Shown here in pieces: positions 1 through 64,000 of a stretch of DNA of 64,000 bases. Made by a program: the position numbers and the translations under genes. Position 1 is the first letter of the stretch. Every line of letters starts with the position of its first letter. This DNA is from a virus. The notes under the pieces are model-generated. The model made no database searches, was not told the DNA's origin, and saw only the letters and a list, made by a program, of their open reading frames with translations. The stretch is taken from positions 1 through 64,000 of IMG/VR virus record IMGVR_UViG_3300017917_001194. The stretch is one strand, 5' to 3'.

Positions 1-174
1 TTAATTGATTATTTGGACATAGTAAAAACTCCGCACAGTGAAGCGTTTGAACGGCCTAAGCTATTAAATGATTTCAAACAATTTTACACACAATACGATC
101 AGCGTAGAAATAAAGATTTTATCGCTACGTTTCCAGCATTAACAGAATGGTATGAGTCAATACAAGTACAATAG
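1..174 (+). CDS. Radical SAM twitch protein, 3' end only
   Basis: Only the last 57 codons lie in the window; the gene starts to the left. The tail (YDQRRN, then a Pro and a Leu, then TEWYES) matches the C-terminal pattern D-x-x-R-x-[ED] ... P-x-[LI] seen in the three complete radical SAM proteins that follow, so I infer a fourth member. Its stop overlaps the next gene's start by 23 bases, which suggests translational coupling in one operon. The catalytic domain is outside the window. Confidence 0.6.
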   Translation, partial: LIDYLDIVKTPHSEAFERPKLLNDFKQFYTQYDQRRNKDFIATFPALTEWYESIQVQ

Positions 175-1414
175 CACAGACTTAGTACGGTCCACGGATC
201 TTACAACAGAAGAAGAATTCTTGCTAAAAGAAAGCAAGACATTCTGCATCTATCCTTGGATACACTTACACGCTTATCCTACGGGCGAAGCATATCCTTG
301 CTGTCATGCTGAAATGGGTGTAGGACAAGTGGGCAACTGCCGTGAAAAATCACTAGAAGAAATCTGGTATGATGAGCCCATGAACAAGCTACGATATAAT
401 ATGATTCATGATATTCGCTCAGACGCTTGTGCTCGTTGTTATGAACAAGAGGAATCAGGTTTCTTTTCGGGTCGCAAGAGTGCTAATAAACATCACGGGC
501 ACAATATCAAACGCCTGGGCGATCAAGAATTTAGAATGACCTACTGGGATATTCGTTTTAGTAACTTATGTAATTTAAGTTGCCGTAGCTGTGGACATAT
601 ATTCAGCTCAAGCTGGTATCAGGATCAAGCACAATTAGCTGGGCCAGAATGGACTAAACATAATTCAGTATTGAATTTTGCTGGACGTACAGAAATAGAC
701 ATGTGGGAACAATTAAAGCCACATTTAGATTATGTAGAGCAAATATACTTTGCCGGCGGTGAACCTTTAATGATGAAAGAGCATTATCTAATATTAGAAG
801 AATTAGAGCGCAGAGGGCGTTTTGATGTACGTTTAATTTATAATACAAACTTCACACAAACACGCTTAAAAGACCGCTGGGTATTTGATTATTGGAAGAA
901 GTTCGATTCAGTGGCAGTAGGCGCAAGTTTAGACGCCATGGGCCCACGTGCTGAATACATACGCAAAGGTACTAACTGGGCCACCGTAGAAGACAATCGT
1001 CGGCGTATGCAAGACACTTGTCCAAATGTAGATTTTTATATTAGTCCTACACTAAGCATAATGAACGCAGAACATTTACCCGAATTCCACCGCACATGGG
1101 TAGATCAGGGTTTAATTCGTGCTCAAGACTTAAATGTAAACATACTACAAGATCCTGCACATTATAGAATTGATATTGCTCCTACAGCGTATAAAGCTCG
1201 ACTAGCTGAATTATATCAAGAACATATTGCGTGGTTAAAACCGCAAGATCAATTACAACGTGCTACAGTAGGATTTGAATCAGCAATTAAATTCATGCTG
1301 GCCACAGACAATACCAAATTAATTCCAAAGTTTTGGGAAAAGACTTTTCAATTAGATCGTATAAGAAAAGAAAGTGCTTTATCTATTATTCCAGAATTGG
1401 CGAATTTAGCATGA
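152..1414 (+). CDS. Radical SAM protein with N-terminal twitch-type cysteine motif
   Basis: A 420-aa radical SAM enzyme. The cluster motif is C140-x3-C144-x2-C147, followed by GGEP at 202-205, the usual SAM-binding region. An N-terminal Cys-rich part (C32, C50-C51, C93-x2-C96) resembles a half-SPASM/twitch domain placed before the barrel, an arrangement known for the N-twitch radical SAM family found in phages and marine bacteria. Substrate is unknown. The stop overlaps the next start (ATGA at 1411). Its paralogues at 1411-2610 and 4801-6099 keep both cysteine sets, so they probably act on related substrates. Confidence 0.88.
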   Translation: MSQYKYNSTDLVRSTDLTTEEEFLLKESKTFCIYPWIHLHAYPTGEAYPCCHAEMGVGQVGNCREKSLEEIWYDEPMNKLRYNMIHDIRSDACARCYEQEESGFFSGRKSANKHHGHNIKRLGDQEFRMTYWDIRFSNLCNLSCRSCGHIFSSSWYQDQAQLAGPEWTKHNSVLNFAGRTEIDMWEQLKPHLDYVEQIYFAGGEPLMMKEHYLILEELERRGRFDVRLIYNTNFTQTRLKDRWVFDYWKKFDSVAVGASLDAMGPRAEYIRKGTNWATVEDNRRRMQDTCPNVDFYISPTLSIMNAEHLPEFHRTWVDQGLIRAQDLNVNILQDPAHYRIDIAPTAYKARLAELYQEHIAWLKPQDQLQRATVGFESAIKFMLATDNTKLIPKFWEKTFQLDRIRKESALSIIPELANLA

Positions 1415-2610
1415 ATGTACCACACGATAAATTCTGCCCGCTACCTTGGATTAGTTTAGAAGCGTCGCCTATAGGCACTGTACGTCCTTGTTGTCTAGCT
1501 GACGATGAAATAGTAGATGATTTTGGCAACAAGTGTCGTTTGAACACACATGACTTTGCCACAATAAGAAACACTTATCACATGCGTGAGTTAAGAACGC
1601 AGTTTCTCAACGGTCTACAACCTGCTACATGTCGTCGTTGTTGGGCAGAAGAAGACGCTGGTCGCACAAGCAAACGCATGCACACACTAGATCGTTTAAA
1701 ACATTTACCCGTTGAGTCTTTTACTGAAGAAATACAACCGTTAATGTTTATTGATTTTAAACTGGGTAATATTTGCAATTTAAAATGTCGTATATGCGGA
1801 TCGTGGAGTTCAAGTACCTATGCCGCAGAAGAATTAAAGTTTACAGACAAGCCTAAGGAATCATTTCACTATACTATGTTACGTGAAGGCGCATGGCCGC
1901 GCACGAGTACAGAGTTCTGGACAGAGTTAGAGCAGTATAAAGATCAACTACGCTACTTAGAATTTACCGGCGGTGAGCCCTTTATGATTCAGGAGCACTT
2001 TGATTTATTAAAAGAATTAGCTGAACAGGGTTACGCAGATAATATTGACATACACTATAACACCAATGGTACTCTATTTCCAGAATATGCAGAAGCTATA
2101 TGGAGCCATTTCAAGCATGTAGAAATTGCTTTTAGTATAGATGACGTAGGCGCTCGTTTTGAATATCAACGTTCGGGTGCTCGCTGGGATCAAGTACAGG
2201 CTAACATAGATAGTTTTATTGCCATGCGTGACCGTAATACAAATATTAGTTTACAAGTCTGTTCGACTGTTAATGTGTTCAATGTTTATTATTTAAAAGA
2301 CGTTGCTGACTGGATTTATTCCAGAGATTTTGATTTTGTCTATTGGAATATGCTACACGATGCACCGCAGTTTAACATAGCTAATTTGCCATGGGCTGTT
2401 AAAATGGCCATTAGTGATCATTTAACCGAACAAGAATTTAATCCTAAGTGCCGTCAAGATATTGCTCGCATTATATTGTTTATGAATCGCACTCAAGGAA
2501 CAGACGGATCAGCGTTAATTGAAAGCATACGCCTGGTCGATCAACGTAGAAATGAAAGTTTAAACACAGTGGCACCAGAACTTGCAGGATTATTGAATTA
2601 TGACCGTTAA
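1411..2610 (+). CDS. Radical SAM twitch protein, second copy
   Basis: A 399-aa paralogue of the preceding gene. The radical SAM motif is C122-x3-C126-x2-C129; the N-terminal cysteines are C9, C27-C28 and C74-x2-C77, and a GGEP motif follows the barrel start. The ATG at 1411 overlaps the upstream TGA and gives an N-terminus that aligns with the paralogues (a short lead, then FCPLPW against FCIYPW and FCMAPW), so I prefer it to longer in-frame starts. The end overlaps the next gene by 11 bases. Function within the operon is unknown. Confidence 0.87.
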   Translation: MNVPHDKFCPLPWISLEASPIGTVRPCCLADDEIVDDFGNKCRLNTHDFATIRNTYHMRELRTQFLNGLQPATCRRCWAEEDAGRTSKRMHTLDRLKHLPVESFTEEIQPLMFIDFKLGNICNLKCRICGSWSSSTYAAEELKFTDKPKESFHYTMLREGAWPRTSTEFWTELEQYKDQLRYLEFTGGEPFMIQEHFDLLKELAEQGYADNIDIHYNTNGTLFPEYAEAIWSHFKHVEIAFSIDDVGARFEYQRSGARWDQVQANIDSFIAMRDRNTNISLQVCSTVNVFNVYYLKDVADWIYSRDFDFVYWNMLHDAPQFNIANLPWAVKMAISDHLTEQEFNPKCRQDIARIILFMNRTQGTDGSALIESIRLVDQRRNESLNTVAPELAGLLNYDR

Positions 2611-3544
2611 ACAACGACTACTGTACAATCCAGAATATTGGACCAATTTAACCACGTTCTTTTTAGAACCCATTTGGGATGAATATTTTGAGCGTGTGCC
2701 TATTGTTGCGGGACAAACATACAGCACTGCTGAATACACTGTATATGCTAATTTTTTAACAGCTAATCAGTGGATTAAACCCTATCAAGAGCAAGGATTT
2801 AACATAGTAATTGATCATTTATGGGATACCTGGGTCGAAGATGAATTTGTGTCTACAGATCAGACTCTGGTCTTGCGTAATGTCAATTGGTCTTGGTACA
2901 ACGAAAGTTTATGGTATACTGCACTAGGTTACAGTACATATCAACCCAATCGACGACCCGATAAATCATTCCTTATGCTAATGAATTTACCAAGACCGCA
3001 TAGAGATAGTATATTTGAACAGCTTAAAGATTATTTAAATCAGGCCATTTACAGTTATCACGGACAAGGCATAGAATTGCAAAATGGTCAGGATATGTCT
3101 AAAAATGAAACGACCTGGCAACGATACAGTAATCCAGACTGGTATGATCACACGCACTTTAGCGTGGTTGTAGAATCGAGTTTACAAAACAATCCAATGG
3201 CGCACTCAGAAAAGTCCTACAAGCCCATGGCATTTTATCATCCAACAATCACTTGGGGTCCAGCTGGTTTACTTGAATATTTAAAAACACAAGGATTTGA
3301 AACTTTTGCTCATCGAATTGATGAAAGCTACGATCAGGAACAAGATCATGTACAACGATTAAATCAAGTTTGTGCCAGTGTAGTTGAGTTAATTGATCAA
3401 CTAGATCGAGACCCAGGGTATCTAACTGACGCACAAACGCAACAAATAATCAAACATAATCACAATCATTTTTATAATCAGGATTTAATTCGCCAGCGAT
3501 TTAAACAAGAGATTATTGACCCAATTAAGGAGTTTGCACAATGA
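2600..3544 (+). CDS. Glycosyltransferase-like protein with SEKSYKP motif
   Basis: A 314-aa protein without a confident family. Residues 203-209 (SEKSYKP) and 240-245 (IDESYD) match motifs at the same relative spacing in the two large minus-strand proteins at 8740-9939 and 9929-11041 (SEKTFK/IDNAYD and TEKTFK/IDESYD). A conserved S/T-E-K followed by an acidic patch recalls the nucleotide-sugar site of fucosyl/exostosin-like GT-B enzymes; this is inference. Coupled to its neighbours by an 11-base upstream overlap and a 4-base downstream one. Confidence 0.6.
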   Translation: MTVKQRLLYNPEYWTNLTTFFLEPIWDEYFERVPIVAGQTYSTAEYTVYANFLTANQWIKPYQEQGFNIVIDHLWDTWVEDEFVSTDQTLVLRNVNWSWYNESLWYTALGYSTYQPNRRPDKSFLMLMNLPRPHRDSIFEQLKDYLNQAIYSYHGQGIELQNGQDMSKNETTWQRYSNPDWYDHTHFSVVVESSLQNNPMAHSEKSYKPMAFYHPTITWGPAGLLEYLKTQGFETFAHRIDESYDQEQDHVQRLNQVCASVVELIDQLDRDPGYLTDAQTQQIIKHNHNHFYNQDLIRQRFKQEIIDPIKEFAQ

Positions 3545-4215
3545 CACAAGTGTTAATTGGCAGTCGCGGTGTCATTGGGCAAAGCCTACTCGAACAACAG
3601 TCATTTGACTTAGTGTTTAACAGTGACAATATACAAGACATGACCAATGGCACATATAGCCGGGTTATTTGTGCCGCACCGTCGGGTAATAGATTGGCAA
3701 TAAATCGCGGAGAAATCGACGATCTATCTCAGGTTAAACAAATTGCACAAGTGCTTGACTCATGCTCGATTGGCCAATTGGTATTAATTAGTACTGTGGA
3801 TGTTATAACAGATCCTACTAGCACGTACGGCGCCAACAGACTACACTTAGAAGCTTGTGTACAACAACATGCAAACCATTATATACTGCGCTTGTGTACG
3901 CTGGTTGGACAACATATTAAAAAGAACATGTTATTTGATTTAACAAATAATTTGTATATTGATAAAATCGACGGCCAGGCGCAATTACAGTGGTGCATAT
4001 TAGATGATATTGTTAATCAACTCAAACTAGCAGAAAAGAATAACACACGCACGGTTAACTTAGTTAGTGAACCTATTGTCAATGAAAAAATAGCTGAACA
4101 ATTTTTTCCTGAGGTTAAATTAACAGCATTTGATACTAATAAAAAATATAATCTAACTCCTTATGTTTATACACAACAGCAAATATTTACGGCCATTGAA
4201 AGATATTTAAAATGA
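3541..4215 (+). CDS. NAD(P)-binding SDR-like epimerase/reductase
   Basis: A 224-aa protein resembling a short extended-SDR sugar epimerase. The N-terminus has a glycine-rich nucleotide-binding turn (IGSRGVIGQSL, residues 6-16); later an S-T-V-D-V stretch precedes YGANR, where SDRs have YxxxK, so the catalytic Lys is Arg here. It is shorter than the usual 300-aa epimerases. The start overlaps the previous stop (ATGA). It sits between a glycosyltransferase-like and an SGNH-like gene, consistent with a role in sugar or side-chain chemistry. Confidence 0.6.
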   Translation: MTQVLIGSRGVIGQSLLEQQSFDLVFNSDNIQDMTNGTYSRVICAAPSGNRLAINRGEIDDLSQVKQIAQVLDSCSIGQLVLISTVDVITDPTSTYGANRLHLEACVQQHANHYILRLCTLVGQHIKKNMLFDLTNNLYIDKIDGQAQLQWCILDDIVNQLKLAEKNNTRTVNLVSEPIVNEKIAEQFFPEVKLTAFDTNKKYNLTPYVYTQQQIFTAIERYLK

Positions 4216-4811
4216 TTTATATTTGCGGAGATAGCTTTGGCGTAAGTGATCGAGATTATGGTCCATGTTGGGTGGACTTGTTGCGCGAGCGTGTGAACCA
4301 GCCTGTGATTAATTTAAGTCAAGTGTGTGCAAGTAATTTAATGATAGCTCAACAGGTAGATCAAGCTCACGCGGCTGATTGGGTAATTGTTCTGTTCACA
4401 GCGTCAACTCGCGGAGAAACTGTCGTCGACGATCGTGTTATTCCTTACAGCATACATAGTTTAGATCATACTACTCCATTTAATAACAATCAATTAAACA
4501 TATTAAAAGAATATACTGCGGAATTCTTTAATTTATCTTTGGAAATATATCGAAATCAATGTATAATAGAATCAGTATTACAGCGATTAGTTGACCGCGG
4601 GCAAAAGTTTTTATTCGACCAAGGTGGTTTTGAACACCCAAGTTTTGGTGGGGCAACAGATTATTTTAAAAAATATGCTGAATATCGCAGTGCGATTAAT
4701 TTATGGGATTATGCTCAAACGAGAGAATATAGACCTTATTATCATATAACAGATATCAGCGTACACCAAATGGTTGCTGACTATTATAAAGGAAAAATCA
4801 ATGAAATCTGA
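4212..4811 (+). CDS. SGNH/GDSL-hydrolase-like protein
   Basis: A 199-aa protein starting MIYICGDSFG, the block I motif (G-D-S) of SGNH hydrolases at residues 6-8. The family hydrolyses or transfers acyl groups, often on polysaccharides. The block V D-x-x-H is not obvious, though a DISVHQ stretch near the C-terminus could supply it. ATGA overlap upstream and an 11-base overlap with the next radical SAM gene. A second phage protein of the same type lies at 50989-51702. Confidence 0.6.
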   Translation: MIYICGDSFGVSDRDYGPCWVDLLRERVNQPVINLSQVCASNLMIAQQVDQAHAADWVIVLFTASTRGETVVDDRVIPYSIHSLDHTTPFNNNQLNILKEYTAEFFNLSLEIYRNQCIIESVLQRLVDRGQKFLFDQGGFEHPSFGGATDYFKKYAEYRSAINLWDYAQTREYRPYYHITDISVHQMVADYYKGKINEI

Positions 4812-6099
4812 CAGCTTTTGTATGGCGCCTTGGGTGCATACATATCTAAGCCCACAAACAGAACGACGCATGTGCTGTGCCAGTAGAGAACCTGCACAAT
4901 CATTTAAACAATATATAGACACTGATGCTGGTACTGGTACATATAATCCGCAAACGTTAGAAGAATGGTGGAATGGTGAACACATGCGTTCAGTGCGTGT
5001 GCGTATGATACGTGGAGAAACATTGCCAGAGTGTGAAGTATGCAACAATAAGCTACTGAACACAGACGTTTACAGGAGTTATTTCTGGCACCTGTTCGGT
5101 CATAATTATTTACAAGTGGTATCAACAACTGACTGGAATACAGGTCATTATAAAGGGGTACCAGTAAGTTGGGATTACAGGTTTAGTAACTTGTGTAATT
5201 TCAAATGCCGTACATGCGGTGATATGTTGTCAAGTGCGTGGGAGTCTGAACAACGTCAACATAATATGATTAACTGGCATGATCCAAAGAATAATTGGAT
5301 GCAACCAGAAGTAAGAAAGGAAATAACCCGTTTCCAAGATGAGCAAATAGAAGCTGAATTTGCTCGCGCTGTGGAAGAACACTGTGTAAAAGAAGTATAT
5401 TGGGTAGGCGGAGAGCCCTTGATGTACGAACAACACTGGCGTTATATGCAACGCATAATTGAGCTAGGCGACGGGCCTAATGTATATGCACGTTACAACA
5501 CCAATTTATCTAGGGTTAACTATAAAGGCGTTGACTTATTTGACGACATTCTTAGCGGGATTCGTGACTGGCAGATATGTGCGTCGCTCGACGGAACGGG
5601 CCGCATTGGAGAATATATTAGAACAGGACTTGCGTATGATCAATGGCTTCAAAACTACCGTAGAGCAGTTGAAGCAAGACGTTACGGACGCCAAGTCAGA
5701 ATTGACTTCACTCTCACCCTCCCAGGTCTATTCTCCATCAATGAAATCCTACAACTTGCTCATGAAACTAGTTCGGAAATCCTGGCTAAAGTAATATTCA
5801 GCTTTAGTCCGGACATCATCCTAAGCCCATTGGCACTGCCACGCAAGTTACTAGACAAGAAGGTCGATAGTCTAGTAACAGCTTGCCCAGATGGCGCACT
5901 TAAAGACGTCTTATTACAATTAAAATCACGCCCAACATTTGAAGAACAATGGCCCGATATTTGTCAAGAGGGTTTAATCAAGGGCAAACAGCGTATACAA
6001 CAGCTAGAACGCATACGTGAGGACACTTACACACTTGCGGATATATTAGAGGAAGATCCAGAAATAGCCGAATGGTATGAAAATATTAGATCAAATTGA
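4801..6099 (+). CDS. Radical SAM twitch protein, third copy
   Basis: A 432-aa paralogue of the two upstream radical SAM proteins: C132-x3-C136-x2-C139 cluster motif, N-terminal FCMAPW with C7, C25-C26 and C78-x2-C81, and GGEP in the barrel. The ATG at 4801 is chosen because its N-terminus aligns with the paralogues. The C-terminal tail (ERIRED ... P-E-I-A-E-W) is the shared family tail. Overlaps the next gene by 23 bases. Confidence 0.87.
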   Translation: MKSDSFCMAPWVHTYLSPQTERRMCCASREPAQSFKQYIDTDAGTGTYNPQTLEEWWNGEHMRSVRVRMIRGETLPECEVCNNKLLNTDVYRSYFWHLFGHNYLQVVSTTDWNTGHYKGVPVSWDYRFSNLCNFKCRTCGDMLSSAWESEQRQHNMINWHDPKNNWMQPEVRKEITRFQDEQIEAEFARAVEEHCVKEVYWVGGEPLMYEQHWRYMQRIIELGDGPNVYARYNTNLSRVNYKGVDLFDDILSGIRDWQICASLDGTGRIGEYIRTGLAYDQWLQNYRRAVEARRYGRQVRIDFTLTLPGLFSINEILQLAHETSSEILAKVIFSFSPDIILSPLALPRKLLDKKVDSLVTACPDGALKDVLLQLKSRPTFEEQWPDICQEGLIKGKQRIQQLERIREDTYTLADILEEDPEIAEWYENIRSN

Positions 6100-7186
6100 A
6101 ATCGATTACGGCACTGCCGACAATCACATTACAGCTTATATTGACATTTGGGACCATAATTTAAGTCGTAAATGGCTTGCGGCATTAAATGAATTATTAC
6201 GCAAGAATTATCACTTAGAAAAGAATTACTGCTTTTTTGGTTGGGCTGATGGTGAGCGAAATGGTCCGCTAATTGTCGATCAAATTAATTCAAGCATAGC
6301 GGCTATCAATTCCGCTAACCTAGGCTATACAATTGATGATTATTTTACATTAGATAACAGTTTATTACCAGGAGAAATGATTCCTGAACATTTACTCAGC
6401 GTAGGGCAAAGACAGTCACCGCCGGGGGATATTAACAGAGAACATTTTAATAACTTACATCGCTACTTTGAAGATTTACAAGGCGTAAGCGGACAGATGA
6501 GTCCGTACTACGAACGTGCTGATGCAACCACACGCTGGCACATACGTCAATTAAACTTGTTATGTCACGAGTTTGAAAGCTGGGCATTAAGCTATAGAAA
6601 GAAATACACCGCTCCAGACTGGCAAAGGCCCAGTCAATTAATGTGCTGGTTAAATGCTCCACGCTTTAATTTAACCCAAGACGATTATGAGATGTTTGGT
6701 ATAGAATCGATTAGTCGTTCAACAGGTGGTGTGTATGTAGGAGTAAACAAAGCCATTGGCAAGCACCATTGGGAAGTGTTTGTAGACGAAGCAAATTATG
6801 ATCCTACTGTTAAAATAGATAATCTAACTACAACTACCATGCGTGGGCAATTAGAAGCCGCCGGAGACTTTGATATCGAGTGGGGACAAAATCCTGCCGG
6901 ACACGAGTGGCAACAGCGTCATTTAGCAGACTTTAGAACTTGGTTGATTAACAACGGATTTGATCCTAACGATAAGTCACTTACTATAGGACACCCGCAA
7001 GTTGGTCAGGTTGACTTACAGCGTACATTTGGCACAGACAATCACCAAGCAATTTGGGCACAACTAAGCCGGCATCTTAACGTATGGCAGATAAAAACGA
7101 GCACAGTAGAAAATCAGTATAATTATACATGGAGCGATGATAATTTCATTGATCTCCAAGTCGAACGAATAATCAAAGGAAATTAA
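6077..7186 (+). CDS. Conserved phage-type hypothetical protein
   Basis: A 369-aa soluble protein, acidic and rich in Trp, Asn and Asp, with no motif I can name. It has no signal peptide or membrane segment. It is joined by overlap to the radical SAM gene and followed directly by the 33-aa gene and the carbamoyltransferase, so it probably serves the same pathway, perhaps as a binding protein or modification target. That is inference from position only. Confidence 0.65.
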   Translation: MKILDQIEIDYGTADNHITAYIDIWDHNLSRKWLAALNELLRKNYHLEKNYCFFGWADGERNGPLIVDQINSSIAAINSANLGYTIDDYFTLDNSLLPGEMIPEHLLSVGQRQSPPGDINREHFNNLHRYFEDLQGVSGQMSPYYERADATTRWHIRQLNLLCHEFESWALSYRKKYTAPDWQRPSQLMCWLNAPRFNLTQDDYEMFGIESISRSTGGVYVGVNKAIGKHHWEVFVDEANYDPTVKIDNLTTTTMRGQLEAAGDFDIEWGQNPAGHEWQQRHLADFRTWLINNGFDPNDKSLTIGHPQVGQVDLQRTFGTDNHQAIWAQLSRHLNVWQIKTSTVENQYNYTWSDDNFIDLQVERIIKGN

Positions 7187-7288
7187 ATGCAGTGGATTAA
7201 GAATCTATATAATCGTATTCTATTGGAAATACGTTATAGAAAGAAATTAAAAGAATTACGCAAACGCGACCCATTTATCTATAAATGA
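7187..7288 (+). CDS. 33-aa basic small protein
   Basis: A short gene with an AAAGGA ribosome-binding site about 6 bases before the ATG. The start follows the upstream stop directly (TAAATG) and its TGA overlaps the next ATG (ATGA at 7285), the coupling seen through this operon. The product is strongly basic and amphipathic (LLEIRYRKKLKELRKR), likely helical; it might bind nucleic acid or membrane surfaces. No homologue recognised. Confidence 0.6.
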   Translation: MQWIKNLYNRILLEIRYRKKLKELRKRDPFIYK

Positions 7289-8766
7289 AATATCATTTAG
7301 GAATAAGCGCCGGGTTTCATGACGCGGCTGTAGCAGTTGTTAGCGAATCTGGTGATATATCATTTGCCGCTCACTCTGAACGCTACAGTAAAATAAAGAA
7401 TGACAGTCATTTAAATGAGCAGTTGCTGGCTGAGTTATGCAATTATGACTTTAAGACTATTAATTATTATGAGCGGGCTTGGTTACATAACCTGCGTTTG
7501 TTATATACAGGACAAAATGGCATAGGCTCCTGGACTACCAGTGGCATATTAAAAGAACATCTAGGCTCTTGGTATAAACATCCAGCAAAGGAAAAGAGTT
7601 GGCCACATCATTTATCGCATGCGGCATCGGGCTTTCAAACATCACCATTTGATCGTGCCACAGTTGTAGTCATTGACGCTATAGGTGAGTTTGACACAGT
7701 TAGCATCTGGGGAGCAGAATATGATAGCAAAGGTCGTGCAACGTATAAGAAGCTTTGGGGCCAAAAATATCCGCACTCGTTGGGTTTATTTTATTCAGCA
7801 ATTACCAAGCGTGTGGGCCTACACCCACTAGACGAAGAATACATTACCATGGGCATGGCTGCCTGGGGTAACCCGCATTGGACGGGTAAAATGTACGATG
7901 ATTTAATTGTAGATCCAGCAGAAGTAACATTTACACAAAATTTACACTTAGGATTGGAAGAACATTGGTTAGATGCCGCTAGTGATGTGGACATAGCTAG
8001 TTCGGCACAATACTTGTTAGAAAGTTTAATATACGAAATAATGACACGAGCTGTTAAATTAGGGTGGAGCAGAAATTTAGTATATCAAGGTGGGGTAGCA
8101 CTCAATTGTTTGGCCAATAGAAACTTAGGTGCATACTTTGATCGTATATGGATCATGCCCAACCCAGGAGATGCTGGCAGTAGTTTAGGAGCAGCCGCAC
8201 TGGCATACGGACGTAAGCTCAACTGGACTGATGCTAACTTAGGCCACAATATACCGGGCGATTATCCATCTAATGCTTGTCTTGATTACTTACTGCGCGA
8301 CGGCATTGTGGGCGTGGCTAGTGGACGTGCAGAGTTTGGTCCTCGTGCCCTGGGTAATAGAAGTTTATTAGCTGATCCACGTGGACCAGAAATAAAGGAC
8401 ATGGTAAATGCGATCAAACGACGACAACAATTTAGGCCGTTCGCTCCAGTTATTCTAGCCGAGCATGTTCACGATTATTTTGATGTTCCCCGCGGTTTTG
8501 TCAGCACCGATTATATGCAAGTGGTTGCTCGATGCCGCTATCCCGATCTTTTCCCGGCTATAGTACATGTGGATGGAACCAGCCGAGTTCAAACAGTTCC
8601 TAAGAATTCGTCGGGCATACGTGATTTGTTAGAGAAATGGTTAGTATTAACTGACTGCCCTATGTTGCTTAATACAAGTTTAAACATACGTGGCGAGCCC
8701 ATGGTAAATGATCGTGCAGACGCTGATCGTTTTGAACGTTTATATGGCGTTAAGGTCTGTAGCTAA
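7285..8766 (+). CDS. NodU/CmcH/TobZ-type O-carbamoyltransferase
   Basis: A 493-aa carbamoyltransferase: N-terminal GFHDAAVAVV at 10-19 (Kae1/HSP70-like ATP domain), metal-binding HHxxH at H108, H109 and H112, and the C-terminal signature FGPRALGNRSLLADPR. The family makes carbamoyl-AMP from carbamoyl phosphate and ATP and transfers the carbamoyl group to hydroxyls of sugars, antibiotics or Nod factors. Relatives run 500-600 aa, so this is near full length. It ends the plus-strand operon and overlaps the convergent gene by 27 bases. A sugar substrate fits the neighbouring glycosyltransferase-like genes. Confidence 0.88.
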   Translation: MKYHLGISAGFHDAAVAVVSESGDISFAAHSERYSKIKNDSHLNEQLLAELCNYDFKTINYYERAWLHNLRLLYTGQNGIGSWTTSGILKEHLGSWYKHPAKEKSWPHHLSHAASGFQTSPFDRATVVVIDAIGEFDTVSIWGAEYDSKGRATYKKLWGQKYPHSLGLFYSAITKRVGLHPLDEEYITMGMAAWGNPHWTGKMYDDLIVDPAEVTFTQNLHLGLEEHWLDAASDVDIASSAQYLLESLIYEIMTRAVKLGWSRNLVYQGGVALNCLANRNLGAYFDRIWIMPNPGDAGSSLGAAALAYGRKLNWTDANLGHNIPGDYPSNACLDYLLRDGIVGVASGRAEFGPRALGNRSLLADPRGPEIKDMVNAIKRRQQFRPFAPVILAEHVHDYFDVPRGFVSTDYMQVVARCRYPDLFPAIVHVDGTSRVQTVPKNSSGIRDLLEKWLVLTDCPMLLNTSLNIRGEPMVNDRADADRFERLYGVKVCS

Positions 8767-9939
8767 TTGATCTAATCTAGCGTACTTGGCTGTACTGCTA
8801 CAAAACAGTTGTTGATTATATTCTATATCGTCAATTAAATTTACATACCACGTATGTAAATCTATTTTAGATAGTTTATTCACAGTAGAAATTAATCGTA
8901 CAAAGCGTTCGGTATTGTCTAATTCTTTATCATAAGCATTGTCTATATAATCGTCGTAGGTTCTATAACCCAATTCTTTTAATGTAGTTAATGTATTGGC
9001 GGTGCCGAAGATGACAAATGGTTGGGCATGGCGGATGGCTTTAAATGTCTTTTCGCTGATAAATGCACCGCCCGATCCGTCAGCATCAAAAAAGGTTTCT
9101 AATACTAGATTACAATAACTGTCTTCAAATAGTTTACGATCTAGTACCCAGTGACTATTGTGTTCTTCAGCTGTGAGTGTGTCACAAGCATAAGGTGCGT
9201 GGGCTAAGAACTCACGAGCATACTCTTCTAATCCCGGAAAGTCATGTATGCGAATAGGATTATCTGCAAATTGATCATTAATATCAACAGTATTATAACT
9301 CCAATAACTGCGATCCAATAAACCTTGTTTATGAAAGTAACTGACAATAGTGGCTCTGGGCCATTTGTGTATTCTACTAAGCATGGTAAATTGTTTAGAT
9401 CTTGGGTTGGCATGTGCTAGACAACCAGGTTGTGGCTGATCATTCCAAACAACACCATTGCGCCAATAAAACAGCTCATGGTCTGGAAAGTAAACAAAGT
9501 TGTTTAACTGTCGACACGCGGTATTACCCGACACAAACACATAGCAATTTGTAGGTAAGTTGTGTTCAGCGCACAGACTGTCCAGGCGAGCTTTTTCGTG
9601 AGCAGGGTTATCGCCTTCGTGATAATAAAATAACACACGTAATTGATGTTCTTTCAATAACTCACGCACTTGATCGCTCATTAGAGCAAAGTAATCTATG
9701 CTAAAATCAAACCAGCCTATTCCTACCGGATAGTAACTGTTAGTAGGAATAGGTTGGTCAATATAACTAATACCTATAGGATAGTTATGATCATGGCAAT
9801 AGTAGATTAATCTACATGGAATGATCCAAGGGTAAGTGTCGCCCATGCCATGGTAACCATTTGACGCATCCATAGACGGTGCTAGATTAGGGTACGGGCG
9901 GCCATTTTCTTCTCGATCAAAAACAAAATTAAATGCCAT
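8740..9939 (-). CDS. Glycosyltransferase-like protein with SEKTFK motif
   Basis: A 399-aa protein sharing with its neighbour (9929-11041) and with 2600-3544 a C-terminal block: SEKTFK at 295-300, then a hydrophobic PFVIFG, then IDNAYD at 332-337. In GT-B enzymes of the GT10/exostosin type a similar S-E-K block binds the nucleotide sugar; I assign the class only loosely. The gene converges on the carbamoyltransferase and overlaps its upstream neighbour by 11 bases. Confidence 0.6.
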   Translation of the reverse strand: MAFNFVFDREENGRPYPNLAPSMDASNGYHGMGDTYPWIIPCRLIYYCHDHNYPIGISYIDQPIPTNSYYPVGIGWFDFSIDYFALMSDQVRELLKEHQLRVLFYYHEGDNPAHEKARLDSLCAEHNLPTNCYVFVSGNTACRQLNNFVYFPDHELFYWRNGVVWNDQPQPGCLAHANPRSKQFTMLSRIHKWPRATIVSYFHKQGLLDRSYWSYNTVDINDQFADNPIRIHDFPGLEEYAREFLAHAPYACDTLTAEEHNSHWVLDRKLFEDSYCNLVLETFFDADGSGGAFISEKTFKAIRHAQPFVIFGTANTLTTLKELGYRTYDDYIDNAYDKELDNTERFVRLISTVNKLSKIDLHTWYVNLIDDIEYNQQLFCSSTAKYARLDQLATDLNAI

Positions 9940-11041
9940 TTAACATGCCCATTAATTCATTCCACAGTATATTAGTCAGTCCATTTGAATAAAAATGATT
10001 GTAATTATGTTCTACAGCAGGTAACATAGCACGATGTAATTGTTCTCGTTCTTTCATACTGAGGCTATTTAACTGTTTTAATAATTGGCAAACCTTTTCT
10101 ATTCGCTGAATATCATTGGTTTCTTCGTCGTATGATTCATCTATTATGTTACCGAATGTCTTAAATCCATACTCACGTAAGTACTCTAAGCTATGTGCCG
10201 GTGCTACTAGTACAAATGGCATTTCTAGTGCAATGGCTTTAAATGTTTTTTCTGTAATATGTGTTCTGCGTCCAAAATATACAGTCTCAGTAGGCACATA
10301 TACCAAACTGTCTGCGGCCTCATCGAAGTTAGTTAACCAACATGAACTCATAACTGGTGTATCTTCACCCGGGAACAAGCGTGGTAAGTCTGCGGCATCA
10401 AATACTTGCTCAATGTCTGCGTATATGTTACAATACTTTTGAGCTACTGTTGAAATATCTACGTTTTCATAAGCACACACTCTGGGCGCCGATATCCAAT
10501 TATACTCTAACTTTTGTTTAAACACATTATACAAGAATAACACACGATGATCACGTTTGCCTGCTACAATACGATTAGGACTGATAAAGGTTTTTGTTGG
10601 CTTACGGTCACGGGCTCTAGCTATTAAAAATGCGCGATCATATCCACGATACCAATCTTGACATGCCCAAGCGTGATAAAAGTAATAGTGTGGAGTCCAC
10701 TCATATCGCTCGCACATACGCTCAACATATTCTCCACGCTCACTTACCACAACATGTCCAAAAGGACGTGGCTTGTTTATACGAGCACCATTATGGTCCC
10801 AAAGGTCGGCGTTGCGTTCAAGAACTTCATCAAACAATGGTCGATGTAAGTCCAACCACACAGGTTCTTGGTCATGAAAGAACACATAGTCTTTATCTTG
10901 AACACTTACAGGACCTAGATTAAATAATGCATCAGGATCAGTTCTACCAGGAGGATCACAGTAAAACAGTCTTGTACCCGGGCGGTTTGTTAACAGCCAA
11001 GGCAAGAACGTGTTATTGTAAATCTCATCTATTCTAATCAT
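9929..11041 (-). CDS. Glycosyltransferase-like protein with TEKTFK motif
   Basis: A 370-aa paralogue of the 8740-9939 product, with TEKTFK at 263-268, PFVLVAP following, and IDESYD at 300-305. No signal peptide or membrane helix, so probably cytoplasmic. The start codon lies in the tetramer CATG at 11039-11042, which also holds the start of the divergent plus-strand gene, so neither gene has a private leader. Confidence 0.6.
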   Translation of the reverse strand: MIRIDEIYNNTFLPWLLTNRPGTRLFYCDPPGRTDPDALFNLGPVSVQDKDYVFFHDQEPVWLDLHRPLFDEVLERNADLWDHNGARINKPRPFGHVVVSERGEYVERMCERYEWTPHYYFYHAWACQDWYRGYDRAFLIARARDRKPTKTFISPNRIVAGKRDHRVLFLYNVFKQKLEYNWISAPRVCAYENVDISTVAQKYCNIYADIEQVFDAADLPRLFPGEDTPVMSSCWLTNFDEAADSLVYVPTETVYFGRRTHITEKTFKAIALEMPFVLVAPAHSLEYLREYGFKTFGNIIDESYDEETNDIQRIEKVCQLLKQLNSLSMKEREQLHRAMLPAVEHNYNHFYSNGLTNILWNELMGMLNGI

Positions 11042-12653
11042 GTTTGACGTATTTTATACTGGAAAAAAGCCTAATATATTCCCGCACGAACGGGCTGTAA
11101 ATACTATTGAACAAGCACAACAGTTAAGTCGTACTCGATACTTCTGGATCATAAACTATTTAACAGACTACACAGGCTTTGATTTTTTATATGAGCCTGT
11201 GCCTTGGGAAAGTAACCAGGCACACGTTTGGCCCAGTCAGCATCAAGCTAATGGTCATACATGGTTAGTGCCCAAACAAGGATATACTGATATAAACCGT
11301 AATCACCCGCAACTTCGACGCAACAAGCGTGTGCCCATTGTGGCCATAGATCATGGAGATGGAGTGACCTTTGACCACGATTATCGGACTCGTTACATAA
11401 GTGATTACCTAGGTACACTTAAACGTGTGTTAAGCAAACTAGATGAAGAGTATGTTTGGGTAGCGTCAAGTGTGTGTGACTACAGTGACTTTGATTGGAC
11501 TTGGCACCCCAGTGAGTGGCAACAGGACATGCTACACGTGTTTGCCAGTGATCAACTAAAGTTTGGTGATACGTTCTTTGTACATGTTCCTAGCTTTATA
11601 GCTAAAACAAAAAACCTAGCATTATTAGAATGGTTTGATACCATCCACTTTGTAGAAGGTATTTCAGTGCCACGTTCGCCTGTGCCAGTTAAGTTTCATA
11701 CACACGATAGTCAAGTTACCGCTATTAAAGCGTACGATTTCTCTCGTGCGCCTGTTGTACAGTTTACTCGTAATCGTGTGGGTGAATTGCCGGAACCTAC
11801 TATTAACTTATGGCGTCAAGAAACCAAAGCAGTTATTCCAATGACTCCGGGTGCTAGTACTGTGCTAGTTCCACGTGAAGCTAAGAACTATGTCAACACG
11901 CAAGTATATGATTACCCTGTAATAGACCGCTCACATAGGAATACTCTAGAGGATCCACTGTTAGACATTGTGTTTATCAGTAACGGCGAAATTAATGCTG
12001 AATACAACTACGAGAAATTAAAGTTCTATGCTGGCGATCGCAATCGTATTACTCGTGTGAATAATGTTAAAGGACGTGTGGCCGCTTATCATGCGGCAGC
12101 CAGAGCCAGTAGCACTCCTTGGTTTTTTACTGTGTTTGCCAAATTAGAAGTTGAGCCTAACTTTGATTGGACCTGGCATCCTGACTGTTTACAACAGCCC
12201 AAGCATTATATCTTCCATGCACGTAATCCCGTTAATGGATTAGTCTACGGACACCAAGCCATGATTGCTTATAATAAGGATCTAGTTCTAAACAATCCAG
12301 GACACGGACTGGACTTTACATTAGACGATGCACATGAAGTTGTGCCCATTGTAAGTGGAACAGCTTACTATAATATGGATGCATGGACCTGCTGGCGTAC
12401 TGCTTTCCGTGAAGCACTCAAGTTAAAATCAGCAACAGATGTGGAAAGCAAGTATAGATTAAGCAAATGGGTGGAAGATCGTATTCACACACTTGATCCT
12501 GGGTTCGGGCAATGGAGTCACATAGGTGCTCGCGATGCTGTGGAGTATTATGATTCGGTTAACGGTAACTTTGATGAACTTAAGAAGAGTTACGAGTGGG
12601 ATTGGTTAGCTAGTTATGCGTTCGTAAAGCATAACTTGTTGCCTAACAGCTAA
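11040..12653 (+). CDS. Large phage protein with repeated FDWTWHP domain
   Basis: A 537-aa protein with an internal duplication: FDWTWHP at 151-157 and again at 375-381, each followed by a Gln-rich turn and an HxF strand; a weaker third copy starts near 47 (FDFLYEPVPW). The spacing suggests two or three related modules. I recall similar proteins in T4-like marine phages, where no function is established. It starts in the same CATG as the divergent upstream gene and may cooperate with the glycosyltransferase-like products. Confidence 0.7.
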   Translation: MFDVFYTGKKPNIFPHERAVNTIEQAQQLSRTRYFWIINYLTDYTGFDFLYEPVPWESNQAHVWPSQHQANGHTWLVPKQGYTDINRNHPQLRRNKRVPIVAIDHGDGVTFDHDYRTRYISDYLGTLKRVLSKLDEEYVWVASSVCDYSDFDWTWHPSEWQQDMLHVFASDQLKFGDTFFVHVPSFIAKTKNLALLEWFDTIHFVEGISVPRSPVPVKFHTHDSQVTAIKAYDFSRAPVVQFTRNRVGELPEPTINLWRQETKAVIPMTPGASTVLVPREAKNYVNTQVYDYPVIDRSHRNTLEDPLLDIVFISNGEINAEYNYEKLKFYAGDRNRITRVNNVKGRVAAYHAAARASSTPWFFTVFAKLEVEPNFDWTWHPDCLQQPKHYIFHARNPVNGLVYGHQAMIAYNKDLVLNNPGHGLDFTLDDAHEVVPIVSGTAYYNMDAWTCWRTAFREALKLKSATDVESKYRLSKWVEDRIHTLDPGFGQWSHIGARDAVEYYDSVNGNFDELKKSYEWDWLASYAFVKHNLLPNS

Positions 12654-12718
12654 ATAAAAGTGCCCCTCGCGATGTTGGAAGCATCCAGGAGCTCTAATAG
12701 TTGAAAGGAACTACCAGC

Positions 12719-13366
12719 ATGAATAATACTTATTATGTTTACGCCTACCTAAGAGAAGATGGCACACCTTACTATATTGGTAAAGGAAAAAGTCGTCGAC
12801 ATCTAGGTGATCATAGAGTTCATGTTCCTACTGATAAGGAACGTATTGTATTCTTAAATGAAAATCTCTCTGAATCAGACGCATTTAATCTAGAAAAATA
12901 TTATATACAGAAATATGGACGTAAGGATCTAGGTACAGGTATTCTACGAAACTTAACTGATGGTGGAGAAGGAGCCACTGGTGCCATTAGATCTAAAGAA
13001 TTCAAAGAAAATTTAAGGCAGTCCAGAACAGGTATTCCCCGCAGTGTTGAAATTATAGAAAAAATTAAACGAAACGCTGTAGGACATATTGGTCCTAATA
13101 ATGGTATGTATGGTCGTCAACATACTACAACCACTAAAGAACTAATAAGGAATAAACAAGTAGGAAGAAAACATAGCTCTGAGGTCAACGCCAAAAAAGG
13201 TTTACCGGGAGATAAGAATTCACGTGCTCGTTCTGTCATGACACCATATGGATCATATACAACAATAAAAGAAGCATCTGAGAAACTTAACGTGTGTTAT
13301 CACACAATTCTAAATCGTATTAAGTCAACAGCTAACCGATTTAATGAATATTATTTTATTACTTAA
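12719..13366 (+). CDS. GIY-YIG homing endonuclease
   Basis: A 215-aa free-standing endonuclease. Its N-terminal GIY-YIG module reads YVYAY at 6-10 then YYIGKGKSRR at 18-27; repeated GRxH and NxxxxG stretches behind it resemble the NUMOD-type DNA-binding repeats of such enzymes. An AAAGGA site precedes the ATG at 12719. A late-promoter-like CTAAATAA lies at about 12650-12657. The 3' end overlaps the convergent DegT gene by 8 bases. It probably targets a nearby conserved phage gene. Confidence 0.85.
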   Translation: MNNTYYVYAYLREDGTPYYIGKGKSRRHLGDHRVHVPTDKERIVFLNENLSESDAFNLEKYYIQKYGRKDLGTGILRNLTDGGEGATGAIRSKEFKENLRQSRTGIPRSVEIIEKIKRNAVGHIGPNNGMYGRQHTTTTKELIRNKQVGRKHSSEVNAKKGLPGDKNSRARSVMTPYGSYTTIKEASEKLNVCYHTILNRIKSTANRFNEYYFIT

Positions 13367-14462
13367 TATTATCGAGTACCGAATCGATTATGTACTCTAC
13401 TTCTAAATCCGATAATTCTGAATAAAAGGGCAGTGAAAGAACTCTACGTGCTAGACTAGAACTCACTGCTAACATATCTGGTCCTGGATATTCTCTAAAC
13501 GCACCAACTTCATGTAGTGGTTCTTTGTAATGAATGCGTGTTTCTATTTTCTTTAGTTCTAAGTTACGCTGTAGTAAATCCCTGTTATCAACATCAATGA
13601 CAAACTTATGGAACGCATGTCCGTTAACAGTATTGTCATCAATCAAACTGCGAATGCCTGACTTCTTTAAACGTTCAATCCAATATACTGCAATCTTTTG
13701 ACGACGTTCTTGCCAAGCATCTAAGTGACGAGTTTTAACCATCATTTGAGCGCAGTCAACTTCACTCATACGGCTGTTACTACCAACTATTTGGTTACCT
13801 GGTTTACCATGCTCACGCCATTCTCTGGCGTAGAGTACTAAGTCTAAGTTGTTAGTTACAATAGCACCACCGTTGCCAAAGTTAGCAAGGTTCTTCATAG
13901 GATCAAACGAAATGGCAGCCGCATCACCAAAGCGTTGGCATCCATTGGCTAACCAATGTTGTGCGGCATCTTCAATCCAAGTAACATTACTGTTGAATAC
14001 AGTACGCATGGGCCAATACTTAACTTCGGCCATCTTCATTATACTGGCACCATACAAGCCCACTGACACCACTGCCTGGAATGCCAAGTCATGTGGAATA
14101 GTGCGTGGATCAAATAAACCATACTTGTCTGTGTCTATAAAGTATAGTTCCCAACCTGCTCGAATAAATGCGTTAGCAGTGGCAGCAAAAGTTAAACTAG
14201 GTACAAGCACCCGTGGTGGATTGACGACTGTTTGTCTTGCGTAGTATTCAGCAATGATTTCTAGTGCGTGGGTGCCTGAGTGACAAGTAACAGCATATCT
14301 AACGTGATTCTTCTTGGCTAACCACGCTTCAAACTCTTCTGTGTTATTGCCATTCATTAACTGTCCGCTACGCAGAACTTCATCTGTAGCGTCTAATATT
14401 TCTTGGCGTAGATTATTATACTGCTTCTTAAGCCCGGTGAAAGGTATTGTAAGTCCTGACAT
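13359..14462 (-). CDS. DegT/DnrJ/EryC1 PLP-dependent sugar aminotransferase
   Basis: A 367-aa aminotransferase of the family that makes amino sugars from 4- or 3-keto nucleotide sugars. The PLP-lysine block is SFDPMKNLANFGNGGAI, with Lys in the usual position, and IEDAAQ precedes it. I choose the ATG at 14462 (MSGLTIPF) rather than a longer TTG start because the family begins with a short lead into IPF. A second DegT fragment lies at the right edge. With the epimerase at 15086-16066 it would supply an amino sugar for surface modification. Confidence 0.85.
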   Translation of the reverse strand: MSGLTIPFTGLKKQYNNLRQEILDATDEVLRSGQLMNGNNTEEFEAWLAKKNHVRYAVTCHSGTHALEIIAEYYARQTVVNPPRVLVPSLTFAATANAFIRAGWELYFIDTDKYGLFDPRTIPHDLAFQAVVSVGLYGASIMKMAEVKYWPMRTVFNSNVTWIEDAAQHWLANGCQRFGDAAAISFDPMKNLANFGNGGAIVTNNLDLVLYAREWREHGKPGNQIVGSNSRMSEVDCAQMMVKTRHLDAWQERRQKIAVYWIERLKKSGIRSLIDDNTVNGHAFHKFVIDVDNRDLLQRNLELKKIETRIHYKEPLHEVGAFREYPGPDMLAVSSSLARRVLSLPFYSELSDLEVEYIIDSVLDNIK

Positions 14463-14488
14463 TATGAGAACCAATAAACGGAATGATA

Positions 14489-14496
14489 GATAAATA
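14489..14496 (+). promoter_or_regulatory. T4-type late promoter octamer GATAAATA
   Basis: GATAAATA lies exactly five bases before the ATG of the HNH gene at 14502. T4 late promoters have TATAAATA at about -13 to -6, so transcription would begin on the A of the start codon. No Shine-Dalgarno sequence precedes the gene. Confidence 0.6.
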
Positions 14497-14501
14497 ACAT
14501 T

Positions 14502-15137
14502 ATGTATTTACAAAACAAATATACTCGTTACTATTATAACATCATTAATAACGCAAAAGCAAGATCAATTGATGGTTATTCTGAACAACATCACATTATT
14601 CCTAAATCTTTAGGAGGATCAAATGATAAATCAAATCTTGTAGCACTTACACCAAGAGAACATTTTATATGTCATTGGTTGCTAACCAAAATGTTACCAA
14701 AATCACCAGAACAAAAGAAACTATATCATGCGTTCTCCGCATTTAACATGTCTAGTTCCACTCAACAAAGACAAATATCAAGCAAACAATACCAAATACT
14801 TTCTAAGGCAAGTAAGATTGCTCTTAAAGGGAACACACATAATAAAGGCAAAGTAAGGTCTGCTGAGGCTAACGAAAAACAAAGACAAACTATGTTAGCA
14901 AAATATAAAACACAGAAACACAAGAACGCTGGCAAAACTTACGATGAATTATATAGTAATGCCGCTGAACGTAAAGCCAAACTAAAAGGACCACGTGGTC
15001 CTCGTAAGAATCCTCCTGGTCCACAAGCCTTAGTTACGTGTCCTTGTTGCGGTAAAACAGGAGGAGTTAGTAATATGAAACGTTATCACTTTGATAACTG
15101 TTCTGTCCAAAAGGGTGAACTCGCAAGCCACTCATAG
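14502..15137 (+). CDS. HNH homing endonuclease
   Basis: A 211-aa HNH endonuclease. The first-His motif is EQHHIIPKSLGG near residue 27, followed by N-L-V-A-L-T-P-R-E-H-F, the HHIIP-type HNH fold common in phage homing genes. A C-terminal CPCCGKTGG finger could bind zinc or DNA. It lies on the opposite strand to its neighbours, and its last 52 bases overlap the convergent epimerase gene. It appears to be expressed from a late octamer with no leader. Confidence 0.85.
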   Translation: MYLQNKYTRYYYNIINNAKARSIDGYSEQHHIIPKSLGGSNDKSNLVALTPREHFICHWLLTKMLPKSPEQKKLYHAFSAFNMSSSTQQRQISSKQYQILSKASKIALKGNTHNKGKVRSAEANEKQRQTMLAKYKTQKHKNAGKTYDELYSNAAERKAKLKGPRGPRKNPPGPQALVTCPCCGKTGGVSNMKRYHFDNCSVQKGELASHS

Positions 15138-16066
15138 TATGCTTGGAATCCTTCTTCTACGTCCACTGTAGGATAAAAGTTAAAATCTCTACGTGCCGCA
15201 TCAATATTTAACGCACCACGACTTGGAAAGTCTGCGTCTTTATCGCGAACTTCTATAGTGCCTCGGCCTACAATTTTAACTGCTAGTTCTGCGGCCTCTA
15301 ACAATGTGCGGCTGTGACTTTTGGTAATATTATATGTTTTATTATTTGTATTATCACTTAGTGCGGCCGCAACAATACCATCTGCGGCATCATCCACATA
15401 GGTAAAGTCCAGTGTCTCCCCGGCACCATTTACCTTTAATACCTCACCACGCATGGCAGTGAGCATAAACTTGGCAATCACACGATCTTCTACATCAAGT
15501 GGACCATACACAGCACTAGGACGAATAATTGTATGTGCTATATTTGAACTGCGTGTGTAGTCACGTACCAACCATTCTCCGGCTAGTTTCATAATACCAT
15601 ATTGTCCTTGTGGACGACAAACGGCATCTTCTGTTACGTCATCTTTAAAGTCACCATAAACCATACTAGAGCTAATGTACAAGAACTTACATACCTTGTG
15701 CTTCTTGGCATTTTCCAATAAGTTAAGCAGGCCTTCGCTCATAGCACGTGAACCTAGTTGTGGGTTTGCGTTAACAACTTTTTGACGTGGAAAGCTAGCC
15801 ATGTGTATGATAGTATCTGGCTTGAACTTACGCAACAAGAAGTCGATACCATCGTCGTCGGCAATATCTATACGATAGATTTCTTTGGTTGTGATCTTCT
15901 TTAGTCGCTCGCCAATTAGATAATCCAATTCTTCTTGTGGGATGATACCATAGTTGGTGCGTGTATCTGTGATAATAACATTATGTCCGAGCTTTTCAAG
16001 TCGAGCTACAACATTATGTCCAATTAGGCCTAGTCCGCCTGTTACTAAGATTGTCCTTGTTTCCAT
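15086..16066 (-). CDS. NAD-dependent nucleotide-sugar epimerase/dehydratase
   Basis: A 326-aa extended SDR. The N-terminus has TGGLGLIGHNVV (Rossmann GxxGxxG), then a Ser-rich SSSMVYG block and the catalytic YGIMK (YxxxK). Typical of UDP-glucose 4-epimerase/GDP-mannose dehydratase relatives; the exact sugar cannot be read. The ATG at 16066 is preferred to a TTG further out. Its start overlaps the previous gene's end by 22 bases. Likely partner of the DegT aminotransferase across the HNH insertion. Confidence 0.82.
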   Translation of the reverse strand: METRTILVTGGLGLIGHNVVARLEKLGHNVIITDTRTNYGIIPQEELDYLIGERLKKITTKEIYRIDIADDDGIDFLLRKFKPDTIIHMASFPRQKVVNANPQLGSRAMSEGLLNLLENAKKHKVCKFLYISSSMVYGDFKDDVTEDAVCRPQGQYGIMKLAGEWLVRDYTRSSNIAHTIIRPSAVYGPLDVEDRVIAKFMLTAMRGEVLKVNGAGETLDFTYVDDAADGIVAAALSDNTNNKTYNITKSHSRTLLEAAELAVKIVGRGTIEVRDKDADFPSRGALNIDAARRDFNFYPTVDVEEGFQAYYEWLASSPFWTEQLSK

Positions 16067-16377
16067 TTTAATGTCCAATAAAGTTCGTCTGGTTCTTTGA
16101 GTCTAGCAACAATGTGATATCGGTAACCCCAATGCATAGGATCCATCGCACGATGCCAAAATGGTTGTTCTACAGCATGTTCCATAACCCACTTACCTGC
16201 TTCTGTTGCTTGCCATTGAATGATAGGTTCTGCGGCATACAAGTTTGGATCTTCAACATCGCCTAAGGTAAATGAGTGTACAATAACGTCTGATATTTTT
16301 ACTGCTTGATCGTTGATCAGCCGCCACTCGGTCGCCTTGAATAATTTTTCTGAATCGTGATTATAGTATCCGGCCAT
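16045..16377 (-). CDS. Small phage protein with YWTLKW tail
   Basis: A 110-aa protein (from ATG 16377) of a kind I recall from T4-like phages, unnamed. It ends with ELYWTLKW plus a short tail, matching the F-x-L-[RK]-[WF] signature of the small-gene array at 22.9-26.1 kb. The ATG at 16377 coincides with the predicted start point of the promoter at 16384-16411, so the message may be leaderless; an in-frame ATG at 16395 lies upstream of that point and is less likely. Confidence 0.7.
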   Translation of the reverse strand: MAGYYNHDSEKLFKATEWRLINDQAVKISDVIVHSFTLGDVEDPNLYAAEPIIQWQATEAGKWVMEHAVEQPFWHRAMDPMHWGYRYHIVARLKEPDELYWTLKWKQGQS

Positions 16378-16383
16378 ACTGTT

Positions 16384-16411
16384 ATTATAACGCATTTCTA
16401 TAAAATGTCAA
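16384..16411 (-). promoter_or_regulatory. Sigma-70 promoter
   Basis: TTGACA (16411-16406), 16-base spacer, TATAAT (16389-16384): a full consensus match on both hexamers. The expected start point, about 7 bases on, falls on the ATG at 16377. Confidence 0.75.
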
Positions 16412-16415
16412 GTGT

Positions 16416-16423
16416 CATAAATA
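16416..16423 (+). promoter_or_regulatory. T4-type late promoter octamer CATAAATA
   Basis: CATAAATA ends exactly five bases before the ATG of the GIY-YIG gene at 16429, placing the predicted late start point on the ATG. It lies back to back with the sigma-70 promoter of the divergent gene. Confidence 0.6.
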
Positions 16424-16428
16424 CCATT

Positions 16429-17076
16429 ATGATATACCTATACATAAAAACACATAATAAAACTGGATTAAAGTATTTAGGCAAAACAGTAAGGGACCCG
16501 TACAAATATAAAGGTTCTGGAAAAAGATGGACTAATCATATTAAGAAACACGGTAATGATGTAACTACAGAAGTAGTTGGTATATTTAATACAAACGAGG
16601 AATTAAAACAATTTTCTGTAATATTATCCGAAGAACTTAATATTGTTGATTCAGATAAATGGGCTAATCTTATGCCCGAAACTGGCACAGGCGGTGATAC
16701 ATCAAAATATATTAATTATGCAAACATCAATCATGGTAAAGGGCAAACATACGAGGAAAGATATGGTGTTGAAAAGGCATTAGAACTTAGGCAGATGAGA
16801 TCTAAGAAACTTTCCGAAACTAGGAAAGGTAAGACATATAAGCAAATACACGGTGCTGAGCAAGCCGAGATACTTAGAAAGAAACGATCCGAAGACCGCT
16901 CTAAATATAACACCGGGCGCACCCATTCTAGTTCTACCCGCGAAAAAATAAGCCAGCGAGCAATTGGGAGAATACAACTTCGTTGCTCGTGTATTATTTG
17001 TCATACAGAAATATCAATTAATAATATTTCTAGTCATTACAAAGTCCATCCATCATTGGAAAAATCTTTGAAATAA
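16429..17076 (+). CDS. GIY-YIG homing endonuclease
   Basis: A 215-aa endonuclease beginning MIYLYIKTHNKTGLKYLGKT, a GIY-YIG module (YLYI ... YLGKT). The C-terminus carries a short CSCIIC finger. I choose the ATG at 16429 because it puts the GIY motif at the N-terminus as in relatives. It sits on the plus strand between minus-strand genes and overlaps the 3' end of thyX by 47 bases, a typical insertion beside a conserved nucleotide-metabolism gene. Confidence 0.82.
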   Translation: MIYLYIKTHNKTGLKYLGKTVRDPYKYKGSGKRWTNHIKKHGNDVTTEVVGIFNTNEELKQFSVILSEELNIVDSDKWANLMPETGTGGDTSKYINYANINHGKGQTYEERYGVEKALELRQMRSKKLSETRKGKTYKQIHGAEQAEILRKKRSEDRSKYNTGRTHSSSTREKISQRAIGRIQLRCSCIICHTEISINNISSHYKVHPSLEKSLK

Positions 17077-17710
17077 CCTCAGCAATTGCTCTAGCAATAT
17101 CCATATGCTCTTTTTGTGTTCCGTGCGCTGATCTTAGTTCGCAATAGTGAATCCAGCTACGTAGTGTGCCATTCATGTACAACCGACTTACGGTATTACC
17201 TTCCGGTAGTACTGCACGAGCTTGTTCTTTGGCGATACCGTTTTCAATAGCCCAAGCGTAAGCATCTTTAGCGGCAGCAATAACGAACTCTTGTTTTTTA
17301 CGCCAGGATTCTTTTAACTCGCTTTCGTTGTCTGAGTCGCCTATTTCTACGCTGTTCTGTCTATTTTTGGTATCTTGTAAGCGAGCTTCACGAATAACAA
17401 AATCCAAATCCTTTGTAGGATCTGCATAGCGTTGGCTAAACTCTTGGAAACTAAAACTTCTATGTCGTAATATTTGTCTAGCAATATCACGTGTGGTTTC
17501 GATTTCAATACAAGCACTTACCATTTCAAGTGGGCTCCAATGAGCATGTTTAATCAAATACTTGATTAACTTTTCACTTGTTTCGGTATTGAGTTGGTTT
17601 GCGGGATTACTTACTCTAGCACAGTAAGCAATAAGCTCTTGAACGTTGTCAATACCAACTGAGTTGAATTCCTCAGTTGGCTGACTATATGATACGAGTT
17701 TTACTTTCAC
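17030..17710 (-). CDS. thyX: Flavin-dependent thymidylate synthase ThyX
   Basis: A 226-aa ThyX, which methylates dUMP to dTMP with methylene-tetrahydrofolate, FAD and NADPH. The signature RHRxxxxxxxS is present as RHRSFSFQEFSQRYA. Length and the final RSAHGTQKEH-type region fit the family. It overlaps the upstream small gene by 4 bases. A folate- and nucleotide-linked role in phage DNA synthesis is standard. A homing gene overlaps its 3' end on the other strand. Confidence 0.93.
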   Translation of the reverse strand: MKVKLVSYSQPTEEFNSVGIDNVQELIAYCARVSNPANQLNTETSEKLIKYLIKHAHWSPLEMVSACIEIETTRDIARQILRHRSFSFQEFSQRYADPTKDLDFVIREARLQDTKNRQNSVEIGDSDNESELKESWRKKQEFVIAAAKDAYAWAIENGIAKEQARAVLPEGNTVSRLYMNGTLRSWIHYCELRSAHGTQKEHMDIARAIAEVISKIFPMMDGLCND

Positions 17711-18012
17711 TTAATTTTTTCTAACAGTTTGTCAGTTTCGGGTTGAACAAGATCAGCTACAGCTTCAACATCAACTACAAAATCCACATCACGTATTTCA
17801 TGGTCTAAATCATTAAGAGTTCTTGTAAGCATAGTTTCAATTTCTTCTAATGCTAGTCCTTGTTTCTTTAACGTGTGTAGATTTATAGTTTTTTGTTTAC
17901 TTCCTGTTAGTTTGATCACTACTTTTTTAATGCACTCGAGTGGGATATCAGTCTTGTGTACTTCTGCAATAATGTGTTCCCATCTCTTCAAGAAGTCATC
18001 ACTGAGTTGCAC
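17707..18012 (-). CDS. Conserved small phage protein
   Basis: A 101-aa acidic, helical protein (charged heptads, ELxxIETML) coupled to thyX by a 4-base overlap and to the upstream gene by 14 bases. I recall similar proteins next to replication genes in T4-like phages, but no function is known to me. Confidence 0.7.
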   Translation of the reverse strand: MQLSDDFLKRWEHIIAEVHKTDIPLECIKKVVIKLTGSKQKTINLHTLKKQGLALEEIETMLTRTLNDLDHEIRDVDFVVDVEAVADLVQPETDKLLEKIK

Positions 18013-18703
18013 TCGCCACCGCCTGTTTGCTAGGACGACCGCGTTTCTTAGGTGCGGTTACGGTAGTTGTAACAGTGGCTTCCGAAGTAACTACACCTGG
18101 ATGCATGCGTTCGGCTTCTTTCTTCATACGTGCGGCTTCAGCTAATAAACCTTTAGCTTCGGCTTCCATACGTTGAGCTTGCGTTAGCATATTACTGGCT
18201 AATGCACGATCATCTAGTGCGTCAGCTTGTGGTGCCTGTGTGGGAGCTTGTTGTGATTTGAACTGAGCTTCCGCGGCACGTTTAACAGTTGGGTCAACTA
18301 ATCCACGTGCGGCATCGTTTTGTGCCATGCGCTTGATAGCTTCTTCACCTTGTTTCATTTCGTTGAGCATGTTATTAAGCTCATCTAACTTAACAGATGA
18401 ATCTGATCGTGGTGTTACCAATACATCAGCAGTGCGAATCTTCTTGATCATTTTTTCTGCATGCAGTGTTTCAAGAATATTACGACCGTCTGTTAACAAA
18501 TTACGGTGTAGTGCATCAGCTAAGTTTTCAGCTTGTTGGCCAACATCGCTTTCGAGTACTTTCATAATCGAATCGTGCCAGTGTGCTGGTAGTACATCTG
18601 GATAGATAACCAATGCCATGTGTGGCTCGTTTGGTACTTCTCTCCATAAGATAGCAACCTTGCGGTCACCTTGTCTACCGATATGTTTAATAAATGCTGC
18701 CAT
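17999..18703 (-). CDS. Phage protein with C-terminal AT-hook-like KKRGRPSK
   Basis: A 234-aa protein from ATG 18703, chosen for the strong AGGAGAG site just upstream. The N-terminal 80 residues look globular; the middle is an Ala/Glu/Lys-rich predicted coiled coil (EAKGLLAEAARMKKEAERM); the C-terminus has KKRGRPSK, a match to the AT-hook core (RGRP), which binds the minor groove of AT-rich DNA. This suggests a DNA-associated structural or regulatory role; inference only. Confidence 0.72.
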   Translation of the reverse strand: MAAFIKHIGRQGDRKVAILWREVPNEPHMALVIYPDVLPAHWHDSIMKVLESDVGQQAENLADALHRNLLTDGRNILETLHAEKMIKKIRTADVLVTPRSDSSVKLDELNNMLNEMKQGEEAIKRMAQNDAARGLVDPTVKRAAEAQFKSQQAPTQAPQADALDDRALASNMLTQAQRMEAEAKGLLAEAARMKKEAERMHPGVVTSEATVTTTVTAPKKRGRPSKQAVASATQ

Positions 18704-18704
18704 T

Positions 18705-18911
18705 TTACTCTCCTTGGGGTTGGCCTTCATTTGATGCTTGTGCATCTGCTTGTGCCTGAGCTGTTATTGCCTGTAAAAAAATAGTGAGTTTATCATACAT
18801 CTCACCTACGTCTTTAACTTCATTGGCACGGAATGCACCGCGAGTACAAGCCAAGTCAATGATTCCTGCTAATGCTGATAAGTCTGCTATTGTTAATGAA
18901 GGATTTTCCAT
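18705..18911 (-). CDS. Small conserved phage protein
   Basis: A 68-aa protein from the ATG at 18911 (MENPSLTIADL). A longer reading would start inside the terminator hairpin and is rejected. It begins with a helical hydrophobic stretch and ends Ala/Gln-rich. One base separates it from the next gene. Function unknown. Confidence 0.65.
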   Translation of the reverse strand: MENPSLTIADLSALAGIIDLACTRGAFRANEVKDVGEMYDKLTIFLQAITAQAQADAQASNEGQPQGE

Positions 18912-18927
18912 GTAGATATTTACATAG

Positions 18928-18963
18928 AAAAAACGCTGTGACAAAATAAATCACAGCGTTTTT
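18928..18963 (-). terminator. Intrinsic terminator (palindromic, may work both ways)
   Basis: ACGCTGTGA and TCACAGCGT form a perfect stem with flanking A/T runs; on the minus strand the stem is followed by TTTTTT. It closes the transcript from the VWA gene. Confidence 0.8.
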
Positions 18964-18984
18964 AGGGGATTTCGGTAAAACTGA

Positions 18985-19158
18985 CTAGTTCTTTTTAACG
19001 AAAACGTAGTTAACGAATGCGATGCCCCACAGTACCAATGCACTTACATAATCACCTTGTCCAAAGTTAACCATACCGCCCAAGGCTAACCAACCAATAA
19101 CAAACCAAGTGATTTCTACCTGATACTTCAAATACCAACGTCTAAAATTTTCCAACAT
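18985..19158 (-). CDS. 57-aa membrane protein
   Basis: A short gene with GAAAGG upstream of the ATG at 19158. Two hydrophobic segments (about residues 15-31 and 37-53) are split by a short polar NFGQGD loop, with a KK end, so a two-helix membrane protein is likely. Its start lies next to the stop of the preceding small gene. It could be a holin-like or envelope protein, but nothing proves that. Confidence 0.6.
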   Translation of the reverse strand: MLENFRRWYLKYQVEITWFVIGWLALGGMVNFGQGDYVSALVLWGIAFVNYVFVKKN

Positions 19159-19159
19159 T

Positions 19160-19330
19160 TTACTTACCTTTCGCTAATTCAACTCGCACACATTGTGGAG
19201 TTCCTATAAGATTGTTTCCAACAGTTATTACAGCCTGCTTCATAATATTACAGTCATTTACACTAGTCACTGGCGGAGAATAAGATATTACTCCGTGGGC
19301 ACTAACGAACACCAAAACATAAGCGTACAT
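19160..19330 (-). CDS. 56-aa exported or anchored small protein
   Basis: Starts within the stop of the VWA gene (the last base of TAA is the first of ATG). The N-terminus MYAYVLVFVSAHG is hydrophobic and could be a signal anchor; two Cys residues sit in the mature part. Unknown function. Confidence 0.55.
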   Translation of the reverse strand: MYAYVLVFVSAHGVISYSPPVTSVNDCNIMKQAVITVGNNLIGTPQCVRVELAKGK

Positions 19331-20628
19331 TATTTAGATTCCTCTTCGTAATAAGCATACTGACCCCATGGTGGCTGTATGGTAGTAGTACCATGCAAGA
19401 TCCACACAGTATCAGTATAGTTTTCATCTCCCCAAGATCCAAATGGATAGCCGTCTGTGAAAACTACCAAACGCTTGGGCTCAATCTGCTCATCCTTAAG
19501 ATACCTAAAGATAGCATCAAAGTCTGTACCACCACCACCTTGTGGGTCATAGCTGGTGATGTCATCTAAGTTCTCACTGTCAAACTGCTGTGGATTGTAC
19601 ACTTCAGTGTCAAATGTGAACACGTGAATCTTGTATGCTGAGAACTGTTCCATAATGCCAGCAATCTCACCCAAGAAGTCCTTGAGCATCTTCTCCCCAA
19701 TAGATCCTGAGGTATCAATTGCTACTGCAATATCGATGAGCTCATCATTCTTCATACCTGGCATAACAGCATCCATATGCCAGCCACGACGGCTTGCCCG
19801 CATCCAAGTAAAGTCACTCTTAATAGTGCTCTCTAACTGCATACGCAACAGCTCACGCCAGTTCATTTTTGGTGCTGTCATATCTTGAATAATACGTTTA
19901 ACACCTGCTGGCAAGTTACCTGCACCATCTGACGCTTGAGCGGCCGCTAGTACAGCTTCTTTAATCTCATCACGGATCTTTTGCTTTTCCTCAGCTGACA
20001 GTTTAGGCTTACCCTTACCTTGCTTGCCTTCACCATCCTCATCACCGCCTTCACCGGGACCATCGCCATCATCATCACCATCCATGTGCTCATCTAACAT
20101 CTTGTCAATGAGGTCATTGATGTTGATTTTTTCAGCGTTCTCATACAAGATGTCATAAACTTCTTCCGAGCTCATGCCATCATACTTGCTGTCATGTAAG
20201 CAAGGAACTGATGTAATCTTTTCACCCACACGATGTTTGACCAAGTCTGCGTTTACGCAATAGTCATTGGCAATATTCCATAGTTGAGGGTCACGATCGC
20301 CTCTACGGCCAAAGTGATCATAGACACAGTGCAATACCTCGTGACCAAACAAGAACTCAATCTCTTTTGGACGAAGCATTTTAACGAAACGGGTGTTATA
20401 GTAGAAGTTACGTCCATCTGTTGCGGCAGTAGGACACCATTCATCTGCGTTGACTAACTTGAGACGAGTAGCTAGGTTACCAAAGAAACTAGCACGAAGC
20501 AGTAAGCCTACACGAGCAGTGATTAACTTCTCACGGACTTCGCGATCTTCTGCTGGAATAGTTGGACCCAAAAGGTTAGCAAACTTCTTGGAATCTTTGC
20601 TATCTGCGGTAGTGCCTTTTGTGCTCAT
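19330..20628 (-). CDS. Putative metallopeptidase/VWA-like protein (DUF2201 type)
   Basis: A 432-aa protein in two parts. The N-terminal half has HEVLHCVYDH, a zincin-type HExxH variant, as in the putative metallopeptidase half of DUF2201 proteins. An acidic Gly/Asp linker (about 185-205) follows, then a VWA-like domain with the MIDAS motif AIDTSGS and FTDGYP. Such proteins pair with MoxR AAA ATPases, and one is present at 26189-27274. Presumably they act together in remodelling or metal-insertion chaperoning. Preceded by an AAGGAG site and a consensus promoter. Confidence 0.85.
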   Translation of the reverse strand: MSTKGTTADSKDSKKFANLLGPTIPAEDREVREKLITARVGLLLRASFFGNLATRLKLVNADEWCPTAATDGRNFYYNTRFVKMLRPKEIEFLFGHEVLHCVYDHFGRRGDRDPQLWNIANDYCVNADLVKHRVGEKITSVPCLHDSKYDGMSSEEVYDILYENAEKININDLIDKMLDEHMDGDDDGDGPGEGGDEDGEGKQGKGKPKLSAEEKQKIRDEIKEAVLAAAQASDGAGNLPAGVKRIIQDMTAPKMNWRELLRMQLESTIKSDFTWMRASRRGWHMDAVMPGMKNDELIDIAVAIDTSGSIGEKMLKDFLGEIAGIMEQFSAYKIHVFTFDTEVYNPQQFDSENLDDITSYDPQGGGGTDFDAIFRYLKDEQIEPKRLVVFTDGYPFGSWGDENYTDTVWILHGTTTIQPPWGQYAYYEEESK

Positions 20629-20652
20629 AATGCTCCTTAACTGTATTTTATA

Positions 20653-20681
20653 ATTATAGCGAAAGTTGAGATACTAGTCAA
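20653..20681 (-). promoter_or_regulatory. Sigma-70 promoter of the VWA gene
   Basis: TTGACT (20681-20676), 17-base spacer, TATAAT (20658-20653), about 25 bases before the ATG. Confidence 0.8.
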
Positions 20682-20683
20682 TC

Positions 20684-20926
20684 TCAAGCCTCAACCGGAT
20701 CGTCGAAGATCCAACCTTGTTCACGCAAATATGCACGACCTTGGGCTGTGGATTTCATATTATCCATACGGTCGTGAATGGCATTGATTTCTGCAACAAG
20801 ATACTCTTTGCTTCTCCACTGTTCGGGGGTGGCATTACGTGGTCGCCAACCATAGAAGTCTTTGTGGAAATCACTGTAGTATCCTTGTAGCTCTTCTACA
20901 TCAAAGTCTGTAAATTCACGTGCCAT
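20684..20926 (-). CDS. Conserved 80-aa phage protein
   Basis: An 80-aa acidic protein, aromatic-rich at the N-terminus and helical later. An AGGAGT site precedes the ATG and a consensus promoter lies upstream. I recall similar short proteins in phages but can name no function. Confidence 0.7.
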   Translation of the reverse strand: MAREFTDFDVEELQGYYSDFHKDFYGWRPRNATPEQWRSKEYLVAEINAIHDRMDNMKSTAQGRAYLREQGWIFDDPVEA

Positions 20927-20958
20927 TTGATACTCCTAATTCTTGACTGTATAGTAAT

Positions 20959-20987
20959 ATTATAGCAGAATGGGTATTTCAGGTCAA
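20959..20987 (-). promoter_or_regulatory. Sigma-70 promoter, TTGACC class
   Basis: TTGACC (20987-20982), 17-base spacer, TATAAT (20964-20959). It shares the TTGACC-17-TATAAT pattern with the promoters at 27320, 27878 and 28559. Confidence 0.8.
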
Positions 20988-21039
20988 GTATTAACTAGGC
21001 GAGCTAAGTCATTGATTCTTAAGTAATTTTTTATCCAAG

Positions 21040-21061
21040 AAAAAGCCCACCGAAGTGGGCT
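21040..21061 (-). terminator. Porin terminator
   Basis: AGCCCAC-TTCG-GTGGGCT stem with a stable tetraloop, followed on the minus strand by TTTTTCTT; it lies just after the porin stop. Confidence 0.85.
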
Positions 21062-21086
21062 CTGCTAGTCAAGTTCTAATCTTGGA

Positions 21087-22115
21087 TTAGAATGTGTGAC
21101 GGATACCAACTGAAGCTACAGTTTGGTTAGCACCAGCTAATGGGCTTACAAACTCAGCATACTTTGATGAGCTGGCAGCGTTTTGAGCACTACCACCGTC
21201 TTGGTCTGAACGAGCACCGATTACATAAGCAGTTGTACGCTTGCTCAAGGCATAAGTTGCACCTAAAGCATAAACAGCTGGCTTAGCACCTGCGTCATTG
21301 TCAAACTTGTTGTACTGTGCCAATGCATTGATCTTGCCAGTAACAGGAACAGTTGCACCTACGAAGTAGCCTGATGGCTTGGCAGATGTACCTTCTGTCT
21401 TAGTCTGAGCATAACCTGCATTAACTTTAACAACTTTAGCGTCATAGCTTGCGCCAACGCTAGTTACTTCAGTCTTGGCATAACCAGCTGTAGTTGCGTT
21501 CTTGGCAACATAAGTTGCACCAACGCTTACTGGGCCATATACATAGTCGGCACCGATACCCCATGTGCGACCTGCTGTGCTTGTGCCAGCTACTTCACCT
21601 GCTGAATATTGACCGGTTACAGTCAAACCAGCGATGCTTGCAGTTTGTACTTCAACAGCGTTGCTCAAACGAACAGCTTGATCCAAGTTAACTGTACCAC
21701 TGTTAGTAGCTACCCAACCACCGATGTTGTTACCACCGAATGTGTCGTACTTGATAGCTTGTGTGTAATCGATACGATTGAAACGACCTAAACGTACTGA
21801 ACCTACACCAGCTTGATCTAACTTCAAGAAAGCCGCACGGTGGAACAAATCGTTACCACCTTGGCTACCTACGTCAGCAAGAATCTCGCCTTCAAGATTG
21901 AAGCTAGCCTTCAAGCCGTTACCTAAATCTTCACCACCTGTGATGCCGAAGCGTGATGTTGACAAACCGCCGTTGCTCATGCCAGTTACAGAAGAGCCTG
22001 TACCTTTTGCATTAGTAGCAGTTGTTACACCTAAATCTACAATACCGTAGATAGTCTGAGCAGAAGCCAGACCCGTGGCCGCGGCCAATAGTGTTGCAAT
22101 AACTAGTTTTTTCAT
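21087..22115 (-). CDS. Gram-negative outer-membrane porin
   Basis: A 342-aa porin. It has a signal peptide (MKKLVIATLLAAATGLASA, cleavage near residue 19), a mature start QTIYGIVDLG typical of betaproteobacterial porins, alternating beta strands (SRFGITGGEDLG, LGRFNR) and a C-terminal Phe (IRHTF) needed for BAM recognition. Length fits 16-strand trimeric porins. It has its own promoter, a leader of about 100 bases and a terminator, so it is an independent unit. A porin in a lytic phage may block superinfection or raise nutrient uptake; both are inference. Lambdoid phage PA-2 Lc is a known phage porin. Confidence 0.92.
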   Translation of the reverse strand: MKKLVIATLLAAATGLASAQTIYGIVDLGVTTATNAKGTGSSVTGMSNGGLSTSRFGITGGEDLGNGLKASFNLEGEILADVGSQGGNDLFHRAAFLKLDQAGVGSVRLGRFNRIDYTQAIKYDTFGGNNIGGWVATNSGTVNLDQAVRLSNAVEVQTASIAGLTVTGQYSAGEVAGTSTAGRTWGIGADYVYGPVSVGATYVAKNATTAGYAKTEVTSVGASYDAKVVKVNAGYAQTKTEGTSAKPSGYFVGATVPVTGKINALAQYNKFDNDAGAKPAVYALGATYALSKRTTAYVIGARSDQDGGSAQNAASSSKYAEFVSPLAGANQTVASVGIRHTF

Positions 22116-22226
22116 CGTTTCTCCTTTATATGAAATTGTGATATGTAAAATATATCATGATGATAGTGTGTTAAACACTTTGTGGACTAGAATAATACTT
22201 ATCTAATCTCAGTGTTACTACTTAAT

Positions 22227-22254
22227 TTTATACTACTTTTCGGCATAAAGTCAA
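22227..22254 (-). promoter_or_regulatory. Porin promoter
   Basis: TTGACT (22254-22249), 16-base spacer, TATAAA (22232-22227). The predicted mRNA has a leader of roughly 105 bases before the ATG, long for this genome and a possible site for regulation. An AAGGAG site precedes the ATG. Confidence 0.7.
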
Positions 22255-22270
22255 CCTTAATATACCCAGA

Positions 22271-22624
22271 TTATACGTCTTTTTCTAAAGTAGCTATACC
22301 TAAACGGCTAGATACACCATTATGATTATCAGGTTGTATCCACATTTCGTCACCTTCGGCCCATACCTTCCAACGGTTATAGCGTGGATTATACAGAGGA
22401 AGATTAGTCATAGCGGTTTTATAATCGTATGTCCATCCGCGATCCATGTCCCATATAGGTTCGCGATTAGATAAACTAGCCCACATGTTTTCTTGTTCCA
22501 TGGTGCTACGACTTAGTGGTTGCCATTCAGCACGATCATATAAGTTGTAACTGATGGCCTGCGGTAAAAGTTTTTCGTCGTAATCCTTCTCACGGATTAA
22601 CACTTGTCGTCTAAGGATTTTCAT
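22271..22624 (-). CDS. Small array protein 13 (last), no tail motif
   Basis: A 117-aa Trp/Tyr/Asn-rich protein ending the tip-to-tail array that runs from 26107 downwards. It overlaps the previous gene by 4 bases. It lacks the F-x-L-[RK]-[WF] tail; its middle has W-x-Y-D-Y and W-x-V-W. Unknown function. Confidence 0.65.
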   Translation of the reverse strand: MKILRRQVLIREKDYDEKLLPQAISYNLYDRAEWQPLSRSTMEQENMWASLSNREPIWDMDRGWTYDYKTAMTNLPLYNPRYNRWKVWAEGDEMWIQPDNHNGVSSRLGIATLEKDV

Positions 22625-22869
22625 TTATGTTTTAGATAATCAAATACATCGCCGTACTCATAGAACCCGCCACCTGGACTCGTATGATACCTGCGATAGA
22701 CAGTTTGGCTGGGCCAATACCACTTACCCCGAACACGCTTGGGTAGACGTAATCTGTATGGTTGCCATGCCTGTTCTATCTTGATACGTTGTTCCATCTC
22801 CGCAAAATCTTTTTCCATTTTAGCAATTATACGATTGATGGTATTAGCACGTTTTTGACTTATGTTCAT
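22621..22869 (-). CDS. Small array protein 12
   Basis: An 82-aa basic protein with a helical, charged N-terminal half (KANTINRI... with Arg/Lys/Glu) and an aromatic C-terminal half. 4-base overlaps on both sides. No tail motif; its place in the array is by position. Confidence 0.62.
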   Translation of the reverse strand: MNISQKRANTINRIIAKMEKDFAEMEQRIKIEQAWQPYRLRLPKRVRGKWYWPSQTVYRRYHTSPGGGFYEYGDVFDYLKHK

Positions 22870-23162
22870 TGTTCAGTAATATACTTTAATTGAAACCAAC
22901 TTTGTGTCGCTTGGTTGAAAAAATCTAAATGTATCTGATCTTCATAGTGATATCGATGATCAAATTCAGATACCAGTGCGTCATCGTGTACATTAAATGG
23001 AACTAATCCTTTGTGGCGTCTAACAGTAAATCCAAGTTCGCGTTTCATCTTCCACGTGATCATAATACTAGGACCATAGTCTCTTATTAACTGTCGGCTT
23101 ATGCTCTCCCACTCACGAGGCTTGTGAAATATAATTAAGTTTTTCTTAACGGTTATCTTCAC
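22866..23162 (-). CDS. Small array protein 11, WFQLKY tail
   Basis: A 98-aa protein ending ATQSWFQLKY plus four residues, a match to the array signature. Its stop overlaps the next start by 4 bases. Confidence 0.68.
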   Translation of the reverse strand: MKITVKKNLIIFHKPREWESISRQLIRDYGPSIMITWKMKRELGFTVRRHKGLVPFNVHDDALVSEFDHRYHYEDQIHLDFFNQATQSWFQLKYITEQ

Positions 23163-23429
23163 TTACAGTTCTTTGGCTTGTAGTTTCAACCAGGTTATAA
23201 TTTTTGGATCACATTTCTTGTGTACATCGCGTCCGTGCTCGCGAACTAATAGAATACCATTGGCATTTTCTAACCAAACGCGACTGGCCATTTGAAAGCA
23301 GGCATTGTGTAAAATCTTTTGACCAGTGCCATCAAGTTCTTCGGGGTGATATCCACGCTGAAAGGCATAACGCACAGGTTCGTTAAACAATTTAGTTCCT
23401 TGCGGAAATTCGTAGTAGTAATCAATCAT
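23163..23429 (-). CDS. Small array protein 10
   Basis: An 88-aa protein from ATG 23429, whose ATG overlaps the upstream TGA; a GTG further out is less likely. The tail IITWLKLQ is a loose version of the array signature. A KKCD turn precedes it. Confidence 0.65.
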   Translation of the reverse strand: MIDYYYEFPQGTKLFNEPVRYAFQRGYHPEELDGTGQKILHNACFQMASRVWLENANGILLVREHGRDVHKKCDPKIITWLKLQAKEL

Positions 23430-23710
23430 TTTGTTTTCCACTTTAATGAGAACATTGTAGCATCTTTTGCTTCTTCAAACAACCATTTACCCAGATGTTC
23501 TTGATGTTGACCTGTACAGTTTTGGTCTACCCAGTTCTTAACCTCCATCCAGGTTTGAGTATCATCGCCATCTCCACGATAGTAATCAACTTCAACCACA
23601 GCCCAGCCGACTCGTATCATAACATCGCATAGAACATCAAAGTCCATAGTGTGTTGCATTTCTTCAGCTAGCTCATCTACAATAACGCCTTCTAGTTCTC
23701 TTCCGTTCAT
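23426..23710 (-). CDS. Small array protein 9, MFSLKW tail
   Basis: A 94-aa acidic protein from ATG 23710 (ATGA coupling to the upstream stop). It ends EAKDATMFSLKW plus TK: the clear array signature D-A-T-x-F-x-L-K-W. The body is rich in Asp/Glu and has a WMEVKNWV stretch. Confidence 0.7.
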   Translation of the reverse strand: MNGRELEGVIVDELAEEMQHTMDFDVLCDVMIRVGWAVVEVDYYRGDGDDTQTWMEVKNWVDQNCTGQHQEHLGKWLFEEAKDATMFSLKWKTK

Positions 23711-23934
23711 ACGCACCTCAGAGCAAATTCCACAGCCTTGGCTCGATCTTTGAAGAAGTAGTAATATCCATCTTCGGTGAACGTACAATACGCCCACTCA
23801 CCTTTTGGTACATGGTCCCAACACCAAGCGGTTTGTGACAGCAACTTATTATATCCAGCGTTAACCATGTGAGGGAAGGACTCGAGATACACATCAATCA
23901 CTCGATTCATTCTGGCTCGTTCTTTTCTACTCAT
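23707..23934 (-). CDS. Small array protein 8, FALRCV tail
   Basis: A 75-aa protein from ATG 23934, coupled by ATGA. Ends DRAKAVEFALRCV, so the usual W of the signature is C. The body has a WCWDHVPKGEW stretch followed by an aromatic patch YYYFF. Confidence 0.68.
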   Translation of the reverse strand: MSRKERARMNRVIDVYLESFPHMVNAGYNKLLSQTAWCWDHVPKGEWAYCTFTEDGYYYFFKDRAKAVEFALRCV

Positions 23935-24122
23935 TGTGCCCATTTTAACCTAAACCAAGTAGCATCGCGTTCTTCTGTAAACAACACTGAGATAGATTTA
24001 TTCCTACCACGCACACCTAGGTGTAAAAAACTTGCTAACTGTTGAGCATCTAACGAAATCTCACCGCGTCTATCCCACGCACGATCTCCCGTAAGGTCAA
24101 CTCTATAAGCACCAGTAGTCAT
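23931..24122 (-). CDS. Small array protein 7, WFRLKW tail
   Basis: A 63-aa protein from ATG 24122 (ATGA coupling). It ends EERDATWFRLKWAQ, a full signature match. Confidence 0.68.
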   Translation of the reverse strand: MTTGAYRVDLTGDRAWDRRGEISLDAQQLASFLHLGVRGRNKSISVLFTEERDATWFRLKWAQ

Positions 24123-24343
24123 GACCACCTTAATTTAAACACTACAGCATCCTGCTCGTGAGCAAAGTGATAGATGTTTTCTGCCCATTTAGCAGTAACA
24201 CACCAAGGATGATCTTCGTCAACTTGATCTCTGTGTGGAGCAAGAGCACCTACATTATCCAATAACCAACAATGAATGACTTCTTCAGTTTGAACCACAC
24301 GCTCAATCATATGCAATGGTAAACTAACTTCTGCTCGAATCAT
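24119..24343 (-). CDS. Small array protein 6, FKLRW tail
   Basis: A 74-aa protein ending EQDAVVFKLRWS. The middle has W-C-V-T-A-K-W. Overlaps both neighbours by 4 bases. Confidence 0.7.
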   Translation of the reverse strand: MIRAEVSLPLHMIERVVQTEEVIHCWLLDNVGALAPHRDQVDEDHPWCVTAKWAENIYHFAHEQDAVVFKLRWS

Positions 24344-24555
24344 GCAAATCTCAACAAGAATCCTGTGTACTTCTTTTCATCTACAACTTTGATAAACATT
24401 TCTCCATGCTCTATACCCCATTGTTCCAGCAACCATTCGCGGTATCCTTCTGGGTAACTCTGCATGGGAGTGTCGAACTCTCGACCATAAAAGTCAATAG
24501 CACGTTGTACAGCGTCCCAATTGATCACTCTTTTATCCATCATCATTATAGTCAT
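24340..24555 (-). CDS. Small array protein 5, FLLRF tail
   Basis: A 71-aa protein ending EKKYTGFLLRFA, the variant with Phe in the last aromatic position. An ATGA overlap joins it to both neighbours. Confidence 0.68.
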   Translation of the reverse strand: MTIMMMDKRVINWDAVQRAIDFYGREFDTPMQSYPEGYREWLLEQWGIEHGEMFIKVVDEKKYTGFLLRFA

Positions 24556-24776
24556 CCAAACCTCAACATAAAAGCAGTATAGTCAGCATCGTCAGGGAAC
24601 TCAATCCAGAACTTGGTATCTTCCCAAAAGTACTTTCGATGACTCATATGGTGTAATCCAAAGTGCTCACGCCACAATGCACCCATGATTTTAGGAGTAA
24701 CGGGTTCCATAGACATTATGACTTGGCTGGCACGATTGTATGCTTCACCTAGTTGTTCTCTAGTGGTTTTGACCAT
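24552..24776 (-). CDS. Small array protein 4, FMLRF tail
   Basis: A 74-aa protein ending DADYTAFMLRFG, close to array protein 5 (YTGFLLRF). Helical N-terminal half. It overlaps the upstream gene by 17 bases. Confidence 0.68.
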   Translation of the reverse strand: MVKTTREQLGEAYNRASQVIMSMEPVTPKIMGALWREHFGLHHMSHRKYFWEDTKFWIEFPDDADYTAFMLRFG

Positions 24777-25104
24777 TTGGAAAGCTCAACATAAACCAGT
24801 TTAGTGTAGCATCATCGGCAATATACAATCTATACTCTGAATACTTGATTGAGTATGCCCATGCTTTATTGTGTTCAGCAACTTCTTTATCACGTGTGGC
24901 CTTAATAATCTCGGCACGTGTTTCTACATCCTGGCTCCAACCAAATTTCTCGTTGAACCAACGACGGCATTGATCGAATTCCAATACTCCTGTGCGTAGC
25001 ATAATTCGTCTAATATCAGGTCGTTGACGTTTAAACTCAACCATCCACGCAAAGTCACTGTGCCAAGCATGTCGTTTATCAAGTTTAGTTACAGTATAGT
25101 TCAT
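24760..25104 (-). CDS. Small array protein 3 (duplicate of protein 1b)
   Basis: A 114-aa protein from ATG 25104. It is a clear recent duplicate of the 25513-25851 product: both start MNY-T/E and share TKLD-x-RH-x-WH and EFD-x-x-RRWFNEKFGWSQD. Tail DATLNWFMLSFP. The duplication shows the array grows by gene copying. Confidence 0.75.
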   Translation of the reverse strand: MNYTVTKLDKRHAWHSDFAWMVEFKRQRPDIRRIMLRTGVLEFDQCRRWFNEKFGWSQDVETRAEIIKATRDKEVAEHNKAWAYSIKYSEYRLYIADDATLNWFMLSFPNGQNH

Positions 25105-25328
25105 TCTAATCCCCACTTCATAACGAACGCTAGGTAATCCTTTTCCTTATGAAACTGATAGTACACAGGATTCCAACCGGACCAACAATACCTGCGACCC
25201 TTGCCTTTGCGTCCGTAGTTCTTGATCAACCAATCGGCACGTTGCTCGTCTACGAACCAATCGTCACCTGATAACGATACATAATATTTCCAGTATCTCC
25301 GCGAGTAACGTTTTTGTTTAGAGTTCAT
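25101..25328 (-). CDS. Small array protein 2, FVMKW tail
   Basis: A 75-aa very basic N-terminus (KQKRYSRRYWKYY), then a WFVDEQ region, ending KDYLAFVMKWGLE. The start at 25328 is set by ATGA overlap. Confidence 0.68.
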   Translation of the reverse strand: MNSKQKRYSRRYWKYYVSLSGDDWFVDEQRADWLIKNYGRKGKGRRYCWSGWNPVYYQFHKEKDYLAFVMKWGLE

Positions 25329-25516
25329 GCCCACCTCAAAGCAAACATTATAGCATCATCTACCAATTCAAATCTAGCACGACGTGTAGCGGTGCCAGGA
25401 GGGCCATAGATATTATAGTTGCCCTTGCAGTTATCTCTGCACCACTGATGTAGGGCTTCGATATCTTTGTATCGTGTGACACGAGCAGTAACTTCAGTCC
25501 AAGGTTGATTGATCAT
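25325..25516 (-). CDS. Small array protein 1c, FALRW tail
   Basis: A 63-aa protein from ATG 25516. Tail VDDAIMFALRWA, the most typical signature form. ATGA coupling on both sides. Confidence 0.68.
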   Translation of the reverse strand: MINQPWTEVTARVTRYKDIEALHQWCRDNCKGNYNIYGPPGTATRRARFELVDDAIMFALRWA

Positions 25517-25851
25517 TTGTCCACCTTTGGATGACTTAGAACAAACCAATTGAGTGTGGCATCATCGTGTACATAAATTCTATAATCGTTGTACTTGATT
25601 GAATAGGCCCAAGCAGTATTAAACGCTTCTGGTAATTTGTCAAGTGGTGCTGATTTGATTATACTAGCACGAGTTTCTACATCCTGGCTCCACCCAAACT
25701 TTTCATTAAACCAACGACGACTCCGATCAAACTCTAGCACTCCAGTAGTGGTGTGTGGTGCATTGATGCGACTTTTCTTAAACTCAATCATCCACTTAAA
25801 TGACTGGTGCCACGAGTGTCTGTGATCTAACTTGGTTATTTCATAGTTCAT
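25513..25851 (-). CDS. Small array protein 1b
   Basis: A 112-aa paralogue of the 24760-25104 product, with tail DATLNWFVLSHP. It starts one base away from the stop of the first array gene. The two copies differ mostly in the middle, which argues for divergence under some selection. Confidence 0.75.
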   Translation of the reverse strand: MNYEITKLDHRHSWHQSFKWMIEFKKSRINAPHTTTGVLEFDRSRRWFNEKFGWSQDVETRASIIKSAPLDKLPEAFNTAWAYSIKYNDYRIYVHDDATLNWFVLSHPKVDK

Positions 25852-25852
25852 G

Positions 25853-26107
25853 TTATGACCATTTTAATTGCAACATCGTCATAATATCTTGTCGTCTGAT
25901 TTGATATTGGTGATTGCCCATATTATGATATTGCTTACCAGACCAGTTTCTTTCCCATGGTGTTAACCCGGATGCCGGAGTGCGTTGTTCGGCACCAAAT
26001 GTTTGAGTAAGCCACTCATATAAATCGTCGGACTTATCATCAACTGCTACAGTCCAATGAGGATGATTATATCCGTTTCTGTGTTTTTGTATATATTTGA
26101 TTTTCAT
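25853..26107 (-). CDS. Small array protein 1a, first gene of the array
   Basis: An 84-aa protein ending IMTMLQLKWS. First gene of the tip-to-tail array; a TAAGGG site lies 5 bases before its ATG and a large hairpin lies in front of it. The middle has TPWERNWSG. Function of the family is unknown. Confidence 0.7.
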   Translation of the reverse strand: MKIKYIQKHRNGYNHPHWTVAVDDKSDDLYEWLTQTFGAEQRTPASGLTPWERNWSGKQYHNMGNHQYQIRRQDIMTMLQLKWS

Positions 26108-26130
26108 GATTACCCTTAGATCAAAAGGAA

Positions 26131-26178
26131 GGAGGGCAGTGCGAACACAGCCCTGTGAATCTTAATACACCACCCTCC
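26131..26178 (-). promoter_or_regulatory. Leader hairpin between moxR and the small-gene array
   Basis: GGAGGG/CCCTCC outer stem and GTG/CAC inner stem enclose about 25 bases, ending some 24 bases before the array's first ATG. There is no long T-run, so an attenuator or processing site is more likely than a simple terminator. Confidence 0.45.
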
Positions 26179-26188
26179 TATAAGCTAC

Positions 26189-27274
26189 TTAGGCGCTTGC
26201 CTGTAAAATGTACTTGCCGTAGCGTTGGTGGAACTCGTCAAAGTTCTTCAACTTAGTAGGCTGGAATGGAAGATTATAGGTTGTCAAAGCAATCCTTGCC
26301 CCCATCACAACCAACTCAGTTTCAAAGTTCTTCATCATGTAAGCAAAGAATCTATCTGCCATTTCATGGAACTTCTTGTCCTCAACCTTCTTCTCTACAG
26401 CACCTTTCAACTCATAGCACATAGAAATCACTAGCGAATACATAGCTGACACTTCCTTGACATCCAAGCTGTCAGTTTTACCTGACAAGATGTCTTCTGG
26501 CTTGGGCATACGTCCAGCAATCTTGCGGTGTGCCATAAATTTAACAGCAAGGCCTTCACCTACAGTACCTGCGATCAAGTTCATTGTGGTGTCATCATCG
26601 TGATCTTCGTCCTCTAACAACTGGCTCACGAATGTCCATGAACGTGGTGTGGCAAAAGCACGTGACGCTGACTTGGCATCAAAATCATACAAGTCTTGCT
26701 TGGCGAAGCTCAAGTAACCTACTACGTCCTTGTGGATTTTGTTTTGTACAGCCCACTCTTGCCAGCTAGGGAAGTCCACACGCATTTCCTGGTGAACAAA
26801 GCGGTTGGCAAGTGGTGTTGGCATACGGAATGTTACACCTTTGTCCGACTCTCTGTTACCTGCGGCAACCAAAACTACATTGTCTGGCAATGTATATTTG
26901 CCGATACGACGGTTCAAGATCAACTGATAAGCGGCGGCCTGAACTGAAGGTGCGGCAGAGTTCATCTCATCCAAGAATAGCACAACAATAGGATACTGAC
27001 TAGCTAGTTCTTGACTTGGCAAGTCGATAGGCTCGGCCCAGTCCATCTTACCCAAGTCCTTATTGTAGTAAGGAATACCACGGATATCGGTGGGCTCCAT
27101 CTGACCTAGACGCAAGTCAATCATATAACCACCTAGTTCTTGGGTGATACCCTCAACTAGTTCTGACTTACCAATTCCTGGAGGACCCCAAAGGAACAAT
27201 GGGCGTTTGGCTTTAAATGCTTTGAGCAAACTTTTGCGAGCTTGCGAACTTGTAACTGTTCTTGATTCTGACAT
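26189..27274 (-). CDS. MoxR-family AAA+ ATPase
   Basis: A 361-aa AAA+ ATPase: Walker A GPPGIGKSE near residue 31, Walker B VVLFLDEMNSA, sensor-like AAGNRES and arginine-rich TPLANRF. MoxR ATPases work with VWA proteins as chaperones or for metal and cofactor insertion; the VWA/metallopeptidase partner is at 19330-20628. It has its own TTGACC-class promoter and an AAGGA site. Confidence 0.88.
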   Translation of the reverse strand: MSESRTVTSSQARKSLLKAFKAKRPLFLWGPPGIGKSELVEGITQELGGYMIDLRLGQMEPTDIRGIPYYNKDLGKMDWAEPIDLPSQELASQYPIVVLFLDEMNSAAPSVQAAAYQLILNRRIGKYTLPDNVVLVAAGNRESDKGVTFRMPTPLANRFVHQEMRVDFPSWQEWAVQNKIHKDVVGYLSFAKQDLYDFDAKSASRAFATPRSWTFVSQLLEDEDHDDDTTMNLIAGTVGEGLAVKFMAHRKIAGRMPKPEDILSGKTDSLDVKEVSAMYSLVISMCYELKGAVEKKVEDKKFHEMADRFFAYMMKNFETELVVMGARIALTTYNLPFQPTKLKNFDEFHQRYGKYILQASA

Positions 27275-27319
27275 GGCTGTGTCCTTTATTTAAAAGTTAA
27301 TAACGATACTACAAATACT

Positions 27320-27348
27320 ATTATAACGATACTGCCTTTACTGGTCAA
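27320..27348 (-). promoter_or_regulatory. moxR promoter, TTGACC class
   Basis: TTGACC (27348-27343), 17-base spacer, TATAAT (27325-27320). It overlaps the end of the upstream gene. Confidence 0.8.
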
Positions 27349-27596
27349 TCCCAGGATTTCTTATCTCCATACTGTTCATTATAATCGTAACCTGCTTGAT
27401 ACTCGGCAACTTCTTCTGGGGTGAGTTCAATTACTGCTTCACCTCGATAAGTACCATAGGGATACCAATGGGCATTGGCTGGACGACCGTAATAACTGTC
27501 AGCCGCACCACGATCATATAAACTACCATGACGCTTGCGATCAAACTGATCACCACGTAGAGCGTTGAATACTTGTTCTTTTTCTGATAACATCAT
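27345..27596 (-). CDS. Conserved phage protein (RGAADSYYGRP type)
   Basis: An 83-aa protein with RGAADSYYGRPANAHWYP and a downstream LTPEEVAEYQAGYDYNE stretch, a pattern I recall from T4-like phages without assigned function. Two consecutive ATGs (27596 and 27593) follow an AAGGAG site; the second has the better spacing. Confidence 0.72.
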   Translation of the reverse strand: MMLSEKEQVFNALRGDQFDRKRHGSLYDRGAADSYYGRPANAHWYPYGTYRGEAVIELTPEEVAEYQAGYDYNEQYGDKKSWD

Positions 27597-27602
27597 TGCT
27601 CC

Positions 27603-27848
27603 TTAACTGTTTACAGTTTCGAATGGGCTGGTAGTTTCAACCACACCAAAATCCGCTTCAACTTGATCTTGGTCAACTAATAGTGTTGACACAAGTTCAT
27701 CTCTCCAACGCAATCTAATAGGTTGATCAAGCAGAATGGTGTATTGAACTGCACCACCTAGTTTAACACGACTGTCAACTACTACACCAACCACACGATC
27801 ACCGTGATAGTTAGCACGAATTGTTGATCCATCTTTAGTCCAGCTCAT
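27603..27848 (-). CDS. Small hypothetical protein, SH3-like
   Basis: An 81-aa beta-rich protein (VVGVVVDSRV, YTILLDQPIRLRW) of the size and strand pattern of an SH3-like barrel; I cannot name it. AAGGAG site and a TTGACC-class promoter upstream; six bases separate it from the next gene. Confidence 0.65.
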   Translation of the reverse strand: MSWTKDGSTIRANYHGDRVVGVVVDSRVKLGGAVQYTILLDQPIRLRWRDELVSTLLVDQDQVEADFGVVETTSPFETVNS

Positions 27849-27877
27849 CTTAACTCCTTATTATTAACTATACTAAT

Positions 27878-27906
27878 ATTGTAACAAAAGGCGAGATTCT
27901 GGTCAA
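27878..27906 (-). promoter_or_regulatory. Sigma-70 promoter, TTGACC class
   Basis: TTGACC (27906-27901), 17-base spacer, TACAAT (27883-27878). A 15-base element shared with the promoter at 20959 lies just upstream (27911-27925). Confidence 0.75.
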
Positions 27907-27937
27907 GTGTGCTAAGTCATTGATTTTATTAAAGAAA

Positions 27938-27960
27938 AACCCCTTAAGAATCAAGGGGTT
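27938..27960 (-). terminator. Terminator of the phosphoesterase gene
   Basis: AACCCCTT/AAGGGGTT stem with a 7-base loop, followed on the minus strand by TTTTTCTTT. Confidence 0.8.
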
Positions 27961-27967
27961 ATAAGTG

Positions 27968-28531
27968 TTACATACAAGGACCGTTGCCGTTCCTGAATCC
28001 AACTGTGCCACCTTCTTCTTGAATACGCTTGATTACGTCTTCAAACAAGATGGGTGCAAAGTCGGGAGTTTGTTCTACACAAACACAATGGTACCGTAAA
28101 TCTATAGCACCATCTTTCATTACACGAGCACCGTGCAAGTGACCATGAATGTTTACACCAAATCTACCCAACGACGCATCGTGGATAGGAATGTGTGATA
28201 AGATCATTCCGTTCATCACATGGTAAGCACGAAGTTCTCTAAAGTATTGACGATAGTCATCATCTCTAAAGATATCGTGGTTGCCACGGATTAACACTTT
28301 GTCACCATTCAAACGTGCCAATGTAGTCAAAGCTCTGCGGTTAATAACCACATCGCCTAAATGGTACACTTTGTCCTTTGGACCTACACGCTCGTTCCAT
28401 GCCTTGACCATAGCTTCATCCATTTCTGCTGGATCATCCCATGGACGCATTTTAGACCCGTCTGCGTTGGTAAAGCGGCACACGCCTGCATGACCAAAGT
28501 GCGTGTCGCTAACTAAAAATACTGCTGGCAT
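27968..28531 (-). CDS. Calcineurin-like metallophosphoesterase
   Basis: A 187-aa phosphoesterase with all family motifs: SDTHFGH at 8-14, GDVV, GNHD, a HIPIH block and GHLHG. Small members hydrolyse cyclic nucleotides, phosphodiesters or RNA 2',3'-cyclic ends; the phage substrate cannot be read. Own promoter (28559-28587), GGAGGG site and own terminator make it a single-gene unit. Confidence 0.9.
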   Translation of the reverse strand: MPAVFLVSDTHFGHAGVCRFTNADGSKMRPWDDPAEMDEAMVKAWNERVGPKDKVYHLGDVVINRRALTTLARLNGDKVLIRGNHDIFRDDDYRQYFRELRAYHVMNGMILSHIPIHDASLGRFGVNIHGHLHGARVMKDGAIDLRYHCVCVEQTPDFAPILFEDVIKRIQEEGGTVGFRNGNGPCM

Positions 28532-28558
28532 TGTGCCCTCCTTTCTGATTAATATATA

Positions 28559-28587
28559 ATTATAACAGACTAGGAGATTTTGGTCAA
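28559..28587 (-). promoter_or_regulatory. Phosphoesterase promoter, TTGACC class
   Basis: TTGACC (28587-28582), 17-base spacer, TATAAT (28564-28559). Confidence 0.8.
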
Positions 28588-28592
28588 CCGTT

Positions 28593-29024
28593 TTACTCGG
28601 GGAAAATCCTACCTGTTACACTCATTCTAAACTGGCCCTTCTCTACACCCTGAACATCATGGTACCGATCAGCTTCGAGTATGTGCCACCGACCCGGCTC
28701 AATAACATATGAGTGCGTAAGGGTCGTTTGATCATCCTCATAAAAATTAGTAGAGACATTGCCTCCGCCGGTTTTTAATAGATAGACCAGTTTTATTTTT
28801 GTTCCAACGTCCTTATGTTGAGGTAAATCTCCACCTATGATTTGAAATCCCCAATACATCTCTTTAGAGATATTTTCTTTGCACCAGGCATTTATTTCTT
28901 GATTAAATGAATCAGTCCACGCATAATCAGCATGTTTTACTTTAAATTTATAATCTTCTGCTTGGTTTGGCAGTTGACTAATAATATCATCTGGTATAGG
29001 CGGAAGATTAATATAACGAATCAT
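28593..29024 (-). CDS. 2OG-Fe(II) oxygenase-like protein
   Basis: A 143-aa jelly-roll protein with an H-x-D iron motif (H70, D72) and distal H122 with a 2-oxoglutarate-binding Arg at 133. That matches the core of phage 2OG oxygenases, which hydroxylate proteins, nucleobases or small molecules. The start overlaps the upstream small gene by 4 bases (ATGA), making a three-gene coupled unit. Confidence 0.72.
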   Translation of the reverse strand: MIRYINLPPIPDDIISQLPNQAEDYKFKVKHADYAWTDSFNQEINAWCKENISKEMYWGFQIIGGDLPQHKDVGTKIKLVYLLKTGGGNVSTNFYEDDQTTLTHSYVIEPGRWHILEADRYHDVQGVEKGQFRMSVTGRIFPE

Positions 29025-29188
29025 CTACCTCGACCTGCGGCCTTTTTCATAGGCTTACCAGCACCAACTGGGGGTGCTGTTTTCTTTTTTGATGACTTGT
29101 CATCTTTAATACCATCTTCGTTTTCTAGATGGTGTTTACCTTGCTTCTTAGCCAATGCGGCCTTAAGTGTGTCGGTTAGTTTGCTCAT
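29021..29188 (-). CDS. 55-aa basic small protein
   Basis: Starts MSKLTDTLKAALAKKQG and ends in a Lys/Arg-rich tail (KKKTAPPVGAGKP..., RGR). The ATG overlaps the upstream TAA by one base and its TGA overlaps the next ATG. Likely nucleic-acid binding given its charge; no homologue recognised. Confidence 0.6.
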   Translation of the reverse strand: MSKLTDTLKAALAKKQGKHHLENEDGIKDDKSSKKKTAPPVGAGKPMKKAAGRGR

Positions 29189-29349
29189 TAGTTAGACTTC
29201 TCCTTCGAACGGCGAGGTTGTTGTTGAGACGCATATTCAGCGTCAACTAAGGCTTTCTTCCATGCACCACGTTGATGTGAATTTTTGATAATAGCCAAAG
29301 CTCGTTTAGCTTCTTTACTTAGTTTAAATGCGCCTGTTGTTTTTGCCAT
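29188..29349 (-). CDS. 53-aa basic small protein
   Basis: An AGGAGA site lies 8 bases before the ATG at 29349 and a promoter is at 29380-29407. The product begins MAKTTGAFKLSKEAKRALA and ends with a charged Arg/Lys tail. First gene of the coupled set leading to the 2OG oxygenase. Confidence 0.62.
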   Translation of the reverse strand: MAKTTGAFKLSKEAKRALAIIKNSHQRGAWKKALVDAEYASQQQPRRSKEKSN

Positions 29350-29379
29350 TTTATTCTCCTAATTAAATATGTTAGTATC

Positions 29380-29407
29380 ATTATAGCACAAAAAATCACA
29401 AAAGCAA
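29380..29407 (-). promoter_or_regulatory. Sigma-70 promoter
   Basis: TTGCTT (29407-29402), 16-base spacer, TATAAT (29385-29380), about 30 bases before the 53-aa gene. Confidence 0.65.
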
Positions 29408-29431
29408 CTCAGACTGGATAACTATTTACTT

Positions 29432-31024
29432 ATGTTTGACAATTCCAAACCAAACGTTATTATTCTCGCAGATTTAACCGATGTGGTCACAATGAGTAAA
29501 ACACTCGGGCCATATAAGGTAGCTAATGAGTTGCGTCGTGCTGGGTTTGAATGTATGGTATTACAACATATTCATACCATGGATTTTGAAGAGTTAAAAT
29601 ATCTGTTAAGCAATCTAATATCAGATCAAACTTTATTTGTTGGGATCAACACAATGTTCTATCAGGACATTGATGGGGTCGTTAAATCGCCAACCGAACC
29701 TATGTATTATAAAGAAGCACATCCTGGTGCTATGTTACCACACGGGTACAAATATAATCAAGAATTTAAAAATTTTGTTAAACTGTGCAACCCTAATACA
29801 AAAATAGTATTAGGAGGATCCAAGTCAGTTGATGCTAGTTGGAATAAAGATTATGATTATCTAGTATTTGGGTATGCTGATGTATCAATTGTTGAACTTG
29901 CTAGATATCTTCAAAATCCTCAAGGAAAACTTAATAAATCTTATCGAAGCATTCATGGCCCTGTTGTTTTAGACGATAGTCGTGCTGAAACATATGATTT
30001 TAATAATACCCCTATGGGGTATGTTGACCACGATATTATACTTCCAGGAGAAACATTAAACATTGAGATAGCCCGAGGTTGTATATTTAGATGTACTTTT
30101 TGTAGTTATCCGTTGAATGGTAAGAAGAAGTTGGATTTTATTAAACACGAAGAAATACTATATAATGAATTTATAGATAACTACCGACAATGGGGAACAA
30201 CACGTTATATTTTTTCTGATGACACGTTTAATGACAGCGCAGAAAAAATTGAGATGATTTGGCGTATTAGCAGACGTTTACCATTTGATCTTGAGTTTTG
30301 GGCATTTGTTCGACTAGACTTGTTATCCGCACATATTGACTTAACAGACAAACTTTTTGAAAGTGGGCTTCGCGGATGCTTTTTTGGAATTGAAACCATG
30401 AATGAAAAATCGGCCCGCTCTATAGGTAAAGGTGGTAGTCGCGAAAAACAAATTGATACCTTAAAATACATTAAGGATAAATGGGGCGATAAAGTTATAT
30501 TATCAGCCGGATTTATACTTGGACTACCATATGAAGATCTTAACAGTATGAATTTAACAATTAATACGTTAGTAAGTAGACAAATACCGCTAGACCATTG
30601 GAGTTTTTTTCCGTTAGTTATCCGGGGTGATATAACACAGCACAGTAGCAATTATCACAGTGAACTAGATAAAAATTATACAAAATACGGGTATCGTAAA
30701 ATTGGAGTTGACGGAATTTTTCTTGATTGGGAAAATGATTATACAAATTATAAAGAAATACTCCAATTATCTAAATGGGCCAATGAAATCTCAACAGAAC
30801 GCGGCATTCGTACAATAGATTCATACCAAGCATTTAGTATTGCCGGTTTGGGTTTTGATTTAGATTTTACAAGAATCAGATCTAATAATGAAATTGATTG
30901 GCATAAAATTTTCTTAACCAAGCAACAACGTGCTTTAGAGTATAAAAATAAAATATACTCTATTCAAAATATCAAACCTTATTATAGCAAATCTAAGTTC
31001 AGTTGGACTTGGTCTGGAGTGTAA
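29432..31024 (+). CDS. B12-binding-type radical SAM protein
   Basis: A 530-aa protein. Residues 1-200 resemble a cobalamin-binding Rossmann domain (LGGSKSVD near 127, then FGYAD), followed by a radical SAM barrel with C217-x3-C221-x2-C224 and the Elp3-like SDDTFND and GIETMNEKS blocks. Such enzymes methylate unactivated carbons or rearrange rings. The gene is isolated on the plus strand and converges on the heptose epimerase with a 26-base overlap. No Shine-Dalgarno sequence is evident. Confidence 0.82.
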   Translation: MFDNSKPNVIILADLTDVVTMSKTLGPYKVANELRRAGFECMVLQHIHTMDFEELKYLLSNLISDQTLFVGINTMFYQDIDGVVKSPTEPMYYKEAHPGAMLPHGYKYNQEFKNFVKLCNPNTKIVLGGSKSVDASWNKDYDYLVFGYADVSIVELARYLQNPQGKLNKSYRSIHGPVVLDDSRAETYDFNNTPMGYVDHDIILPGETLNIEIARGCIFRCTFCSYPLNGKKKLDFIKHEEILYNEFIDNYRQWGTTRYIFSDDTFNDSAEKIEMIWRISRRLPFDLEFWAFVRLDLLSAHIDLTDKLFESGLRGCFFGIETMNEKSARSIGKGGSREKQIDTLKYIKDKWGDKVILSAGFILGLPYEDLNSMNLTINTLVSRQIPLDHWSFFPLVIRGDITQHSSNYHSELDKNYTKYGYRKIGVDGIFLDWENDYTNYKEILQLSKWANEISTERGIRTIDSYQAFSIAGLGFDLDFTRIRSNNEIDWHKIFLTKQQRALEYKNKIYSIQNIKPYYSKSKFSWTWSGV

Positions 31025-31772
31025 TGTTCAACTTAGTTAGATCAGCGCAGGTATAGTGTTGATAATTTGATTTAAGGACTTCTGGCATTGGCACTCGACG
31101 AATGTCTGTAGTATATCTCCTGGCAATATCTTCAAAGCTCATAGTTTGACCTGTGCCAATGTTCCATATACCCGATTCATTGATGTTTAACATTTTTAAA
31201 TGAACATCCACTACACGACTTACATGAACAAAGTCACGTTGGGCCGGCTGACCTTCGAATATTTCTACATATCCTTGTTCTTCTGCTTGCTTCTTAAATT
31301 TGTAAAACGGACTGGCTTGATTACCTTTGTGTTCTTCACCTTCTGGCCCGTACACATTAAAGTAACGAAAACCTTGTGTGATAATGTCGCGTGGATTTTG
31401 TCGTACATAGCGTTCAAATAAGTATTTTGTCCAGGCATACGGATTACGTGGATCCACCGGCGATGTTTCGTTGAACTCTGCACCTAATCCATATACACTA
31501 GCTGAACTGGCCCACTGAAAGTTAGCACCTGTTTCTGCGGCCAGTTCGTATAACTTTACACTGAAATCATAGTTTTGTAACATGATCTTTTCAATGTCAC
31601 GTTCCATAGTTGAACTGTTGGCACCAATGTGTATGATCCAGTCAACCTTTTTAATTATAGGGAAGAATGAATCATGCCAATCAAAAGGAATCACTTCGTG
31701 TCCAGCATCGACTAATGTGTCAAACATGTGCTGGCCAATGAATCCACGATAGCCTGTGAGTAATATTTTCAC
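30999..31772 (-). CDS. ADP-heptose 6-epimerase-like SDR
   Basis: A 257-aa extended SDR: GYRGFIGQHM Rossmann start, SSASVYG, catalytic YAWTK (YxxxK), and the QRDFVHV plus NIGTGQTMSF blocks, which closely follow HldD (KRDFVYV, NLGTGRAESF). HldD converts ADP-D-glycero-D-manno-heptose to the L form for LPS inner core. Somewhat shorter than HldD (about 310 aa). It follows kinase and adenylyltransferase halves of HldE, which supports the assignment. Confidence 0.75.
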   Translation of the reverse strand: MKILLTGYRGFIGQHMFDTLVDAGHEVIPFDWHDSFFPIIKKVDWIIHIGANSSTMERDIEKIMLQNYDFSVKLYELAAETGANFQWASSASVYGLGAEFNETSPVDPRNPYAWTKYLFERYVRQNPRDIITQGFRYFNVYGPEGEEHKGNQASPFYKFKKQAEEQGYVEIFEGQPAQRDFVHVSRVVDVHLKMLNINESGIWNIGTGQTMSFEDIARRYTTDIRRVPMPEVLKSNYQHYTCADLTKLNITLQTKSN

Positions 31773-32140
31773 TGCTGACTGTCTCCGGGCAAGACACGAT
31801 AGTTGTCTTCGATAGAGTCAGCTGTGCTTACTTCGATAATGGTACCTGCTTCAATGCAGATAAGTTGATGTGGCAGTAATGGTGGATTATGCCATGTGTC
31901 GCCTTCGGCTAATGGTACCTCAATAACATTAGCAGTCTTGGTGTCAATCCACTTGACAATAAACTTACCACTTTGTACATACCATGTTTCATCTTTCTCT
32001 GCGTGAAAGTGCATGGAGAACTTTGCACCTTCAGCAAAGTTTAAGAACTTACCACAATACTTGTCGTTAGTTGCCCATATGTCTTCGCAACCCCAACCTT
32101 TTTTAACATGACCTTTTAATCTCTTTACTGATCCTGGCAT
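31769..32140 (-). CDS. Cupin-domain protein (sugar isomerase type)
   Basis: A 123-aa single cupin: KGWGCEDIW entry, H-x-H-x(n)-E motif (MHFHAEKDETWYV), and second motif near LLPHQL. Such small cupins resemble the C-terminal domain of type II mannose-6-phosphate isomerases or WxcM-type sugar isomerases. 4-base overlap with the epimerase and 16-base overlap with the kinase place it inside the heptose module. Confidence 0.78.
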   Translation of the reverse strand: MPGSVKRLKGHVKKGWGCEDIWATNDKYCGKFLNFAEGAKFSMHFHAEKDETWYVQSGKFIVKWIDTKTANVIEVPLAEGDTWHNPPLLPHQLICIEAGTIIEVSTADSIEDNYRVLPGDSQQ

Positions 32141-32901
32141 AATATTTCCTCTATTGTTGGAGCATACACTCCTGTGTGCTGTACTGTTATACTTGCGGCT
32201 TTGATAGCAAACTCAATACCCTTGCGTATGTTATTGCTGTCTAAAAATCCCACAGCCAATGCCGCTAAGAATGTATCGCCGGCGCCGCACACATCTACAA
32301 CTTCAATACTTGGTGCCGCAAATCCTTCTTCTTGATACTCAGCACCTTGAGCACCTAATGTGACAATCAAATCCTTAGGAAAGGATTTTGCTAGACTGTG
32401 TTCATGTGCGTTGATTTTAACATAGCAACCTTCAAACCGTTTTAAGTTTGTTTTCTTTGTGTCAATAAAAATTGGTCCAGGATATTGTTTGCGTAAAGCT
32501 TCAATTAGTTCATAACTTACATAACCTTTATTATAATCACTGATTACAATAGCATCTGCATTACTAAGTGTAAAAGGTATGTGATCGAACACTAGTGGAG
32601 AGGAAGTAAAATCTGCGTCTATGCGAACTATGTGTTGCCGACTACGAATGTCAATTAGTCTTGTTTTAGTACCACGTTTCCCCTTCATCGCAACAACTTC
32701 ACAACCAAGTTCTTTTAAGTTGGCCTCGACATTGGAAACCATTCCTGGACGTGCTTCTGTGTGACTGTATCTGAATACCGGCACAGGTGCTTCGGGGCTG
32801 ATACGATCTATATGTCCATACTCGTACTCGTCAATACAATCATCACCTATTAGTAATATCTTGTATTTTCTTTGTAGTCGAGTAAGGATCGAGGCGTTCA
32901 A
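32125..32901 (-). CDS. Heptose-7-phosphate kinase-like (HldE N-domain, PfkB fold)
   Basis: A 258-aa ribokinase-family protein resembling the kinase half of Hld[14 protein letters not shown] near the N-terminus, [10 protein letters not shown], a SDYNKGY block, and the catalytic [13 protein letters not shown] (anion hole plus Asp base). Canonical kinase domains run about 320 aa, so this one is trimmed. It overlaps the adenylyltransferase gene by 59 bases; the order is reversed relative to the fused E. coli enzyme. Confidence 0.8.
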
Positions 32902-33235
32902 AGTAAATTATCCCCGGAGCATGTTCTGCACCAATAACGCTGGTACCACGATGGTCAGAACCTTTGACCATAATGTCACACTGCTTTATTAGATTTATCA
33001 AGTCTTCGTCGGTGTCGAATTCTTTTACGTCATCTACACAACGGAGAGCTCGTAACATTATAGCACGTTCTTCATAGGAATTAATAGGCCTTGCGGAACC
33101 TTTTTTCTCCCGAACACGTCTGTCCGAATCTATAGCAACGGTCAAATGATCACCTAAACTTCGAGCATAGGTTAAAAGTTCTAAGTGCCCTCGATGTAAT
33201 ATATCAAAGGTTCCGTTGACAAATACCTTTTTCAC
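32843..33235 (-). CDS. Heptose-1-phosphate adenylyltransferase-like (HldE C-domain)
   Basis: A 130-aa nucleotidyltransferase: [14 protein letters not shown] (HxGH motif) near residue 8, later [12 protein letters not shown] and VKGSDHRG. This matches the C-terminal half of HldE (RfaE2), which forms ADP-heptose from heptose-1-phosphate and ATP. Glycerol-phosphate cytidylyltransferase is the main alternative; context with the kinase and HldD-like gene favours ADP-heptose. Confidence 0.8.
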
Positions 33236-33483
33236 TCGTCAGTCCATTTACGAGTTTGGTCGAAGGACTTTTCTTGAATGGTTCTTTCTTTGAAAAATTT
33301 ACGTGGATTACCGCACATAGCACAATGACTATCACCACATGTGGTAGCGTGTATTTTGCTCAATCTGTGTTCTGGTCCTGTTGGGAATCCGTATGCTTTG
33401 GCGATGCTAGATTGTTTCTTAATAGCACGGATTTTCTTTTGAAGTCGTTTGGAATGCTTGAAACGTTCTACTTGATTGCTCAT
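33232..33483 (-). CDS. Small CxxC protein of unknown function
   Basis: An 83-aa basic protein with a C-terminal zinc-ribbon-like [12 protein letters not shown] block. I recall similar short proteins ending in CGNPRK in bacteria and phages, without assigned role. 4-base overlap with the adenylyltransferase; GGAGGG site upstream. Confidence 0.68.
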
Positions 33484-33518
33484 ATTGTGCCCTCCACTGT
33501 TATTTACACTATAACTGA

Positions 33519-33758
33519 TTACACATCATTTTTAAACAAGTATTTGCCCAAAATAGTCACAGGCGGCATGGGTTTTACGACTAACCCAGTTCGACGCTCT
33601 ACTTCTTGAATAAGTTGACGTCCTACGCCTTGACGTCTGTATTCTACATTAACAAAAATATCGCGGATTTCTGCCCGCGAATTATAAACAGCATACCCTA
33701 CAGTACGTCCTGACTCTGTGGCCAGGACGTTACCTGGGTTATGACTAAACTCAATCAT
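33519..33758 (-). CDS. Short GNAT-family acetyltransferase
   Basis: A 79-aa reduced GNAT: VGYAVYN, then IRDIFVNVEYRRQGVGRQLI with the acetyl-CoA loop (R-x-x-G-V-G). Full GNATs have 140 or more residues, so only motifs A/B remain. Its start shares one base with the ahpD-like stop, placing it in the redox operon. Confidence 0.7.
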   Translation of the reverse strand: MIEFSHNPGNVLATESGRTVGYAVYNSRAEIRDIFVNVEYRRQGVGRQLIQEVERRTGLVVKPMPPVTILGKYLFKNDV

Positions 33759-34264
33759 TAACTGTTTAACACTTTTGCCACTGAGTTCATCACTGCCGCG
33801 ATTCTACCAATATCTCGTAGTTGCTCTACAGTATAGCCTAATGCCTTCAAGCCATCGTAATGGGCTTTCACGCAGAACTCGCATTTGCCAACAATACTTG
33901 CGGCAAGACTAAATGCTTCAAAGTTTGCCTTTGTAGTTCCGCCATGACTTGCGATTGCGTTCATTCTTAACTGCGCTGGCAGGCCTTTGAGTTGAGGATC
34001 ATCAGACATTTCAACATAGGGATACCAGACATTGTTTTGGGCCATGGTGCTTGCGGCAGTCATCGCAGCATCAGCATGGACAGGGGTGTCTGCCAACATG
34101 ACAGCCAACACTTTTCCGTTGCCAGTTGCGGCCAATGCGGCCACAGCACAGCCCATGGCCACATCTGGATCTAATGTGCTACGCAAAAGGACAGCATCAA
34201 GATTTAACTTGGTGTCCTTTGCGTATTCTGGCAACGCTTCTTTGATAGCGTCTGTGAATGCCAT
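33758..34264 (-). CDS. ahpD: AhpD-like alkylhydroperoxidase
   Basis: A 168-aa helical protein with the AhpD/CMD active site: KCEFCVKAH, so C128-x2-C131 and H135, followed by GYTVEQLRDIGRIAAVMNS. AhpD reduces AhpC through its CxxC pair. It lies directly after ahpC with a one-base overlap, the arrangement known from actinobacterial ahpC-ahpD. Confidence 0.85.
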   Translation of the reverse strand: MAFTDAIKEALPEYAKDTKLNLDAVLLRSTLDPDVAMGCAVAALAATGNGKVLAVMLADTPVHADAAMTAASTMAQNNVWYPYVEMSDDPQLKGLPAQLRMNAIASHGGTTKANFEAFSLAASIVGKCEFCVKAHYDGLKALGYTVEQLRDIGRIAAVMNSVAKVLNS

Positions 34265-34803
34265 TATAGTGTCTCCCCGCCGACTGTGCGGTTACAAGCA
34301 CACAATTCGTTTGTTTGAAGGCTATCTAACACACGAAGAGTTTCTTCAGGTGAGCGGCCTACATTCAGATTGTTAACTGTGACATGCTGAATAACATTAT
34401 CAGGGTCAACAATAAAAGTTGCTCTTAATGGAGCACCAGCAGGAGCATAAAATACGCCTAATTGTTCAACTAAACTCAGGTCACCTCGTTGTGTATCAGC
34501 AAACTGATTGTGGCGAATATTTTTTAGATCTGGGTGGGCATTTTGCCACGCAACAGCACAAAATTCATTGTCTGTAGATCCTGTTAAGAGCACAGCATCT
34601 CTGTCCTCAAAATCCTGATATAATTTGTCATACCCAACAATTTCTGTGGGGCAAACAAAAGTGAAAGATTTTGGATAGTAAACGATTACTTTCCATTTGC
34701 CAGGGAATGATTCTTCGTTGATTGTAAAGAACGCATCATCTGGTTGTCCTGGCTTAACACCTGTGATGGTAAATGCTTCAAGTTTGTGTCCTACTGTTTT
34801 CAT
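34264..34803 (-). CDS. ahpC: AhpC-type 2-Cys peroxiredoxin
   Basis: A 179-aa peroxiredoxin that reduces hydrogen peroxide and organic peroxides. Peroxidatic cysteine C51 in FTFVCPTEI; the C-terminus has C168-A-C170, close to the two-cysteine tail of actinobacterial AhpC that works with AhpD. It has an AAGGAG site and a strong promoter, so it heads an operon that may run through ahpD, GNAT and the heptose genes. Confidence 0.9.
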   Translation of the reverse strand: MKTVGHKLEAFTITGVKPGQPDDAFFTINEESFPGKWKVIVYYPKSFTFVCPTEIVGYDKLYQDFEDRDAVLLTGSTDNEFCAVAWQNAHPDLKNIRHNQFADTQRGDLSLVEQLGVFYAPAGAPLRATFIVDPDNVIQHVTVNNLNVGRSPEETLRVLDSLQTNELCACNRTVGGETL

Positions 34804-34858
34804 GCTATCTCCTTAAGTTAAAAAAATTTGCTATCAGTATTTGTACTGACATGTGTAA

Positions 34859-34887
34859 AGTATAATAGTATATATCTATTAAGTCAA
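34859..34887 (-). promoter_or_regulatory. ahpC promoter
   Basis: TTGACT (34887-34882), 17-base spacer, TATACT (34864-34859). The leader is about 50 bases. Confidence 0.75.
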
Positions 34888-34947
34888 GGAGATTTATAGG
34901 TTTTTCCTGAATATTTTTTAATAAGGCTTATAGGAAAAATCAATAAC

Positions 34948-35589
34948 TCAATGATAGTGTAGTTGTTTAAGTTCTGGAAGTTTAGCCAAAAATTCCGTGT
35001 GTGGTAGAAATTCGGTGTCAAAGGTCATTGAGCTAATGTCAATGCCGTTGTCTAAGGCCTGTTGATATTTAGAATTTTCAATTATATCAAATATAAGATG
35101 CAATCGGAAAGTATCTCCCCGATTGCAATAGGTGTGATAAATTCGATTGTTTACTTCATAATATTGCCCTACATCAAAATAATGTTCTCTATCTTCTATA
35201 CACCAAAAACAATCAGGATTACTAATAATAGGAACATGAATTCGATGACTGTGTTCGTGCCACCAGCATGGATCTACGTGAAATAATAACTTATCTCCTG
35301 GCATCAAACAAGCAATTTCACATTTGATAAATGTATGATCAGGATACAGTGTGTGCATCCATTGATCAACAGTTTTAAATTCATCTAATACACGTTGAAC
35401 ATCGTATGTTAGTTCTTGTGGTCTTTCTTGTCGAATTCCATATGGAACACGAACTATACGTGTAGTTAATATTTCATTGCGGTCAAAATCCTTTTTAGAC
35501 CAGTCTAGACTTAATGCTAATTCTTGAAGATTAGCAATTACCTCCTGGGGTACTGAACCTAAATGAGTAAAGTCTGTGGTTAAAAACAT
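34948..35589 (-). CDS. Aspartyl/asparaginyl hydroxylase-like 2OG oxygenase
   Basis: A 213-aa protein with the Asp/Asn beta-hydroxylase pattern: H104-V-D106 (HVDPCWW), a second histidine near 152 (IYHTYCN) and R162 with LHLIFD. These enzymes hydroxylate protein side chains; phage versions are common but uncharacterised. Isolated between the ahpC promoter and the tRNA cluster. Confidence 0.75.
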   Translation of the reverse strand: MFLTTDFTHLGSVPQEVIANLQELALSLDWSKKDFDRNEILTTRIVRVPYGIRQERPQELTYDVQRVLDEFKTVDQWMHTLYPDHTFIKCEIACLMPGDKLLFHVDPCWWHEHSHRIHVPIISNPDCFWCIEDREHYFDVGQYYEVNNRIYHTYCNRGDTFRLHLIFDIIENSKYQQALDNGIDISSMTFDTEFLPHTEFLAKLPELKQLHYH

Positions 35590-35605
35590 AAAGTATATTT
35601 AATAT

Positions 35606-35628
35606 TGGCGGAGACTATTGGATTCGAA
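35606..35628 (-). pseudogene. tRNA-Ser 3' fragment (duplicated remnant)
   Basis: The 23 bases match the 3' end of the adjacent tRNA-Ser (acceptor, CCA and T-arm) with two mismatches, then stop. This looks like a scar of unequal recombination or a homing event within the tRNA. Confidence 0.6.
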
Positions 35629-35717
35629 TGGCGGAGAGTATAGGATTCGAACCTATGCACCGTTATACACAGTGACGGATTAGCAATCCGTTGCATTAAC
35701 CACTCTGCCAACTCTCC
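35629..35717 (-). tRNA. tRNA-Ser(GCT)
   Basis: Acceptor GGAGAGT pairs with the 3' strand, CCA encoded, anticodon loop TTGCTAA, long variable arm, T-loop TTCGAAT. First of the tRNA cluster at its 3' side. Confidence 0.93.
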
Positions 35718-35722
35718 TAATT

Positions 35723-35798
35723 TGGTGCTGGAGAAAGGAATCGAACCCTCGACATCCGCATTACAAGTGCGGCGCTCTACCGTCTGAGCTACTCCAGC
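35723..35798 (-). tRNA. tRNA-Thr(TGT)
   Basis: Acceptor GCTGGAG, anticodon loop CTTGTAA, CCA encoded. Its 5' end lies one base after the stop of the HNH gene at 35800. Confidence 0.93.
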
Positions 35799-35799
35799 T

Positions 35800-36237
35800 T
35801 TAAAAACTTTTACCTTCGAGATATCTTTGCTTTCTAAAATGTCTTCCATTGCCTCTATTCTTGCCTTTATATGTTTCTGTTTGGCTATGACAATTTGGAC
35901 AAATCATTGCTAAGTTATCTTCAGTTTGATTTTGGCTATTACCATCAACGTGTTCCACCTCAAGTGTCAGTGGCTTACCGTTCCATTCTATTGTGCCGCA
36001 TATAGCACAACAGTGATTCTGTTTTTCTAACAGATATCTTTTAATATGAACGCTTACACCGTTTGGTCCTGCGCCTACTCTTAATCCTTCTTTCCATTCC
36101 TTAACGTATCTTTTATATTGAGCAGTTTGTTGGCATTTTATCGAACAGTAAATATTTTTCTTACCAGGATGATAATTTGCTTCTGTACCACAATCAATAC
36201 ACAAATATGTTTTAGGGTTAATTCTCTTTTTTGCCAT
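35800..36237 (-). CDS. HNH endonuclease with zinc ribbon
   Basis: A 145-aa HNH endonuclease. N-terminal ribbon (C-I-D-C ... C-S-I-K-C), then a C-A-I-C-G ribbon and the HNH core LEVEHVDGNSQNQ with N-L-x-x-I-C-P-N-C-H. It shares TYKGKNRG with the HNH at 38780-39169, so the two are paralogues. It ends one base before tRNA-Thr. Its start region forms a hairpin holding a late promoter (36238-36272), so translation is probably restricted to late transcripts. Confidence 0.87.
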   Translation of the reverse strand: MAKKRINPKTYLCIDCGTEANYHPGKKNIYCSIKCQQTAQYKRYVKEWKEGLRVGAGPNGVSVHIKRYLLEKQNHCCAICGTIEWNGKPLTLEVEHVDGNSQNQTEDNLAMICPNCHSQTETYKGKNRGNGRHFRKQRYLEGKSF

Positions 36238-36272
36238 GGTATAGCACTCCTTACATTTATTTATGCTATACC
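36238..36272 (-). promoter_or_regulatory. HEG start hairpin with late promoter in loop
   Basis: GGTATAGC (36272-36265) and GCTATACC (36245-36238) form an 8-bp stem directly before the ATG. The loop holds CATAAATA (36265-36258) and the AAGGAG site (36252-36247). A transcript from upstream would fold this; one starting at the late promoter would lack the 5' arm. Confidence 0.7.
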
Positions 36273-36280
36273 AATGAATT

Positions 36281-36469
36281 TTACTCTGCGGCTTCTACCA
36301 CAGGAGGCGTGTAGCCTAATTTTTGAATACGGCGTTGAATTTTAGCCACAATTTTTTTCTTACTTGCACGTTCTAACAGTTTAACCAACTGTGGTCCATT
36401 GAGACTGACAATCTTTACTTCACCGGATTTGGTGTAACCTGGCTTCTTACGATTTAATTTCTTTGACAT
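36281..36469 (-). CDS. 62-aa basic protein
   Basis: ATG at 36469 preceded by AGGAGT. Basic, with helical KLLERASKKKIVAKIQRRIQKLG and a Pro/Glu tail. No homologue I can name; ribosomal or RNA-binding roles would fit its charge. It lies between two tRNAs. Confidence 0.62.
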   Translation of the reverse strand: MSKKLNRKKPGYTKSGEVKIVSLNGPQLVKLLERASKKKIVAKIQRRIQKLGYTPPVVEAAE

Positions 36470-36520
36470 TATTGACTCCTTTGTTCTACTTATTTTAGTT
36501 GTTGTTGCCGATAAAAGTTT

Positions 36521-36605
36521 TGGTACGAGGGGCGGGATTCGAACCCGCAAGGCTATTCGCCGCTGGATTTTAAATCCAGTGTGTAGACCGTTCCACCACC
36601 CTCGC
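36521..36605 (-). tRNA. tRNA-Leu(TAA)
   Basis: 85 bases, anticodon loop TTTAAAA, long variable arm, CCA encoded, acceptor GCGAGGG. Confidence 0.92.
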
Positions 36606-36611
36606 AAAATC

Positions 36612-36890
36612 TTATATAGCGTCTGACAAGTTGGCCCAGGTAATATCCTTGGGATCAACGATGGCTACATTGTATTCGTACTTACGCAATAACTTCTGAG
36701 GTGGTACGGCACGACGTGGCATACCATTAACCTTGCCTGCTGTTGAATCAATTGGTTGTACCCAAACAAAAGTCTTGGAAAACTTAACCACACGTGCAAT
36801 CACAATACGGTTATTAGCCACAGTGAATACGTGTTGCCCGATTTCTAATGGTTTGCCTAGTAGATCCTTAACAACATAATCGTTAATCAT
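36612..36890 (-). CDS. 92-aa hypothetical phage protein, SH3/KOW-like
   Basis: ATG 36890 with AGGAGTTAG upstream. Starts MINDYVVKDLLGKPLEIGQHVFTV; the 'G-x-x-V-F-T' plus IVIARVVKFSKTFVWVQP suggests a small beta-barrel. Unknown function. It sits between tRNA-Leu and tRNA-Gly. Confidence 0.68.
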   Translation of the reverse strand: MINDYVVKDLLGKPLEIGQHVFTVANNRIVIARVVKFSKTFVWVQPIDSTAGKVNGMPRRAVPPQKLLRKYEYNVAIVDPKDITWANLSDAI

Positions 36891-36907
36891 ACTAACTCCT
36901 ATATAGT

Positions 36908-36981
36908 TGGAGCAGGGTAAGGGAATCGAACCCTCCGCTCTAGCTTGGAAGGCTAGGGTATTACCACTATACGAACCCTGC
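36908..36981 (-). tRNA. tRNA-Gly(TCC)
   Basis: Acceptor GCAGGGT, anticodon loop CTTCCAA, T-loop TTCGATT, CCA encoded. Confidence 0.92.
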
Positions 36982-37024
36982 ATTTATAATAATATAACAC
37001 AATCTACTATACTTGTCAATTAGG

Positions 37025-37109
37025 TGGTGCCCCAGGTGAGACTCGAACTCACACGCCTTTTGGGCAACGGCTTCTAAGACCGTCATGGCTACCATTACAT
37101 CACCGGGGC
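37025..37109 (-). tRNA. tRNA-Leu(TAG)
   Basis: 85 bases, acceptor GCCCCGG, anticodon loop CTTAGAA, long variable arm, CCA encoded. Confidence 0.92.
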
Positions 37110-37114
37110 ATATT

Positions 37115-37205
37115 TGGAGGAAGAGGTGGGATTCGAACCCACGGATCGCTCATCACGATCGCTAGTTTTCAAGACTAGAGCCATCAACCACTCGACCACT
37201 CTTCC
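37115..37205 (-). tRNA. tRNA-Ser(TGA)
   Basis: 91 bases, acceptor GGAAGAG, anticodon loop CTTGAAA, long variable arm, CCA encoded. Confidence 0.92.
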
Positions 37206-37206
37206 A

Positions 37207-37281
37207 TGGTAGTAGTGGTAAGATTCGAACTTACACCGGACCGCGTATGAAGCGGGCGCACTACCGTTATGCTACACTACC
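37207..37281 (-). tRNA. tRNA with CAT anticodon (Met or lysidine-Ile)
   Basis: Acceptor GGTAGTG, anticodon loop TTCATAC, CCA encoded. One of three CAT tRNAs; without modification data elongator Met and Ile2 cannot be separated. Its 5' base overlaps the late octamer of the next gene. Confidence 0.88.
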
Positions 37282-37288
37282 ATAAATA
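37281..37288 (+). promoter_or_regulatory. T4-type late promoter octamer CATAAATA
   Basis: Exactly five bases before the ATG at 37294; predicted late start on the A of ATG. Confidence 0.6.
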
Positions 37289-37293
37289 TTACT

Positions 37294-37800
37294 ATGAGAA
37301 TAAAAGAGATTTTAACTGAAGCACATCACAGCATCATACTAACCATGCCAATTGGACCATGGAAAGTGCAAATCGATTCTCATGCGTATGCTACATTACC
37401 TGCTCGTAATATTCCGTTAGAAAACTTTACCAATATGATAAGTTATATGTGTTATCTACCGGATGTTCTTCCGACAATTCCTGTTGGGCGCGGTGCATAT
37501 TTTCAAGACACAAATACTGCTATTTCAATATATGTAACACGTGTAGCTGACAATGTCGTTAGAGTAGAAACAGTGTTGGACCGCACAATGAAGCCAAAGC
37601 AACCTTTATTCCGCAGACCAGTGCCTGCACCGGACATGAAAAATCTTAAGCCTGTTGACTACAGCGCAATAAAGGCTGATGTACAAGCCCGCGGTAGAGA
37701 TGCAGTTAGTCAAGACTTGGAAAAAACTCTACAACCTATCACACCCGTTAACCGAGCTGAGCGAAGAAAATTCGCCAAAGTAATGCGTCGTTTAAAATAA
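37294..37800 (+). CDS. Hypothetical late phage protein
   Basis: A 168-aa protein starting MRIKEILTEAHH, the kind of amphipathic start I associate with phage structural or packaging accessory proteins, and ending in a basic NRAERRKFAKVMRRLK helix. It lies on the plus strand inside the minus-strand tRNA cluster and has the same leaderless late-promoter design as the homing genes, although no endonuclease motif is visible. Confidence 0.6.
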   Translation: MRIKEILTEAHHSIILTMPIGPWKVQIDSHAYATLPARNIPLENFTNMISYMCYLPDVLPTIPVGRGAYFQDTNTAISIYVTRVADNVVRVETVLDRTMKPKQPLFRRPVPAPDMKNLKPVDYSAIKADVQARGRDAVSQDLEKTLQPITPVNRAERRKFAKVMRRLK

Positions 37801-37836
37801 TCTACCATATAAAAATACTCTTGTGTAAAAATGTTT

Positions 37837-38016
37837 TTATATGGTGGGACTGCTCGGATTCGAACCGAGACTCTTACCGGTTAAAAGCCGGATGTTTTGG
37901 CCAGTTAAACTACAATCCCTCATTTTCTCTTTACGTCGTAGAGCTTTGTTGCTCTTGCGGTGCGAGCCCGCCTTCCGTTTATTTGCTAGTACAGCAAATG
38001 GATTTCTTGGTTTCAT
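37837..38016 (-). CDS. 59-aa basic protein whose frame covers tRNA-Lys
   Basis: ATG 38016 with a strong AAAGGAG site. Starts MKPRNPFAVLANKRKAGSHRK, a very basic small protein type I recall in T4-like phages (M-x-x-R-N-P). The frame stays open through the whole tRNA-Lys and stops just beyond its CCA, so about the last 26 residues are encoded by the tRNA gene. The real protein may end this way, or the tRNA may have been inserted into its 3' part. Confidence 0.55.
   Translation of the reverse strand: MKPRNPFAVLANKRKAGSHRKSNKALRRKEKMRDCSLTGQNIRLLTGKSLGSNPSSPTI
37842..37919 (-). tRNA. tRNA-Lys(TTT)
   Basis: Acceptor GGGATTG, anticodon loop CTTTTAA, CCA encoded. It lies inside the open frame of the 59-aa gene, same strand. 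Confidence 0.92.
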
Positions 38017-38038
38017 TTTATTCTCCTTTGTTAAAAAT

Positions 38039-38113
38039 TGGCCCGCCGTGCAGGAATCGAACCCACATTCTAGAGGTAGAAGCTCTATGTCCTATCCATT
38101 GAACGAACGGCAG
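38039..38113 (-). tRNA. tRNA-Arg(TCT)
   Basis: Acceptor CTGCCGT/ACGGCGG, anticodon loop CTTCTAC, CCA encoded. Confidence 0.9.
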
Positions 38114-38118
38114 TTATT

Positions 38119-38213
38119 TGGTAGCAGATCTAGGATTTGAACCTAGCCGTTCCGGCCCATCTAGCCAGTCTCCAGAGTTTATAAGTCTCCGCCGCACTCC
38201 AGTGCTATCTGCC
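38119..38213 (-). tRNA. Class II tRNA, anticodon uncertain (TAT as read)
   Basis: 95 bases with acceptor GGCAGAT/ATCTGCT, T-arm CTAGG-TTCAAAT-CCTAG and CCA. The D-arm is reduced (GCAC-TGGA-GTGC) and the anticodon stem has an A-A mismatch next to loop CTTATAA, giving UAU. A long variable arm is not expected for Ile, so identity is doubtful; it may be a degenerate or novel tRNA. Confidence 0.6.
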
Positions 38214-38214
38214 T

Positions 38215-38290
38215 TGGGGTGCTGTATGGGACTCGAACCCATATTAACGGAATCACAATCCGTGGTGTTAACCTTTACACTAACTGCACC
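38215..38290 (-). tRNA. tRNA-His(GTG)
   Basis: Anticodon loop TTGTGAT, G-1 opposite C73, CCA encoded. Confidence 0.92.
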
Positions 38291-38291
38291 A

Positions 38292-38765
38292 TTAACCGTT
38301 GGCTATATTAAGGCTCTTGTACCTATCTGCCGCATAGCTAGCCGCGAATGCTCGGGGCTTGACCATTGGAATAACATTACAAGTACCACGGATATAACCT
38401 ATGGCTTGACCGCATACGTTAGAACTAGCGTAGTGTTCATCTGGGTTTAAGTCTAGGTGAACTTCAACATGGCGATTTTCTAGTACGTCTGCTAATTTTA
38501 AATACAATTCACTTGCTTTATACACTTCGGTCATCAAGCGAGTGTTAGGACGATCCACGCGATCATAATCACGTTCACGTGAGACTTCGCCAAATATCTT
38601 ACAGCCATTGTTGCCGTTGATGTGTACAACTATAACCGCTGTATAGTCCGCATACCACGCATGATTTACTTGTAATCGTTCACTATCCACACCGATATAA
38701 ATTTTAGTATCTGGTGTTTGTGCTTCAATGAACGCTTTTAATGCTGGTATGTCAAACTTTTTCAT
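38292..38765 (-). CDS. YkuK/DUF458-family RNase H-like protein
   Basis: A 157-aa RNase H-fold protein: IYIGVDSE at 21-28 (first Asp of the catalytic set), VHLDLNPDE in the middle and a C-terminal GYIRG...KPRAFAASYAAD block. This matches the YkuK (DUF458) family, predicted RNase H-like nucleases. The gene ends one base from tRNA-His. Confidence 0.85.
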   Translation of the reverse strand: MKKFDIPALKAFIEAQTPDTKIYIGVDSERLQVNHAWYADYTAVIVVHINGNNGCKIFGEVSRERDYDRVDRPNTRLMTEVYKASELYLKLADVLENRHVEVHLDLNPDEHYASSNVCGQAIGYIRGTCNVIPMVKPRAFAASYAADRYKSLNIANG

Positions 38766-38779
38766 TTAATCCTCACTGG

Positions 38780-39169
38780 TTAATTTGTTGGTAAACCTCT
38801 TGCCGCTCTGCCTTTACCCCTGTTTTTTCCTTTATAGGTGTCAGTAGTAGCATGACAATTAGGACATAGCAATCTTAAATTTTCTAACTTATTATTACCG
38901 GCATTGCCATCTATGTGATCTAAATCTAAAGGTATTTTGTTACCTAACCAAGTTTTACCCTTGCACATAGAACATTGATGTCCTTGTATTTTTTTCACAA
39001 ACTCTCTAATAGCCGGGCGTGACCAAACAGAATAGTCACCTTCTTCTAATTTTTTCAGATTATTTTGCTGTCGACCTTCAAAGTAACATTTACGACAACA
39101 ATACATATTAGAGTTACTCAATCGTTTAGGCATAAACGATGTGTTACAAGTTTTACAAACATAGTCCAT
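38780..39169 (-). CDS. HNH endonuclease with zinc ribbon
   Basis: A 129-aa HNH protein: N-terminal CKTCNTSF ribbon, C-S-M-C ribbon, HNH core LDLDHIDGNAGNNKLENLRLLCPNCH, and the TYKGKNRG tail shared with 35800-36237. A start-site hairpin (39171-39204) with a late-promoter-like CTAAATAC in its loop precedes it. Confidence 0.87.
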   Translation of the reverse strand: MDYVCKTCNTSFMPKRLSNSNMYCCRKCYFEGRQQNNLKKLEEGDYSVWSRPAIREFVKKIQGHQCSMCKGKTWLGNKIPLDLDHIDGNAGNNKLENLRLLCPNCHATTDTYKGKNRGKGRAARGLPTN

Positions 39170-39170
39170 A

Positions 39171-39204
39171 ACATTATTCTCCTATATCGTATTTAGTATA
39201 ATGT
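39171..39204 (-). promoter_or_regulatory. HEG start hairpin with late-promoter-like loop
   Basis: ACATTAT (39204-39198) pairs with ATAATGT (39177-39171); the loop holds CTAAATAC (39196-39189) and AGGAG (39183-39179). Same layout as at 36238-36272. Confidence 0.62.
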
Positions 39205-39212
39205 CATTATTT

Positions 39213-39286
39213 TGGTGCTTCGTGAAAGAATCGAACTTCCGTGTCCCACTTGTAAGGAGGGCATTCTGCCATTAAATTAACGAAGC
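39213..39286 (-). tRNA. tRNA-Val(TAC)
   Basis: Acceptor GCTTCGT, anticodon loop CTTACAA, CCA encoded; one mismatch (T-T) in the anticodon stem. Confidence 0.9.
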
Positions 39287-39291
39287 ATGCG

Positions 39292-39368
39292 TGGCCGGTC
39301 TTGCAGGATTCGAACCCACCACCCCCTGGTTCGTAGCCAGGTACTCTATCCAAATGAGCTAAAGACCG
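39292..39368 (-). tRNA. tRNA-Arg(ACG)
   Basis: Acceptor CGGTCTT/AAGACCG, anticodon loop CTACGAA, CCA encoded. The A34 would need deamination to inosine by host TadA. Confidence 0.92.
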
Positions 39369-39463
39369 AAGTATAACCCAGGGCTACCAGAGTAAAAATC
39401 ACACGTCTAACAGCATGTCATTTACTGTAGATTACTGTAGGTAGTGGGCTGGGCCGTTATAAC

Positions 39464-39537
39464 TGGTAGCCAGAACAAGAATTGAACTTGTAATAATCGC
39501 TTATCAAGCGACCGTTATACCATTTAACTATCCGGCT
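39464..39537 (-). tRNA. tRNA-Ile(GAT)
   Basis: Acceptor AGCCGGA/TCTGGCT, anticodon loop TTGATAA, CCA encoded. Confidence 0.9.
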
Positions 39538-39538
39538 G

Positions 39539-39616
39539 TGGTCTCGGGTGAGGGATTCGAACTCTCGTTATTCCTGGTCCCAAACCAGGTGCCATACCAG
39601 ACTAGGCGAACCCGAG
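39539..39616 (-). tRNA. tRNA-Pro(TGG)
   Basis: Acceptor CTCGGGT/ACCCGAG, anticodon loop TTTGGGA, CCA encoded. Its 5' end is one base after the stop of the HNH gene at 39618. Confidence 0.92.
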
Positions 39617-39617
39617 T

Positions 39618-40388
39618 TTAAAGTTTTGAATATTTCTCATTCCACACCCTGATTCTTTCTAATAATTCCTCATAGGTGATTGAATTTTTTTTATGTTTTG
39701 AACTATTTTTAGTATGTATAAGTAGTTCACAATTTGCCGGGTGCCTTATATGTTCCACTGGTAAGTTATTATCAAATCCATATCTACAACTAATCATATG
39801 ATCCCTACTTACTCCTCCGGTATTGTTACCTCTATTTGAGGCTTGATACCACCCGTGTGTTTTTATTAAATTAAAATTAAACTCATCTGGGTAATCTTTA
39901 AGATTAAATCTAAATTGACAATCGGCACGATAATTTTGCCATTCTGTTCTCTTTGCCCTTAACGGAATGTTTTTATAATCTATAGCACACTTTTTACAAC
40001 AGAACGTTTTAATTTTACTAAAAGTTTCAAATTGAGAATTACAGTGCTTACATTGTTTACTAATTAATTGTTTGCTCTTGGCCGGCCCTGTTTTAAATTT
40101 TGAATAATCTTTAATAGCATTATTATAAATGGCCGCACAAGAGTTAGAACAAAATTTATTATGTCTTCTATTATACTCAAGTTTAGTACCACATTGAGCA
40201 CATAGATTGGGATTTTTTATATATTTGTCAATAACATCTTCTTGGTGTCGTTTAGCTAAGATATCATATTTGCCGTTATATCCAGAGGAATATTTTGATA
40301 GATTAAGATGCGTTCTATCAACATGAGTAAATATTCCTTTTGCTGATTTAACTTCTTTACAGTATATACAACTACACAGTGTCGGCAT
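39618..40388 (-). CDS. HNH endonuclease with several zinc fingers
   Basis: A 256-aa protein. N-terminal finger C-S-C-I-Y-C with a distal H, two ribbons (CAQCG ... CSNSC; CKHC ... CCKKC) and a C-terminal HNH: GVSRDHMIS, then IRHPANCELL and NSSKHKKNS. It is a paralogue of the plus-strand HNH at 40756 (GISRDHLYS ... IRHPANCELV). A 25-bp hairpin made with the tRNA-Ala acceptor precedes it. Confidence 0.85.
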   Translation of the reverse strand: MPTLCSCIYCKEVKSAKGIFTHVDRTHLNLSKYSSGYNGKYDILAKRHQEDVIDKYIKNPNLCAQCGTKLEYNRRHNKFCSNSCAAIYNNAIKDYSKFKTGPAKSKQLISKQCKHCNSQFETFSKIKTFCCKKCAIDYKNIPLRAKRTEWQNYRADCQFRFNLKDYPDEFNFNLIKTHGWYQASNRGNNTGGVSRDHMISCRYGFDNNLPVEHIRHPANCELLIHTKNSSKHKKNSITYEELLERIRVWNEKYSKL

Positions 40389-40392
40389 TTTT

Positions 40393-40470
40393 CATCTCCA
40401 AAAGTATTTTATACTATTATTTATCATTGGTGGATAATCTAATAGTTAAATTAAAACACTTTTGGAGATG
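40393..40470 (-). promoter_or_regulatory. Long HEG start hairpin using the tRNA-Ala 3' end
   Basis: CATCTCCAAAAGT (40470-40458) pairs with ACTTTTGGAGATG (40405-40393), then TTTTA/TAAAA and ACTATTA/TAATAGT: about 25 bp in all. The 3' arm holds the GGAG site of the HNH gene; the 5' arm is the acceptor 3' strand of tRNA-Ala. GATAAATA (40425-40418) sits in the loop. Confidence 0.78.
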
Positions 40471-40535
40471 GTCAGGATCGAACTGACTACCTTCTGCTTG
40501 CAAAGCAGATGCTCTCCCAAATGAGCTACACCCCC
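40463..40535 (-). tRNA. tRNA-Ala(TGC), CCA not encoded
   Basis: Acceptor GGGGGTG/CATCTCC, anticodon loop TTTGCAA. After the discriminator A comes AAA, not CCA, unlike nearly all others here; the acceptor end is shared with the HNH start hairpin. Confidence 0.9.
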
Positions 40536-40539
40536 GTAA

Positions 40540-40615
40540 TGGAGCAGGATATCGGGTTCGAACCGATGACCTCGACGTTGGCAACGTGGCGCTCTACCAG
40601 CTGAGCTAATCCTGC
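40540..40615 (-). tRNA. tRNA-Gly(GCC)
   Basis: Acceptor GCAGGAT, anticodon loop TTGCCAA, one mismatch in the anticodon stem, CCA encoded. Confidence 0.9.
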
Positions 40616-40621
40616 ATTGTT

Positions 40622-40697
40622 TGGCAGGGGATGAGTGGATCGAACACTCTCAATGGCGGGATCAAAACCCGCTGCCTTCCCATTTGGCGAATCCCCA
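40622..40697 (-). tRNA. tRNA-Gln(TTG)
   Basis: Acceptor TGGGGAT with a weak U1-U72 first pair, discriminator G, anticodon loop TTTTGAT, CCA encoded. Confidence 0.92.
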
Positions 40698-40742
40698 CTT
40701 GTACTACTTGGCGGTTAAAAATAGTTCGAACCGCAAACTTGA

Positions 40743-40750
40743 GATAAATA
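40743..40750 (+). promoter_or_regulatory. T4-type late promoter octamer GATAAATA
   Basis: Exactly five bases before the ATG at 40756; predicted late start on the A of ATG. A GCGGTT/AACCGC hairpin lies further upstream (about 40711-40733). Confidence 0.6.
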
Positions 40751-40755
40751 TTAGT

Positions 40756-41574
40756 ATGACAAAAAAATATTTTACTCAATCACAATGTAAACATTGTGGT
40801 AAAATTTACACTAAACAGAGAGATTCAAACAGATCTTTCTGCGACAATCAATGTCGTGTAAACTTCCGAATTGCTAACAAAAAAGTTATTATTAGGCCTT
40901 CTAAAACTTGCCCTAAATGTCACACTATTCACAATAAAATAGGAACATTCTGCTCTCGTAGTTGTGCCAATGGACACATTGTTACAGATAAGCATAAATC
41001 TAAATTAATGGACACTATTAATACTAAACTCACTATTAAGAACCAATTCGGTGAACACCCACGAAAATCTGCATTGCCAAAAAATATTGGCAAGATTAGG
41101 CAATTTAATTATGTTGGCCCATATACTAAAATATACTTGTGCACCTGCAAATATTCTGGAAAGAAGTGGTATTCGCCTACAGTTAAAACCGTTCATCCTG
41201 ACTTGGGACGGACACGGAAAGAATACAGTTACTCTTGTCGTTTTCAGTTTGGAATTTCATCATTTCCAGATTGGTTTACTGATGCGTCTGAATTAATAAA
41301 CAAATACGGCTGGTACTCAACTCCCGGGTCGCGCAAAGGAATTAAAAACACAAACGGAATCTCGAGAGATCATTTATATTCGATCACCGACGGATGGACA
41401 AACAATGTTCCTCCCGAACTTATCCGGCATCCGGCGAATTGTGAGCTAGTCCCTCATCAGCAAAACCAATCTAAATATTATACTTCAAAAATAACGCTTG
41501 ATGAATTATATCAACGAATACGCCAATTTAATTTGTTATATGGGCTACCCTGCACCGACTTGAACGGCGACTAA
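40756..41574 (+). CDS. HNH endonuclease with zinc fingers
   Basis: A 272-aa paralogue of 39618-40388 on the other strand: C-K-H-C ... C-D-N-Q-C and C-P-K-C ... C-S-R-S-C ribbons, then GISRDHLYSITDGW, IRHPANCELV and NQSKYYTSK. The ATG at 40756 follows the late octamer; a longer frame through tRNA-Gln is not credible. Its last 30 bases lie antisense to tRNA-Trp. Confidence 0.85.
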   Translation: MTKKYFTQSQCKHCGKIYTKQRDSNRSFCDNQCRVNFRIANKKVIIRPSKTCPKCHTIHNKIGTFCSRSCANGHIVTDKHKSKLMDTINTKLTIKNQFGEHPRKSALPKNIGKIRQFNYVGPYTKIYLCTCKYSGKKWYSPTVKTVHPDLGRTRKEYSYSCRFQFGISSFPDWFTDASELINKYGWYSTPGSRKGIKNTNGISRDHLYSITDGWTNNVPPELIRHPANCELVPHQQNQSKYYTSKITLDELYQRIRQFNLLYGLPCTDLNGD

Positions 41575-41615
41575 AAATTTTGGAGATTTCTGTGCTACCT
41601 TTACACTACAGGGCA
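41545..41615 (-). tRNA. tRNA-Trp(CCA anticodon)
   Basis: Acceptor TGCCCTG/CAGGGTA with discriminator G as in bacterial tRNA-Trp; D-stem GTGT/GCAC, anticodon stem GAAAT/ATTTT with loop CTCCAAA, T-arm CGCCG-TTCAAGT-CGGTG. The 3' end reads CCCA instead of CCA. The HNH gene overlaps it on the other strand. Confidence 0.82.
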
Positions 41616-41629
41616 ATAACTATTTAAAT

Positions 41630-41714
41630 TGGTGGAGTATCCAGGGATCGAACCGGGCGTGCCATAAGGCGGGGGATTTACAGTCCCCTGCATCACCGTT
41701 GATGCTTCTACTCC
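41630..41714 (-). tRNA. tRNA-Tyr(GTA)
   Basis: 85 bases, class II variable arm, anticodon loop CTGTAAA, CCA encoded; last acceptor pair mismatched. Confidence 0.92.
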
Positions 41715-41722
41715 AAATTGTA

Positions 41723-41799
41723 TGGCATCCTGTAGGGGATTCGAACCCCTGAATGTCACCGTGAAAGGGTGATGACTTAGGCCGCTTGTCGAACAGGAT
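41723..41799 (-). tRNA. tRNA-Glu(TTC)
   Basis: Acceptor ATCCTGT/ACAGGAT, anticodon loop CTTTCAC, CCA encoded. Confidence 0.92.
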
Positions 41800-41805
41800 A
41801 AAACC

Positions 41806-41881
41806 TGGTTGCGGGAGGAGGAATTGAACCTACCATCTGAGAGCTTATGAGACTCCCGTGCGACCACTACACTTTCCCGCG
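41806..41881 (-). tRNA. Initiator-like tRNA-fMet(CAT)
   Basis: Acceptor CGCGGGA against TCCCGCA leaves a C1-A72 mismatch, and the 3' end is CCGCAACCA as in bacterial tRNA-fMet. Anticodon loop CTCATAA. The three G-C pairs of initiator anticodon stems are absent (GGAGT/GCTCT), so initiator status is partial. Confidence 0.82.
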
Positions 41882-41888
41882 ATTGTTC

Positions 41889-41972
41889 TGGCTCCGAAGG
41901 TAGGCTTCGAACCTACAGTGCTTTCGCGGCAGATTAACAGTCTGCTGAGTTTACCAGTTCCTCTACTTCGGA
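41889..41972 (-). tRNA. tRNA-Asn(GTT) with enlarged variable arm
   Basis: Acceptor TCCGAAG/CTTCGGA, anticodon loop CTGTTAA, CCA encoded, total 84 bases. The variable region (CGCGAAAGCACT) can form a small GC-GAAA-GC hairpin, unusual for Asn. Confidence 0.88.
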
Positions 41973-41979
41973 ATTGTCT

Positions 41980-42054
41980 TGGCGGTCTCAAGGGGTAACG
42001 ATCCCCTTCTTTATGCGTGACAGGCATATGTGCGTCCATGAACACTTTGAGACC
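41980..42054 (-). tRNA. tRNA-Asp(GTC) with divergent T-loop
   Basis: Acceptor GGTCTCA/TGAGACC, anticodon loop CTGTCAC, T-arm AGGGG-ATCGTTA-CCCCT (T54 replaced by A), CCA encoded. Confidence 0.85.
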
Positions 42055-42055
42055 A

Positions 42056-42133
42056 AAATCTGGTGAGTAGTTTTGTTACTCCGGACTACTACTAACCGGG
42101 TTTCACTAATAACTGGCTGAGCCAGAATTCGTG
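42056..42133 (-). other. Unassigned structured spacer between tRNA-Asp and tRNA-Cys
   Basis: Three hairpins in a row: CTGGC-TCA-GCCAG, CCGG-11 bases-CCGG, and GAGTA-ACAAAAC-TACTC followed by ACCA. The last resembles a T-arm plus CCA, so this may be a decayed tRNA; no acceptor stem forms. Confidence 0.4.
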
Positions 42134-42135
42134 TT

Positions 42136-42213
42136 TGGAGCAACGGGTGTGATTCGAACACACGGCTTTAGGGATTTGCAGTCCCTTGCATTGGGCCACT
42201 CTGCCACCGTTGC
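42136..42213 (-). tRNA. tRNA-Cys(GCA)
   Basis: Acceptor GCAACGG/CCGTTGC, anticodon loop CTGCAAA, CCA encoded. First tRNA of the transcript as read from the right. Confidence 0.92.
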
Positions 42214-42217
42214 ATAT

Positions 42218-42255
42218 CATACTGAAGCACACTCGAGAGAATGTGCTTTAGTATG
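42218..42255. promoter_or_regulatory. Long hairpin 4 bases upstream of tRNA-Cys
   Basis: A 14-bp inverted repeat with one mismatch (CATACTAAAGCACA against TGTGCTTCAGTATG, 10-base loop). No minus-strand T-run follows; it may be a processing site for the tRNA transcript. The rest of 42256-42403 holds no gene; a second hairpin (TTGGAA/TTCCAA, 42363-42380) lies near the next gene. Confidence 0.5.
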
Positions 42256-42403
42256 CTGTGATTTTTTGTTCCACACAAGGAACTCCATCCTACAGTCCGC
42301 CCATTTGTACTGTTTTAAGTGTAGTACAGGATCTCGTTTCCTATAACCACTCTAAATCGTTCTTGGAATGATTGTTCCAACCATTCTGCAAGCAGTTAGA
42401 TAT

Positions 42404-42601
42404 CTATCTTGACCACTTGGAGTAAAGACCGCTCCGTGTTGCTATGGGGCAATCTTTTCTGGCTTCGAGTTCGGCTTGTGCCCTATCGATCTTGTTTCGG
42501 AACAATTTTGCTTTTTGTTCGTCAGTTAGAACATAGTGAGCCGCTTCGAACGCCTTTTGAACGATCGTATTATGCAATTCCGTATTGTCTATAGTCTGCA
42601 T
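42404..42601 (-). CDS. 65-aa small phage protein
   Basis: Good AAGGAG site before ATG 42601. Helical, with LTDEQKAKLFRNKIDRAQAELEARK in the middle. No homologue named. It lies just downstream of a terminator and upstream of the tRNA cluster. Confidence 0.65.
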   Translation of the reverse strand: MQTIDNTELHNTIVQKAFEAAHYVLTDEQKAKLFRNKIDRAQAELEARKDCPIATRSGLYSKWSR

Positions 42602-42625
42602 CGCGTTTCTCCTTCTTTCTAAAAT

Positions 42626-42653
42626 AAAAACCCCAGGGTGTTTAGTCCTGGGG
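42626..42653 (-). terminator. Intrinsic terminator
   Basis: CCCCAGG/CCTGGGG stem, 9-base loop, followed on the minus strand by TTTTTATTTT. Confidence 0.88.
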
Positions 42654-42801
42654 CTCTTGAATAAAGTTTAAAATACAATTCTATTCAGAACCCCTGATAC
42701 CGTACACAATATTACCCTCTGTTGGTAGGCAGGCTGACGACCAACGTAATGCGGGCATCTGCTTACTATCAAAGGTTATGTGTCTTAAAGTATTCATAAT
42801 A
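42654..42801 (-). ncRNA. Short transcription unit: small RNA or 38-aa peptide
   Basis: Lies between a consensus promoter (42808-42836) and the terminator at 42626-42653, giving a predicted transcript of about 170 bases. A 38-codon frame (ATG at 42797, stop at 42681) starts 4 bases after the predicted start point without a ribosome-binding site. Either a small RNA or a near-leaderless peptide message; the sequence does not decide. Confidence 0.5.
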
Positions 42802-42807
42802 GTATGT

Positions 42808-42836
42808 ATTATAGTTTAGATATTTATATCCGTCAA
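42808..42836 (-). promoter_or_regulatory. Sigma-70 promoter overlapping a T4 late octamer
   Basis: TTGACG (42836-42831), 17-base spacer, TATAAT (42813-42808). Inside the spacer is TATAAATA (42828-42821), the exact T4 late consensus, so this promoter may be used in both phases. Confidence 0.8.
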
Positions 42837-43213
42837 CCTCTTTTGGTAAAATTATTTATCCCTTGTAAATCACTGGTTTCGCCACGTGCTACACGATATG
42901 CGTCCACTGCTCGCATACGAGCTAACATTAGTCTCAAACGCATTTCATCTGTAATTACTACATCATCTTCTGTGGGTGCAATATCTACTCGTGCTTTTAA
43001 TACTGTGTCTCTACGTACAATCATATACTGTTGAGCCACAGTTAAACTGTCATCATCTTCATCGTCGGCAAAATACTTGTGTATGGGCAGGTGACGTGTG
43101 GTCAGCTTGATTACTTGCTTGACTTCTGGCTCTGGTGCGGCCACTGGATCTGAAGCATAAGCAACGGCAAATATTACCGCTAATGCAGCGGTTAAAATAT
43201 ATCTTGTTCTCAT
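42833..43213 (-). CDS. Exported hypothetical protein
   Basis: A 126-aa protein with a signal peptide (MRTRYILTAALAVIFAVAYA, cleavage near 20) and an acidic mature part with an EDDDS patch. No family recognised. Its 3' end overlaps the promoter at 42808-42836. Follows the other exported protein by one base, so the pair is probably co-transcribed. Confidence 0.68.
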   Translation of the reverse strand: MRTRYILTAALAVIFAVAYASDPVAAPEPEVKQVIKLTTRHLPIHKYFADDEDDDSLTVAQQYMIVRRDTVLKARVDIAPTEDDVVITDEMRLRLMLARMRAVDAYRVARGETSDLQGINNFTKRG

Positions 43214-43507
43214 TTAGTTTGGTACCAATACAGTTCTATAGCAGTTACAACTAGCATCTACTATGGTTTCATAGTGGTAGCCATATGGTGCTACGGGTTG
43301 AGCAGGTGGATAATACACCGGCTGTGGTTGAACATAAACCGTTCTAGGTTGTGCGAGGGCATAACCCAATACGCCGCCTATCACTATCGGGGCGATCCAA
43401 TTCTGGCCTCCGTGGTGATGTGAATGGTTCCAATGATTCGGATTTGCCTGGCTTGAGTTCGCTATTAACATCATACTTGCAAAAAGCAGTGTGATAACCT
43501 TTTTCAT
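43214..43507 (-). CDS. Exported His/Pro-rich protein
   Basis: A 97-aa protein with a signal peptide (MKKVITLLFASMMLIANSSQA), then HxHHH near residue 28, a hydrophobic glycine stretch (IVIGGVLGYALA) and Val-Gln-Pro-Tyr repeats. It resembles small periplasmic proteins of proteobacteria, possibly metal binding. A GGAAAA site precedes it. Probably host-derived. Confidence 0.68.
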   Translation of the reverse strand: MKKVITLLFASMMLIANSSQANPNHWNHSHHHGGQNWIAPIVIGGVLGYALAQPRTVYVQPQPVYYPPAQPVAPYGYHYETIVDASCNCYRTVLVPN

Positions 43508-43571
43508 AGTTGTTTTCCTTTGTGTGGCTCATACTATATTAACGCCTGCCCGCACGAAAAAGTTGACAAGA

Positions 43572-43595
43572 AAAAGGCCCAATTAAGGGCCTTTT
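43572..43595 (-). terminator. tmRNA terminator
   Basis: AAGGCCC-TTAATT-GGGCCTT stem followed on the minus strand by TTTCTT, directly after the tmRNA coding piece. Confidence 0.85.
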
Positions 43596-43884
43596 GGTTG
43601 TTTCTGTTACGAGGTAAGTCCTACCCTAAGCAGTGATTAAACTGCTAAAGTTTGGCGTTGTGCTGTACGAGCAGAGAATTTAACGTTCTTACCTGAAACA
43701 GTTACTTCGCCTTTAGATGCGTTTGCATTTACATTTATTTGCTTGGATTACGTCCATCGCCTCTCGTGTTGTCTGCTACAATACTAATTCGCCCGTCGAG
43801 TCTAAATCAGGCCCCTCATAAACATTCTACTTAAAATGCTTATGGTGGACCTGGGGAGGCACTGCCCCTCCCGTCCGAACAACC
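43596..43884 (-). ncRNA. ssrA: Circularly permuted two-piece tmRNA
   Basis: Order on the minus strand: acceptor piece (43884-43843, ends CAGGTCC-A-CCA), intervening hairpin (43842-43815), coding piece (43814-43596, starts GGGCCTGATTTAGACTCGACGGG). The acceptor stem GGGCCTG/CAGGTCC includes G3-U70, the alanine signal. GGTTGTT (43884-43878) pairs with AACAACC (43602-43596), closing helix 2. The tag frame (43726-43637) has 29 codons from GCA, starting ANASKG and ending QTLAV, followed by the usual AGCAG/CTGCT helix 5. It rescues stalled ribosomes and tags the product for proteolysis. Confidence 0.9.
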
Positions 43885-43911
43885 TTTCTCTTCACTTCAT
43901 ACAACAATTCT

Positions 43912-44115
43912 TTACTCTCTACCCCAATCAATATGTGTCCAAATTCTATCATAAATGTAGTACGAACAAGTCCATACTATGTTAATAATGATAGCAGGTA
44001 ATATTGCTTGCGTAGTACTTTGTCCAGTGATCAACAACATTACATAGGTGCTTAGTATAACCCAGCATCTGTAGATTAAAGTTTTTACTAATGTTCGCTT
44101 TTTCGTATCTTTCAT
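43912..44115 (-). CDS. DUF2061-type small membrane protein
   Basis: A 67-aa protein from ATG 44115 (MKDTKKRTLVKTLIYRCW). Two hydrophobic segments (about 12-27 and 32-50) with a YYIYDRIW end fit DUF2061. Function unknown. ATGA overlap with the upstream gene. Confidence 0.7.
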   Translation of the reverse strand: MKDTKKRTLVKTLIYRCWVILSTYVMLLITGQSTTQAILPAIIINIVWTCSYYIYDRIWTHIDWGRE

Positions 44116-44318
44116 AATTCTTTTACCACTCCACGATAGCATAAAGGTATATACCACCACGGTTGACGTCTGGGTTTTGTTAGAGTATATTCTAATACCT
44201 TGCCGTTAGGACTTACCCAGGTATTATGGAATCCTAACCAAGTGCGACTACGATGCCAGCGAATACTTCCGCCCCAACGAAATCGCATCCATAACGCAAA
44301 AACCAAACAATTACACAT
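44112..44318 (-). CDS. Small Trp/Arg-rich protein
   Basis: A 68-aa protein with a GTAGGAGA site upstream of ATG 44318. It starts MCNCLVFALWMRFRWGG and has several Trp and Arg. Coupled to the DUF2061 gene. Unknown. Confidence 0.6.
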   Translation of the reverse strand: MCNCLVFALWMRFRWGGSIRWHRSRTWLGFHNTWVSPNGKVLEYTLTKPRRQPWWYIPLCYRGVVKEL

Positions 44319-44395
44319 GTGTTAATCTCCTACTATTATGTAGCGTATTTTACACGCCAAAGATTAACACAATATTAAATCTAGCCGACCCACCA

Positions 44396-44415
44396 CCAAT
44401 TTTTTCTAAAATTGG
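44396..44415 (-). promoter_or_regulatory. Hairpin at the 5' end of the DUF2061 transcript
   Basis: CCAATTTT-AGAA-AAAATTGG, 8 bp, starting about 5 bases after the predicted start point; may protect the 5' end. Confidence 0.45.
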
Positions 44416-44426
44416 AAACTATTACT

Positions 44427-44455
44427 AGTATATATGGTTACTGATTACTTGTCAA
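44427..44455 (-). promoter_or_regulatory. Sigma-70 promoter
   Basis: TTGACA (44455-44450), 17-base spacer, TATACT (44432-44427); serves the two small genes and possibly the tmRNA. It lies directly after the NeuD-like gene. Confidence 0.78.
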
Positions 44456-44464
44456 TTTGTATGA

Positions 44465-45193
44465 CTATTTCTTTTTATATTTAGGTAATATTCTATGCAT
44501 TGGCGGAACGGCAATGCTATCTGGAGGAACATCTTTCATTAGTGTAACTCCCATCCACACTGTGGATCCGGCACCGACTCTTAAAGGTATTCCTTTGTTA
44601 TTAAATCCTCCAATGATTGTACTTCTGGCACCAATTTTCGCATGATCCTCAATGATAGCATTAGATATTAAACAACTTGATCCCAATGATACATTTCGGC
44701 CAATATATACGTCGTGGCCTATGTGCGAAGTGCAATCAAGTATGCAATGATCCCCGATGGTGATATTAGAACGTAATCCACTCCCGGGAGATATCATAAT
44801 GCCCTTGCCCATTTTAATGTTGTAACCGGGTGTATATGCACATGTAGGATCGATTAAATTAATTACATTAACTCCTGCGCGGTCTACTAGGTCTATTCGA
44901 TCCTTGCGTACTTGTTCATTATCGAGACCAATGTCATTTAAATGTTGACTACCAGTCCAAAAACTAGTTACGATAAAATCGCACTCTTCTCGCCACTGTC
45001 TAGCCTGTTTATTTTCTGTATCTAATAGCCAATCTTCGTTTCCAATGATAGGAATGTCAAATACTGATTCGGTATTTCCGTAATAATATTTGTCTAAAAT
45101 ACCTAGAACTTTAATACCTAATCGATTAGTAATATGTATAGGAAGAGAAAAATCTCCCCTCACTCCAACAAAGATAACTGGTTTTTTATTCAT
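44465..45193 (-). CDS. NeuD/PglD-like acyltransferase (left-handed beta-helix)
   Basis: A 242-aa protein: N-terminal PglD-like Rossmann part (IFVGVRGDF) and a C-terminal hexapeptide-repeat helix (IGDHCILDCTSHIGHDVYIGRN...). The family O- or N-acetylates sugars such as sialic acids and bacillosamine. It overlaps the mini-ketosynthase by 8 bases, which suggests an acyl donor or acceptor pathway shared by both. Confidence 0.82.
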   Translation of the reverse strand: MNKKPVIFVGVRGDFSLPIHITNRLGIKVLGILDKYYYGNTESVFDIPIIGNEDWLLDTENKQARQWREECDFIVTSFWTGSQHLNDIGLDNEQVRKDRIDLVDRAGVNVINLIDPTCAYTPGYNIKMGKGIMISPGSGLRSNITIGDHCILDCTSHIGHDVYIGRNVSLGSSCLISNAIIEDHAKIGARSTIIGGFNNKGIPLRVGAGSTVWMGVTLMKDVPPDSIAVPPMHRILPKYKKK

Positions 45194-45668
45194 AATCTTT
45201 GCTCACTATCACTGATGCACATCGTCCACCAAACCCATAACTATTTTTAATAAAACTGTTACAATGCTTTTCTAAATTTTCAGTTAACAACGCTGGATCA
45301 TCGGCTAATGGATTGGTTAGCCCAAATGTTCTTGGAATGATATTATATTCTAAACTAGCTAAACCATAAATTAATTCAAGGGCACCACATGCCCCTAGTG
45401 CATGTCCTATTTTGGCTTTTGCTGAATACATGGGTACACCTGGCAGATATTTTTTCATTACACGATATTCTATATCGTCACCTAATACTGTTGCTGTTGC
45501 ATGGGCACTAATGAAATCAACTGTATTCATACCTGCTTCTTTTAAGGCTTGACTAACAGACATTTCTGCCGCTATTTCATTTAAGCCGGTTAAATTTTCA
45601 AAGCAAGTTTTATAGTCGTTGCCTAGTGAATCAACAATGCCTACTCCGGTGATAGCGACTCTTGTCAT
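45186..45668 (-). CDS. Mini beta-ketoacyl synthase lacking the Cys domain
   Basis: A 160-aa protein with the first 30 residues of FabF (ITGVGIVDSLG) joined directly to its C-terminal half: AHATATxLGD with H56, and SAKAKIGHALGA with K84 and H89. The middle, including the nucleophilic Cys, is absent, so it cannot form the usual acyl-enzyme. FabF enzymes have about 410 aa. Both ends are intact and coupled to neighbours, so this looks like an established reduced form rather than decay. Confidence 0.78.
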   Translation of the reverse strand: MTRVAITGVGIVDSLGNDYKTCFENLTGLNEIAAEMSVSQALKEAGMNTVDFISAHATATVLGDDIEYRVMKKYLPGVPMYSAKAKIGHALGACGALELIYGLASLEYNIIPRTFGLTNPLADDPALLTENLEKHCNSFIKNSYGFGGRCASVIVSKDYE

Positions 45669-46273
45669 ACAGCCATCTCACGATCAAAACGACCGGATTC
45701 TATGTAATCAAATAGTTCAGGGCGGAATCGTATACTCAATGCAATACGCACAAGACCATGATTGACAATAGGTGCATGCGGAACGTAAACATTAATCCAG
45801 TGAGGAATCCAACTATCACATCGGCCGATTTCTTTAGCTGTGTCATCCTTAACGGCTAAGGCGTGATTAACATAGATATTTTCTCCTAGTTTGCCATTCA
45901 TTGTTTCTCTTGGCAATACTTCTGCTTCGTAAAAACCAGTATATGAATCTTCGCAGTTAGCCACTGGCAAATTTAAAGCGATGTTTCTTGCTTTCCACAA
46001 TGGAAAGTCTCTATGTATAGCATAATGTTTATTTGGTTTAACTAGAATAAGAGCGTTTTCGGCCATGCGATCTTCAAGATCCCAACTTTGAATTAGATGT
46101 ATAATATTAGGACAATTTGTTCTTAAATCATCATGTGAAACTGGAATGAAGTGTGTGTCATTGAATTGATCTAAGTCAGGCATGACAGCCTGTCTCAATT
46201 GCTCAAGATCTGTGCGATAATCTTCAATATTAATTTTAGCTGGTCTGTATAACCACTCTACTTGTTTTCTCAT
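45665..46273 (-). CDS. 2OG-Fe(II) oxygenase-like protein
   Basis: A 202-aa protein with H87-R-D89 as the metal motif (YAIHRDF), then N-I-A-L-N-L-P, distal H172 and R176 (VNHGLVRIALSIRF). This matches Asp/Asn hydroxylase-like phage 2OG oxygenases. ATGA overlap with the mini-ketosynthase; own promoter at 46296-46324. Confidence 0.75.
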   Translation of the reverse strand: MRKQVEWLYRPAKINIEDYRTDLEQLRQAVMPDLDQFNDTHFIPVSHDDLRTNCPNIIHLIQSWDLEDRMAENALILVKPNKHYAIHRDFPLWKARNIALNLPVANCEDSYTGFYEAEVLPRETMNGKLGENIYVNHALAVKDDTAKEIGRCDSWIPHWINVYVPHAPIVNHGLVRIALSIRFRPELFDYIESGRFDREMAV

Positions 46274-46295
46274 TGGATTGCCTTTTTAATAATTA

Positions 46296-46324
46296 ATTTT
46301 ATATTATTTTTTTGTAATTGTCAA
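46296..46324 (-). promoter_or_regulatory. Sigma-70 promoter of the NeuD/KS/2OG cassette
   Basis: TTGACA (46324-46319) with TAAAAT at 46301-46296 (17-base spacer) or TATAAA at 46303-46298 (15 bases). Confidence 0.65.
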
Positions 46325-46447
46325 TGCTTGTAGAGTATCTACGCACGGCTGGCGTTCTAAGCGTTACACGTTAGTAAAGTGGTCGAACCACAGGCGTCAT
46401 TTTGAAAGCCGACGTCGGAGAATCCGGCGTTGCAAGAGTATTTAGTC
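46325..46447 (-). other. Structured spacer of unknown nature
   Basis: No frame fits. Contains GTGG-TTCGA-CCAC (T-arm-like), CCGACGTCGG, and GTAGA-TAC-TCTAC. It may be a decayed tRNA or an uncharacterised RNA leader. Confidence 0.4.
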
Positions 46448-46819
46448 TTAGACTACAGTCCAACCAAGTTTTAGCAAATCTTCACGTATTTCATCAGTAA
46501 CAGTACTTTCTTTAACATACTGGTTTTCTTCGTAGTAACTCGCAGGATCTACATCACCGGCACCAAATCCTCCCATGCCACTACAGTAATAATCCATGTA
46601 GTCCTCGTCACAGTCACGTAGAGTAGCCACAACACCGCCAGCGGCACGCCAACTACAGGCCCAAGTGTTATCAGCTAGCACTTGCCAGACATCTTGCTTT
46701 TGGAATTCGTTATTACACATGGCCGCATACAAATTTTGAGCATAGGACTTTGATGATTTCACTTTCGTGCGAAACCATTCACTTTCCATCATGTCAGTCT
46801 GCATACTATAATGTGTCAT
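46448..46819 (-). CDS. Conserved phage hypothetical protein
   Basis: A 123-aa acidic protein from ATG 46819, chosen because a longer frame would run through tRNA-Met. Contains WACSWRAAGG followed by an acidic Tyr/Gly-rich stretch. I recall such a sequence in T4-like phages; function unknown. Confidence 0.7.
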   Translation of the reverse strand: MTHYSMQTDMMESEWFRTKVKSSKSYAQNLYAAMCNNEFQKQDVWQVLADNTWACSWRAAGGVVATLRDCDEDYMDYYCSGMGGFGAGDVDPASYYEENQYVKESTVTDEIREDLLKLGWTVV

Positions 46820-46827
46820 ATTAAATT

Positions 46828-46903
46828 TGGTGGGCGGAGCAGGACTTGCACCCACACTCCCCGAATTATGAGTTCGACGCTTTACTGTTTAAGCTATCCG
46901 CCC
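46828..46903 (-). tRNA. tRNA with CAT anticodon (Met or lysidine-Ile)
   Basis: Acceptor GGGCGGA, anticodon loop CTCATAA, T-loop TGCAAGT, CCA encoded. Separate from the main cluster; its 5' part overlaps the 3' end of the endonuclease gene upstream on the same strand. Confidence 0.88.
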
Positions 46904-47588
46904 TAAAACTATTGTTTCTAATTTGCTTAATTTCTTGTTCTTTGATTATACACAGTTTCTTAGGAAATTGCGACCATTTTGAACGATCTCTTTCTGTTTC
47001 ATACCCCTTAACCTCTACATATAAGTTTAGTGATTCTATATAAAAGTCTGGAAAATATCTTCTGACACCGTTCCACTCATATTCGAATGATTCACTGGGT
47101 CTCTTTGGATCTAGTCCGTTTTCTTTTGCCCAGAGATAAAAATCAACCTCCCATTGACCCTGAAATTTTATACCATCTACAATTATTTGTTTTGTTCTTC
47201 CTCGATTTGATGATGTATATGCTTCAGGATTATTTTCCACTGCTTTTTTCATTGACAATCGATGTTTTTCTCTAATGGACTGATTTGCCCATTGTGTTTT
47301 ATTTTGTTCTATAGTCGCTTGTCTTATTTTTGTTCTGCCACTGTCTGTTAAAACTTCCATTATTCTGTTAGGATTTTTTGGACATCGGCGTGTATGATTA
47401 CTCAATGCACTCTTTGTTTCGTATATTTTTTGACAATGAATACACGGAGTCGGAGGTATTATCGGATTTTTGAAATTAGATTTATTGTAAGACATATCTA
47501 ATCTAAGTGGATTTAAACTACAACGAATCTCGTGCTGTATTTTTGATTTCAGACTCTTTGCTGATTTTTGACAATATTGGCAGAACAT
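46866..47588 (-). CDS. PD-(D/E)xK-type free-standing endonuclease
   Basis: A 240-aa protein with two N-terminal Cys/His fingers (CQYC ... H; CIHC ... H-x-x-R-C) and a C-terminal nuclease core FPDFYIESLNLYVEVKGYE (PD ... ExK). A GxxxQGxWE motif before it fits EDxHD/Vsr-like homing nucleases. It ends inside the 5' half of tRNA-Met. A hairpin with a late promoter (47595-47621) masks its start. Confidence 0.8.
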   Translation of the reverse strand: MFCQYCQKSAKSLKSKIQHEIRCSLNPLRLDMSYNKSNFKNPIIPPTPCIHCQKIYETKSALSNHTRRCPKNPNRIMEVLTDSGRTKIRQATIEQNKTQWANQSIREKHRLSMKKAVENNPEAYTSSNRGRTKQIIVDGIKFQGQWEVDFYLWAKENGLDPKRPSESFEYEWNGVRRYFPDFYIESLNLYVEVKGYETERDRSKWSQFPKKLCIIKEQEIKQIRNNSFRADSLNSKASNS

Positions 47589-47594
47589 TTTTAT

Positions 47595-47621
47595 CTCCTA
47601 TAAGTTTATTTATCATAGGAG
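47595..47621 (-). promoter_or_regulatory. HEG start hairpin with late promoter in loop
   Basis: CTCCTAT (47621-47615) pairs with ATAGGAG (47601-47595); GATAAATA (47614-47607) fills the loop. The 3' arm contains the AGGAG site itself. Confidence 0.72.
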
Positions 47622-47640
47622 TCGTTTGCTTTAACTAAAA

Positions 47641-48027
47641 TTAGTTATAGTTGTCAAGAAACTTGTTTAAGTTTCCATACAGTCTGGCCATCATAGCTTC
47701 TTTGGAACCAAAGAATATGATTTGTTTTGGTATTTTCTTTTTGACTTCAATGTAGTAAGGCATTTGAAGTTTTCGATCTAGTTTAAGTATGGTCATGCGA
47801 TCGAATGTTTCCCAATTGATTTCCATTGAGTAACTTTCAAGATCCATGACCTTTTTGAATGTGAAATAACCCAAATCGGTTAGACGTAGACCTCCACTAG
47901 CTCGAATGTTGTACCACCATATCTTCATAGCGGTGTTAGCATCCATTTCGCTACCGTCGGGTAGCTTAGATATGATTACTTCTGTAAGTTTGAGTTTGTC
48001 GCGCACATCAAGGATATACCTGGTCAC
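47641..48027 (-). CDS. Conserved T4-like phage protein
   Basis: A 128-aa protein with LSDGS-like and YFTFKKVMDL, WETFDRMTILKLDRKLQMPYYI stretches. I recall this pattern from T4-like phages (often near the 5' nuclease and MazG genes), with no assigned function. 20-base overlap with the next gene upstream. Confidence 0.72.
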   Translation of the reverse strand: MTRYILDVRDKLKLTEVIISKLPDGSEMDANTAMKIWWYNIRASGGLRLTDLGYFTFKKVMDLESYSMEINWETFDRMTILKLDRKLQMPYYIEVKKKIPKQIIFFGSKEAMMARLYGNLNKFLDNYN

Positions 48028-48295
48028 CCTGCTTGAGCAGTACTACGGTGAACTTGTCAGTTTTGAATTGTGTGTTTAACTTCTTGGCCAAGTTGATAGC
48101 ATGGCCCGGGTTAGAGAAACTAACCTTTTTGTACTTAGGTCCAGGATACTGAACTAGTAGGTTAGATGTTTTGAGATTAATGGGTTGACCAGAGTAAAAT
48201 ACGGCCCAAGTACCTTCACTAGCTAATACCTGTTCGGTCTTATATGTGGTTTTATTAGTTTGCTCAATAAGAACTATTGGTTTAGGGCGAGACAT
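48008..48295 (-). CDS. Conserved hypothetical phage protein
   Basis: A 95-aa basic protein, beta-rich (TWAVFYSGQPINLKT, KYKKVSFSNPGHA). Overlaps its neighbours on both sides. Unknown. Confidence 0.68.
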   Translation of the reverse strand: MSRPKPIVLIEQTNKTTYKTEQVLASEGTWAVFYSGQPINLKTSNLLVQYPGPKYKKVSFSNPGHAINLAKKLNTQFKTDKFTVVLLKQGDQVYP

Positions 48296-48944
48296 GTAGT
48301 AATCCCTTTAATTGTTTACAATTACTTCCGTGCCAACGGACATAATTAGTTTTCTGTGTAGTTAACCCACAATGTTCACAAGTAATTTGATTGTGTGGTT
48401 TATGACAAGGATGATTATCACCTTGCTTTGCTTTGCTTATTTTAGATCTACTTTCGGCAGACTTTGTTTTACCGTACGCAGGATGTAAATTGCCAGTTTT
48501 TCCAAATAATCCATTTGCTGGTCCAAATTTTGTAGATTTAGTAATAGACTCGGCTGTATGTTTCTTTCCATAAAACGGATTATTAGATCCGGTGCGTGTG
48601 CCTTTTAATGCATTTTGTATTTTTTGACGAGTTTCTTTACTTACTGTACTACCTGCTGTAGTAAAGTTGCCATCGCCGTTATGTAAATTAAAGCTATATG
48701 GATCATTTTTAGCATCTAATATATCTAAATAATCTGCCTCAAGTTTACGAATATATGTTGGATCACCAATGGCCAATATTTCATGAGTCCAGTCGTTGTA
48801 GGTTTCTAGTATAAGAGATTTAATTTTACTTGAACAAATATAACCGTCAGCTGGATGACACCCACGTTTTGTACGTGATCTAATATACCATTTAGATGTC
48901 GAATGTTGGGTCCATTTATATAGGTACGCCTGTGTATTACTCAT
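48282..48944 (-). CDS. GIY-YIG-type homing endonuclease
   Basis: A 220-aa protein starting MSNTQAYLYKWTQHSTSKWYIRSRT, a divergent GIY-YIG module (YLYKW ... WYIRSRT). The later part has the Lys/Gly-rich GKxHxxES and GKTKSAESRSKIS repeats of NUMOD-type DNA-binding tails and a CEHCG finger. Late octamer five bases before the ATG; no Shine-Dalgarno sequence. Confidence 0.8.
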   Translation of the reverse strand: MSNTQAYLYKWTQHSTSKWYIRSRTKRGCHPADGYICSSKIKSLILETYNDWTHEILAIGDPTYIRKLEADYLDILDAKNDPYSFNLHNGDGNFTTAGSTVSKETRQKIQNALKGTRTGSNNPFYGKKHTAESITKSTKFGPANGLFGKTGNLHPAYGKTKSAESRSKISKAKQGDNHPCHKPHNQITCEHCGLTTQKTNYVRWHGSNCKQLKGLLHVSP

Positions 48945-48949
48945 ACATT

Positions 48950-48957
48950 TATTTATG
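48950..48957 (-). promoter_or_regulatory. T4-type late promoter octamer CATAAATA
   Basis: CATAAATA (48957-48950) with exactly five bases to the ATG at 48944; predicted late start on the A of ATG. Confidence 0.62.
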
Positions 48958-48973
48958 CCAAAATATAGGTATA

Positions 48974-49183
48974 TTATTTGAAACTGCCACCGTCCATATT
49001 GACTGTAATAACCTGATCATCGGCATTGTTTTTAGGTTGTGTGCGTAGTTCTTCCAAGGCCAGCAACAACTTGGTAATGTCAGTGTGTAGGTCCTTAGCA
49101 TCTTTAATGCTCATGATATAGTCTTTCTGACCACGAGCCTCAAAGCCTTGAATACGTTCTACAAATCGTTGAATGTGTATCAT
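48974..49183 (-). CDS. Small phage protein
   Basis: A 69-aa helical protein (DAKDLHTDITKLLLALEELR) with a basic start. ATGA overlap with the MazG-like gene. It ends the long operon that begins at queD. Unknown function. Confidence 0.65.
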   Translation of the reverse strand: MIHIQRFVERIQGFEARGQKDYIMSIKDAKDLHTDITKLLLALEELRTQPKNNADDQVITVNMDGGSFK

Positions 49184-49548
49184 TCGTTAGGCATCCTTGT
49201 GAATGGTTCTAAGTTAGGTGGTTGCCACCCTTCTGGTTTCAAAACTTTTCCATCTTCACGCTTACGAACCTTGCCTGTAGCAGGATCAATCTTGGCAAAG
49301 TTAGTACGCATGACTTCGTTCCATGCCGCTTCGGCATTAGCACCTAGACTATGTATAGCACCAATAGTGACAACAAGAATATCGATAAGTGCGTCAAGAT
49401 CATCGACAATATTATCGCTTTCGCATAGTTCATCGAATTCCTCTCTAATTAAATTACAATACATTTGATACTGCTGTAAGTCTTGTTTGCCCACTGTTTG
49501 GTCGCAGGCTGCCATAAATTTCCATTGGTCTAAAAAAGGATTAGTCAT
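49180..49548 (-). CDS. MazG-like nucleoside triphosphate pyrophosphohydrolase
   Basis: A 122-aa all-alpha NTP-PPase: REEFDELCE (metal-binding ExxE) then D-D-L-D-A-L-I-D-I-L. Hydrolyses (d)NTPs to monophosphates; phage members may lower ppGpp or remove modified dNTPs. Overlaps both neighbours. Confidence 0.8.
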   Translation of the reverse strand: MTNPFLDQWKFMAACDQTVGKQDLQQYQMYCNLIREEFDELCESDNIVDDLDALIDILVVTIGAIHSLGANAEAAWNEVMRTNFAKIDPATGKVRKREDGKVLKPEGWQPPNLEPFTRMPNE

Positions 49549-49987
49549 TTGTGCTCGCTTGTTCTTTAGTGTGAAATGGTCCGTGGAAGTCGTAACGTTC
49601 CAGGGCGATTAGTTTTGGATCTTGAACGATTTTCCACTTGCGTCCACGCTTGACCGTGTACCATCCTGCGGCAAACCATGATTTAGATTTCTTAGTTTTT
49701 GTATACAGTGGTAACTGTTGTTGTACGTCCCATACTGGATTGTGTACACGTGATGCCGCTGGATATCCGTGTACGCTGTGTGTATCAGGTTTGCTGGATT
49801 TTACTTGATCAACAAATTGAATGTTAGCACGTTGCGCCGCCATTCTAATTGTTTTGTACTGCTCAACTTGATTGTTGATTGTAACTTGAAAGCCACCACC
49901 TGTGGCTTCAATGTTACCAACTTTTTCGTTGTCTTGCTGTAGTATCCAAAACTTCTTGTCTATTACAGGTTTAGCTACGATTGTCAT
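49541..49987 (-). CDS. Conserved phage hypothetical protein
   Basis: A 148-aa basic protein. It has a repeat-like GGGFQVTINNQVEQY and a WFAAGWYTVKRGRKWKIVQDPK block I recall from T4-like phages. Unknown function; next to the 5' nuclease it may act in replication. Confidence 0.7.
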   Translation of the reverse strand: MTIVAKPVIDKKFWILQQDNEKVGNIEATGGGFQVTINNQVEQYKTIRMAAQRANIQFVDQVKSSKPDTHSVHGYPAASRVHNPVWDVQQQLPLYTKTKKSKSWFAAGWYTVKRGRKWKIVQDPKLIALERYDFHGPFHTKEQASTND

Positions 49988-50981
49988 TTAGTACTCCTTT
50001 GTATGTTTCATTCAGCCAGCGTCCAAACTGTTCTGAAAATTCGCTACACTTGTTAAGCTCATACTTGCCGCAAAACTGCATGAAGCGAACACCCACTTGT
50101 CCTATATCTTTGTGCGATAACTGCACACGAATAGCTGAGTCAACTGCATCTTTAATCTCTTGTGGTTGTGCTGTAAGATCAATCAAATGACAGTTACGTT
50201 CATAATCATCTAACACACGATGTTCAACACCATTGTGATCAGTCCAACGCTGTAACATCAAGTTGTTCCAGTTGTAACCTTTTTTGTCCTTATCTTCAAA
50301 TGCTTCTTGTAATCCAACCTTATTCTTAGTGCCCTTGGTTCGTACGCCAGGAAAGGCACTAAACACATTATCCGAACTATCGCCACGCATACACTTTTCA
50401 AATAATAGCCACTGCGGATTAGGAATAGTTTTAGGCTGTTTGGTCTTTTTGTCGATAACTTCACGTCCTTTAGCATCATAGATACCTTTTAATGTGATTA
50501 ACTCATCTGTAATGCCGTTGTATTGATCTACGTTTTCTGCGATGAGCTGAACAAAGTCAGTATCGCTTGATACTATTGTGTGATGGTCTTGTGGGTGTAG
50601 AGCAATCCAACGAGCTATAATATCGTCAGCTTCTGCATTTTCATGACGTATTACGCTACAGTTTGTTTTGGTAGACAAGTATTTAGTCAAGTTATCATAC
50701 GTTTCCCAGAACAACTTATCTTCTTCTTGCTCATCTTCTGTTAGGGCCGCACGGGCTACAGCACGGTTCTTTTTGTAAGGCTCGTAGTAATCTTTACGCC
50801 AACTACGCCCTTCTAGGGCAAATACCACGTGATCTGCTTTGAAGCGTGTGGCTACTTTGTTAGCGGCCATCATAGTAACGTGTAGAGCAAAGCCTAGTTT
50901 GGTCCAGGTATCACTTGCTTTGAACGCACCATGGCGGGCACGGAAAAACATATTAGCCGTATCAATTAGAACGTAGTTCAT
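49971..50981 (-). CDS. rnh: T4 RNase H-like 5'-3' nuclease
   Basis: A 336-aa FEN-family nuclease. YVLIDTANMFFRAR near the N-terminus gives the first catalytic Asp, followed by NAEADDIIARW and SSDTDFVQL with the acidic metal cluster, then the helix-hairpin-helix part. Removes RNA primers and flaps during phage DNA synthesis. Length is close to T4 RNase H (305 aa). Confidence 0.85.
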   Translation of the reverse strand: MNYVLIDTANMFFRARHGAFKASDTWTKLGFALHVTMMAANKVATRFKADHVVFALEGRSWRKDYYEPYKKNRAVARAALTEDEQEEDKLFWETYDNLTKYLSTKTNCSVIRHENAEADDIIARWIALHPQDHHTIVSSDTDFVQLIAENVDQYNGITDELITLKGIYDAKGREVIDKKTKQPKTIPNPQWLLFEKCMRGDSSDNVFSAFPGVRTKGTKNKVGLQEAFEDKDKKGYNWNNLMLQRWTDHNGVEHRVLDDYERNCHLIDLTAQPQEIKDAVDSAIRVQLSHKDIGQVGVRFMQFCGKYELNKCSEFSEQFGRWLNETYKGVLNDNRS

Positions 50982-50988
50982 TAAAACC

Positions 50989-51702
50989 CTATATTATTTT
51001 GTTATCAACAATGTATTGTAACATAAAACGGGCAAAATAGCTATGGCCGTCCTTACCAAAATGCCATGAATCGGGCGCAACCGTTTCAATTCCGGCTGAT
51101 TTGATTATACTGTTGAAAGTTTGTGTAGAATCATATGGTCCGATATAACTTTTACCCCAGTTGTGTTGTTCGTTTACAGGAATTCGAGTAAAATCATTAT
51201 TGCCGTTGACAAAGATATGTTTGATATTAAGATTTTTAAGCTCTCGATGAAATTCCCAAATTTTATCATGCCAATGCTGTGTACATAAATTCCAATCTAC
51301 ATTAGCAATATAATTTTTATACGTGAGTTGTAAAGATTCTGGAACATCGTCGATACCACTAGCATTAACTTGATAGTAGGTACCATCCTCATCTTGCCAT
51401 TCTTCTCGTTCCCAAGTTGACCATTGAATGATCATTAATAATTCATCTTGACCACTATAGTGGCTATCTAACCATTCTCGAGTGGTGCGTAGTATTCGTG
51501 TGTTAGAACTAGCACTTTCAGCACCACAATGAAACCCTGCTCTAATTGATCGACTTAGTAAGGTGCCCCAACTAATTGCGAGATTTTCTGGATGCGGTGC
51601 TCGACCCATGTAAAACAACTCAGGATCATCTATGGCGAATGCATGTGGATTTACTGCTTCGGCAGCCGCTGTGTGGCTGTCACCGTTTACATATAATATC
51701 AT
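50989..51702 (-). CDS. SGNH-hydrolase-like protein
   Basis: A 237-aa protein from ATG 51702, coupled to the upstream TGA. Starts MILYVNGDSHT (block I G-D-S at 7-9) and has D-S-W-H-F near the C-terminus (block V D-x-x-H). Probably an acyl- or acetyl-esterase acting on sugars, as for the 4212-4811 gene; second SGNH-like protein in the window. Confidence 0.68.
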   Translation of the reverse strand: MILYVNGDSHTAAAEAVNPHAFAIDDPELFYMGRAPHPENLAISWGTLLSRSIRAGFHCGAESASSNTRILRTTREWLDSHYSGQDELLMIIQWSTWEREEWQDEDGTYYQVNASGIDDVPESLQLTYKNYIANVDWNLCTQHWHDKIWEFHRELKNLNIKHIFVNGNNDFTRIPVNEQHNWGKSYIGPYDSTQTFNSIIKSAGIETVAPDSWHFGKDGHSYFARFMLQYIVDNKII

Positions 51703-52514
51703 ATAAAAATTTCGTGTGGTAGTTTTGTTTGGTTGTCGACGCAATATAGTTTGTCAATGATATCTTTGTCGATAACCGTTGGATCAACATACCAATCTTC
51801 AAAAGGTTCCCACGTGTTTGTGGAATAATTTTTAACCGCAACATTGTCAATTAATAAAAGATATCCTAACGATTTGAGATAATCTCTACTTTCTTTTTGT
51901 ATCTGTTCGTTGTTGTTAAACACATCAGTTTCAAAAGTAATAGCCGAAAATCTATGAGTAGTAGGAATTCTTTTTAGACATGCTAAACTACAAGACTCAT
52001 CTAAATCAACTTGCAAGTAATCAATTTGATAATCAAATGCTTGTAACAATAATTTAAAGTCAGTATGCCAGGCGTTTGATAACATAAGGTTGCCGCCTGG
52101 TCTAAGACGTTGCCATTCTTCTTTAAGGTTTTCTCTAAAATCAATACTAACGCCGCTCCAACCAAATTCTGTTTCGAGCAAATAAGTATTGCTCATATAT
52201 TGTGGTTCACTGGCACCAAGTTCAACAAAAGTTCCTTGTTGTTTTCCATTCATCACAGTCAATACAAAGATATCCTGCCAACTTTGCGAATAATTTTGTT
52301 TTAGTATATTACAGTTGTTAAATGGATATTTTAATCTCAAACTTGAGTGATAGATTGGATCAAACTCAATTCGAGATTCTAAGGTTTGTTTAATTCCAAA
52401 ATCTGTAATGTGGTCTAAAGACTGTAAATTTAAAAATTCTTCGTAGCTAGGCCATCCTGATGGATGAGATATTCGATCGTAATTATAATTACGTTCTCGT
52501 ATGCCAAACATCAA
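51699..52514 (-). CDS. FkbM-family methyltransferase-like protein
   Basis: A 271-aa protein with an FkbM-like core: SQSWQDIFVL, then GTFVELGASEP (SAM motif I), GWSGVSIDF and later IDYLQVDLDES. FkbM enzymes methylate sugar or polyketide hydroxyls. The N-terminal 80 residues are an unrelated lead. ATGA overlap on both sides. Confidence 0.72.
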   Translation of the reverse strand: MMFGIRERNYNYDRISHPSGWPSYEEFLNLQSLDHITDFGIKQTLESRIEFDPIYHSSLRLKYPFNNCNILKQNYSQSWQDIFVLTVMNGKQQGTFVELGASEPQYMSNTYLLETEFGWSGVSIDFRENLKEEWQRLRPGGNLMLSNAWHTDFKLLLQAFDYQIDYLQVDLDESCSLACLKRIPTTHRFSAITFETDVFNNNEQIQKESRDYLKSLGYLLLIDNVAVKNYSTNTWEPFEDWYVDPTVIDKDIIDKLYCVDNQTKLPHEIFI

Positions 52515-52897
52515 CTTACTTCTCTACGTCCATTACCTAAGTCTTTGCTTTTTACTACTCTTCCATATTCAGGATTTATTGCTTGATCTTGTTCGTATGT
52601 TTCTAATACTACATTACGACAAACATTTTGGAACCAACGATCTACAATATCACTTTCGGGTTCGTTGGGTTTCATTTGATATCCAGCACGTACTAAATTA
52701 GCAATAAACTTATCATTCCAATCAAGCTCAAAACTACCTTCGCTTAGATTTTCTGGATTTACATCCATACTAAGAATGCCTACCCATGGTTCACCTTTTT
52801 CTGTAGCAATTTCTTTTTCAGTTTTCTTAGGTGCGGCTTTCTTTGGCTCCTCGGCCTTAACTGGTTTCTTCTTTTTGAATATGTCAAATATTCCCAT
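52511..52897 (-). CDS. Phage hypothetical protein with basic lead
   Basis: A 128-aa protein: a Lys/Pro/Ala-rich N-terminus (FKKKKPVKAEEPKKAAP) then a compact acidic domain. I recall similar proteins in T4-like phages, unnamed. Confidence 0.7.
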   Translation of the reverse strand: MGIFDIFKKKKPVKAEEPKKAAPKKTEKEIATEKGEPWVGILSMDVNPENLSEGSFELDWNDKFIANLVRAGYQMKPNEPESDIVDRWFQNVCRNVVLETYEQDQAINPEYGRVVKSKDLGNGRREVS

Positions 52898-53142
52898 TAG
52901 TCACTCACTTTCTTAATTATCATGATCAACGCTTCGTTACTATCGAACCAACGATCGTCGATAACCGGTTCGCCTGGTCCTGTCCATATAGCACGTCCAC
53001 GCATGGCTGTTTCCATCCATAACCAACGTTTTGTTTTGTAACAACGACGCGGCCAGAAACAATATTTGTACTCGTAATTGGCTCGATCCAACCAACTGTC
53101 TTGTGCTTGCACATCATCACGATATAAACCTTGTGGATACAT
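52897..53142 (-). CDS. Conserved 81-aa phage protein
   Basis: A Trp/Arg-rich protein (DSWLDRANYEYKYCFWPRRC, RAIWTGPGEPVIDDRW). A conserved phage type without function. One-base overlaps on both sides. Confidence 0.72.
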   Translation of the reverse strand: MYPQGLYRDDVQAQDSWLDRANYEYKYCFWPRRCYKTKRWLWMETAMRGRAIWTGPGEPVIDDRWFDSNEALIMIIKKVSD

Positions 53143-53885
53143 TATTTTTTAAACACCGGTATAGGTTGCATCTTGTGTAAGTTTCTAGCACGAATCTTAC
53201 GATACTGATACAACACCATAGCATCAGCGTCACTCTTTGGCACAATATCCTGCTCGTCCATGATCATAGCACGTTCAAGTTCTGGATAGCCTAGGCCACC
53301 TAGTTGATCACGATCCACACGCCCATCCTCCCACAGTCCGTCTGTTGGTTCTGCTTGAATAATGCGTTCATCAATGCCTAACTCACGTCCTAGAGCCCAC
53401 ACTTCAGTTTTCATTAAGTCAGCAATAGGACTAATATCCACTCCACCATCGCCGTACTTGGTAAAGAAACCTACACCAAAGTCTTCAACCTTGTTGCCTG
53501 TGCCTACTACGATGCCATTACAACTTTGTGCTATTTGATACAGTGCCATCATACGCAAGCGACTACGACTGTTAGCAAACGCTAGTTCACTTGAGTAGTT
53601 ACCCATGATCTCTTCAAAGCGATCAAACGTGCTAGTTAGGTTAATAATCTCTGAACGCACATTTGGATAGTTGTTGGCTAACCAGAAACAATGATCCAAA
53701 CTTAAATTATGTAAATCATCACGCTGGCGAATAGGTAGTGCCACTGCGATAGTATGTAGGCCTGTGCGAGCACACAATGTACTTACCACAGCACTATCAA
53801 TACCACCCGACACACCTACTACAAGACTGGTAATGCCATTCTTCTCGGCGTAGTCTTTGATCCAAGTTGTAATTTGATCTTTCAT
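53142..53885 (-). CDS. nadE: NAD synthase (ammonia-dependent)
   Basis: A 247-aa NadE, forming NAD from deamido-NAD, ATP and ammonia. SGGIDS P-loop at 26-31, and GTGNKVEDFGVGFFTKYGDGG, which is specific for NadE and rules out QueC or GuaA. Length fits the short ammonia-dependent class. 4-base overlap with queE and one-base overlap downstream. Phage NAD supply may counter NAD-depleting defence or feed DNA ligase; inference. Confidence 0.92.
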   Translation of the reverse strand: MKDQITTWIKDYAEKNGITSLVVGVSGGIDSAVVSTLCARTGLHTIAVALPIRQRDDLHNLSLDHCFWLANNYPNVRSEIINLTSTFDRFEEIMGNYSSELAFANSRSRLRMMALYQIAQSCNGIVVGTGNKVEDFGVGFFTKYGDGGVDISPIADLMKTEVWALGRELGIDERIIQAEPTDGLWEDGRVDRDQLGGLGYPELERAMIMDEQDIVPKSDADAMVLYQYRKIRARNLHKMQPIPVFKK

Positions 53886-54751
53886 TTACCCCAACCATTT
53901 CCCCACAAGTCCACGTGTAGTCGTGGGCTATAATACCAACCACGTTCACAACACACGTCTGCGATACGTACTTTGTTTGCTTCATATGGTGCTACAATAC
54001 CACCTTGTGGCATTAGATATACATTACCTTTAAACCCTGCCGCACGATAAGCGTCTGTTGCCTTGATTGCTTCTAACAAATGCTCATCAGTTTCTACAAC
54101 AAACTTAAGGTAAGCATGACCATGATTTTGATAATCGCAAACAATATCAGGACAGATAGCATCATCCCACTTTTCTCCACTTGCTGATAATTTAGCACTT
54201 ATACTAAATGTAACTTCACGTTTATTAGGGCCACCCCAATCATCTTGCCATTCAATTAGCCACTGCTTAAAATCTTCATGTAACTTTTGAGTACCGTTAG
54301 TTTCAAAAGTAATATTCTTAAGATCCTTCATGCGTGGGTGCTCAAGCAATTCTTGATAAGCACGTTGCCAACCTAACAACGGTTCACCACCTGTGATAAC
54401 CAAGTGTACATCATTGCCATTGTTTTGTACCCACTGATTATTAGGAGTAAGAGCTAACATCTTATCTACAAGATTTTCTGTAGTATATGTTGGACTCAAG
54501 TGTTTAAAGTCTGGGTGCCAACTTGCATAACTATCACAACCTGTGGTTACAAGTGGAAGACTGTTAAAGTCTTTGTACAATTCTACATTCTTGGCAACTT
54601 CATCTGCCTCTGTGCTTAGTTCTCCTGGTTTACAACCAAATCCTGCACATTTAAAGTTACAACCATATGTTCGCAAAAACACTGAAGGAACGCCAACAAA
54701 ACGTCCTTCACCTTGCAAACTATAAAATATTTCGCTTACTTTTATTTTCAT
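53882..54751 (-). CDS. queE: 7-carboxy-7-deazaguanine synthase-like radical SAM
   Basis: A 289-aa QueE-like enzyme: FYSLQGEG at 9-16, C31-x3-C35, a second Cys at 40, then G-C72-D-S-Y-A-S, the usual third ligand (C-D-S/T), so the cluster loop holds about 36 extra residues. ITGGEPLL and FETNGT follow. QueE converts carboxy-tetrahydropterin to CDG, leading to preQ0. With folE and queD here, three of four preQ0 steps are present; queC is not in the window. Confidence 0.87.
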   Translation of the reverse strand: MKIKVSEIFYSLQGEGRFVGVPSVFLRTYGCNFKCAGFGCKPGELSTEADEVAKNVELYKDFNSLPLVTTGCDSYASWHPDFKHLSPTYTTENLVDKMLALTPNNQWVQNNGNDVHLVITGGEPLLGWQRAYQELLEHPRMKDLKNITFETNGTQKLHEDFKQWLIEWQDDWGGPNKREVTFSISAKLSASGEKWDDAICPDIVCDYQNHGHAYLKFVVETDEHLLEAIKATDAYRAAGFKGNVYLMPQGGIVAPYEANKVRIADVCCERGWYYSPRLHVDLWGNGWGK

Positions 54752-55245
54752 CTAGTCCACCAACTTTCCCATGGGAAATCAATCCAAACATCTTCTTCTG
54801 CTTTGTTTATTGTAACAGCTGAATAGTCAATTGTCAACTCCGATTTACTTGATTCGTTATCGTATAATGTGGCTACTCGAACCCGATTGTTCCAGACCTT
54901 GGTCCAACTGACATCATCCGGTAAACACATACCTTGCCAATCCTGTTTGATCCAATTTAGAGTAGCACCGGTATCATTGATATCATCCACAATAAGGATT
55001 CGCTTGCCTGTAAGTGCATCTTCGCTCATCCATGTATTGGATTCTTCGTAAGCATGATCACGTAAGTTGACCTTGAGTGTGTGCATAGGCACATCTAAGT
55101 ATTGGCTAATCATGTTAGCAGGCACTAACCCGCCACGTGTAAGTCCCACAACATAATCTGGAATCCATTGATCCTTGTGCATCTGGCGGAGAATCTCTTG
55201 CACCTGATGTTCAACATCAGTCCAAGTTACTAGTTGTTTTTTCAT
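54748..55245 (-). CDS. Type I phosphoribosyltransferase
   Basis: A 165-aa PRTase: VGLTRGGLVPA near 34 and the PRPP loop RILIVDDINDTGATL near 88. Closest in feel to hypoxanthine/xanthine-guanine PRTases. Its place beside queE and purT suggests purine salvage. Overlaps both neighbours by 4 bases. Confidence 0.82.
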   Translation of the reverse strand: MKKQLVTWTDVEHQVQEILRQMHKDQWIPDYVVGLTRGGLVPANMISQYLDVPMHTLKVNLRDHAYEESNTWMSEDALTGKRILIVDDINDTGATLNWIKQDWQGMCLPDDVSWTKVWNNRVRVATLYDNESSKSELTIDYSAVTINKAEEDVWIDFPWESWWTR

Positions 55246-55838
55246 TTTAAAAAGTTTTCAAAGGTTGATCTAGGCCACAAACACATGCGGCGTTTAGGTT
55301 CATTGGTGATATATTCATTAATTGCATCTACAGGATTGTCAAAGTTGTAAGGTTCTCTTTCTAAGTTTAATTCTCTAAAGTTACCAGTAGAAATATCATT
55401 ATTATTGCCTTCAACATAACTAGTAGTTAAAATATATTTTACACGACTACGAGCTATATTTGCAATAGTTTTGACCAAATCGTTATGACTAAAGTGGAAT
55501 AAACAATCTCGGCAAAATAATAAATCAACTTCGGGCAACTCATCTTGACTGATATCAATCACTCTAAAATCTACTCCAGGGTATTTAGACCTATTGCTAT
55601 CAACCATAAAACTTACAATATCGCCACCGATATACTTAAATCCTTTTGGAAACTGAACAGTACTCATCCAGGAATAATCACCGCATGGTGCATCAAACAT
55701 ACTTGAAATATTATACTTGTTTACAAACTTAGGCAAAGCTGTGCGTACAGGTTCAGTATAATACATTGTGCTACCTGTGCCGCACAGCACATCATTCCAC
55801 CTATGATTTTTTATAATATCTTCGAATACTTCTTTCAT
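55242..55838 (-). CDS. SAM-dependent methyltransferase, class I
   Basis: A 198-aa protein with SMFDAPCGDYSWM as motif I (D-A-P-C-G-D) near residue 46 and LLFCRDCLFHFS as motif IV. Class I methyltransferase of small-molecule type. Lies among sugar-modifying genes. Confidence 0.75.
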   Translation of the reverse strand: MKEVFEDIIKNHRWNDVLCGTGSTMYYTEPVRTALPKFVNKYNISSMFDAPCGDYSWMSTVQFPKGFKYIGGDIVSFMVDSNRSKYPGVDFRVIDISQDELPEVDLLFCRDCLFHFSHNDLVKTIANIARSRVKYILTTSYVEGNNNDISTGNFRELNLEREPYNFDNPVDAINEYITNEPKRRMCLWPRSTFENFLK

Positions 55839-56557
55839 AGTGCGGACAAACTCTTCATGAATCTTAATTTTTCTTCTATACCACGACTACCATGTAGATG
55901 TATAATTTGACATTCCTCTATGTCAACGCCGTTCCACAAGTCTTGTCTCCACATCTCGTTAGGATCCATCCATGGAGCCTGATAGTTTAATTTTGGTAGT
56001 AACACTTCACTTAGTCGTGGCCCTTGATTCCAGAACATATGATTTAAAATAATTTGCTCAGTATCATAACTGTCGAAGTCCCATTCGTTAGCCATTGCTA
56101 ATCCTTGCTCCCAAATGGCAGTTGACATAGTTGCCGGAAAATATCTTACACCGGCATTAAAAAAATGTGAGAATTTTAATTGATATTTGTTAGGTTTGTA
56201 AAACGATCTCGGATCACTAAAATTAAACATCATAAAATGCTGGTACCTATTCCAAATATCAACAGGTGCGATAGCCATTGTATCTGGATCGGTGTAGAGA
56301 ATATTACACGGAGCATTGTCCTTCCAGATTTTATAAATTTCAAAAAATGTTCTATGTAGTCCTTGGTGAATAGTATCATAATTATCAGTAATATAGATAA
56401 ATTCCCATTCGCCTTTAAGGTGCTTCTTAAAACTTGCAAGACTTGTTCTATGGGCTTCTAAATAACAACTGAATAAGTTTGGTTCATTACTCCGATCCCT
56501 AAAGGACCAGTTGGTGCTTTTTAACTCATATAAACTTTTAACTAATATATTTTTCAT
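55835..56557 (-). CDS. GT-A-type glycosyltransferase-like protein
   Basis: A 240-aa protein with a D-x-D-like ILYTDPDTMAI near residue 89 and HLHGSRG near the end, features of GT8-like enzymes that transfer sugars from UDP-sugars. No membrane segment. 4-base overlaps with both methyltransferases. Confidence 0.68.
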   Translation of the reverse strand: MKNILVKSLYELKSTNWSFRDRSNEPNLFSCYLEAHRTSLASFKKHLKGEWEFIYITDNYDTIHQGLHRTFFEIYKIWKDNAPCNILYTDPDTMAIAPVDIWNRYQHFMMFNFSDPRSFYKPNKYQLKFSHFFNAGVRYFPATMSTAIWEQGLAMANEWDFDSYDTEQIILNHMFWNQGPRLSEVLLPKLNYQAPWMDPNEMWRQDLWNGVDIEECQIIHLHGSRGIEEKLRFMKSLSAL

Positions 56558-57297
56558 TTTTTAGGTACCATGTATAACCAGGACATATTGCTAGGACGAC
56601 CTTCATGTACTAATGCCCACTTGTCGCAATCACTTAGTTCTTTAAGAAACTCAAATTGATAAGGATCTTTTGATTTTTGATCAATTTTGTGTATAGTGTG
56701 TGTGTTAATAAATCTTGAGATTAATGTGTCGGTAATGCCAGCAATCATACAATCATGGCACTCAACCAACATAATAGATTTTTGTAAAGATGGCACTTTT
56801 ACAGGATCAAGTAAGTTGATCTCTTCACCTTCACAATCAACAATCAACAGAGGTCTCTCGGGCATGTAAATTTTTGATTCGAGCCATTCACAATTTATAG
56901 ATTTCTCACTTACATCAAGACTTCGAACACTATTTGCCAGAGCATTGTTTATAGTAACAAACATAGCCTTAATATTAATATCAATTGCCAATCCTGGTGT
57001 GTGGGGTAATCTTCTACTAAACCCTACGGCATAGTATCCCTCGGCGCAACCAATGTTAATAAACAAATCAGGTTTCTTTGCGATTGCATCTTCGATCGCT
57101 AGGTGTAATTCATCTTCATAGACACCTAATAATTTTGCCGCAGTATCTCCGTCACCCCAGGAAGTTCTTGGCACAATAGTCATACCTTTAAACGGCCCAG
57201 TTTGTACACGACCGTCGGTGTGATGAAAGATATATGGAATAAGCTCTACACGTCGAGCATTAGCAATATCTTGTAAATGTCTTTCTAGTGCGCTCAT
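56554..57297 (-). CDS. SAM-dependent methyltransferase-like protein
   Basis: A 247-aa protein with FINIGCAEGYYAVGFSRRLP as motif I near residue 80 and LLIVDCEGEEINL as motif IV, an FkbM-like arrangement. Probably methylates a sugar product of the neighbouring glycosyltransferases. Confidence 0.72.
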   Translation of the reverse strand: MSALERHLQDIANARRVELIPYIFHHTDGRVQTGPFKGMTIVPRTSWGDGDTAAKLLGVYEDELHLAIEDAIAKKPDLFINIGCAEGYYAVGFSRRLPHTPGLAIDINIKAMFVTINNALANSVRSLDVSEKSINCEWLESKIYMPERPLLIVDCEGEEINLLDPVKVPSLQKSIMLVECHDCMIAGITDTLISRFINTHTIHKIDQKSKDPYQFEFLKELSDCDKWALVHEGRPSNMSWLYMVPKK

Positions 57298-58130
57298 TGT
57301 TTGCCACCTGAAAATTTAACTGTAAAGTGAGCCATTTGTTTGTTAACATCGTTCTCTTTGAGTTTTTGCCAAGGATCTTGTATACCGGCTTTAATGTTTC
57401 GCCAGAATGTAGTATCAAGACCTTGTTTATCCATATATTGGCTCAATAATTCTGTTTCTCTCATGCGTAAATTAATCCAAGCTATGTTGTGGAAATCTTT
57501 TGGATTATTAGGATTACCTTCTAACAACTCCATATGCCTTTCTTGGAAGGTTGGATCATCATTATTACCAGTTAAATCTTTGCGATCATGTGTGACATAC
57601 ACTTCAATGCGTTTCCAAATGTCAAGTTTATATGCAACTTGGCTAAGCCAGGCGTCCGTCAACGGATGTGGACTAAGATAAGTGAGTTGTTCTAACCATG
57701 CCCTCGGAACAATAGGAAAAATACTGTATGGGTGATCTTTGTGGGTGTGTACTGCTAATAATTTAAATTGTCCGGTGTGTTCGGTGATTTTACGATCCCA
57801 CCCGGATGTGTCCATTAGTGCATCATCGTTCCAGAAGAAATACCAATCGGCACTTACTGAATTTGCCAGTGTGTTAATATACTCGTTTAATCGTTGGTAT
57901 CCTAGTGGTTCAAATTCTTGAACTTCATAATCAATGCCCTTATTGTCAAGGTATGGTTGCACATGTTCGTCAAAGTGTTTACGACCGACAGTGTCGTCGT
58001 TGTCAAATGCAAACATAATAATAATATCTTTTATGTCCAGCGCACGATTGACAAGTCCTATTACACTTCTTGCTAGTGCATCTGTTCTTCCCCGTGTGGG
58101 CAATAATACTGCTATTTTATATTCATTCAT
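57294..58130 (-). CDS. GT2-family-like glycosyltransferase
   Basis: A 278-aa protein starting with IAVLLPTRGR (GT-A fold nucleotide-binding start), then FAFDNDD and a FFWNDDALM acidic motif where GT2 enzymes have D-x-D. Ends in a long helical tail. Part of the coupled operon. Confidence 0.72.
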   Translation of the reverse strand: MNEYKIAVLLPTRGRTDALARSVIGLVNRALDIKDIIIMFAFDNDDTVGRKHFDEHVQPYLDNKGIDYEVQEFEPLGYQRLNEYINTLANSVSADWYFFWNDDALMDTSGWDRKITEHTGQFKLLAVHTHKDHPYSIFPIVPRAWLEQLTYLSPHPLTDAWLSQVAYKLDIWKRIEVYVTHDRKDLTGNNDDPTFQERHMELLEGNPNNPKDFHNIAWINLRMRETELLSQYMDKQGLDTTFWRNIKAGIQDPWQKLKENDVNKQMAHFTVKFSGGKQ

Positions 58131-59275
58131 GATGTTCTTTCTGAAATTACTTTTACTTTACCAGCGGCATGTCTAGCAGTTTCTAAAGCATTATCACCCG
58201 AAGCTAGAACCACCCCCATTCTACGATATGGACGAGTAGTAGGTTTACCAAAGATTCTAACATCTACATTCGGCACAGACAATGCATCTTCAACACCAGT
58301 GTATTTAGGTGCAATACCGTCCCGGTCTGCTAAAATAACGGCGCTGGCACCTTCACGCGAAGTAATCACCGGAATAGGCAATCCTAATATAGCACGAGCA
58401 TGTAAATCAAACTCAGTTAAATTTTGACTAATCAGTGTAACCATACCAGTGTCGTGAGGGCGTGGGCTTAGTTCACTAAAAATAACTTCGTCTTTAGTAA
58501 CAAAGAATTCAACACCAAAGATGCCCGAGCCTCCAAGATCATCTGTAATAGTTTTAGCCATGTGTTGTGCGATAGCGATATGCTCAGGTTTCATTGTTTG
58601 TGGTTGCCAACTGTACTGATAATCGCCACGTTCCTGTACATGACCAATAGGATCGCAATACAATGTGGTGCCATCTTGTTGACGAATAGTTAACAGAGTA
58701 ATTTCAAACTCGAAGTTGATAAACTCCTCTACAATAACTTTCTTTCTGTCTCCACGCATGTTAGCACAAGCATAGTCCCAGCTTTTAATAATATCTTCTG
58801 GATTGTGTACTACACTTTGACCTTTACCTGAGCTGCTCATAACAGGTTTAACTACAACAGGAAATCCAATGTCATTTGCTTTTAGAGCAAGTTCTTCGCC
58901 AGTCTCAGCATATTCAAATCTTGCTGTACGTAACCCGAGACTCTTGGCATTGTCACGAATCCGATCTCTATTCATAGTTAGATTAACTGCTCTGGCACTA
59001 GGAACAATATGTTTACCTTGTGCTTCTAACTCAACTAATAGTTCAGTTCTAATTGCCTCAATCTCTGGTACAATTAAATCAGGATTATAGTATTCGATTA
59101 CTCGTTGTAGTTCACTTGCATCTAACATATCGCAAACAGTATTATAATCTGCAACTTGCATGGCAGGAGCATTTGGATAACTGTCCACGGCGATAACAGT
59201 ACAACCGAGTCTCTTGGCACTGATAACAAATTCCTTACCTAGTTCTCCCGAACCTAACAACAATATAGTTTTCAT
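58127..59275 (-). CDS. purT: Formate-dependent GAR transformylase PurT
   Basis: A 382-aa ATP-grasp enzyme: LLLGSGELGKE start, EIEAIRTE, PVMSSSGKGQS (ATP loop), SELSPRPHDTGMVTL and RRMGVVLA near the end. PurT makes formyl-GAR from formate and ATP in purine synthesis. Near full length (E. coli 392 aa). Coupled to queD upstream. Confidence 0.93.
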   Translation of the reverse strand: MKTILLLGSGELGKEFVISAKRLGCTVIAVDSYPNAPAMQVADYNTVCDMLDASELQRVIEYYNPDLIVPEIEAIRTELLVELEAQGKHIVPSARAVNLTMNRDRIRDNAKSLGLRTARFEYAETGEELALKANDIGFPVVVKPVMSSSGKGQSVVHNPEDIIKSWDYACANMRGDRKKVIVEEFINFEFEITLLTIRQQDGTTLYCDPIGHVQERGDYQYSWQPQTMKPEHIAIAQHMAKTITDDLGGSGIFGVEFFVTKDEVIFSELSPRPHDTGMVTLISQNLTEFDLHARAILGLPIPVITSREGASAVILADRDGIAPKYTGVEDALSVPNVDVRIFGKPTTRPYRRMGVVLASGDNALETARHAAGKVKVISERTS

Positions 59276-59775
59276 GCAAATAAATCCTCATCCCATATAC
59301 GATGTCCTTCACGGAATGCCATATTGCTTTGAGTTTCTCTAACTTCAACCCTAAAACACCACAATCGTTCGGCTTCACTTGGACCCCACATGTCTGGAAT
59401 GTATACACCATTAACATATTTGTACAACTGATCTGCTAGACCTTCACAACCAAGTTTTGGTAGGATAGTTAGTTTAGCAAGATTACGACGTTCCATTTCC
59501 TTGTAAAACTCAAGCTCTGGGTCATCTTCTGCTACTAACAATGTATGATCAAATTGACTTTCTAGTACGTTCTTAAGTTCTTTGAGACCACCGTAGTCGG
59601 CTGCCCAATTACGTACATCCAAATCATCTGTGCCAAAATAGAACTTCATTGAAAAACTGTAACCGTGAATTAGGTTACAGTGACTGTCGGCACGCCATTG
59701 GCGATAAGCACAAGGGAAAGCATCATGATACTCTTTGGTGCTCACATACTTGTATTGAACTGGTAGATATGACAT
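59272..59775 (-). CDS. queD: QueD/PTPS-like enzyme
   Basis: A 167-aa 6-pyruvoyl/6-carboxy-tetrahydropterin synthase: ADSHCNLIHGYSF, where QueD usually has C-x3-HGH, so the last zinc His is Tyr here; F-D-H-T-L-L and a C-terminal VEVRETQSN follow. Converts the FolE product to carboxy-tetrahydropterin. First gene of a long operon; AGGAGA site and promoter upstream. Confidence 0.82.
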   Translation of the reverse strand: MSYLPVQYKYVSTKEYHDAFPCAYRQWRADSHCNLIHGYSFSMKFYFGTDDLDVRNWAADYGGLKELKNVLESQFDHTLLVAEDDPELEFYKEMERRNLAKLTILPKLGCEGLADQLYKYVNGVYIPDMWGPSEAERLWCFRVEVRETQSNMAFREGHRIWDEDLFA

Positions 59776-59793
59776 ATTATTCTCCTAAGTTAA

Positions 59794-59823
59794 ATTGTAA
59801 CATAGGCTTGCAGAATTTGTAAA
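59794..59823 (-). promoter_or_regulatory. Promoter of the queD operon
   Basis: TTTACA (59823-59818), 18-base spacer, TACAAT (59799-59794); a short GCGGCC-type hairpin (59834-59848) precedes it. Confidence 0.55.
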
Positions 59824-59862
59824 GCGGGATGAATGCCGAAAAGGCCGCTGTTGAGTTGATAT

Positions 59863-61875
59863 TTATTCAATTAGTTTTATAGTTCTACTAAATTTACTAT
59901 CAGCCAAACTAATTGCCTGATAAAAGTATTGTTCGTACTGTTTGAGTGGGGTTGCTTGGTGTTGATGCCATGTAATGTCTTGGTAAGTTTGGTTAACAAA
60001 AATTGTTTGATCGTTAATTTGATATGTGTACGATCCTCGATTTAATTGCTTGATTTTGAAATAGGTGAGCCAATCATACTCTGTATCAAACTCTCGGCCA
60101 AGATTAGGGTTATATTCCGAATCCAATACTCCATTCCGTAAGTAAATACCAAGATCTGATATAATAGGATCGTTAAGCCTCTTCGCTAAGTCATTGCATA
60201 ATTTACTATAAAATAATTGTGCGTTGGTTAATGCAACAAATGCGAAATACGTTCTGGGTGGTAAAAGTATCGGGAAATCAGGATGGTAGTCGATTCCGTG
60301 TTGAGTAAATGTAACATCGTGTACCCATTGATGAATGGTCTGGTATCCTAATGCAAATAACTTTTCTAACACATCTTCGTTAGATAATTTGGGTTTGACA
60401 TAATTTTTATAGATAAAATCTTGAACAAACGATGGCTCCATATGATGTGTATCTTTAATATATCTACAAAGCATAGCATTAACACCAGTGTAATCATTTG
60501 CAAATGCTAGACCGTTAACAAGATACATGTCCACCCATTCATCCTTGGTATAGCTATAAGTTTCCACAACGCTTTCAACTGTTGGATTGTTCCAAGTGTG
60601 TGAGTTAAAGATTGCTGGATGAATTTCAAATTCTTCCTTTACTAACCAAGACTCGGTTGACATCATCTTAGGAACCGTTTGAATCTTAAATTGTTCTCTC
60701 ATCTCAGGACTAAACGCTGGAGTCTCGGGTAATAATATCCATGTGTTTGGTCTAGCCGCACTGAGATTATTATTAACCAGGATGTCAATTTGATTAAGAG
60801 TTTTTTGATAATTATCGCCTGGTAGTCCAGCAATAATTTCAACTTTAACCGGTAACTCTGGAAACTTTGATCGCAAATAGTTAACACTAGCAATTTGTTT
60901 TTCTATAGGTGGATCTATGCGTTCAACATTATTTTTAATTTCTTCATCTATTGCTTGAACTGAAATTTTGTGGTGATCTAGTAAACCTTGTTCGGCTAGA
61001 AGTTCTTTAATTTTAGTAGTTCTTGCCAGGTGATTTTTAGCATTCTCGGTAACAACAGTTTTTGGGTAACCATATTTTTTTGCAACATCAACAATATGTT
61101 CGGTTATAGCAACATCAATTTCATAAATTCCAAAGTTAGCATCAAGGGTTGAAAACAATTTTACTTTGTTCGCACCGATCCATTCAATCTCATCAAGTAC
61201 AATATCAAATGGTTTTTTAACTACTTTGGTGTATGTTCCGCCACCCCAATCACAATAGATACATTTATAAGGGCATCCCCGAGACGTTTCGATTGATCCA
61301 TACATAAATTGACCAGCGTATGGTAGAAGATATTTTTCTTGAGCCTTATAGATGTTATTGGGCCACTTGAAAGATTTTTTTTCGATTCCTAATTTACTAA
61401 AGCATCGATTTTTATCTTTGTCGGCATAGTAGATGTATGGAATTTTTTCGTAATCAGTAATAGGAAAATAATCAAGTATTTCTTTGAATACTATTTCACC
61501 GTATGCATCACTTGGAACAACAATGTCCACCCAGGGCTTTTCTTTAAAAAAATTTTCATTGTATTTGATGTGGGGTTGTGGGCCACCGTAAACAATTAAA
61601 CAATTAGGATATTGATTTTTTACCTCTTCGGCTACTTCGTCAAAAAAAGATTCATTCCAGACGTACACACTAAAACCAAATATGTCCGGTGGCGCCTTTT
61701 GACATTCATTGAGAATCTCTTCTTTAGATCTATAATCAGCGATCCATGGGTCGGCCCACTGATATTCAGTATGTTTACTACTGTTTTCTTCGAAGTAAGT
61801 TTTAAGGCTACACCAGAGCAGAGGAAGAGTTAACTCGGCAAATGAGTGTTTATTTGCCACATACACATTTTTCAT
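59863..61875 (-). CDS. B12-binding-type radical SAM protein
   Basis: A 670-aa protein: N-terminal cobalamin-binding-like part (FGFSVYVWN, VYGGPQPHI, VPSDAYGE), then a radical SAM barrel with RGCPYKCIYCDWG (C-x3-C-x2-C) and a VEIIAGLPGD block, and a long C-terminal helical region. Related to the 29432-31024 type. Product unknown. Ends the folE operon. Confidence 0.85.
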   Translation of the reverse strand: MKNVYVANKHSFAELTLPLLWCSLKTYFEENSSKHTEYQWADPWIADYRSKEEILNECQKAPPDIFGFSVYVWNESFFDEVAEEVKNQYPNCLIVYGGPQPHIKYNENFFKEKPWVDIVVPSDAYGEIVFKEILDYFPITDYEKIPYIYYADKDKNRCFSKLGIEKKSFKWPNNIYKAQEKYLLPYAGQFMYGSIETSRGCPYKCIYCDWGGGTYTKVVKKPFDIVLDEIEWIGANKVKLFSTLDANFGIYEIDVAITEHIVDVAKKYGYPKTVVTENAKNHLARTTKIKELLAEQGLLDHHKISVQAIDEEIKNNVERIDPPIEKQIASVNYLRSKFPELPVKVEIIAGLPGDNYQKTLNQIDILVNNNLSAARPNTWILLPETPAFSPEMREQFKIQTVPKMMSTESWLVKEEFEIHPAIFNSHTWNNPTVESVVETYSYTKDEWVDMYLVNGLAFANDYTGVNAMLCRYIKDTHHMEPSFVQDFIYKNYVKPKLSNEDVLEKLFALGYQTIHQWVHDVTFTQHGIDYHPDFPILLPPRTYFAFVALTNAQLFYSKLCNDLAKRLNDPIISDLGIYLRNGVLDSEYNPNLGREFDTEYDWLTYFKIKQLNRGSYTYQINDQTIFVNQTYQDITWHQHQATPLKQYEQYFYQAISLADSKFSRTIKLIE

Positions 61876-61882
61876 ATTATGA

Positions 61883-62029
61883 CTACTTATTACTAAGCAG
61901 TTCAGATATCAATAAAGCACCGGACCACGAGGCAGAACTTAACCAGCCCCAAAATGCTGGGTCGTTGTCTATGTTTAAAAATATGTTAGCAACGCTAGAG
62001 ATTACACCAAGTAATAATACCACTTTCAT
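61883..62029 (-). CDS. 48-aa membrane protein
   Basis: ATG 62029 overlaps the HIT stop (ATGA). Starts MKVVLLLGVISSVANIFL and has a second hydrophobic stretch near WSGALLISELL: two membrane helices. It ends 7 bases before the rSAM start. Unknown role. Confidence 0.6.
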   Translation of the reverse strand: MKVVLLLGVISSVANIFLNIDNDPAFWGWLSSASWSGALLISELLSNK

Positions 62030-62415
62030 CGTTTGTATTTTCCTTTGCCCGGAATAGTGTTACGCACACCACCTGTTGGATCTTTAACATCACCCTTGCG
62101 ACGTGGGATCAAATGTATGTGTGGCCAGCCTATTGTTTGTCCGGCAGCTTCGCCGTAGTTCATACCAATGTTAAATCCATCCCACTGACCTAGTTCCACC
62201 ATCTTCTTGCCATAACGTACAGCATCTTCAAATGCATCAGTGAGCACACCAAAGGTATTGTACTTAGGCACAAATAATAAATGTCCATCAGTTACTGGAT
62301 ATTTGTCGTTGAACACCTTAACGTGATAATCTTCACTTAGAACCAAGTCCCAGGGAGCATCGCTATCATCGATGATGTCAGGTTGTGTTTCGAATATACA
62401 TTCTTTGCGTGACAT
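62026..62415 (-). CDS. HIT-family nucleotide hydrolase-like protein
   Basis: A 129-aa HIT protein: GHLLFVPKYN, then AGQTIGWPHIHLIPRRKGD, a histidine triad whose first His is Trp while the middle catalytic His remains. The family hydrolyses nucleotide phosphoramidates and dinucleotides. Two bases separate it from folE. Confidence 0.82.
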   Translation of the reverse strand: MSRKECIFETQPDIIDDSDAPWDLVLSEDYHVKVFNDKYPVTDGHLLFVPKYNTFGVLTDAFEDAVRYGKKMVELGQWDGFNIGMNYGEAAGQTIGWPHIHLIPRRKGDVKDPTGGVRNTIPGKGKYKR

Positions 62416-62417
62416 GA

Positions 62418-63113
62418 TTACCTTGGAGCAAATTCTTGCTGTAGTTTGATATTGTCCATAAACTCTTTCTTAACTGCTGGATCTGTTTTAAACACACCAG
62501 TTAATACAGTAGTTTGGGTTAAACTAGAGTGTGCCATAATGCCGCGATTTTCACAACAACCATGTGTGGCTTGAATGTACACGCCTACGTTTTCACTAGC
62601 AGTTGCCTTCATGATCTCTCTGGCAATATCATTACATAGTTCCTCTTGTAACGTGCCACGTCTAGCACACCATTGAGCTATTCGTGTATATTTAGAAAGG
62701 CCAATGAGTTTATGAGCGGCGATGATACCGATGTAGGCAACGCCAGAAACTGGCTGATGATGATGAGAACACATAGAACGAAGCTCGCTCCTAACCACCA
62801 ACATCCCGTCATAGCGGTCTTCAGAATCATTTGGGAAAGCTGTTGCATCTGGTGCTGGATCATATCTACCTGCCATTATTTCGTTAAAGTACATCTTGGC
62901 CAAACGACGTGCTGTGCCTTTACTGTTAGGATCGTCTTCACGATCAATTAACAGTGTGTCCAATACATTTTCAAATGCCACAGTGGCTTCATCAATAAGT
63001 TGTGCCTTTTGTTCTTCTGTAACATAATCACTAATGTTATCGCCAGCCCAGAAGCGTTTGCCTCCTGCTCGCATTTGTTCTCTTAATACTTGTGCTAAGT
63101 TTTTTTCTGCCAT
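62418..63113 (-). CDS. folE: GTP cyclohydrolase I
   Basis: A 231-aa FolE: SMCSHHHQPVSGVAYIGI with zinc ligand C115 and H117-119, then GLSKYTRI and ATHGCCENRG (H184, C186). Converts GTP to dihydroneopterin triphosphate and formate, the first step toward preQ0 or folate. Strong promoter at 63153; GGAGAA site. Confidence 0.93.
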   Translation of the reverse strand: MAEKNLAQVLREQMRAGGKRFWAGDNISDYVTEEQKAQLIDEATVAFENVLDTLLIDREDDPNSKGTARRLAKMYFNEIMAGRYDPAPDATAFPNDSEDRYDGMLVVRSELRSMCSHHHQPVSGVAYIGIIAAHKLIGLSKYTRIAQWCARRGTLQEELCNDIAREIMKATASENVGVYIQATHGCCENRGIMAHSSLTQTTVLTGVFKTDPAVKKEFMDNIKLQQEFAPR

Positions 63114-63152
63114 TTATTTCTCCGAGTTATAAGTCGTGGATGACTTTGTTTA

Positions 63153-63181
63153 ATTGTACGTAATATTTAGACCTGTGTCAA
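63153..63181 (-). promoter_or_regulatory. folE promoter
   Basis: TTGACA (63181-63176), 17-base spacer, TACAAT (63158-63153); it overlaps the end of the 2OG gene. Confidence 0.82.
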
Positions 63182-63709
63182 TAGGAATCCAGATATTTGC
63201 ATTGTATATTTGTCCTGGAATCCAGCGTTAGAACTTACATGCAATATATCACTGCTCCATATAAACCCATCGCCAGCTTTCCAATTTGTGCTAGTTTCAA
63301 ACTTATCATTTAATTGGTATTGTAAGAATTGCCCCATTTTATAATCTTCAAGGTAGATGTTTGCTCGCACTTTAGTTTCGGTGCGGTTTGGGTATTGTTG
63401 TCCAATTTAGAAGAACGTGTCTCTATGAAACGGGACAACACAACCTGGCGGTTGTTTAATAGTAGATACTGTAATTACTTCCATGTTTAACTGGCGTCCT
63501 AACTCTTGATAGTCGAGTTGTGTGTCATTCCACCAAAGTTGATGTATCTTAGTATTGTGAATATTGTAGCTTTTAGGAAAGCCACCGTATTGTTCGTGAA
63601 TATCTGTAAGCTCGTACACTTGGTGTTTAATACAGCTACCACTGTGTACAGAGTAATCAGCAATAAGAAGAGGTGTAAAATCAAAATCAAGATGAACCGG
63701 TTTAAACAT
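63167..63709 (-). pseudogene. 2OG oxygenase-like gene with one in-frame stop
   Basis: The first part (100 codons) ends VVPFHRDTFF then TAA at 63409-63407; the same frame continues IGQQYPNRTE ... to the stop at 63167 with no shift. H95-x-D97 would be the iron site and the later H in DILHVSS the distal ligand, so the stop splits the catalytic fold. A single base change from AAA or CAA would cause it. Could be a nonsense mutation, a readthrough site or an assembly error. Confidence 0.72.
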
Positions 63710-63711
63710 TG

Positions 63712-64000
63712 TTAGTCCTTTATTATAATATTTCTGCAGTCTGGGTATTCAACATATTTAGGTTGTTCATTTACCTTGGGTAATAATTTAAGTCCAAGTT
63801 CCGCTTCTTCTATAGTAGGTTTATAGTGATAGCCTATCCGAAATGTTAATTGTTCTTGCCACGGCGTTATCTTAAGGTCTCTACCATCATAACGCATCAT
63901 GCTTAACTGATCATAAACCTCTACGTCATCAGTAAGTATAGCACCACCTCGGCCTATTTGTAAAGGTTTTCCATTGCCAAAACTCAAACATTGTAATTGT
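63712..64000 (-). CDS. DegT/DnrJ aminotransferase, C-terminal fragment
   Basis: The gene continues beyond the right edge. The visible 96 residues start near the PLP-lysine block (SFGNGKPLQIGRGGAI) and end NIIIKD. A second DegT protein beside the one at 13359-14462, but this one lacks close similarity in the visible part. Likely a sugar aminotransferase. Confidence 0.7.
   Translation of the reverse strand, partial: QLQCLSFGNGKPLQIGRGGAILTDDVEVYDQLSMMRYDGRDLKITPWQEQLTFRIGYHYKPTIEEAELGLKLLPKVNEQPKYVEYPDCRNIIIKD

Follow-up and report, generated by a model that had tools for sequence, protein, structure and literature searches.

Porins carried by phages are known mainly from lambdoid prophages. 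Lc of phage PA-2 and the prophage porin NmpC are enterobacterial porins of the OmpC type, borne by temperate phages and acting in lysogens, and Lc has been reported to displace the receptor porin of the cell and thereby exclude other phages. Two proteins of uncultured Caudovirales in BFVD (A0A6J5L4P1 and A0A6J5LP82) are named "OmpC porin," although the names are automatic, and no discussion of either was found in the literature that we searched. The same search, with most subscription journals outside its scope, returned no paper on phage-encoded or jumbo-phage porins; porins go unmentioned in a comparison of 224 jumbo phages (PMC7824862), and a 2026 review of jumbo phages brings porin up as a receptor and in no other role (PMC13282480). 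The existence of phage porins is not new; what is described here is the recurrence of host-type porins in jumbo phages.

The stretch of DNA that we analyzed (the window) is the first 64,000 nucleotides of an 86,396-base virus record (IMGVR_UViG_3300017917_001194), in which a sequence-only reading had singled out a complete outer-membrane porin as an independent phage unit. Completeness was borne out, as the ORF (Table 1) translates without internal stops and its product matches the Pfam profile Porin_4 over residues 6-306 (E 1.4e-45). The match to Porin_1, the profile of OmpC-type porins such as Lc and NmpC, is far weaker (E 8.6e-9), so that the product is not of their type. The likeness to Lc that had been proposed holds in that both are outer-membrane porins resident in a phage; the window porin differs in being a betaproteobacterial Porin_4 protein, and the jumbo phages that carry such porins are not known to pass through lysogeny. 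The signal peptide and C-terminal phenylalanine that had been claimed are both present, as judged by inspection rather than with a dedicated predictor: the leader (MKKLVIATLLAAATGLASA-Q, of the form MKK...ASA before the Q) is hydrophobic (h-region hydropathy 2.2) and contains no Cys, and the mature protein (pI 8.9) ends in ...VGIRHTF.

In an AlphaFold2 model built from a 24-row alignment (pLDDT 80.7), the protein forms a barrel of 16 strands and its L3 is helical; we predict an Omp32-type porin, that is a 16-strand barrel with L3 folded inward. By sequence, the nearest solved structure is Omp32 of Delftia (Comamonas) acidovorans (PDB 1e54, 2fgq), an anion-selective porin that is about 31% identical to its phage-encoded counterpart and covers the entire mature window porin (E 2e-28); the best PDB match of the model is also Omp32, in its structure with malate (2fgq, E 1.2e-25, TM 0.80/0.83). 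Residues Arg38, Arg75, and Arg133 of Omp32, which line its eyelet, and Glu58 are identical in the window porin and are kept in most phage porins. The two Caudovirales proteins in BFVD match the fold (E 4.4e-24 and 5.1e-16, respectively), but are only 21-23% identical to the window porin.

Table 1. Features of the porin locus and its flanks, in window positions.
Feature	Position	Strand	Basis
VWA/DUF2201-type phage gene	19330..20628	-	72-84% identical in 80 relatives
80-aa phage ORF, next downstream of porin	20684..20926	-	58% homologue downstream of L174 phage porin
Intrinsic terminator AGCCCACTTCGGTGGGCTTTTT	21040..21061	-	Folding, shuffles; 22-mer recurs after other phage porins
Porin CDS, 342 aa, Omp32-type Gram-negative porin	21087..22115	-	Pfam profile, fold model, PDB match
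Signal peptide, residues 1-19 (MKKLVIATLLAAATGLASA, then Q)	22059..22115	-	Sequence inspection, hydropathy, N-terminal helix of model
Untranslated leader, about 100 nt	22116..22218	-	Fold test
Shine-Dalgarno AAAGGAG	22121..22127	-	Sequence; strong, 5 bases ahead of ATG
Sigma70-like promoter TTGACT-N18-TAAAAT (plausible only)	22225..22254	-	Consensus score 10 of 12
MoxR-like AAA ATPase, other conserved anchor of region	26189..27274	-	Profile and homologue searches

The porin gene had also been credited with its own promoter, leader, and terminator. The terminator is well founded: the hairpin AGCCCAC-TTCG-GTGGGCT-TTTT has a folding energy of -19.5 kcal/mol (z -3.4, matched by 0% of shuffles), and it was overlooked by an automatic scan because its stem extends into the T tail. 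The leader has the length of about 100 bases that was claimed, and its fold was nothing unusual relative to background (z -1.15). The promoter is plausible, as TTGACT-N18-TAAAAT agrees with the consensus at 10 of 12 positions, however 10% of shuffled upstream regions reach the same score, and the case for it is weaker than had been stated. A terminator lies 12-58 nt past the stop codon in 15 of the 19 phage porin loci. The exact 22-mer of the window terminator also follows phage porins belonging to two further porin lineages (L098:1397-1418; L153:5202-5223 and copies), and elsewhere among the 269 loci it is present only in L032 (3307-3328 and 4019-4040), these phage loci being unrelated to one another. 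In L098, L153, and one of the L032 copies the 22-mer passes directly into a TTGACT promoter-like hexamer. The shared sequence may mark the usual border of a transcription unit, or it may help single-gene units to be exchanged.

The flanks of the porin are phage genes, as the sequence-only reading had described. Genes of the window include a family B DNA polymerase (gp43-type), a GTP cyclohydrolase, a phage Dps-like protein, an NAD synthetase, and the AAA and VWA pair. A search with the VWA gene found 80 viral contigs of up to 364 kb at 72-84% identity; among deposited phages, Sinorhizobium phage Phosso was the best match, and next came the PA5oct/Paride group, at about 46%. Judged by these matches, the window phage belongs with uncultured jumbo phages that are distantly related to PA5oct and Paride. 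The gp43-type polymerase agrees with its earlier description as T4-like, but with jumbo-phage kin "lytic T4-like" is a rough label.

Several other features of these genomes were recorded. The window carries 24 tRNA genes (35629-46903), 23 of them within 35.6-42.2 kb. Adjoining the AAA-VWA pair, at 22866-26107 on the minus strand, is an array of roughly a dozen short ORFs (65-123 aa). Many of them share a C-terminal motif such as F.LRW, and the array varies among relatives. The stretch 152-6099 encodes a radical SAM-like protein (PHROG 14086); its gene and the ORFs beside it match the same places in related loci and are possibly paralogues, and a Nol-like carbamoyltransferase comes next. Two related loci, L100 and L269 (G070, a 10-kb phage fragment), encode, near a VWA homologue, a substrate-binding protein of the urea type (PF13433, E 6e-167) together with a small outer-membrane barrel-like protein. 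In a related phage record of 208,932 bases (L101, G068), the gene of a small secreted barrel-like protein precedes that of an MFS-type transporter.

Porins above the Pfam cut-off are present in 14 of the 80 related viral records (which range up to 364 kb), with a nearly identical porin common to four of the 14 (G016-G019). Searches with sub-alignments of phage porins, used as queries as the alignment of all porins (A1) was too diverged, found more porins in contigs classed as viral, and in about two dozen of these contigs counterparts of window phage genes are no more than a few kb away. In many of them the porin is flanked by homologues of window 47641-48295 and 27968-28531, or else sits a few kb before the AAA gene, unlike the window porin, which is on the opposite side of AAA, ahead of VWA. 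An arrangement of the porin and then a homologue of the 80-aa ORF is common to L174 and the window. A clean empty site was sought in an 84% relative (L004), where two other small ORFs take the place of the porin and an insertion junction could not be drawn. As a lone query the window porin retrieved just two named bacterial contigs and nothing viral, in searches from which near copies of the window record were possibly excluded. Among 50,697 deposited phage records it matches one, an unannotated 9.9-kb fragment, and the porin of L139, a related phage, matches none; PHROGs contains no family that covers these phage porins. The earlier remark that a porin is unusual in such a phage is accordingly apt for deposited phages, but within the related lineage porins recur.

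It had been noted that the porin segment might prove to be a host-derived chimera of assembly. As an incomplete linear contig whose near copies possibly lay outside the searches, the window record leaves some room for an assembly chimera, host contamination, or a functionless passenger. We nevertheless regard these explanations as extremely improbable. Related phages in many independent assemblies carry porins beside homologues of window phage genes, which speaks against a chimera peculiar to this record, and the nearest bacterial match is only 45% identical. The GC content and codon use of the window porin lie inside the range of phage genes and low-GC host porins, and far from the high-GC gene of an Omp32-like porin. 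In addition, the dN/dS ratios of eight phage-phage porin pairs were 0.08-0.19, values of purifying selection, and we conclude therefore that the gene is kept for its product.

A porin phylogeny had been proposed as a means of host assignment, and it placed the nearest bacterial relatives of the phage porins mostly in one small-genome genus of Burkholderiales. Against Burkholderiales genomes at large, the best matches of the window porin were 33-44% identical (top-scoring 39-41%), and in one species-rich genus with genomes of 1.2-2.9 Mb the two best chromosomal porins were 42-45% identical (best E 1.3e-60). This nearest genus is probably Polynucleobacter, a name based on the small genomes, the number of species, and the GC content (41-45% in the loci used). 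The major porin of this presumed host genus (L179-L234; G306, G157, and others) is 44-57% identical to the L139 phage porin among the best matches checked. In the tree, phage porins occupy three places within the major-porin clade of the host genus (clade support 100%), and small phage porins of 277-296 aa, with Porin_4 matches (L093, L094, L095, L097, and L098), fall near small porins of that genus (support 89). The window porin groups with L183 and L184 (support 86), beside a second chromosomal porin of the host genus at 45% identity, and one further phage-porin cluster has no close host; the deep branches are weakly supported. A purely phage clade, which appeared in a tree without the host genus, split into three places once the genus was added and was discarded. 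The simplest reading of these placements is that phages have captured porins repeatedly.

The surface loops of the host major porin are long and highly variable, whereas those of the phage copies are short and fixed. With strands mapped from the window porin model to define loop boundaries, the surface loops without L3 sum to 151-162 residues in phage porins (n = 14, stemming from about three capture events and so not independent of one another) and to 157-229 residues in host porins (n = 44). Loops L1, L4, L5, and L8 are shorter in the phage copies (p 0.001 to 2e-6, uncorrected for kinship), whereas the pore-lining L3 and all seven periplasmic turns have no phage-host difference (14 vs. 44 porins). 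The sums are 161-162 in capture B vs. 199-214 in its sister hosts, and 159 in capture C vs. 173-200 in its likely host neighbors, although one host neighbor of capture A, L198, is equally short (157). Compared at equal strand identity (0.5-0.7), phage porins of one capture differ in surface-loop length by 4.5-6.6 residues, and host porins differ from each other by 34-37; between captures the difference is 12.4 (strand identity 0.5-0.6). Length differences in L3 at equal strand identity are not smaller among phages. Loop sequence identity at equal strand divergence is also higher in phages (0.45 vs. 0.28 in hosts). In the major-porin lineage, then, the outer loops of the host appear to turn over, as expected for phage receptors, and those of the phage copies do not. 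The pattern covers that lineage. The window porin belongs to a different type, for which there are only two close host comparators, and their loops differ little from its own.

Purifying selection, kinship with host porins, and constant short loops together fit a replacement pore that maintains uptake without added receptor sites. The reading toward which we lean, with confidence a little short of evenly balanced, is that the phage porin, a host-type protein repeatedly captured from the Burkholderiales host, is a working replacement pore that sustains uptake without receptor loops. In outline, the jumbo-phage lineage would repeatedly capture a porin from its host and produce it during infection from a single-gene unit, and the host Sec and BAM machinery would export it, adding an Omp32-like pore to the outer membrane of the infected cell. 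The pore would sustain uptake of small solutes (probably anions) during infection, and its short, non-variable outer loops would withhold receptor sites from further phages or from the cell's own progeny. Expression, membrane insertion, uptake, and avoidance of adsorption are steps that we infer, and the surface-loop data, which come from a sister porin lineage, favor a pore that would avoid being a receptor. Some observations sit poorly with a replacement pore: existing host porins persist in the membrane through one infection, further uptake genes are seldom seen in these phages, and Paride, the closest relative in culture whose receptor is known, binds the LPS core (PMC10761892). The LPS receptor of Paride also tells against superinfection exclusion proper, by which the phage porin would displace a host porin that serves other phages as receptor. 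That explanation draws on the common use of porins as phage receptors (PMC8594841) and on the three phage lineages carrying kin of the host's major, hypervariable-loop porin with the outer loops trimmed. We consider it unlikely, as a lytic infection gives existing porins little time to be diluted and no regulator acting on host porin synthesis came to light.

The pore arginines, kept as in anion-selective Omp32 (solved with malate), and the presence of a urea-binding protein on one related fragment and a transporter on another, would suit a plain uptake enhancer, whose extra pores would bring more phosphate or organic acids into a slow-growing, oligotrophic host and whose loop shortening would reflect only relaxed selection. 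Short, fixed loops could indeed be mere release from the host-phage arms race, but uptake enhancement alone does not predict loops that are also conserved in sequence (0.45 vs. 0.28), and uptake genes are otherwise rare in related records. An uptake-gene cluster as a general feature of these phages was considered and set aside, with the urea-binding protein in 1 of 43 records (L100). We judge this explanation rather improbable. An outer-membrane barrel with its own terminator, and so separable in production from its neighbors, might instead act late, weakening the outer membrane or being shed in vesicles as a decoy and thus aiding lysis or shielding progeny; the consensus-like promoter resembles those that host sigma70 recognizes, as do promoters before other window genes, which argues against a late-only class, and we think late action very unlikely.

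Beyond the replacement pore itself, it is possible, though to our minds doubtful, that a lineage of freshwater jumbo phages has repeatedly taken porins of the host genus, the most exposed one included, and evolved them into receptor-silent pores as exchangeable single-gene cassettes; the pore and constriction loop would be retained and the outward loops shortened and frozen. With a jumbo-phage family that keeps re-acquiring host porins, the genes that phages carry would be connected both with arms races over receptors and with uptake in nutrient-poor lakes. Natural short-loop porins with matched host versions would offer a test of which loops phages need.
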